From: a virus
DNA: 22,154 nucleotides
Reading direction: 5' to 3' (one strand)
IMG/VR virus record: IMGVR_UViG_3300025425_000184
Coordinates: 1 to 22,154 of that record
The notes beneath the pieces were generated by a model. That model worked only from the letters and a program-made list of their open reading frames with translations. It was not told where the DNA came from and made no database searches. The translations under genes were made by a program, and so were the position numbers. This document shows positions 1 to 22,154 of the stretch, in pieces (the stretch's first letter is position 1; each line of letters begins with the position of its first letter).

Positions 1-2666
1 GTGAAGCATTGTATGTTCTTGTTAAGAGCCGTGAACGTGCCCTCGGTCATACGTGAATGTTCGTCTAGGTTAATACTTCCAAAGCCGTTTTCAAGCGTTA
101 AAACACCTCTATAAATATTGTCCCCTCGTGGTGCTTCAACAAATGAATGCGCTAATCGATGTGTCTTTTCTTTGCTTTTTAATGGGTGCGGAATATTGAA
201 TGTACCGCTACCTTTGGTTAGTGCTCCTGATATATCTACATCAGTGAAAAAATCAAAATTACCACCTCCAGCAGACCCAGACTGAGTGTATTTAAATATT
301 TCAGTAGCTATCTCTTTTAAAGAGAAATTATTTCCTATTGTCTGAAAACGATAGTCATAACTAAGGCCAGAATTTGCAAAAATGGTTGCGTTTTTGAAAA
401 TCAAAAAGTCATTAAAAGTACCCTGCTCAGCAATTAGGTTTCCAGATATTGTGGCGTCACCATTTGTAAATACCGCAAACTTTTCAGTTCCACTACTGTT
501 CCCAACTGAAAATAAACGGGTGGCCGATGCTCCTATGTAAGATCTAACCGTGCCATCATCTTTAAATATTTGTTTATAAAGAGCCTCGTTTTCGTTATCT
601 AAAGTCAAACAAGTACCTGTGGATCTTACTGTAATAGGAGACCCAAACGTACCACCACTAGATGCGCTAACAAAATCAGTTGGTAGAGTTTGGTCGCCAG
701 TATTAGTTCCTGATAAATTTGTGGCAGATATAGATCCACCGAAAGCTCCTCCACTAGATGCGCTCACAAAGTCAGTGGGTAAAGTTTGGTCGCCAGTATT
801 AGTTCCTGATAAATTTGTGGCAGATATAGATCCACCGAAAGCTCCTCCACTAGATGCGCTCACAAAGTCAGTGGGTAAAGTTTGGTCGCCAGTATTAGTT
901 CCCGATAAATTTGTGGCAGATATAGATCCACCGAAAGCTCCTCCACTAGATGCGCTCACAAAGTCAGTGGGTAAAGTTTGGTCGCCAGTATTAGTTCCTG
1001 ATAAATTTGTGGCAGATATAGATCCACCGAAAGCTCCTCCACTAGATGCGCTCACAAAGTCAGTAGGAATAGCTTGTGCGCTTATTAGTCCATCATTATC
1101 AGTTATAGCCATTCTAGCTCCGCCACCAGCTAATGTAGAAAATTTAACTCCTGTCTTAAAATCAAAATAACCGCCACCAGCAGAACCTACTTGAGTGTAT
1201 TTCAGTATTTCAGTGGCTATCTCTTTTAAAGAAAAATTATTTCCTATTGTTTGAAAACGATAGTCATAACTAGAGCCAGAATTTCCAAAAATGGTTGCGT
1301 TTTTGAAAATCACAATGTCATTAAAAGTACCTCCATTGGCTGCGCTAACAAAGTCGGTGGGTAAAGTTTGGTCACCCGTATTATTTCCGCTTAATATTGC
1401 ATCGGTTATTGAGGTATTAAACTCGTCAATAGTTCCTGTAATTCCTACTATTGAATCTTGGGTTATGTTTGATACTTTAGCTGTATTTGCTAATACATCT
1501 GTATTCGATGAAACCCTTGCCTCCGTGTAGTATAAATTAGTTACCTCGCTTATGTTAGATGTATTTAAAACGACCGCCCCAGTTTGACTATTTACGCTAA
1601 CTACATCATCGGAATTGTCACTTTTTTCCACATCTCCATTGACGTTATAAATAAGCCAGTCACCCAAGCTCCAAACAATACCGAATCTAGTCGCTGCAAC
1701 ACTGACATTATAAACGTAAGACACCTTACTAGTGTCTGGATTGATAAGTGTTGGTGTGTTTGTTGAGGCATTCCACACCCCTTGATATTGTAGTAGCGTT
1801 GACGGAAGCTGAGTTAACGGCACTTTACCGCCAGAATCAAGGCTGCCATATCCGTTGTTTGCTCCCTTTTCCGAAATTAACTGATAGTCATTTAAGTTGA
1901 TTCCTAAATTAGCTCTCGCTCCACTAGCATTAACAGCACCCGTTCCCCCTCCAATAATAGACAGCGGATTACTTGATCCGTCTAGTTCCATTTTACAATC
2001 GAAGGTCGTGCCGTCAAATGATACACCTATAATATTATAGACTACTGCTGAATCATCTGGAAAAGTCAAAGCGTTCGAGGCAAATGTCACACCCGTTGGT
2101 AATACCGAATCCTTGAAATCAACTGTTATACCCGCGATCGTTAATACCGTCTCACCCGTGTTTGTAATTTGTAAAGTGAAGCTGTATAAGTTGTTGACAT
2201 TTGTTAAAGTCAATGTATTACTAGCTGTATAAATACCTTGAGCCCTTGAAGATTCGAAGCCTAATGCGTTCCATGCTGTGGCATTTGTGCCGAGATCGAT
2301 CTGGCTAGTCTGTGTTAACGCCAGTGTCTTAGCAATAAATCGAGACGTTGCCGAATCGTATACTATCGCTTGATTGTTGGCTGGGCTTGAAATATTAACG
2401 TCCGCTAAATCAACAAGATTTTCAATAAAACCAAATTCGTCAGCTTGAAGCCTATAAGCCGCACCGCCTCTTATAACGATTACTTCGTCACCCGCAGCCA
2501 AAGCGGCCGCAGCTTGAACACCTGACAAAACATTACCGCGAGACTGCGATAAAAACATTTCATCTATAATCGCATCGTTAACCGTTCTATGCTTAACCGC
2601 TGGGATTTGACCATTACTAGCTAGTTGCGCGTTCGATGTCGCTTTTAATTCTGCTGCTGTTGCCAT
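1..2666 (-). CDS. Tail fibre / receptor-binding protein, C-terminus cut by window edge
   Basis: An open frame runs without a stop from the ATG at 2666 to the left edge, giving at least 888 residues. The N-terminus (ATAAELKATSNAQ) is followed by motifs common in phage fibres: a GGTGAVNASGARANLG segment, a GSLDSGGKVPLTQLPSTLLQ segment, and a SQTGAVVLNTSNI / TNLYYTEARV segment. Residues about 534-673 are a 32-residue tandem repeat, and a 58-residue block is present twice (about 446-503 and 748-806). From about residue 821 a GTFNIPHPLKSKEKTH / EAPRGDNIYRG / MTEGTFTALNKNIQCF segment appears, a C-terminal fibre module I recall from many marine phage fibres. The gene starts 4 nt after the connector gene and is the last structural gene visible. 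It probably forms trimeric distal fibres that bind the host surface. The plus-strand frames here are shadows. Confidence 0.85.
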   Translation of the reverse strand, partial: MATAAELKATSNAQLASNGQIPAVKHRTVNDAIIDEMFLSQSRGNVLSGVQAAAALAAGDEVIVIRGGAAYRLQADEFGFIENLVDLADVNISSPANNQAIVYDSATSRFIAKTLALTQTSQIDLGTNATAWNALGFESSRAQGIYTASNTLTLTNVNNLYSFTLQITNTGETVLTIAGITVDFKDSVLPTGVTFASNALTFPDDSAVVYNIIGVSFDGTTFDCKMELDGSSNPLSIIGGGTGAVNASGARANLGINLNDYQLISEKGANNGYGSLDSGGKVPLTQLPSTLLQYQGVWNASTNTPTLINPDTSKVSYVYNVSVAATRFGIVWSLGDWLIYNVNGDVEKSDNSDDVVSVNSQTGAVVLNTSNISEVTNLYYTEARVSSNTDVLANTAKVSNITQDSIVGITGTIDEFNTSITDAILSGNNTGDQTLPTDFVSAANGGTFNDIVIFKNATIFGNSGSSYDYRFQTIGNNFSLKEIATEILKYTQVGSAGGGYFDFKTGVKFSTLAGGGARMAITDNDGLISAQAIPTDFVSASSGGAFGGSISATNLSGTNTGDQTLPTDFVSASSGGAFGGSISATNLSGTNTGDQTLPTDFVSASSGGAFGGSISATNLSGTNTGDQTLPTDFVSASSGGAFGGSISATNLSGTNTGDQTLPTDFVSASSGGTFGSPITVRSTGTCLTLDNENEALYKQIFKDDGTVRSYIGASATRLFSVGNSSGTEKFAVFTNGDATISGNLIAEQGTFNDFLIFKNATIFANSGLSYDYRFQTIGNNFSLKEIATEIFKYTQSGSAGGGNFDFFTDVDISGALTKGSGTFNIPHPLKSKEKTHRLAHSFVEAPRGDNIYRGVLTLENGFGSINLDEHSRMTEGTFTALNKNIQCF
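250..424 (-). repeat. Duplicated fibre block, C-terminal copy
   Basis: About 175 bp that match 1158-1332 with only scattered differences. Both encode the segment FKNATIF(G/A)NSG followed by YDYRFQTIGNNFSLKEIATE and KYTQ(V/S)GSAGGG. The two copies lie 908 bp apart in the same orientation and frame and flank the 96-bp repeat array. Confidence 0.9.
649..1067 (-). repeat. 96-bp in-frame tandem repeat in the fibre gene
   Basis: Three almost identical 96-bp units begin at 745, 841 and 937; the only difference I see is a T/C at the GATAAATTT stretch of the second. They are flanked by a diverged copy (649-744) and a partial copy (1033-1067). Each unit encodes 32 residues containing GTNTGDQTLPTDFVSASSGG. 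A further diverged copy of the core lies at about 1330-1395. The unit is a multiple of three, so gain or loss of copies keeps the frame and changes shaft length. Confidence 0.95.
1158..1332 (-). repeat. Duplicated fibre block, N-terminal copy
   Basis: Partner of 250-424. It directly follows, in protein order, a diverged copy of the GDQTLPTDFVSA repeat core, so repeat core plus block looks like one module that was duplicated. Confidence 0.9.
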
Positions 2667-2670
2667 TTTT

Positions 2671-3213
2671 TTAATTTAAAACGTCATAGTCGTAACGTCC
2701 GTTTCTGAATCCGAACGGTCTTTTATTTTTTCTCTTGATTGGGCTAATAATATTAACGCGGCTGTTAATCGTTTTGCTTTCAACATAAATAACAGAATCG
2801 AAAGTAAACAGAACCTTCTTCAATCGGTCGGTCATTTCGCTAACAGCAACGGCCATGTCAGCGCGTTTCATTCTTAGAATATTAGCCCTCTCAACTTCAC
2901 CCACTTGCGTATAGGTGCCACGCGGATCAGTTGGCTTTGTAACTCCAAACTGAGTTACATTAATACCGTGCTCTACCATAAATCGGATATAAGTAGCTAA
3001 CGCCCATACCTCTTTAACGTAGTCGTTATAAAATGTAGCTAGTTCGTTATCTGCATCATCTGCCAATGCTAAGATAGCCGTCACCATATCGGCTGTTAGG
3101 TACGGCTGTACGTCATACTTTCGTGCATTCAAGATGTGCGGGTCTATCATTCGATCCGTTATATTGGTCGTGAACTGAGAATAAACAGCTAAGTTTGCTT
3201 TAGTTAATTGCAT
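2671..3213 (-). CDS. Putative head-tail connector (adaptor) protein
   Basis: A 180-residue, largely helical protein with no signal peptide or membrane segment. It starts at an ATG that overlaps the 3' end of the portal gene by 14 nt, so it is probably co-translated with the portal. The C-terminus is basic (SPIKRKNKRPFGFRNG), resembling small adaptor proteins of Bacteroidota phages. Position next to the portal, size and helical character suit a ring protein that docks under the portal and links it to the tail. No catalytic motif is visible. The assignment rests on context and general resemblance. Confidence 0.6.
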   Translation of the reverse strand: MQLTKANLAVYSQFTTNITDRMIDPHILNARKYDVQPYLTADMVTAILALADDADNELATFYNDYVKEVWALATYIRFMVEHGINVTQFGVTKPTDPRGTYTQVGEVERANILRMKRADMAVAVSEMTDRLKKVLFTFDSVIYVESKTINSRVNIISPIKRKNKRPFGFRNGRYDYDVLN

Positions 3214-4726
3214 CTTCTTCCTCCTCTTCTTCTTTAGTTACAAGAAATATATCTACTTCCTCATCTGTAAAACCGTAGCTGCTTTTTAGTAAAACGGCTG
3301 CTTGTTCATAAGTAAATTGATCTTGATTAAACTTTCGAATTATCCTTTGAAATCCTTGAATTTGTCGGCCTGTTAAGTCTCTCAGGACGGAATTTGTGGT
3401 ATCGGCTTCCGTGTCAATAGCGGTAATCGGCTGGCCTAGTTCATCAATTTCGGTTTGCACTTTTGGAATTTCAAACAATAGCCGAACCTCTTGGTCTGTT
3501 AATCTGCTTAGAATAGAATCGGGTAGTAAGCTGAATGGGTTTAATTTAGATATCGTAAAGTCTAAATTTTCGCCATTAAGTAGGTTTGGTTTTAATGAGT
3601 TAAGCTTGTACGTAATATAGTTCTGAATATTTATAATAGATATGTAAAATAAATCCATTGTGTTTTTGAGTTCTTGAACATTCCCTAACGTGCCAGCCGT
3701 TTTAAAGCCGCACAAAATAGGAGGAACACCCGCAAGCCTGCACACCTTTTCACCTACTCGAATCGTAGACTTTTCGGTCATGTCAATTATCTCTTTGTTA
3801 TCCAGCACCGTAACCTTGGCCATTTCTTCGGGCGTGCTTGCTTGAAGATGCAATACCCTTGCAGCATCTGCGCCGCAGAACTGTTCTAAGTTCGCATCAA
3901 AGTAGTCTTTAGGTGTCTTTCCGTCATCGTCTTCGTTTTGGTCGTCAATGACACCAGTGGCTACTACAACCTGAGCGCGCCAACCTTGCAATATGTTTGA
4001 GGCTTCTAGCTGTGAAATAGCCCCGTCACTTATAATATCTTCAATGCCAGCGTAAAAGTCAGGCACTGGATATAGATCGTAGTTACGGCCTAACTTTGTG
4101 CGAAAGCAGTAAAATATTTCACCTAGTTGTTGGCTGTGTTCCTTTTGCTCTTGCTTAATGATTTCGCGCCTCTGATATTTATCTAAGTCACCATTATAAG
4201 CACGGTATGTTATGGTGTGGTTTTCCATTTTAGACATTTCACCCATTAATCGATTGACTCTAAAGTTATCGTTACGCTTACGAATCCAAGGAATAGGAAC
4301 TACTTTAGTTTCTACAATCTTGTTTTCGTAGTTAAAGAACTCCTTTAAAGCAAAGCCGTTAAGCTTACATTGATTTTCTACGATTTCAGAAAGCACTTCA
4401 TTCCAGGTTTGATCTTTATTGGCCATCGCATTACCCGTGGCTTCGTCTGCGAACCCGTCAGCTTCAATAAACTGTTTTAGCTTATTTATGGCAATAGTAG
4501 CCGTCCCGCTATTGTTGATATGCTCAATGATCTGATTGGGCAAGTCATCGCGTTCACCATAATAGTACCAACCGTTTTGCGACTTTTCGATGTACGCAAT
4601 AGCATTCTTATACAGTCCAGCGACCGCATCTTTCACCAAGCCGAACGCACCTTTTTTAGCGAAGTTCGGCTTTTGCTTTTCGGCTTCGATTGGTTGGTTT
4701 CTAAATGCGTTTCGTTTACTCGCCAT
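3200..4726 (-). CDS. Portal protein
   Basis: 508 residues, a normal length for a siphovirus portal. The segment around residues 330-371 (GVPPILCGFKTAGTLGNVQE, then DLFYISIINIQNYI) matches the conserved portal pattern in which a G-x-L-x-N-x-Q-E motif precedes a long helix near the tunnel. Residues 1-60 are basic and aromatic. The C-terminus (about 476-508) carries GFTDEEVDIF and an acidic run. Portals form the dodecameric ring at one capsid vertex through which DNA is pumped by the terminase. The ATG at 4726 overlaps the upstream 107-aa gene by 11 nt and the connector follows with a 14-nt overlap, so the three form one translation unit. It is unusual that the portal is far downstream of the terminase and behind the capsid gene. 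Confidence 0.85.
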   Translation of the reverse strand: MASKRNAFRNQPIEAEKQKPNFAKKGAFGLVKDAVAGLYKNAIAYIEKSQNGWYYYGERDDLPNQIIEHINNSGTATIAINKLKQFIEADGFADEATGNAMANKDQTWNEVLSEIVENQCKLNGFALKEFFNYENKIVETKVVPIPWIRKRNDNFRVNRLMGEMSKMENHTITYRAYNGDLDKYQRREIIKQEQKEHSQQLGEIFYCFRTKLGRNYDLYPVPDFYAGIEDIISDGAISQLEASNILQGWRAQVVVATGVIDDQNEDDDGKTPKDYFDANLEQFCGADAARVLHLQASTPEEMAKVTVLDNKEIIDMTEKSTIRVGEKVCRLAGVPPILCGFKTAGTLGNVQELKNTMDLFYISIINIQNYITYKLNSLKPNLLNGENLDFTISKLNPFSLLPDSILSRLTDQEVRLLFEIPKVQTEIDELGQPITAIDTEADTTNSVLRDLTGRQIQGFQRIIRKFNQDQFTYEQAAVLLKSSYGFTDEEVDIFLVTKEEEEEEDAIN

Positions 4727-5039
4727 CTAAAGCCCTGTTTATGGCATTCAGAATCGCGTCCTCAGACTTTGCACGACCTAGCTTAATGCCGTTCATCGAT
4801 GCGTAGTCTCTAAGCTGCTTAACAGTCCAGTCTTTGTTTGGCGCGTCTTGTGGGAAAGAATCGGCTTCGGCTTCTATCACTTCCTCCACCTCTCCGATTA
4901 ATGCGAAATTATGATTAAACTTATTTGGCCAACGCTTAAATAATATCTCTACGTCTTCATCTGTAAAGCCTGTATCTGTGATCGTTCTGTTATCAATGGG
5001 AATATGAATCGAAAATTGTTGAATAGCTTTATATTTCAT
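4716..5039 (-). CDS. Small protein with HeH/SAP-like C-terminal motif
   Basis: 107 residues. The C-terminal part (about 69-105, beginning DWTVKQLRDYASMNGIKLG) resembles the HeH/LEM or SAP helix-extended-loop-helix motif found in small phage head-region proteins. Residues 24-33 (GFTDEDVEIL) resemble the C-terminus of the neighbouring portal. The middle is acidic. It is the first gene after the terminator at 5101-5132 and overlaps the portal start by 11 nt. Function is unknown; a minor head or head-completion protein is plausible from location. Confidence 0.6.
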   Translation of the reverse strand: MKYKAIQQFSIHIPIDNRTITDTGFTDEDVEILFKRWPNKFNHNFALIGEVEEVIEAEADSFPQDAPNKDWTVKQLRDYASMNGIKLGRAKSEDAILNAINRALDGE

Positions 5040-5052
5040 CGCTTTGTATTTT

Positions 5053-5074
5053 CGACTAAATTAGTTAATAGTCG
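5053..5074. promoter_or_regulatory. Inverted repeat upstream of the 5039 gene
   Basis: CGACTA (5053-5058) and TAGTCG (5069-5074) form a perfect 6-bp inverted repeat around a 10-bp AT centre. It lies in the 61 bp between the terminator and the ATG at 5039, where a promoter for the portal unit would be expected. I see no good TAnnTTTG box here, so it could be an operator, a leader hairpin or chance. Confidence 0.3.
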
Positions 5075-5100
5075 TGTAAAAGCGTTAGAACATGGCCATA

Positions 5101-5132
5101 AAAAAAGCACTCCTATTTCTAAGAGTGCTTTA
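5101..5132 (-). terminator. Rho-independent terminator after the capsid/tube genes
   Basis: Read on the minus strand, AAAGCACTC / GAGTGCTTT form a 9-bp stem around a 10-nt loop, followed by a run of seven T. It sits 24 nt past the end of the 192-aa gene and before the 5039 gene, so it separates the capsid/tube unit from the portal/connector/fibre unit. Confidence 0.85.
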
Positions 5133-5155
5133 ACATATGAATGAATGAAGATTAC

Positions 5156-5734
5156 TTAAATAACCAAGTTGTCTAGATAAGCTATGTCGGCCGTTAAAGT
5201 CGTTGGAGTAGTTGCGGCATCGTTGAATATTAGCTGCAAGTTCTCCATGTCGCCTGTTAGACCCAAAGTAAACACGTTCGGATCAAGTAAAGCCGTTCCC
5301 GACCCGCCATCTAATGCAGATGCCTTTAGTCCGAAGTTGTCATAGTTCAAGCCTAAGTTCATGCCCCACGCTTCAATCTGACCGCTATTAGTTTCGACAA
5401 AAACACAAACGCCTTCCGCGTCTAGCAATGTTTCAATCGCTGCTAGTTCTGCCGCTGTGTCGTAATAGAGAACCAAGTTGATGGCTTGAGTTCGTAGGTT
5501 CTTATTTTCACCTACTGCCAAAGCCATTACGCTGTTGTTCTTATACCTTTTCCCCCTCGCTGTAATAAAGCCTTTAGATGCCGCGAAAGTTACTGCCGTG
5601 ATACTATTCCCTGTACCATCCGTTTTTGATGTTATGTCTGCGAGTAAAGCGATCCACACCCGTAAATCCAACCCACCCGATTTTTGGAGTGCTGAACATG
5701 CTGGTGCGAGGCTTACTGTTAATGCGTTACACAT
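5156..5734 (-). CDS. Probable major tail tube protein
   Basis: 192 residues, with no membrane segment, and rich in G, A, L and T. The C-terminal half (about 115-180, containing NSGQIEAWGMNLGLNYDNFG and a GGSGTALLDPN stretch) is the kind of beta-rich sequence seen in tail tube subunits. It is the gene right after the major capsid protein, separated from it by a weak hairpin. A minor capsid or decoration protein is the main alternative. The ATG at 5734 has an AT-rich upstream region, as in the neighbours. Confidence 0.5.
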   Translation of the reverse strand: MCNALTVSLAPACSALQKSGGLDLRVWIALLADITSKTDGTGNSITAVTFAASKGFITARGKRYKNNSVMALAVGENKNLRTQAINLVLYYDTAAELAAIETLLDAEGVCVFVETNSGQIEAWGMNLGLNYDNFGLKASALDGGSGTALLDPNVFTLGLTGDMENLQLIFNDAATTPTTLTADIAYLDNLVI

Positions 5735-5761
5735 ATCTATTTATATTTTAAAGTTAAAAAC

Positions 5762-5780
5762 AGGAGGTTTTTAGCCTCCC
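5762..5780 (-). terminator. Weak hairpin / partial terminator behind the capsid gene
   Basis: On the minus strand GGAGG and CCTCC pair around a 7-nt loop and are followed by TGTTTTT. It lies just past the capsid stop. The 5-bp stem is short, so partial termination or 3'-end protection of capsid mRNA is more likely than a full stop. Confidence 0.5.
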
Positions 5781-5787
5781 TATTTAA

Positions 5788-7023
5788 TTAAGCCTTTGGC
5801 CTGATGTAAAGAATTTCAGCACCATACTTGTATTGAGTCCCCGACTTCATTGAGTTGATGGCTCTGAATACTCTATCGCCAGTTGTCTGACCTAAGTATA
5901 ATACTTCCACATTAACGTCATCAGACATCAAATCAAAACCAACAAACACGTTAGAAGGATTCCATACAGCTACTGTATTCGGTAACCAAAGTGGCATCTT
6001 TTCGATAACCAACCCTAAGAATGGGATACCGCTTGACTGGAAGTAATCTTCCCTAAAGTACCCACCAGCACCAGTTCCAGCTTCACCGTTGACAACTCTG
6101 TAAGCGTCTGCAATTTGAGCGGAAACTAAGATTCTAGTGTTGTCCATGTCCTTCACTACTTGAGGAATAGTGTTATAAATGAAGTTCAAAACATCAATCA
6201 CATTGAACTTATTCACGAACTGAATAACACCAGCCGTTGAATCCGTTGCACCTGTGATAGCTTCGTTAACCGTTACAGTTTCGCCCGATACCGCAGCAAC
6301 CGTTACGGTCTGACCTACGATAGTAGTGCCTCCGATTTGTTGCGCTTGGTTAGCGGCTGTAATGGTTAGCTGATTGCCAACTTGTATTTTAGTACCGTCC
6401 GTAACCGTGATAGTAGCGGTTCCAACTGTGCCTGTGGCAATAGCCGTTAACGCTTGAGTAGCCGAAGCCACCGCGCTTAACTTGTATTTATTAACGTCCG
6501 AACCAGCTTCTAACTGGCCAAGGATGCCCGCGTAATCAGCACTAATACCCGTAGCAGTTGACCCACCGTAATTAACGCCAGCCTTACCTAGTAAGTAAAG
6601 TTGCTCGTTAACGCCGCCTAATTTTGGCGCGATAATATTGTTAAGATAGAAGTTGCTCAATCTTGGAGTTCCAAGGTAATCAGCAAACGAACCAGCCCCT
6701 AATTCTGTGGCCTCCCATGTAGTTCTCAAGGCATCGTAATCAGTCTGTAATTGGAGTTCATACTTTACTAGTTGCAATGATTTCTCATTCCTTACTAAGC
6801 CGCTTGATTGTGATGAAAATACTGCGCTTGGGTTCTTCAACTCCAAAGCTGCGTCCGCGCCTAATAAGGCGATCTTATCCTTGAATCCCTGGATAGGTGT
6901 TACTAGACCTCTGTCTACTATGCCCTTCGGCTTTAGTAGTGCTGGAGTCATATATTCTGCGTAAGATTCACCAGCATAGGTATTGCTAGGCAAACTAATC
7001 GCTACATTCTTAAATTTTGACAT
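5788..7023 (-). CDS. Major capsid protein, HK97-like, with an inserted beta domain
   Basis: 411 residues, directly downstream (12-nt gap) of the prohead protease/scaffold gene and ending in the motif GAEILYIRPKA. The flow from residue 80 (QLVKYELQLQTDYDALRTTW) through helices at 100-150 to the C-terminal beta strands (VIEKMPLWLPNTVAVWNPSN) fits the P- and A-domain plan of HK97-fold capsid proteins. Residues about 196-266 are a Thr/Val/Gly-rich stretch (GTATITVTDGTKIQVGNQLT, VGQTVTVAAVSGETVTV) that looks like an inserted beta-barrel or Ig-like domain, probably exposed on the capsid surface. No N-terminal delta domain is visible, consistent with the scaffold being supplied by the upstream gene. 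Confidence 0.8.
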   Translation of the reverse strand: MSKFKNVAISLPSNTYAGESYAEYMTPALLKPKGIVDRGLVTPIQGFKDKIALLGADAALELKNPSAVFSSQSSGLVRNEKSLQLVKYELQLQTDYDALRTTWEATELGAGSFADYLGTPRLSNFYLNNIIAPKLGGVNEQLYLLGKAGVNYGGSTATGISADYAGILGQLEAGSDVNKYKLSAVASATQALTAIATGTVGTATITVTDGTKIQVGNQLTITAANQAQQIGGTTIVGQTVTVAAVSGETVTVNEAITGATDSTAGVIQFVNKFNVIDVLNFIYNTIPQVVKDMDNTRILVSAQIADAYRVVNGEAGTGAGGYFREDYFQSSGIPFLGLVIEKMPLWLPNTVAVWNPSNVFVGFDLMSDDVNVEVLYLGQTTGDRVFRAINSMKSGTQYKYGAEILYIRPKA

Positions 7024-7035
7024 TGTTTCTTTTTT

Positions 7036-7641
7036 TTATGAGTTTAAGTTTCTAGCCTTTTGCATTGCAAGCTGGCGTGTTTTTTCTACGATAGACATTT
7101 TCGAGAAGTCTTCATTTGTAATAGATGCAGCCTTTAATAGCACTTTCGTGTCACCGCCTCCCATTACTTCCGTCTTCAATGCTTTCATTTGCTCGTTGAT
7201 TTCGGAAACTTTAGAATCAAAGTCTTTTTCCTTTTCAACAATCTGAGCCTTTAAAGCTTTGATTTCGTTTGACATTTTTTCTTTGTCATCTTCCATCGCT
7301 TTCTTTTCTTCTTCTAAAGCGACTATTTGCGAAGCCAAAGCCTCACCGTCTACCGCTTCAGCGACCGATACAACAACACCGTCTGCGCCAATTGTGATCA
7401 CTCTACCGTCTTCTAAAGTATGCTCACCCTCTGGCGCATTCTCTTCTGTTGGCATTCCTTCGCTTGCGATTACCGCACGCTTACCTTCGAACTCACCGTC
7501 TTCGCTGTATACAAAGAGTTCAGTAGTTCCGTCATTTAATTTGACAATCATATTTTTGGCACTGCCCGTAAAAAGGTTTTTCAAACCCTTAAGCATTGCC
7601 TCAATAGTTGTCAACCTTTTTTCTGCTGCTTCCGTAGCCAT
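7036..7641 (-). CDS. Candidate internal start: separate scaffold protein nested in the protease gene
   Basis: The in-frame ATG at 7641 (residue 204, MATEAAEKRLTTIEAMLKG) would give a 201-residue acidic coiled-coil protein without the protease domain. The DNA just upstream (about 7642-7682) is strikingly AT-rich, encodes an unremarkable linker (KLIMFNYKSIT), and looks like a Bacteroidota translation start region. Phage lambda makes its scaffold Nu3 in this way from the protease gene C. The internal start is an inference. Confidence 0.45.
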   Translation of the reverse strand: MATEAAEKRLTTIEAMLKGLKNLFTGSAKNMIVKLNDGTTELFVYSEDGEFEGKRAVIASEGMPTEENAPEGEHTLEDGRVITIGADGVVVSVAEAVDGEALASQIVALEEEKKAMEDDKEKMSNEIKALKAQIVEKEKDFDSKVSEINEQMKALKTEVMGGGDTKVLLKAASITNEDFSKMSIVEKTRQLAMQKARNLNS

Positions 7642-8250
7642 TGTGATTGATTTATAGTTAAACATTATTAATTTATTTTTCGAGGCCGTGACAGCCTTTA
7701 ATTCCTTTTCGTAGTACCCATGAGCGAAACCTAGTTCAACCGCTTGACTACCGATGTCTGTTTCTTGAGACATCAAAGCGAGTAGCGTTGAATCTTTAAG
7801 CCCCGTCTTTTCCTTGTAGATCGCTACTAGTTCCGCATCCATCGCCTCGAAGTCTGCTTTGAGTTCGGTCAGCGTATTAGCGTTCAATGTCATGTCCTCG
7901 ATCTCTTTGCCTTTGATCCATGCATTATGAATGGTCATGTTAGGCGTTTGATCTTTTGTCACTAGTCTATTTTTTCCAGCTAAGAAAACAATAGAGGCAA
8001 TCGAAGAAGCGTTAATTGATACCGTTGTAATATCCAACCCCTTTAACAGATTGTACATCTTCATTCCTTCTTCTACCATGCCACCGACCGAATCAATAAA
8101 GACAGTCGCTTCGCTAACGCCTTGAAGGTCGCGGACTAGATCATCATATGAATATGTCGGCAGACTTGAGTCCTCAAAATCTTGTTCAAATTCTTGCGGA
8201 GTAATTACGCCTCGTATAAAGATTTCCTTCACTTTTTTTGCTTTATACAA
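7036..8250 (-). CDS. ClpP-type prohead protease with C-terminal scaffold region
   Basis: Residues 1-185 are a ClpP-like (S14) serine protease: FIDSVGGMVEEG (51-62) is the oxyanion-side loop, Ser83 in NASSIASIVFLAG is the nucleophile, His108 in NMTIHNAW is the base, and Asp165 near AVELGF is the likely third residue, though this loop is shorter than in ClpP. Residues about 204-404 are charged and coiled-coil-rich, typical of a scaffold. It matures the prohead and helps assemble the capsid encoded just downstream. There is no ATG near the N-terminus: the frame opens at TTG (8250), with GTG at 8232 as an alternative that gives a more usual beginning (KEIFIRGVI). A stop lies four codons upstream of the TTG, so the start is restricted to these. 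Confidence 0.85.
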   Translation of the reverse strand: MYKAKKVKEIFIRGVITPQEFEQDFEDSSLPTYSYDDLVRDLQGVSEATVFIDSVGGMVEEGMKMYNLLKGLDITTVSINASSIASIVFLAGKNRLVTKDQTPNMTIHNAWIKGKEIEDMTLNANTLTELKADFEAMDAELVAIYKEKTGLKDSTLLALMSQETDIGSQAVELGFAHGYYEKELKAVTASKNKLIMFNYKSITMATEAAEKRLTTIEAMLKGLKNLFTGSAKNMIVKLNDGTTELFVYSEDGEFEGKRAVIASEGMPTEENAPEGEHTLEDGRVITIGADGVVVSVAEAVDGEALASQIVALEEEKKAMEDDKEKMSNEIKALKAQIVEKEKDFDSKVSEINEQMKALKTEVMGGGDTKVLLKAASITNEDFSKMSIVEKTRQLAMQKARNLNS

Positions 8251-8265
8251 AAATCCTTATATTTG
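8237..8265 (+). promoter_or_regulatory. Bacteroidota-type promoter of the plus-strand cassette
   Basis: TTTG at 8237-8240 as the -33 element and a perfect TATATTTG at 8258-8265 as the -7 element, 17 bp apart, matching the TTG-N17-23-TAnnTTTG consensus of Bacteroidota sigma factors. The ATG of the ribbon-helix-helix gene follows 18 nt later. The promoter overlaps the 5' end of the divergent protease gene. Confidence 0.7.
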
Positions 8266-8283
8266 GTAAACAATCCTTGAAAC

Positions 8284-8448
8284 ATGGCCATAAAAGAATC
8301 GAAAGATGTTAATACGAGAGTAGTCAGGGCTTTAGTTCCTAATTCAATGGAGCAAGAGTTCACAGAAATAGCCGAGCGCAGAAAAGTATCTAAGAGTAGC
8401 GTGATCAGAAAAGCTATTTGTGAGTTCAATAAAAAGTGGCGACTGTGA
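8284..8448 (+). CDS. Small ribbon-helix-helix DNA-binding protein
   Basis: A 54-residue protein: a basic N-terminal strand (DVNTRVVRALVP) followed by two helices (SMEQEFTEIAERRKV and KSSVIRKAICEFNKKW), the classical Arc/MetJ/CopG ribbon-helix-helix plan. Such proteins dimerise and bind short palindromes. A consensus promoter lies 18 nt upstream and it is the first gene of a plus-strand cassette inserted in an otherwise minus-strand late region. That makes it a good candidate regulator of this cassette, of the overlapping protease gene, or of the palindromes at 8466-8510, 9357-9372 and 20910-20925. The minus-strand frame covering 8229-8525 is a shadow. Confidence 0.8.
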   Translation: MAIKESKDVNTRVVRALVPNSMEQEFTEIAERRKVSKSSVIRKAICEFNKKWRL

Positions 8449-8465
8449 TGTATTTTGAAATAACT

Positions 8466-8510
8466 CCTACCTTTTCCGAACCTTATTGCGTAACCTTCGT
8501 AAAAGGTAGG
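8466..8510 (+). promoter_or_regulatory. Large inverted repeat in the leader between the regulator and the 114-aa gene
   Basis: CCTACCTTTT (8466-8475) and AAAAGGTAGG (8501-8510) are perfect 10-bp inverted repeats; after one mismatch the stem continues with CGAA/TTCG around a 15-nt loop. The direct repeat AACCTT occurs twice within the loop region. Outer bases GTGAT (8445-8449) and ATCAC (8520-8524) could extend the structure. It ends 16 nt before the ATG at 8527, so it may be an operator or an RNA switch. No T-run follows it, so it is not a simple terminator. Confidence 0.5.
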
Positions 8511-8526
8511 TAACGAACATATCACT

Positions 8527-8871
8527 ATGGAAGATTTAAAATTTAAGACGCTAAGCGTAGCGCATTCAAAGGCGATTCAAAAACGGCTCTTTAAACTAGG
8601 TTGTAAATGGGCTGGGTCTTTAGACCAAGAAATTGGTAACGCTGAAGGACTTTGTATCTATGTTTATGACAATAGGATGTATCACAACTTTTCAAAAGAT
8701 CCCTTTATTGATTACTCAGGTAAGTCGGCCACGCTTGATGATCTGTATAATGAATCCGTTATTAATCCAAAAAATGAAGATGCAAATAAAACTAAGATTG
8801 ATTCGTTAACGGTCGAAGTTGAACGGCTTTCAAAGCTTGTACATAAAATAGAAACAGACTTAGCTAAATAA
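8527..8871 (+). CDS. Conserved-type phage hypothetical protein, 114 aa
   Basis: The N-terminal part (SKAIQKRLFKLGCKWAGS, then YVYDNRMYHNFSKD, ATLDDLYNES) has the pattern of a widespread small phage protein family in which a helix and a GxxW motif precede short beta strands and a T-L-x-D-L motif. The C-terminus (about 83-114) is a predicted coiled coil. No enzymatic residues are recognised. It is the second gene of the plus-strand cassette, follows the large leader hairpin, and is separated from the next gene by 2 nt. Function unknown. Confidence 0.7.
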   Translation: MEDLKFKTLSVAHSKAIQKRLFKLGCKWAGSLDQEIGNAEGLCIYVYDNRMYHNFSKDPFIDYSGKSATLDDLYNESVINPKNEDANKTKIDSLTVEVERLSKLVHKIETDLAK

Positions 8872-8873
8872 AT

Positions 8874-9149
8874 ATGAAAATAATTAAATCGCTTTTTAAG
8901 ATAAAAGAAGAAACTTTATTTGACAAGAAAGGCAATGTTACATTAACAGAAGATTCTGCTTATTTAATGGATTGTATTTTAACAATATACGCTTCTGGAA
9001 TAGAAGTAAAAACATTGCATAGGCTTAATTTAGAGCTATACAGGTGTGGTGTATACATAAGTTACCCTGACCTTAAAAAGGTTATTACTTACCTATGTAA
9101 CGAAGGGCTATTATCTAAGCTAACCGATGATCTTGTAACTCTAAAATAA
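8874..9149 (+). CDS. Hypothetical protein, 91 aa, possible winged-helix fold
   Basis: It begins with a lysine-rich stretch (MKIIKSLFKIKEE), followed by alternating helices and a final pattern (YPDLKKVITYLCNEGLLSKL, DDLVTLK) like the recognition helix and wing of a winged-helix protein. It is not assigned to a family. It is 2 nt downstream of the 114-aa gene, and its TAA overlaps the ATG of the next gene by one base (TAATG), so the three are translationally coupled. Confidence 0.65.
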   Translation: MKIIKSLFKIKEETLFDKKGNVTLTEDSAYLMDCILTIYASGIEVKTLHRLNLELYRCGVYISYPDLKKVITYLCNEGLLSKLTDDLVTLK

Positions 9150-9295
9150 TGAGCAACCGAATAGGCCAAAATAAGCTATACGCCAACGGCATGAAGTCCA
9201 CTCCGTACTACCTTCGTCAGGGCTTTGTATTCGACTACGATAAGAAGCCGACCGAAAAGTTATTGATTAAAAATGGTGAAAAGGTTAAGGTATAA
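9149..9295 (+). CDS. Hypothetical small basic protein, 48 aa
   Basis: An open frame of 48 codons from the ATG overlapping the previous stop to the TAA at 9293. The product (MSNRIGQNKLYANGMKS, YYLRQGFVFDYDKKP, ending GEKVKV) is basic, with no membrane segment or Cys motif. Support comes from the tight TAATG coupling and from the fact that it fills the space up to the duplicated leader. Not recognised. Confidence 0.55.
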   Translation: MSNRIGQNKLYANGMKSTPYYLRQGFVFDYDKKPTEKLLIKNGEKVKV

Positions 9296-9391
9296 ACCGT
9301 CTGTATAATAATGATGCCACTCGTATAAACTAGACTAACAAGTTTCGATGCCTTGCGTATATTTGAATATACAAAACGATAAGAACATGAC
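9296..9391 (+). promoter_or_regulatory. Duplicated 96-nt leader, copy 1, with promoter and palindrome
   Basis: This aligns without gaps to 20891-20986 (minus strand). Conserved blocks are TGTATAATAAT, CCACTCGTRTAAA, then 23 variable bases, then a 3' block from TTGCG to the ATG. It contains TATATTTG (9358-9365), a perfect -7 box, inside the near-perfect palindrome GTATATTTGAATATAC (9357-9372). The start of the 78-aa gene is at 9387, about 15-18 nt behind the expected transcription start. The -33 element is not obvious. Confidence 0.7.
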
Positions 9392-9623
9392 AAACACAGA
9401 AACGGGATACACAGAAATGGGAAACAGCGCAGCATTTACAAGCAATAGAGAGGTAATCTTAGCTATCACAGAGGTCACTCAAGATAACTTATGGAGGTTC
9501 TCAGTAAAGTTAATGAGAACACTAAAAGAAGGTATTATAACCACAGATCAAATGGGTGGTCATATAGAGTGTTTTACAAGACACTGCAAAGCGGAAAAAA
9601 TAAACATGAACTACCCTTCATGA
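9387..9623 (+). CDS. Hypothetical protein, 78 aa, behind the duplicated leader
   Basis: Product begins MTNTETGYTEMGNSAAFTSN and ends KAEKINMNYPS; soluble, no recognised motif. The frame also opens further upstream at 9348, but the DNA between 9348 and 9386 belongs to the leader shared with 20891-20986, so the second ATG is preferred. It ends 7 nt before the convergent terminator. It has no visible similarity to the 72-aa protein behind the other leader copy, so the control region rather than the gene is shared. Confidence 0.6.
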   Translation: MTNTETGYTEMGNSAAFTSNREVILAITEVTQDNLWRFSVKLMRTLKEGIITTDQMGGHIECFTRHCKAEKINMNYPS

Positions 9624-9629
9624 ACATTC

Positions 9630-9660
9630 AAAAAAGGCTACTCTAATCGGTAGCCTTTTT
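9630..9660. terminator. Bidirectional terminator between cassette and tail operon
   Basis: A-run, GGCTAC (9636-9641), 8-nt loop, GTAGCC (9650-9655), T-run. With A/T tracts on both sides it works in both directions and ends both the plus-strand cassette and the minus-strand tail operon. The tape measure stop codon is embedded in its edge. Confidence 0.9.
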
Positions 9661-11995
9661 ATTGCAACCTACTCTCTACCCTTACTTTATTTCTGCTATT
9701 CGCCTTAGCTTGAATGTCAATGACCGATACAACGGGTGAAGGCATATTCTCAATAGCCGAAATGATAGCATTAATATCAAAGCCAGCATTAGCCCCGCTT
9801 GCAGACCTTCCAACAAATCCCCCGTCCGCATATCCTTTGAGCCTTGAAGATTCTAACGAGCCAATCAAGCCCGAAAACTTAGGGCTTTGGACTTGCCATT
9901 TAGGAACTACATATTCGTTTTCGTGAACTATGCCCGCTTGTCTGAATCCAGTTTCGTCTGAGTAGCCGTATCCGTTTCCAGTATGCCCACCGTCCGCAAA
10001 CGATCTTCGGCCTGTCTGTCTTCCTCCAGTAGAAGGGACTCTTGAAGTTCCTGTTTGAGCTTGTGCTGGCGGCACATTTGTAGAAGCGATCTTAGCTATT
10101 TGAACCGCGCCCGATATACCCGTTAATACTGCAAGTGGTATATTTGGCAAAGCTTGAGACACGGCTGTAGCTGTATTTATAAAGGCTTGAATACCCGCAA
10201 ATATTTTACCCGCTGCGGTTTCCCTTCCGAGTGATTCGATAGCAAAGTTAACAGCAAAGTTTGCAAGGTCTACTTTACCCTGTGCAACCGCGCTATTTTG
10301 AGCATCCAAAGCATCGGATGCCATTTGATTCGCTTTTAATTGCGCATCTAAACTAGAGGCTCTAATGCCTTGAATTTCATCTTCAGCGGATTGAATGATT
10401 GCGACTCGTTCGGCTTCGCTGATTGTCAAATCATTGTTAGCGTCATCGATTGCCAGTTGAGCATTAATCATTCTGATAGCTATTGCGCCCGCTTCGATCT
10501 CTGTTAAGCTGTCTTCATATTCTTGCTTAGATATTAATCCGTTCGCGTATCGTTCCTTTAGGTCGTTAATTTCGCGATCAGCAGTCACTAGCATTCTTTG
10601 CTCTTTAGCTTCTTCGAACTCGATATCCATTTCTTCAAATGAAATGAGCGCGTCTAGTTGGTCATCTCTTCTTTTTTCAAATGCCTCTTTAGCTATGGCC
10701 GTTCTTTTGTCGGTTTCTTGTTGAATGATTTGTGTTTGTTCACGGATCAAGCTGTTTTCATTTGTTAGCTGTTCGCTACGTTGTGAGTTTACACGCTCTT
10801 GTATTTCAAGTATTTTAAGTTCCGCTTCTGCTTTTTTGTCTAGGTTCGCTGTGCTATCTCCTTCGGCTTTGATTCTTAATTCTGAAATTTCTAAAGCCCT
10901 TTGAGCCAATAACAATTCCGATTCAGCTTGATCTTTTAATAAAGCCCCTAAATCTTTGTTAGCCTTAATACGATCAGGCATTGACTTAGATTCATCGTCT
11001 CTTAGCTGACGAAGCTTTTCGGCTTGAGTTTGAAATTCTAATTGAAGTTTTCCTTGTTGCCTTCTAATACCATTTAGTTCTGCTTCGGCTTTAGCTAGTT
11101 GAGCCGTGGCGATAGACGTTTCCTTAATCTTCTCTGTTAACACACCTAACGCAACCGATGCTTTATCAAATCCAAAAAATGACAATGCGTTCTGAACTTG
11201 CTTTGAAACTTTTTCAACAACAGCCCCTAATATTTCAAACCCTTTTGCAACGCCCTCAACTAAGAATGTTGCAACGGGTTCAAGCGCACTAAGTACGCCT
11301 CCTAATATTCCTTTGAATACATTCATGACAGAAGCCAATGCAGCACTACCTTCTTCGCTTCTGTTTAGTGAAGCGGTGAATAATTTAAATAACCCTACGA
11401 CCGAACCGATGACCAAAGCAACCGCGCCAATCGCAGCCCCTAATGGAGTAGCCAAGAATTTTAACGAAGCAACCGTTGCGGCTCTCAATCCGCTAACCAT
11501 TCCAACTAACCCCTGACCAAATGAACCCGTTGCCCCGACCGCTTCTTTTATTGAATCGGTATAGTTTCCAACATTTCGTCTAGTGTCGCCTGTGGCTTTT
11601 TCTTCTTTCTTTAATATTTCTGTTAACTCTAACTTTCGCTTTCCTAGCTTTTTAGATTCTTCTGAGTTTGCACCTTCTGCATCCGTAACCTTTGCCCATT
11701 GCTGAGACACTAACGACAGTTCTGCTCTTAGCTTTTCAATGGTTCCAGAACTTTGGCTTTGTATTTTGTTGTTTGCTATAACGACTCTTTCATTTTCTCT
11801 TAGGCTTTTACTATTTTCTTTTATCGTAATGTTGTTTTTGGTGATTGCCACGGAGTTATCTCCCTCAGCTTTGGATAGTTCTTTATTCGCTAGTCTTAAT
11901 TTATCGATCTCTCTACGCGCTTCGGCTGCTGCTGAAATTGCTTCCTCAACTTGTTTTTGGTCTATCCCGATGCTTAATAAAATATTCTCTTCCAT
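9659..11995 (-). CDS. Tail tape measure protein
   Basis: 778 residues. Residues 12-135 are charged and coiled-coil. Residues about 165-206 contain a long hydrophobic stretch (LKFLATPLGAAIGAVALVIG, then SVVGLFKLF), typical of tape measure proteins that later enter the host membrane. A second hydrophobic, Ala-rich region lies near 590-640 and a long coiled coil at about 290-560. The C-terminus has the repeated FADGGHTG / YADGGFVG motif and ENEYVVP seen in many tape measures. The protein sets tail length and may help DNA cross the membrane. It follows the 709-aa tail gene by 2 nt and is the last gene of the operon, which is unusual because tape measures normally precede the baseplate genes. Confidence 0.9.
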   Translation of the reverse strand: MEENILLSIGIDQKQVEEAISAAAEARREIDKLRLANKELSKAEGDNSVAITKNNITIKENSKSLRENERVVIANNKIQSQSSGTIEKLRAELSLVSQQWAKVTDAEGANSEESKKLGKRKLELTEILKKEEKATGDTRRNVGNYTDSIKEAVGATGSFGQGLVGMVSGLRAATVASLKFLATPLGAAIGAVALVIGSVVGLFKLFTASLNRSEEGSAALASVMNVFKGILGGVLSALEPVATFLVEGVAKGFEILGAVVEKVSKQVQNALSFFGFDKASVALGVLTEKIKETSIATAQLAKAEAELNGIRRQQGKLQLEFQTQAEKLRQLRDDESKSMPDRIKANKDLGALLKDQAESELLLAQRALEISELRIKAEGDSTANLDKKAEAELKILEIQERVNSQRSEQLTNENSLIREQTQIIQQETDKRTAIAKEAFEKRRDDQLDALISFEEMDIEFEEAKEQRMLVTADREINDLKERYANGLISKQEYEDSLTEIEAGAIAIRMINAQLAIDDANNDLTISEAERVAIIQSAEDEIQGIRASSLDAQLKANQMASDALDAQNSAVAQGKVDLANFAVNFAIESLGRETAAGKIFAGIQAFINTATAVSQALPNIPLAVLTGISGAVQIAKIASTNVPPAQAQTGTSRVPSTGGRQTGRRSFADGGHTGNGYGYSDETGFRQAGIVHENEYVVPKWQVQSPKFSGLIGSLESSRLKGYADGGFVGRSASGANAGFDINAIISAIENMPSPVVSVIDIQAKANSRNKVRVESRLQ

Positions 11996-11997
11996 TG

Positions 11998-14127
11998 CTA
12001 TAGTCTTATGAGCGTTACTAAGGTGCTTTCGCTTGCTGTTAAATTAAACTCGCTTACGTTGTTGATGTAAAAGTAATCATTAAAGTAGTCTATCCATATT
12101 GGTATCGTGCTGTCAAAGTTCTCAATATCAACTGTGGTTAGTCTTATAAAGCATTCAACTACTTTTGTTTTTTTCGTTGCGTCATTGAGTAAACTAAATC
12201 TTTGGTTTAGCACGTTTTGAAAAAGTATATTATTATTGGCTACTTCGTAATTAGCTGCAATAGTAGTGCCCCCAGTTATCTGCAATAGACTAGTTGTTGA
12301 TCTGTTAAGCTTGACTATTCTAGTTTTAAAGCCTTCAATCTTAGCGTCTGGGTCTAAGTTGTAATTCGTGCCGTCAAATATGTATTTGTTGCCCGTGAAG
12401 ATTTTAGCCATACTACGCGTGTCATTTAATAACGTCAAGTCAATAGCGCACAAAGAGAACGGTGCGGTGTATACTTCGCTTTCCAAGTCTATTGTAGTGT
12501 CAGCTATTGAAAATGTTCCGCGTCCGTAATTGGTTAAAGCCGATAAGAACGGATCGCTTTCGTCATTCGAATATTGGAAGTAGTTACTTTGAGCGTAGTT
12601 GCCTAGCTTAAATGAAACCTTTGGTTTTGTGCTTAGGTCTAGTTTTTCAGACCAGTCCAACGCGTTCGGCTTGTTATTAACTACGTCATTAACACGAACG
12701 AGTTCTATTGTCTTGTTGTATTCATCAACCTTTGGAAACACGCCCATAACATTGCACGTGTAAAGAAATGCGTTACCTACGTTAATATCTTCAAATGAAT
12801 CTAAGACATTAACAGTCGAGGGTATAATGGCATTATCGATTTGCTCAATGTTCATGCTAAAATCTGAAAAACTAAACGACCCTAGATTATCCGTCACCGC
12901 TGCGGGCTTGGTTTCAAGTGGACTAAATTCAATTTCGCTTTCGATCTTCCATACCATCACAAAGTTAGTGGCCGTCCCCGCTATCGATGCCAGAAATCCA
13001 GCGTTCAAAACCTCGATGTTAATAGGTATTGTTGGCGAATATATTTCTTGAGTTAGGTTAGTCGTTCCGTTTTGGTCTATGTAAGTCGCTGTGTAATATT
13101 CATATTCAAAGCTAAATGCGATACCATCAACGGCTCCCGTAGTCTTGTTGTATACATCCATTTGTATACGCATTATCGCAGATGTAACGAATAGATTTCG
13201 ATAGAAAGACTGTGGGCTATTTGTTGTAAACTGACCGTTTAGATTAAACTCAAACGTAGTCAGTGCTGAATATGTAGACGGAAAGTTATAACCGAAAGTT
13301 ATATACCCAAGCCCCGTTATTGTCGTGTCTCGATAAAGCCCGTCCGCGTCTGTAATTACGCTTGGAAAGTTTATCGGTGCTTTAACAATCGAGTTATCAA
13401 TGTAAACGGATTCCTTAACAGATAGCAATCCGAAAGGCAAAACACCGTTTATAAATTCATAATCAACAATGTAGTCGTTATTTGTACCTACCACATTCTT
13501 AGCGGGTATCGCTAAAGTACTGTACACGTCATCCGTCCATAAGTCGCCAATAGTCCTATACCCGATCAGCTCAATAGCCGAATCGATAATGAACTTTAGA
13601 TAAAGCGATGGCAGAAAAAAGTCGTATCGATAAGTCGATGTGTCGGCCTTGTCAAAGAATCCGTAATCAATGTTAGGATATACTATTCCTGTTGACTTGT
13701 CACGCAACGCCTCGACTCCCGCAATGCTGTAGTCATGTGTTAACGGTGTTAGGTAGTCCGCTAAGCTAGTTAAGCTAACCGATTTGATTAGCTGAAAGAA
13801 ATTACCGTCCCCGCTTTTAATGCTTAGTTGATAGTTGTTACCGTCAAAGCCCTCTAACGTGGCTACACCGTTGACCACTTCAGACCCGTCCACGTCAATG
13901 ATTGCAGTCAGTGACTTGTAAGGTTCGTCATTTGTTGAGTTGATTAATTCAGAGACGTTTAATATGTCTCTATTCTTTTGATTGTTGGCTGGGACGTTAA
14001 AGATGTTCGAAAAACTAGCCGAACGGATTCCTAAAGTCAAAAGGTCATACCCTATTACTGAGTATACTATTGGTTCGTTTCCACTTAGGTGGATGCGTTC
14101 GCCTTCGATCTTTATGTTCGTGTTCAT
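11998..14127 (-). CDS. Large tail / baseplate protein (hub-like)
   Basis: 709 residues, beta-rich, no membrane segment. The N-terminus (LTLGIRSASFSNIFNVPANN followed by QKN) matches the pattern of tail or baseplate proteins of Bacteroidota phages, in which an R-x-A-x-F-x-x-x-F-x-x-P motif leads into the first domain. Later parts have Tyr/Asn-rich strands and a VFPKVDEYNKTIELVRVN segment, as in hub proteins. It overlaps the upstream 60-aa gene by 4 nt and abuts the tape measure gene. Likely role: distal tail or baseplate hub. No hydrolase signature is seen. Confidence 0.65.
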   Translation of the reverse strand: MNTNIKIEGERIHLSGNEPIVYSVIGYDLLTLGIRSASFSNIFNVPANNQKNRDILNVSELINSTNDEPYKSLTAIIDVDGSEVVNGVATLEGFDGNNYQLSIKSGDGNFFQLIKSVSLTSLADYLTPLTHDYSIAGVEALRDKSTGIVYPNIDYGFFDKADTSTYRYDFFLPSLYLKFIIDSAIELIGYRTIGDLWTDDVYSTLAIPAKNVVGTNNDYIVDYEFINGVLPFGLLSVKESVYIDNSIVKAPINFPSVITDADGLYRDTTITGLGYITFGYNFPSTYSALTTFEFNLNGQFTTNSPQSFYRNLFVTSAIMRIQMDVYNKTTGAVDGIAFSFEYEYYTATYIDQNGTTNLTQEIYSPTIPINIEVLNAGFLASIAGTATNFVMVWKIESEIEFSPLETKPAAVTDNLGSFSFSDFSMNIEQIDNAIIPSTVNVLDSFEDINVGNAFLYTCNVMGVFPKVDEYNKTIELVRVNDVVNNKPNALDWSEKLDLSTKPKVSFKLGNYAQSNYFQYSNDESDPFLSALTNYGRGTFSIADTTIDLESEVYTAPFSLCAIDLTLLNDTRSMAKIFTGNKYIFDGTNYNLDPDAKIEGFKTRIVKLNRSTTSLLQITGGTTIAANYEVANNNILFQNVLNQRFSLLNDATKKTKVVECFIRLTTVDIENFDSTIPIWIDYFNDYFYINNVSEFNLTASESTLVTLIRL

Positions 14128-14306
14128 TTATCTTTTCCGTATTCGTTCTCGATTGTGATATGCGCTTGGTCATCCCAAGCTAAAGCCCTATTTAAAACGA
14201 TAGCCCTCCCACTTGCGTTCAATTCGTTCATAGACTTAGCAAATTCTGTTAAAGTGTTCTTTGTTTCGTTTAGAACTGTGACTAAGTTGTTAGTTTCTTT
14301 GCTCAT
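14124..14306 (-). CDS. Hypothetical small protein, 60 aa
   Basis: A short, helical protein (NNLVTVLNETKNTLTEFAKS) with a mixed-charge C-terminus; no motif recognised. It overlaps the 709-aa gene by 4 nt, so it is probably translated with it. Its start region (CGACATGAGCAAAGAA) is identical to that of the 164-aa gene 500 bp upstream. Confidence 0.55.
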   Translation of the reverse strand: MSKETNNLVTVLNETKNTLTEFAKSMNELNASGRAIVLNRALAWDDQAHITIENEYGKDK

Positions 14307-14311
14307 GTCGA

Positions 14312-14806
14312 TTATCCTTTAGTACAATGTTCTGATAAGTCTTTGTCAAAAGATTCCATAAAATCTGCTTTGATTAGTTCCAAGTCGCTGTTAACAACGT
14401 ATTGTCCGTTAACGTCATAGAGCCAAATACCTTTGTTGAATAGTATTTCAAAGTTGTTTTTTTTAATAAACTTGTTTGTCTGTTTTTGAGATAAGTTTCT
14501 TAAAACGTGTTTTTTTCTATCCTCGTCAAACCCGATATACATCTTAACATTTAAGTCGCAAACCCATAAGGCTTCCCCTAATATGTCACATTTAATTGCA
14601 ACGATATACTCATTATCTTCGTTTCGATAGTATTTTGTTTCGCAAATGATAGCATCGTTTTGATCTATTGAATCCATGTGGACATACCTAGTCTCTGAAG
14701 TAAGCCCTTTAAATGCTAAGTAAGAAAGTATGTCTTCCATATTTTCTGTTGGTTCACATATTTGCTTAGTACGTTCTATGTATGCTTCTTTTTGTTCTTT
14801 GCTCAT
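14312..14806 (-). CDS. Hypothetical protein, 164 aa, possible inserted accessory gene
   Basis: A charged protein with several Cys (ICEPTENMEDILSY, CDILGEALWVCDLNVK); no domain recognised and no membrane segment. It is more AT-rich by eye than the tail genes on either side. It shares its first four residues and 16 nt of start context with the 60-aa gene directly downstream, so gene plus spacer forms a 500-bp unit bounded by direct repeats. It is not obviously structural, and may be an accessory insertion in the tail operon. Confidence 0.6.
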   Translation of the reverse strand: MSKEQKEAYIERTKQICEPTENMEDILSYLAFKGLTSETRYVHMDSIDQNDAIICETKYYRNEDNEYIVAIKCDILGEALWVCDLNVKMYIGFDEDRKKHVLRNLSQKQTNKFIKKNNFEILFNKGIWLYDVNGQYVVNSDLELIKADFMESFDKDLSEHCTKG

Positions 14807-14811
14807 GTCGT

Positions 14812-15741
14812 TTATTGCGTTTGAATTTCTACTTGTTCGGCTAACCTAAAACTAAATGCTATTTTATTCTGAGCTTGATTGAATCGGTTTCCGTAAGTTT
14901 TAAAACTATTAACGTCTAAAATGATAGGTATATCCCATGCTAAGGTCGCAGTATTATAAAGAAAACATTGCACGCTTGATATGAGAGCCTGTAGTAAATC
15001 GAGCTCAATTTTACTAAGGCTATTACTGGCAACTTCATAACCATCGTACACATCATCTATTTGGCTTTTTCGTAAAACTTTGTCCGCTGTTAAATACGTG
15101 CTTTGTCTTCCATGGTTGCGACCTTTGATATATTTACATTCTAAAGCGTAGCTATTAAAGCCCCCCTCTCTATTGTTTATCCACGCAAAGTTAAGCGCAT
15201 CCGCTACGCATATCTTACGAATCTGCGAAGCTGGGTAAATACATACAGTCAAAGCTACTTCGGCAGCCGCATCGTTCAATACTTCAATATCGTAACATCC
15301 AACATATTGATTAATCCCGCTTGTCAAATAGTCTTCTTTGTTATAATCATCAGACAAGTAGTCCCCGCTTACACCGACTATATTCGTGTCAATCTGTAAT
15401 GTCAATATATTAGTAACAGTGCTGACTATCGTAATAAATGGCAATGTACTAGGGTTCAATGTAACCGTCCCCCAGTTCCCAGCTGCCCTAATCAATACGA
15501 CCGTTAACTTTTGGCCGCTAATTAATGAGGCCGAAACGGTATCGGAGGAACTCGATATGCTATCAACTCCAGTGATCACATTCTCTACAACCGTTTCAGA
15601 ATCTTCAATCAGACTAAACAGCGTTGGTATATTACCGCCACTGCCTGCGTTGATGAAGGTGATAGGTAAGTCACCTAGTGGCGTGTTGCTTCCTACTAGT
15701 TGCTGGTCGATTGTGACGGTTGAATAGAATGAGTATTTCAT
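14812..15741 (-). CDS. Probable tail / baseplate structural protein, 309 aa
   Basis: The N-terminal half is beta-rich and Ser/Thr/Val-rich (SISSSSDTVSASLISGQKLT). Residues about 190-215 read FAWINNREGGFNSYALECKY, similar to a motif of Bacteroidota phage tail proteins in which a W-x-N-x-x-G-G-F-x-x-Y core is found. The C-terminus is another beta segment (LDVNSFKTYGNRFNQAQNKI). Likely part of the distal tail; enzymatic motifs are absent. It is followed after 5 nt by the 164-aa gene. Confidence 0.6.
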   Translation of the reverse strand: MKYSFYSTVTIDQQLVGSNTPLGDLPITFINAGSGGNIPTLFSLIEDSETVVENVITGVDSISSSSDTVSASLISGQKLTVVLIRAAGNWGTVTLNPSTLPFITIVSTVTNILTLQIDTNIVGVSGDYLSDDYNKEDYLTSGINQYVGCYDIEVLNDAAAEVALTVCIYPASQIRKICVADALNFAWINNREGGFNSYALECKYIKGRNHGRQSTYLTADKVLRKSQIDDVYDGYEVASNSLSKIELDLLQALISSVQCFLYNTATLAWDIPIILDVNSFKTYGNRFNQAQNKIAFSFRLAEQVEIQTQ

Positions 15742-15750
15742 ATCTTGTAT

Positions 15751-15984
15751 TTACTTCTTTAAAAGCTTATCCCCTGTAAGCCCGCCTTCTATAAATGACT
15801 TATGCCCGTAAGTTTTGTCTATCTCTTTATTGCTGACCTCGGAACAACATCCATCTACAGGTAATGTTTGCCCTTGGTTTAGTGCTAAATTTAACGCATT
15901 AAGCACCGTTTGCTTTCCGTAAAAATCATCAAGTCCTTGCTTAATGCTTGGCATATCTTTTAATATTTCTTCTGCTTTTTTCAT
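15751..15984 (-). CDS. Hypothetical protein, 77 aa
   Basis: A small soluble protein with a helical N-terminus (KKAEEILKDMPSIKQGLDDF) and a central GCCSEVSN with two adjacent Cys. Not recognised. It lies between two structural genes with short spacers of 9 and 21 nt and is probably part of the tail operon. Confidence 0.55.
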   Translation of the reverse strand: MKKAEEILKDMPSIKQGLDDFYGKQTVLNALNLALNQGQTLPVDGCCSEVSNKEIDKTYGHKSFIEGGLTGDKLLKK

Positions 15985-16005
15985 AATTCAGTTTTATTTA
16001 GTTGT

Positions 16006-16908
16006 TTAAAAACTTGAAGCCGATTCTACTGTAACGGTATACGAGCGGCTTGGTAGTATGGTAAAGGTATAAAGAATTTCACCAACAACCGTTGGAGAAT
16101 AGTCCGTAATCACTTTGACTTCTTGGTAAATCGTAGCTGTTAGATCATCCGTGACAGTCAATCTAATGGCGTTGTCTTTAGTTGAATCTAAGTCGGCACT
16201 TAGAGCGAACGCATAAGCCTGTATTGAATCGCCACTTGTTCCCGCAAATGTTCCAGTACCCGAGCTAAATTCAAGAACCGCATCCGTCCCGTTCTTTTTG
16301 ATTCTGATATTCCCATCAACAGAATGAGGTGCGCTTTGCTCGGCTAACGCCCATGAGGTAGTACTAGATGTTGGTGCGCTGTCCCCTACTCGAAACAGTT
16401 CCCACGCAAGGCTAAGGCTGTAGTCCTTTCCCACCGTTGGCGAATCGATTCTAAAGTAGCTACGTAGGTATTTAGCTAGATCAACGTCAAAGCGTAATGT
16501 AGTTGGATTAATGCTAACCGATATGTCTGCTATCTTTTTATAAGGCTTTACGCCCGAACCCGCGCCCGTTTTGTAACCGCCAAATAATTCAAAGCTTTGT
16601 TTCTTATCGGGATTAAAACGATTTGAAAGGCTGTCTAAGCCGTTGAACGGTGTGTCCAATGTAATGCCCAGCGTGCTAGTAGCCACTAGCTGCGTCACCT
16701 TGTAGCTGCCACGGTATGAGCCGTTTAATATCTGCACATAGCTACCGACTGTGACCTCGTTTGCAAACGAATCATCAACGGTAATGCCTAGCTTACCGCT
16801 TGAATCGTATACGGTGCATAGCGGTAACGCCCACGCATAGCTGATGGTTATCGGTTGAAATACGCTAGTGATGGCGGGCGCGTCATTGGTTACGTTAAGT
16901 GATGCCAT
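16006..16908 (-). CDS. Probable tail structural protein, 300 aa
   Basis: Almost entirely beta-type sequence, rich in Thr, Ser, Val and Gly, without a signal peptide. It contains GSYVQILNGSYRGSYKVTQL (about 62-81) and several Ig-like strand patterns towards the C-terminus (TATIYQEVKVITDY, LPSRSYTVTVESASS). This is consistent with a tail or baseplate component built of beta sandwiches. No family is recognised. It is located between the small membrane protein and the 77-aa gene in the late operon. Confidence 0.55.
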   Translation of the reverse strand: MASLNVTNDAPAITSVFQPITISYAWALPLCTVYDSSGKLGITVDDSFANEVTVGSYVQILNGSYRGSYKVTQLVATSTLGITLDTPFNGLDSLSNRFNPDKKQSFELFGGYKTGAGSGVKPYKKIADISVSINPTTLRFDVDLAKYLRSYFRIDSPTVGKDYSLSLAWELFRVGDSAPTSSTTSWALAEQSAPHSVDGNIRIKKNGTDAVLEFSSGTGTFAGTSGDSIQAYAFALSADLDSTKDNAIRLTVTDDLTATIYQEVKVITDYSPTVVGEILYTFTILPSRSYTVTVESASSF

Positions 16909-16909
16909 G

Positions 16910-17137
16910 TTATTTGTTTAAATATACTTTGTTTTTCCAGTCGTAAAAATATTCTTTTCCGTTGACCATTTTAATTATTACATCAGAATTGCCTGTTTGC
17001 TCGATTGCGTTCTTTTCTTTTCGATTAGTATCTATTTCAAGAATAACGCCCAATAAAAAAAGAGACAATATCACTACGGCTAAAAACCATAGAATTTCGC
17101 GGTAGTAAATAATATAATCTTTAATTAAATTCCCCAT
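16910..17137 (-). CDS. Small single-pass membrane protein, 75 aa
   Basis: One clear membrane helix at about residues 15-33 (ILWFLAVVILSLFLLGVIL), preceded by YYRE and followed by a charged tail (DTNRKEKN) and a small C-terminal domain (VNGKEYFYDWKNKVYLNK). It starts from an ATG 48 nt after the gp10-like gene and ends 1 nt before the 300-aa gene. It could be a holin-like, superinfection-exclusion or tail-associated membrane protein; no lysis partner is next to it, so none of these can be chosen. Confidence 0.6.
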   Translation of the reverse strand: MGNLIKDYIIYYREILWFLAVVILSLFLLGVILEIDTNRKEKNAIEQTGNSDVIIKMVNGKEYFYDWKNKVYLNK

Positions 17138-17185
17138 AGCTATTTTAGTTTTGTCTCTTCAATTTACGTAAACCATCGCGAAAGG

Positions 17186-17659
17186 TTACGCTACCTTTAG
17201 AAATTCATTTGTGACCGATGTCACCACCGCTTGAAATAGCTTGTCTGTTAGATTAGCTTTGATGTATGCAGCGTTAGTGTAGTCGCTAATTACGCCTGAC
17301 TTACCACCCTTGCGATATAGTAACGAACCTTCTTTGCCTATCTTACGCGCTATCAAATACGCTAGTGACTTCTTTGTGATTCCTTGCAGCGGTACGGGCT
17401 TGCTATCTATCCACTCTTCAATGACGCTTGATGGTGGTGCTTTACCCGCCTTGCGACCTGTTTCCAATACAGTAAAGTACTTCTCACTAGAGAATATCTT
17501 CAGCGTTTTGCCATCATACGAATACCCTAGACTATCGGCCATCTTACCGCTTGCGTTCATAGACCCGTAACTAGTGACTTGCTTATTCTTAATGTTGTCT
17601 TGAATGCCTTTAATAACACCTTCGGCAAATGCTTTTACTATGATTTCAGTCGATAGCAT
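17186..17659 (-). CDS. HK97 gp10-like / virion morphogenesis tail-completion protein
   Basis: 157 residues. The central segment (YFTVLETGRKAGKAPPSSVI, then EEWIDSK) has the E-x-G-R-x-x-G-x-x-P-P...I-x-x-W pattern of the HK97 gp10 / Mu gpG-type virion morphogenesis proteins that join or complete the tail. Basic residues GKEGSLLYRKGGKSG and a helical C-terminus follow. The gene abuts the 149-aa gene exactly (stop at 17660, start at 17659). Family assignment comes from motif recall, not from a search. Confidence 0.65.
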   Translation of the reverse strand: MLSTEIIVKAFAEGVIKGIQDNIKNKQVTSYGSMNASGKMADSLGYSYDGKTLKIFSSEKYFTVLETGRKAGKAPPSSVIEEWIDSKPVPLQGITKKSLAYLIARKIGKEGSLLYRKGGKSGVISDYTNAAYIKANLTDKLFQAVVTSVTNEFLKVA

Positions 17660-18109
17660 TTAGCAAGGCTTTTGTACGTTGATTGTAAATGATACGATGC
17701 AACCGCTTACCGTTCCCATGTATATCTGCTTTTGCCCTTCAAACGATACATCACTAATAACATAGTTAACAGGGCTTGGTGTGTCGTTCATCTCCGTAAT
17801 AAAAGCTTCGGCCAAAGTGCTCATTTCGTTAACTATCGCCTCGTGCCTTACCGCTGTATCGGTTGGATCTGCTGACCTAGTGAATAGCATGTTGAGCGTG
17901 CCGCTGTTATAGTTGCTAGATTCACCCGTTCGTAGAACATAGGTAAACGGTAACAAGCTTATCAACGGCTTTGCGGTCGTGGCTTGTTCGCTCTCGTTCG
18001 GGTAATTGATTGTCTGGAAAATGTCGTCTCCATAAATGAACTGGCCAAGAGTATTAACCGCCTCGGCCTTGGTTCTGATTAGATTTACTATCGTGCTATG
18101 TATGCTCAT
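17660..18109 (-). CDS. Candidate tail terminator / tail-completion protein, 149 aa
   Basis: An alpha/beta protein: N-terminal helix (IHSTIVNLIRTKAEAVN), then strands (PLISLLPFTYVLRT, GTLNMLFTRSADPT), a helix (MSTLAEAFITEMNDTP) and a closing strand pattern (VSGCIVSFTINVQKPC). This order resembles small tail terminator or neck proteins, and position next to the gp10-like gene supports it. It overlaps the upstream gene by 14 nt. The role is inferred from size, fold pattern and context. Confidence 0.5.
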   Translation of the reverse strand: MSIHSTIVNLIRTKAEAVNTLGQFIYGDDIFQTINYPNESEQATTAKPLISLLPFTYVLRTGESSNYNSGTLNMLFTRSADPTDTAVRHEAIVNEMSTLAEAFITEMNDTPSPVNYVISDVSFEGQKQIYMGTVSGCIVSFTINVQKPC

Positions 18110-18767
18110 TTCCGCTTAGTTTCTTTATTTCACTTAATCTATCTTGATACATCGCGACCGCTTTAGAATACAGTAAATGAAAGTAAACTGTTTCAGCGTC
18201 CTTATCTTCAATGTCACTGTACTTGGTTAGGTCGCCACTTGCTAATGAATACCGTACCGCACCAACTCCAAATGATTCAAGGTCTTTAACTCCAGCGTCA
18301 ATTTCTTGTTCTGTATACCCCTTGTTATCGTTTAAGTCTTTATACCGTTCCAAAAATAACGATAAGCTGTTTAATATGTTAATACTCTGGCCATATATTA
18401 AACCGATAGACCAAGTTAAAGCTTTGTCACCGAAATAGATAACGCATAACTCTACGCAGTAACTCCACTTATTGAGCGATTGCAAAGCCATCTTAGCGCG
18501 CTCTATCTTACCCCACGATTCACCCGCTACGTTGATATCCTTCTTGACCTTAGCACCTTTCGGTTCATCTTCCATAAATTCAAGAATAGCCATGAACGCC
18601 AATACCTGGTCGCTATTCAATGCTTTCACCTCTTGGTCTGTTAGGTTGCTGAAATGCTTTATTTGATCACGTGGCGCGTCTGGGAACGTATGCAGCTTAG
18701 CGACCGATACGTCTTCCCACAAGCTTAGTATTTGTCTGGACTCGCCTTGAACCTTGAAGTTTACCAT
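18096..18767 (-). CDS. Hypothetical late protein, 223 aa, overlapping the terminase 3' end
   Basis: Mostly helical, with FSNLTDQEVKALNSDQVLAF near residue 40 and a hydrophobic helix region near 115-140. It is not recognised; a tail assembly chaperone or head-completion protein is possible from location. The frame starts 71 nt inside the 3' end of the large terminase gene. A later start (MAILEF, near residue 59) would avoid this but would cut a well-formed N-terminus, so the long overlap is preferred. Confidence 0.6.
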   Translation of the reverse strand: MVNFKVQGESRQILSLWEDVSVAKLHTFPDAPRDQIKHFSNLTDQEVKALNSDQVLAFMAILEFMEDEPKGAKVKKDINVAGESWGKIERAKMALQSLNKWSYCVELCVIYFGDKALTWSIGLIYGQSINILNSLSLFLERYKDLNDNKGYTEQEIDAGVKDLESFGVGAVRYSLASGDLTKYSDIEDKDAETVYFHLLYSKAVAMYQDRLSEIKKLSGNEHT

Positions 18768-19983
18768 GTGTTGAGTTTTTAGTTTGTCCTTGTCCGTTTA
18801 GTAATAAGTCAGTAAAGCCCCAAACCAAAGCGTCTACCCTGTCAGGTGATTGCGTTGTTTTCTCAGGGTTAAAGCTAACCATTTGCGCTTCCAATATTGG
18901 AAACCTTCCAACGTGAAATATTTTGCTTTGCTCGTAAAGCGAATAGATAGGCTCGGCACGAACGTACTTACCCTTTGTTGCCGTCACTAGCTTAATACGA
19001 ACTAGCTTGTCATATTGCCTTATAACGCTTTCCACCATGTCCCCGCCTTGGTTCTTTTCTGCTACTATACAATCTGCGTTATGCCTCTTAACAGCTTCAA
19101 CAGCTACCTTTGCCCAATCGTTAGGGCTATACCGCCCGCTTAAATCTTCAAGTACGTACCCGTTCCCGATAGCATCCACGGCTTGAACTGTAATACCCGT
19201 TTCATCGCTTGTTGATGTATTAGTGGTTGACGGGTCAATGGCCACAACCGTTCTGTTTAGTACTGGCTTCTGATCTATCCTAAGCCTGTCAATCATTGGC
19301 CTAGACCATAGTAGCCCCTCGCTATCTTCTACCCAGTCACCCATAAACAAATGGTTGAATCTGTGGAGGTTGTTGATTCTAAGGCTTTCGGCTTGGTCTA
19401 CAAACGAATCGGATAGGTTATGAATATTGTCTTTGTAAGTAGTGTGAATGTAGGTAGTGTCGTTTCGCTTATCCTTTACAAATCGCTGGTAAATCCAGTG
19501 CGTTTTAAAGCTTGGATTCATCACTAGTATTACCGTGTTCGGTTGTAGCTTCGATCTAATAGATAGGTCTATGCGATCAAATATATCTTCGTCTACCAGT
19601 TCTTCAGCTTCGTCTAATACCCATGTAGTCACGCCCGCAATAGATTTGAGGTTAGCAGTGGCCGTTCCTTGACTAGTCTTAATTCCTTTAAACAGAATCT
19701 TTGACCCTGTAATCTTGTTGATTATTTCGTTTTGAGTTATCTCAAAATCTAAGTGCGCGTTAAGCATTTCAATCTTTTCAATGAACTCAGGTATGATTGA
19801 AATGTTAGCGGACACCAATGTCCAACGCGTAAATAGTATTATGTTATTCGGTTCATAGGTGAGGTTAAGCAAGTAGAGCGATACTATAAACGACTTACCA
19901 GAACCACGTCCTCCAGTAATAAGTTGATATCGATTCTCAGGAGGTCTAACAAATAACGGCTTGTAGCTATTCAGTATCTGCAT
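18697..19983 (-). CDS. terL: Terminase large subunit
   Basis: 428 residues. ATPase half: Walker A GGRGSGKS at 24-31, Walker B VLDEAEEL at 122-129 with catalytic Glu125, and coupling motif VMNPS at 154-158. Nuclease half: Asp250 in VAIDPSTTNTS, Glu309 in VAEKNQGGDM, and Asp381/Asp384 in SPDRVDALVWGF, the acidic residues that bind metal in RNase H-like terminase nucleases. It cuts concatemeric DNA and pumps it through the portal using ATP. The ATG at 19983 overlaps the small subunit by 17 nt. The C-terminal tail after residue 395 is basic and overlaps the next gene. It leads the long late operon. Confidence 0.95.
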   Translation of the reverse strand: MQILNSYKPLFVRPPENRYQLITGGRGSGKSFIVSLYLLNLTYEPNNIILFTRWTLVSANISIIPEFIEKIEMLNAHLDFEITQNEIINKITGSKILFKGIKTSQGTATANLKSIAGVTTWVLDEAEELVDEDIFDRIDLSIRSKLQPNTVILVMNPSFKTHWIYQRFVKDKRNDTTYIHTTYKDNIHNLSDSFVDQAESLRINNLHRFNHLFMGDWVEDSEGLLWSRPMIDRLRIDQKPVLNRTVVAIDPSTTNTSTSDETGITVQAVDAIGNGYVLEDLSGRYSPNDWAKVAVEAVKRHNADCIVAEKNQGGDMVESVIRQYDKLVRIKLVTATKGKYVRAEPIYSLYEQSKIFHVGRFPILEAQMVSFNPEKTTQSPDRVDALVWGFTDLLLNGQGQTKNSTHGKLQGSRRVQTNTKLVGRRIGR

Positions 19984-20248
19984 CGATCCACTGAATAGGT
20001 GGTGCGGTGATCTTGTCGCCTTGCGTGGTGTGGTCTACTTGTTGGCGCGGCATTCCATATCTATACGACAGCCATGCTTTCAATGCTTGTACATCGCCCT
20101 CGCTGCACTTATCCCAAAGCGCAGCCCATACCGTTACGGGTACAGCTATCGCGTCCATCGTTTCGATTAGCTTTATTTCGTCTGCTTTTGGAGGTCTTCC
20201 CGCTTTGCCTTTAGTGCTGTGTCCTCCGTTGTTTTTTCTTGCATCCAT
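19967..20248 (-). CDS. Putative terminase small subunit
   Basis: 93 residues with a basic N-terminus (GKAGRPPKADE, an AT-hook-like GRP) and a helical middle (WAALWDKCSEGDVQALKAWL) ending in YRYGMPRQQVDHTTQGD. This pattern, together with the 17-nt overlap with the large subunit, fits a short terminase small subunit that binds phage DNA at the packaging site. It is shorter than many small subunits and lacks a clear full helix-turn-helix. The start ATG at 20248 lies behind an AT-rich spacer that may hold the late promoter. Confidence 0.7.
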   Translation of the reverse strand: MDARKNNGGHSTKGKAGRPPKADEIKLIETMDAIAVPVTVWAALWDKCSEGDVQALKAWLSYRYGMPRQQVDHTTQGDKITAPPIQWIDADTE

Positions 20249-20283
20249 AATTAATATAGATTAATTAATTAAATCAAACTTTG
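20249..20283 (-). promoter_or_regulatory. AT-rich spacer, possible late promoter of the terminase operon
   Basis: On the minus strand a TTTG is followed after about 16 bp by TATATTAA, close to the TTG-N-TAnnTTTG pattern but with a poor -7 box. The stretch ATTAATTAATTAA is a short repeat. This is the only spacer upstream of the terminase. Confidence 0.3.
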
Positions 20284-20559
20284 TTAGTAAATGCTTAAAG
20301 TAACAGTGGTGAATGGTTCTGAGTGAACACCATCTTTTGTTAGCGATAATCTATCCTCCTCCTTTTCAAAAGAAAGATGACAAGACACTTCTTTAGCCCC
20401 GTACTCGTACACCGTCTTATATCCAAAGTACTTGCGTGCCCTTTCGGATTGCGATTGGTAATCGCCTTTCATTTCTTGCGTAAAGAAGCCCGCGTCTTTT
20501 AGTTCACGAAAAGGAAAGTGTTCCTTCATAAATCTTTGTAAAACTTTATCTTCATTCAT
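20284..20559 (-). CDS. Hypothetical protein, 91 aa
   Basis: A soluble, charged protein (QRFMKEHFPFRELKDAGFFT, then RARKYFGYKTVYEYG) with no recognised domain. The frame also opens two codons earlier at a TTG (20565), but that TTG is part of a TAAATTTG promoter-like box, so the ATG at 20559 is preferred. The gene is transcribed toward the terminase and separated from it by 35 nt. Confidence 0.6.
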   Translation of the reverse strand: MNEDKVLQRFMKEHFPFRELKDAGFFTQEMKGDYQSQSERARKYFGYKTVYEYGAKEVSCHLSFEKEEDRLSLTKDGVHSEPFTTVTLSIY

Positions 20560-20562
20560 AAT

Positions 20563-20570
20563 CAAATTTA
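20563..20570 (-). promoter_or_regulatory. Possible -7 promoter box
   Basis: TAAATTTG on the minus strand matches TAnnTTTG exactly, but it ends only 3 nt before the ATG at 20559 and no clear -33 box is seen upstream, where the terminator T-run lies. If real, the mRNA would be leaderless or nearly so. Confidence 0.3.
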
Positions 20571-20585
20571 CAAAAGAATAGCCAT

Positions 20586-20613
20586 AAAAAAAACCACCCT
20601 ATTTAAAGGGGGG
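20586..20613 (-). terminator. Terminator after the 72-aa gene
   Basis: On the minus strand CCCCCCT pairs with AGGGTGG (one mismatch) around a short loop and is followed by eight T. It lies 63 nt past the stop of the 72-aa gene and before the 91-aa gene. Confidence 0.7.
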
Positions 20614-20676
20614 CTTCATGTGATCAAAAAGTAATTTCTTTATCAATTAGTTGTAAATTGGTGTGGATTTATCATT

Positions 20677-20895
20677 TTAGTACCCTCTGTTTTGAAGCTG
20701 AGTTATCCTTATTGCAAACCCTCTATCTGTATATCTCCTGATTACATCTTCTTTCTGAGAAAAGGTATATTTATCCTCATAGTATGTAATTAAGTTTATG
20801 TTATCCCTTGAGATTGCAAACCAGCCAGCAACATCATTGCCGTCTGAGTATACACCTTTTTCGTTTCTTTCGTTGTTAATCTCTGAAGTTGTCAT
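20677..20895 (-). CDS. Hypothetical protein, 72 aa, behind the duplicated leader
   Basis: Product starts MTTSEINNERNEKGVYSDGN and contains WFAISRDNINLITYYEDKYT; no known motif. A longer frame opens at 20940, but that DNA belongs to the leader shared with 9296-9391, so the ATG at 20895 is chosen. It has its own promoter region and terminator and is therefore a single-gene unit. Not related by eye to the 78-aa protein behind the other leader copy. Confidence 0.6.
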   Translation of the reverse strand: MTTSEINNERNEKGVYSDGNDVAGWFAISRDNINLITYYEDKYTFSQKEDVIRRYTDRGFAIRITQLQNRGY

Positions 20896-20986
20896 AGTTT
20901 TATCGTTTTGTATATTTAAATATACGCAAACACCTGACATTGGTTGTGTTGATTTACACGAGTGGTAGTATTATTATACATGCGGT
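20891..20986 (-). promoter_or_regulatory. Duplicated 96-nt leader, copy 2, with perfect palindrome
   Basis: The inverted partner of 9296-9391. The core GTATATTTAAATATAC (20910-20925) is a perfect 16-bp palindrome; its TATATTTA half differs in the last base from the -7 consensus. The blocks TGTATAATAAT, CCACTCGTGTAAA and the 3' block up to the ATG are kept with the same 23-nt spacer. It directly follows the terminator of the RNA candidate. Confidence 0.7.
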
Positions 20987-21032
20987 AAAAAAACCACCCT
21001 AGATAGCGTCTTTCCGCTTTGCTTTGGGTGGC
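20987..21032 (-). terminator. Terminator of the RNA candidate
   Basis: On the minus strand CCACCC pairs with GGGTGG, with an inner AGCG/CGCT hairpin in the loop, followed by TTTTTTT. The T-run and stem side share AAAAAAACCACCCTA (plus-strand reading) with the terminator at 20586-20613. Confidence 0.7.
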
Positions 21033-21130
21033 TTCGTTACAACTCCGTGACGCTGATAAATGGGGTTGCGTGGCGGAGAGTAGTTTTATGACCCGTTAGC
21101 CAATATGACGGGAAGCCAATCGGGTACGGT
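20987..21130 (-). ncRNA. Candidate structured small RNA, about 145 nt
   Basis: Between the 140-aa gene and the leader lie about 145 nt with no usable open frame that are visibly more GC-rich than the surroundings. On the minus strand they contain three stems in order: CCCGT/ACGGG around 11 nt; CTCCG...ACGC / GCGT...CGGAG with a 2-nt internal loop; and CCACCC/GGGTGG, which encloses an inner AGCG/CGCT hairpin and is followed by seven T, a terminator. A perfect TATATTTG box lies at 21135-21142, so transcription would start at about 21130. No match to a known RNA class is recognised. Confidence 0.6.
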
Positions 21131-21134
21131 TACA

Positions 21135-21142
21135 CAAATATA
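21135..21142 (-). promoter_or_regulatory. -7 promoter box of the RNA candidate
   Basis: TATATTTG on the minus strand, a perfect TAnnTTTG, placed just after the stop of the 140-aa gene (21144-21146). No clear TTG is seen at the usual distance upstream, so the -33 side is weak. Confidence 0.5.
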
Positions 21143-21143
21143 T

Positions 21144-21566
21144 TCAATCTTCTTTAAAGTAGGCTAGATATAATCTGTTAATGTTGTCCCAATACTCATA
21201 CCCTTGAGGTGAACTATTCCAATGAAAACACACTAACATCCCCCCCTTGTCCGTATTCATATAGGGAACATCACTGCACTCCTTTAAATAATCGTGCGCT
21301 AGATACGGGTACTGATCTTTCACCGACTCGAAGAAGCCCCAAAGGCTTTTCTTTTCTCGGATTGGTTCTGCCCATTTTTTATTGTAAATGATTATGCCAA
21401 GCCCATTGCCATTTTTCATCCACACTATATCATCAGATGTATCTAAAGCCTCTATGTCTCGAAAATTCGTATACATAGTTTGACTTTCGCGATTGGTTAG
21501 GCACGAAATCACATCCCCCCTCTTATACCGCTTTTCAATTTCGGCTATCGCTTCTTTTAAATTCAT
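21144..21566 (-). CDS. Hypothetical protein, 140 aa
   Basis: A soluble protein with many aromatic residues (KKWAEPIREKKSLWGFFESV, CFHWNSSPQGYEYW, NRLYLAYFKED) and an N-terminal helix (KEAIAEIEKRYKRGD). No family is recognised. Its start overlaps the stop of the 75-aa gene, so it belongs to a small operon with the two genes upstream. Confidence 0.65.
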   Translation of the reverse strand: MNLKEAIAEIEKRYKRGDVISCLTNRESQTMYTNFRDIEALDTSDDIVWMKNGNGLGIIIYNKKWAEPIREKKSLWGFFESVKDQYPYLAHDYLKECSDVPYMNTDKGGMLVCFHWNSSPQGYEYWDNINRLYLAYFKED

Positions 21567-21790
21567 AATATCGTTACGTTTAGTTTTTGATAAAGTCCTT
21601 CTTTGTAATCAGTCACTCTGTAATTGATCACCCCGTCCTGTCTAAGCTGCCTAACCTTCCTCATGAATGTGTCCGCGAATGAGTAGCGTCTATTCATGTC
21701 GATCTTCTTTGCTTGTCCAACTAGCATAGATGAAAAAAAGTCGTCAGGCATGTCGTTGAATGCTTGCAGTGCTATTTGTTTGAGTGTCAT
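21563..21790 (-). CDS. Small protein, possible winged-helix DNA-binding, 75 aa
   Basis: Helix pattern IALQAFNDMPDDFFSS, then SFADTFMRKVRQLRQDGVI followed by strands NYRVTDYKEG / YQKLNVTIL. A helix ending in RxLRxxGxI(x)Y and then a wing-like strand pair is a common winged-helix signature in small phage proteins. It is coupled at both ends: ATGA overlap with the 52-aa gene upstream and TGA/ATG overlap with the 140-aa gene downstream. Confidence 0.6.
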   Translation of the reverse strand: MTLKQIALQAFNDMPDDFFSSMLVGQAKKIDMNRRYSFADTFMRKVRQLRQDGVINYRVTDYKEGLYQKLNVTIL

Positions 21791-21945
21791 GTTGTTTTGT
21801 TTTGGTTAATAAATAATTTTGGGAACCGATTACTTGGACGCTGATCTAGTTCAATTCGCTTCGGTGTTGGCTCTTGAATCGATTCGTAAAGAAAGCATGT
21901 TCCGTTTTTACAGTCGCATTTATTGTTTACGTAAGCTTTGCACAT
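21787..21945 (-). CDS. Cys-rich small protein, 52 aa
   Basis: The frame runs from the ATG at 21945 to a TGA that overlaps the next ATG (ATGA). The N-terminus MCKAYVNNKCDCKNGTC has four Cys (2, 10, 12, 17) and could hold a metal ion or disulfides. The rest is charged and ends INQNKTT. No family is recognised; the ATGA coupling supports that it is translated. Confidence 0.6.
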   Translation of the reverse strand: MCKAYVNNKCDCKNGTCFLYESIQEPTPKRIELDQRPSNRFPKLFINQNKTT

Positions 21946-22028
21946 TTTGTTTCGTTTAAATTTCGAGCATTAAAATGACTCGATAACAGCCGCTAAAATA
22001 CATTGAAGAAACGTATTCTAGCTTAGTG

Positions 22029-22145
22029 TTATGGCAAATTAGATTCAGCATCCCACTTAAATCTAATCCACCACCTTCTATTCCAAAAGTCTTGGTGTCT
22101 TTGCCAACCTTTTTTGTATAGTTGCCCCCATTTTCTTTTGGTCAT
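22029..22145 (-). CDS. Trp-rich basic small protein, 38 aa or C-terminal part of a longer gene
   Basis: The ATG at 22145 gives MTKRKWGQLYKKGWQRHQDF followed by WNRRWWIRFKWDAESNLP and a TAA. Six of 38 residues are Trp and the N-terminal two thirds are strongly basic. The frame stays open to the window edge, so the true start could be outside. Unknown function; 83 nt without a clear gene separate it from the 52-aa gene. Confidence 0.45.
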   Translation of the reverse strand: MTKRKWGQLYKKGWQRHQDFWNRRWWIRFKWDAESNLP

Positions 22146-22154
22146 TTGTACTTC

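Follow-up and report, generated by a model that had tools for sequence, protein, structure and literature searches.

The repeat array described here is probably a tandemly amplified linker of 32 amino acids that recombines within a modular tail fibre, in the distal half of the protein. It is located in the IMG/VR virus record IMGVR_UViG_3300025425_000184, which was analysed over its entire length of 22,154 bases and is referred to as the window. The window carries a tailed-phage gene set with family matches for the terminase large subunit, portal, head maturation protease, and tape measure proteins. The array resides in an ORF for a tail-fibre-like structural protein, the C terminus of which is missing because the contig ends there. 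Residues 262-406 of this ORF match phrog_13892 (minor tail protein, E 4.3e-27), and 96 of 50,697 phage records match the fibre in tblastn, all with less than 60% identity; most of the 40 matches listed are annotated as minor tail, tail fibre, or hypothetical proteins. This homology to annotated phage tail proteins supports the assignment of the predicted gene product as a fibre-like tail protein. Pfam searches of the ORF gave no family at E 0.01.

Relatives were sought in the IMG/VR viral contigs with the fibre, the portal, and the probable capsid proteins, the latter being a guess at the major capsid protein from gene order, as its PHROG has no function. Two close relatives were identified, IMGVR_UViG_3300023239_000038 (G001) and IMGVR_UViG_3300023293_000082 (G002). 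With the portal, two further fragments of more remote relationship (75%) were also recovered from the viral contigs, and the scan with the probable major capsid protein returned G001 and G002 only. Window and G001 are 99.28% identical over 18,645 bp without gaps (window 1476-20120, G001 1-18645), window and G002 99.32% over 20,557 ungapped bp, and G001 and G002 99.96% over 18,701 bp. All three are colinear to rc position 20679, where homology ends. The fibre region is spanned by G001 alone, whose fibre is complete with 805 aa; G002 stops approximately 15 bases into the array edge. A repeat-caused assembly failure was considered for this end of G002; so short an overlap does not permit this conclusion. 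The IMG numbers of these records point to the Ace Lake series, and a source in Ace Lake, Antarctica, is likely. Passages of PMC9716671 name the Ace Lake bins 3300023227, 3300023237, and 3300023253, which are close in numbering; neither exact number was encountered in them, and no paper was found that mentions 3300023239. No PDB sequence match was obtained for the fibre of the window or of G001 at E up to 1. The features of the fibre gene are the following.

3-2666, minus strand: ORF of the tail-fibre-like structural protein, 888 aa, C terminus missing
1476-2666, minus strand: conserved N-terminal part of the fibre (codons 1-397), shared almost unchanged by G001 and G002
255-1475, minus strand: distal fibre region, replaced in G001 apart from the repeat units (alignment and BLAST)
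about 1329-1364, minus strand: LPTDFVSA linker motif as a single isolated copy, at residue 435
1158-1331, minus strand: 58-aa module, copy 1 (direct repeat D3), N-terminal to the array
975-1070, minus strand: unit w1, IPTDFVSASSGGAFGGSISATNLSGTNTGDQT, three changes within the first six bases
879-974, minus strand: unit w2, distinguished from w3 by one silent change
783-878, minus strand: unit w3, LPTDFVSASSGGAFGGSISATNLSGTNTGDQT
687-782, minus strand: unit w4, identical to w3
about 645-686, minus strand: partial fifth unit, diverged, LPTDFVSASSGGTF, amino acids conserved and base differences mostly silent
249-422, minus strand: 58-aa module, copy 2, C-terminal to the array
1-254, minus strand: beginning of the conserved C-terminal domain, 89.8% identical to G001 at the DNA level

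The near-identical 96-bp repeats noticed in the initial annotation were recovered by TRF as an array at 655-1064 with a period of 96 bp, 4.3 copies, 98% match, and a score of 785, compared to a best score of 62 among the 14 arrays found in total in 100 dinucleotide shuffles of the window. Read in coding phase, the array comprises four full near-identical 32-aa units (687-1070, minus strand) and the partial, diverged fifth unit. In the phase in which the repeats were originally delimited (742-830, 838-926, and 934-1022), three units indeed differ by a single base, situated at plus-strand position 903 in a silent Ser codon. The diverged copies described on either side of them are mostly an effect of the array edges, beyond which lie the partial fifth unit and the solitary linker motif. 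Since the period amounts to 32 codons, a change in copy number stays in frame, as had been proposed. The unit LPTDFVSASSGGAFGGSISATNLSGTNTGDQT is not built of the Gly-X-Y tripeptides that characterise collagen-like repeat fibres. An AlphaFold2 model of the array region from 7 sequences gave the same strand pattern for each unit, with a poor mean pLDDT of 45.9 that is too weak for use. A plus-strand ORF at 619-1170 (183 aa) was rejected, as it is very likely not a gene; it runs antisense to the array and is open because the array period is a multiple of three.

The two 174-nt copies of the 58-aa module lie in direct orientation with the array between them and are identical at 156 of 174 positions; BLAST of the window against G001 gave no match at either copy. 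Recombination between both copies would delete the array.

In the G001 fibre, codons ~397 to ~804 are replaced except for the repeat units, and codons 1-397 as well as the C-terminal part are shared with the window. A conserved base is thus combined with an exchanged distal part in the one close relative that spans the gene. Over the C-terminal 254 bp, window and G001 differ at 26 positions, 15 of them in nonsynonymous codons. Due to this divergence, which is far above the genome background, the C-terminal end may belong to the exchanged block as well, and the downstream breakpoint is a putative one. Downstream of the G001 fibre, a holin was found over its cut-off, an M15 peptidase just below, and a Laminin_G_3 domain below the cut-off.

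The 135 mismatches between window and G001 are clustered, and the three longest stretches free of mismatches (2991, 2926, and 2787 bp) exceed the maximum of 2362 obtained in 20,000 draws under a uniform null. The run of 2926 bp ends within the fibre gene at G001 18455 (about codon 334); past this position divergence climbs, and homology is gone at codon ~397. A detectable breakpoint is hence located between codons ~334 and ~397, upstream of the array and outside it. Such a mosaic pattern would be expected if homologous recombination imported a different fibre end. We presume that the array grows, shrinks, and becomes homogeneous through homologous recombination or slippage between its units, and that recombination may import new distal modules that are inserted between an anchor and a C-terminal cap, both of them conserved, with the array as a shared sequence island that may serve as one crossover site. 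The likely outcome would be variation in putative receptor binding, with a change in shaft length as a side effect.

The array differs between the two phages. The three full units of G001 (L1 to L3) share 86-94% mutual identity, and L1 is 97.9% identical to w2 of the window, whereas its identity to the neighbouring units L2 and L3 is 86.5% and 93.8%, respectively. FastTree grouped L1 with w2 among the seven units with a support of 0.848, based on few informative sites. This similarity points to a possible exchange of units between the alleles; it could also be older than the split of the two alleles.

The linker motif itself appears to be widespread. The GTNTGDQT pattern occurs in at least 120 viral stretches, and the longer pattern of NTGDQ, linker, and PT-x-FV in 14, of which 13 contain one match and G001 contains three. 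After translation, each of the 13 single-match stretches shows one NTGDQ per ORF, with an adjoining degenerate half-copy in case of L147 and L155. Among the matches listed, a tandem array with a period of 30 or more lies near the GTNTGDQT motif in 7 of 120; both sets of stretches (14 and at least 120) were chosen by motif, and not all of them are independent genomes. Near-identical tandem arrays beside NTGDQ were also seen at L113:3460-4095 (234 bp x 2.7, 94%) and L053:11735-11954 (57 bp x 3.9, 96%). In other phage fibre-like proteins, the motif joins different modules. It seems to be a linker commonly placed between modules of fibres, and its amplification in tandem is uncommon in this sample. 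The array protein gave no tblastn match in the phage records, possibly in part owing to the low-complexity filter. In a search for the host, the genome contigs yielded no stretch with the repeat-linker pattern and no relative of the portal protein. In the phage records, the terminase matched 464 entries, all with less than 60% identity, and the portal none.

It is tempting to speculate further that the array is a built-in recombination adaptor, in which a widely shared linker was amplified and otherwise unrelated tips are swapped through homologous recombination inside the array, so that copy change and homogenisation would be by-products. This extension is tentative and on balance doubtful. 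A crossover at the array itself was not directly observed, as only two alleles could be compared.

A rival reading, which corresponds to the length-variable fibre of the initial annotation, regards the array chiefly as a length switch: within a single population, unequal recombination would add or remove units without disturbing the frame and thereby alter fibre length and reach. The period of 32 codons and the near identity of the units are in agreement with it. Counting the repeats in relatives, as had been suggested, gave three full units in G001 versus four in the window, a further point in its favour. A difference in copy number is thus supported, but not as a difference on its own, given that codons ~397 to ~804 are replaced too. 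G001 differs from the window by a whole distal module and in the array flanks, and no pair of alleles differing in copy number alone was found in the viral collection. We consider it unlikely that a length switch is the main function. Because the distal half of the G001 fibre is replaced, the main variation seen is module exchange rather than copy number alone.

The difference of four versus three units has to be read with the assembly in mind. The array is the only site of repeated 55-mers in the window, 127-mers repeat there too, and the longest exact repeat extends over 161 bp; the copy number of the window is therefore uncertain. If repeats beyond the word length of the assembler were folded or unfolded, the true array would be longer, shorter, or mixed, and a wrong count of this kind is judged improbable. 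The array itself is real and no assembly artefact: G001 has no repeated 55-mer and its three units are distinguishable, and the units of the window differ internally. With no repeated 55-mer in G001, its three units are a more secure count than the four of the window.

As for the origin of the near identity between units, a codon null was constructed in which the 32-aa protein was kept and the codons were redrawn from the usage of the two genes themselves (20,000 simulated sets). The mean pairwise identity under this null was 69.2 of 96 positions, compared to an observed 94.0 in the window (six pairs) and 86.7 in G001 (three pairs), and none of the 20,000 sets reached the observed identity of either the window or G001. 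An average of 94 of 96 identical positions versus 69 from random synonymous codons supports that the identity of the units reflects recent duplication or homogenisation, as initially proposed, and not protein constraint. As the null is exceeded in both arrays, both result from duplication or homogenisation at the DNA level, and this event is more recent in the window than in G001. That old repeats were merely held alike by selection on the protein, without a recent DNA event, would suit the strong conservation of the 32-aa unit and the mostly silent differences between the G001 units, but is very improbable in view of the 0 of 20,000 same-protein sets. Hardly credible, too, is a dedicated diversifier of the fibre tip, i.e., a diversity-generating retroelement or a DNA invertase: the variation is concentrated in the distal fibre, but PF00078 (reverse transcriptase, which would be expected near such a retroelement), PF00239 (serine recombinase), and PF00589 (tyrosine recombinase) were each found in 0 of the 3 records, all of which are fragments.

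The reading of the array as an amplified, recombining linker can be compared with several known systems; among the papers listed on repeat copy-number variation in tail fibres, none addressed the matter directly, and passages of PMC9863714 and PMC4791379 had no bearing on it. The complete C-terminal domain of the G001 fibre matches tail fibre and structural proteins of cyanophages in 10 records with 51-55% identity. Among these, the tail fibre and virion structural proteins of the cyanophages P-SSM2 and S-TIM5 are alike in this C-terminal domain at 51-55% identity, a homology assessed over the last 155 residues of the G001 fibre. The C-terminal fibre domain in common with cyanophage proteins, recorded at L003:6951-7415, is a possible widespread C-terminal cap. 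Collagen-repeat proteins resemble the fibre in that their repeats separate domains of a protein with a variable part; they differ in that the units of the window are not Gly-X-Y. In the tail fibre adhesin of T4-like phages, duplications of a small domain reportedly expand the host range, a report attributed to Tetart et al. 1996 and cited in PMC6957217 and PMC9603124. As in the window, small segments are repeated in the distal fibre and change by duplication; unlike in that adhesin, the repeat of the window is a 32-aa linker, and the likeness is drawn without any claim of a sequence relation. Since modular fibres and duplicated domains have been described before, the present case extends a known theme. 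It provides a natural pair of phages, ~99.3% identical elsewhere, in which two different fibre tips are joined through the same repeat, and thus allows one to ask whether tandem fibre linkers are sites of tip exchange. The array represents a naturally occurring case of an established type of variation in phages, with its repeats marking a recombining part of the fibre.

Follow-up and report, generated by a model that had tools for sequence, protein, structure and literature searches.

A three-hairpin element between the early and packaging genes of an uncultured phage: probably a composite terminator, possibly also a source of short RNA

Introduction

The pR′ late leader of phage lambda (6S RNA) is a short terminated RNA upstream of the late genes, and the packaging RNA (pRNA) of phage phi29 is a small RNA near the packaging genes. 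Bacteroidota also have small RNAs (sRNAs) that derive from 3′ UTRs or lie between genes, and such RNAs have been mapped both in Bacteroides thetaiotaomicron and in Flavobacterium psychrophilum (PMC7366714, PMC9723704). This phylum uses TAnnTTTG as its sigma-A −7 box, at positions −12 to −5 in F. psychrophilum (PMC9723704); a −33 motif reported in Bacteroides was not found in F. johnsoniae (PMC7366714). The locus described here combines a box of this type with three hairpins and a T-run, and lies close to the terminase genes of a phage.

Genomic setting

The window, meaning the whole stretch of 22,154 nucleotides that was analysed, is a linear viral contig with most of its genes on the minus strand; those upstream of the terminase genes are small ORFs of unassigned function. 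The source phage is uncultured and its host is probably a member of the Bacteroidota, as hinted mainly by the enrichment of TAnnTTTG boxes. The element lies behind the last gene of an early operon and, reading along the minus strand from its T-run, is followed by a promoter-like block, a variable gene, a terminator, a second conserved box and the packaging operon:

21144 to 21566, minus strand: ORF140, a 140-aa open reading frame of unassigned function (its weak PHROG matches are likewise unassigned), which ends the upstream operon on the early/replication side
20905 to 20975, minus strand: conserved promoter/leader-like block (TGTATAATAAT...CCACTCGTRTAAA...TTGCGTATATTTRAWTATACAAAAC), directly behind the T-run of hairpin 3
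20677 to 20895, minus strand: variable small gene, ~72 aa from its likely ATG, with unrelated genes in its place in sister contigs
20585 to 20616, minus strand: terminator closing the variable gene, of the hairpin 3 type, with a 15-nt identity (TAGGGTGGTTTTTTT)
20563 to 20570: conserved TAAATTTG box, directly before the terS-side packaging operon
19967 to 20248, minus strand: putative small terminase subunit of 93 aa, named by position, in the downstream packaging operon
18697 to 19983, minus strand: large terminase subunit (PF04466, PF17289)

The promoter/leader block measures ~90 nt and is present twice, at about 20890-20975 on the minus strand and about 9300-9390 on the plus strand (core ~9305-9377), before unrelated small genes. 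The gene behind it is swapped in sister contigs, and the arrangement looks like a slot for the expression of accessory genes. Inside the minus-strand structural genes sits a plus-strand block (8284-9623), which opens with a 54-aa ORF (8284-8448) that resembles a ribbon-helix-helix repressor when its sequence is judged by eye; a TATATTTG box at 8258 precedes this ORF. At one end of the window, five near-identical 96-bp tandem units (547-1122) lie within a long ORF on the minus strand (3-2666), probably a tail fibre gene.

Anatomy and fold of the element

On the minus strand the element runs, 5′ to 3′, from a TATATTTG box (21142-21135) through three hairpins (stems at 21127-21090, 21082-21038 and 21035-20992) to a T7 run (20993-20987). 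The initial annotation had described a box, three stems and a T-run terminator on this strand, and all of them are present within the interval it gave:

21135 to 21142, minus strand: candidate Bacteroidota −7 box TATATTTG (TAnnTTTG), found as TACATTTG in a sister lineage
21090 to 21127, minus strand: hairpin 1; its homologue at this site in contigs L094, L095 and L096 is a plain intrinsic terminator (hairpin plus T6)
21038 to 21082, minus strand: hairpin 2, CTCCG..CGGAG with ACGC/GCGT, confined to the window and four sister contigs
20987 to 21035, minus strand: hairpin 3 with an inner stem and the arms GAAGCCACCC/GGGTGGTTTT, followed by T7 (20987-20993); a predicted intrinsic terminator

The description of this stretch as a GC-rich, non-coding island of no known class is also borne out. 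The GC content of the RNA is 49%, against 32-45% in adjacent 500-base tiles, and 1-nt indels, taken here as evidence of non-coding sequence, separate two haplotypes of the element. Conservation as a protein frame had been named beforehand as an observation that would speak against an RNA, and no frame is open through the element. Rfam searches at both gathering and relaxed thresholds returned no credible match, nor did blastn against phage records, and a tRNA/tmRNA search of the window found none.

The minus strand folds at −47.3 kcal/mol, against a mean of −33.6 for shuffled sequences (z −3.56; none of 200 shuffles equalled it), and the plus strand folds less well (z −1.84). The signal comes from hairpins 2 and 3 (z −4.3 and −4.4, respectively; −1.5 for hairpin 1), and similarly stable folding is seen in a few of the 882 147-nt tiles of the window, most of them coding. 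Hairpin 1 has no T-run directly behind it in the window. Hairpin 3 has a GC-rich 10-bp outer stem followed directly by T7, the layout of an intrinsic terminator, with a stability of −20.4 kcal/mol; a simple terminator scan of the window did not pick it up, its loop being long and containing structure of its own.

Comparison among relatives

When viral contigs were scanned for exact copies of hairpin 2, the full element came up in four IMG/VR contigs beyond the window. Two haplotypes can be distinguished, A (the window and L093) and B (L090-L092), whose elements are ~94% identical. Eight of the ten differences between them fall in unpaired positions, one converts a U-G to a U-A and keeps the pair, and one alters the length of the T-run. 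To judge from these sequences, the sparing of the stems offers mild support for a maintained fold, and it is equally compatible with a terminator and an sRNA. The check for compensatory changes among homologues, proposed in the initial annotation, had only the two haplotypes and the shortened sister form to draw on, with that single U-G/U-A difference and no two-sided change between the haplotypes.

In two contigs of the sister lineage, L094 and L095, the same site holds hairpin 1 with TTTTTT immediately behind it and has neither hairpin 2 nor hairpin 3. ORF140 is 51-55% identical in this lineage, and the large terminase of L004, the contig also listed as L095, is 87% identical. The two lineages differ by ~97 nt with hairpins 2 and 3, a gain or a loss whose direction takes an outgroup to set. 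Hairpin 3 has a counterpart within the phage itself, as its arms and T-run recur in the terminator that separates the variable gene from the packaging genes, in a comparison covering all relatives that have the cassette. The homology of these sites and their arrangement are evident on sequence comparison.

A covariance model of the element (R1), run over 89 sources, gave no matches beyond the known copies, the sister forms and one hairpin-1 terminator in a contig with sheath and tube genes. Among ~80 relatives with a related terminase it found no further full element, and no similar RNA was found in the equivalent intergenic regions of more distant relatives. Looser patterns were less discriminating: for hairpin 2, the matches listed among genome contigs came mostly from high-GC genomes with no Bacteroidota among them and were discarded as chance, and a hairpin-1 scan gave mostly chance matches except for one contig with tail-sheath- and tail-tube-like genes. 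In that otherwise unrelated contig, where tail sheath and tail tube genes are probable, a near-identical hairpin-1 terminator, loop included (GTACCCGTTTTGCTTCCCGTAAGATTAGCAAGCGGGTCTTTTTTT), stands behind the tail tube gene (L163:10862-10902).

Probable termination at the early/packaging boundary

The element is probably a composite intrinsic terminator at the boundary between early and packaging genes, forming the 3′ end of the ORF140 operon and possibly giving a short RNA as well. It follows ORF140, which ends at 21144, on the same strand, at the 3′ end of a gene and operon where a terminator is expected. The ORF140 stop codon directly precedes the TATATTTG box, and the hairpins are therefore also the 3′ end of that operon. 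The stretch would close the operon at the point where early/replication genes give way to the cargo-plus-packaging genes. The simple terminator still intact in the sister lineage would have its counterpart in hairpin 1, and hairpin 3 with its T7 would now halt transcription and insulate the adjoining promoter-like block.

Several observations argue for this reading: the sister site is a plain hairpin with T6, the arms and T-run of hairpin 3 are shared with the cassette terminator, and the promoter-like block starts directly after the T-run. The differences between haplotypes A and B lie in loops or keep pairs, as they would in a maintained terminator, and the full element has no homologue in the ~80 terminase relatives. 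Predicted base-pairing with the phage's own gene starts is also no better than in shuffles, the best duplex in an antisense search of gene starts in the window having −14.1 kcal/mol against a shuffled mean of −14.8. Termination itself is predicted from these sequence features. Two features count against this reading: termination needs no second well-folded hairpin such as hairpin 2, and the enriched and retained TAnnTTTG box favours real initiation. If the element is only a terminator, it is a case in which sister phage lineages differ, at the border of an exchangeable gene slot, in having or lacking a second and longer terminator.

Another reading is a relic of cassette exchange, in which hairpins 2 and 3 would be all that remains, at the 3′ end, of a former cargo gene that left its terminator behind, and do nothing except stop transcription. 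Upstream of the element, haplotype B and the window are 99.8% identical; within it the figure is 94%, and haplotype B has another gene behind it. This step in identity places the element at the edge of an exchanged module, a mosaic junction. The match of hairpin 3 to the cassette terminator and the different downstream genes of sister contigs agree with such an origin. However, there is no recognisable gene remnant and no further homologue of hairpin 2, and insertion can be told from deletion only with an outgroup. A relic is very unlikely.

The candidate promoter and a possible small RNA

The box TATATTTG occurs five times in the window, and TAnnTTTG 34 times, against 25 ± 5 in shuffles. Between genes the enrichment is about threefold (6 seen against 1.9 expected; P about 0.01). 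An ordinary sigma-70 promoter search was uninformative (12 found, 9.5 expected). Taken together, the intergenic enrichment and the retention of the box as TATATTTG or TACATTTG in both lineages favour initiation here. The box may be a real promoter, as suggested, on thin evidence, by its retention in the sister lineage, where the TACATTTG box would read directly into a terminator. TTTG is absent at the −33 spacing.

By analogy with the Flavobacterium spacing, an RNA would plausibly start at 21130 and end at ~20987. Its length of ~143 nt, conditional on the box working, agrees with the discrete transcript of about 145 nt in the initial annotation; were the box active, the terminator stretch would also give a stable terminated RNA of this length.

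As an alternative to the composite terminator, it is possible but unlikely that a functional phage sRNA of ~143 nt is transcribed here from a dedicated sigma-A promoter, ends at its own terminator and acts either in trans or on a protein. The geometry from box to hairpin matches the spacing at mapped Flavobacterium transcription start sites (PMC9723704), TAnnTTTG boxes are enriched between genes, the fold is unusually stable (z about −3.6) with a hairpin 2 that is superfluous for termination, and haplotype variation spares the stems. On the other side, the −33 motif is missing at its usual spacing, no base-pairing target among the gene starts of the window rises above chance, Rfam yields no match, hairpin 1 with T6 is all that the sister lineage has, and the full form is confined to five contigs. 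The box, moreover, lies at the stop codon of the preceding gene, and the RNA is therefore not isolated from the upstream operon. Of the initial proposal of a small RNA with its own promoter and terminator, the structure and the terminator stand; its independence is doubtful in view of the adjoining stop codon and narrow distribution, hairpin 1 being the sister's plain terminator and hairpin 3 the terminator type usual in this phage.

More doubtful again is a lineage-specific version of this idea. In it, a structured RNA of ~143 nt, transcribed from its own promoter where the early genes meet the packaging genes, would have arisen when an ordinary terminator acquired hairpin 2 and a further terminator, and its target would be a protein or mRNA of the host or the phage. 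If the RNA is real, it would add a phage small RNA to Bacteroidota, a phylum in which little work has been done on regulatory RNAs encoded by phages.

Three related contigs carry RNAs of another kind between their early genes and terminase. These tRNA-like RNAs (L108:1164-1310; L020:3682-3787, equal to L128:2903-3008; L019:3688-3790, equal to L104:2945-3047) share an identical acceptor stem (AGTCAGG/CCTGACT), a nearly identical T-arm and a D-arm-like GGCGGA..ACGC, and have differing structured domains in place of the anticodon arm, for totals of 103, 105 and 146 nt. Two of the three match the Rfam tRNA model (39.4 and 32.8 bits), ARAGORN found no tRNA on L104, L108 or L128, and the L108 and L020 copies have no match in phage records. 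The L108 copy lies directly behind TTTTTG-N21-TATATTTG. These RNAs look more unusual than the hairpin element.

Comparison with known systems

Like phi29 pRNA, the element would be a small RNA close to packaging genes. It differs in having no Rfam match, in accompanying a terminase of the Terminase_3/Terminase_6C type (PF04466/PF17289) and in being missing from relatives with related terminases; the first two of these rule against a pRNA of the phi29 type. For the packaging-related or decoy RNA suggested initially, position near the terminase genes is the only positive evidence.

A late-leader RNA like that of lambda pR′, whose promoter and terminators would block the packaging operon until antitermination, has in its favour the length of ~143 nt and the placing of a promoter-like box and a terminator a short way before the terminase genes, on the strand of the packaging genes; the likeness is that of a short terminated RNA before late genes. 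Such a role is nevertheless improbable, as terS is separated from the element by another promoter-like block and another terminator. With these and the conserved TAAATTTG box directly before the terS-side operon, read-through into the packaging operon is unneeded. In addition, no antiterminator gene was identified, and relatives with related terminases carry no such element.

With the sRNAs of Bacteroidota, 3′-UTR-derived or intergenic, the element shares a TAnnTTTG-type box, a strong fold, an intrinsic terminator and a similar length. Unlike them, it is known from sequence alone, in full form from five contigs, and no target was found among the gene starts of the window.

Compared with intrinsic terminators, the element has two extra hairpins upstream, and hairpin 3 has a long loop that holds an inner stem. 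What is shared is a GC-rich stem followed by T7 behind a stop codon, arms that recur in the phage's other terminator and a corresponding site in the sister lineage that is a plain hairpin with T6.
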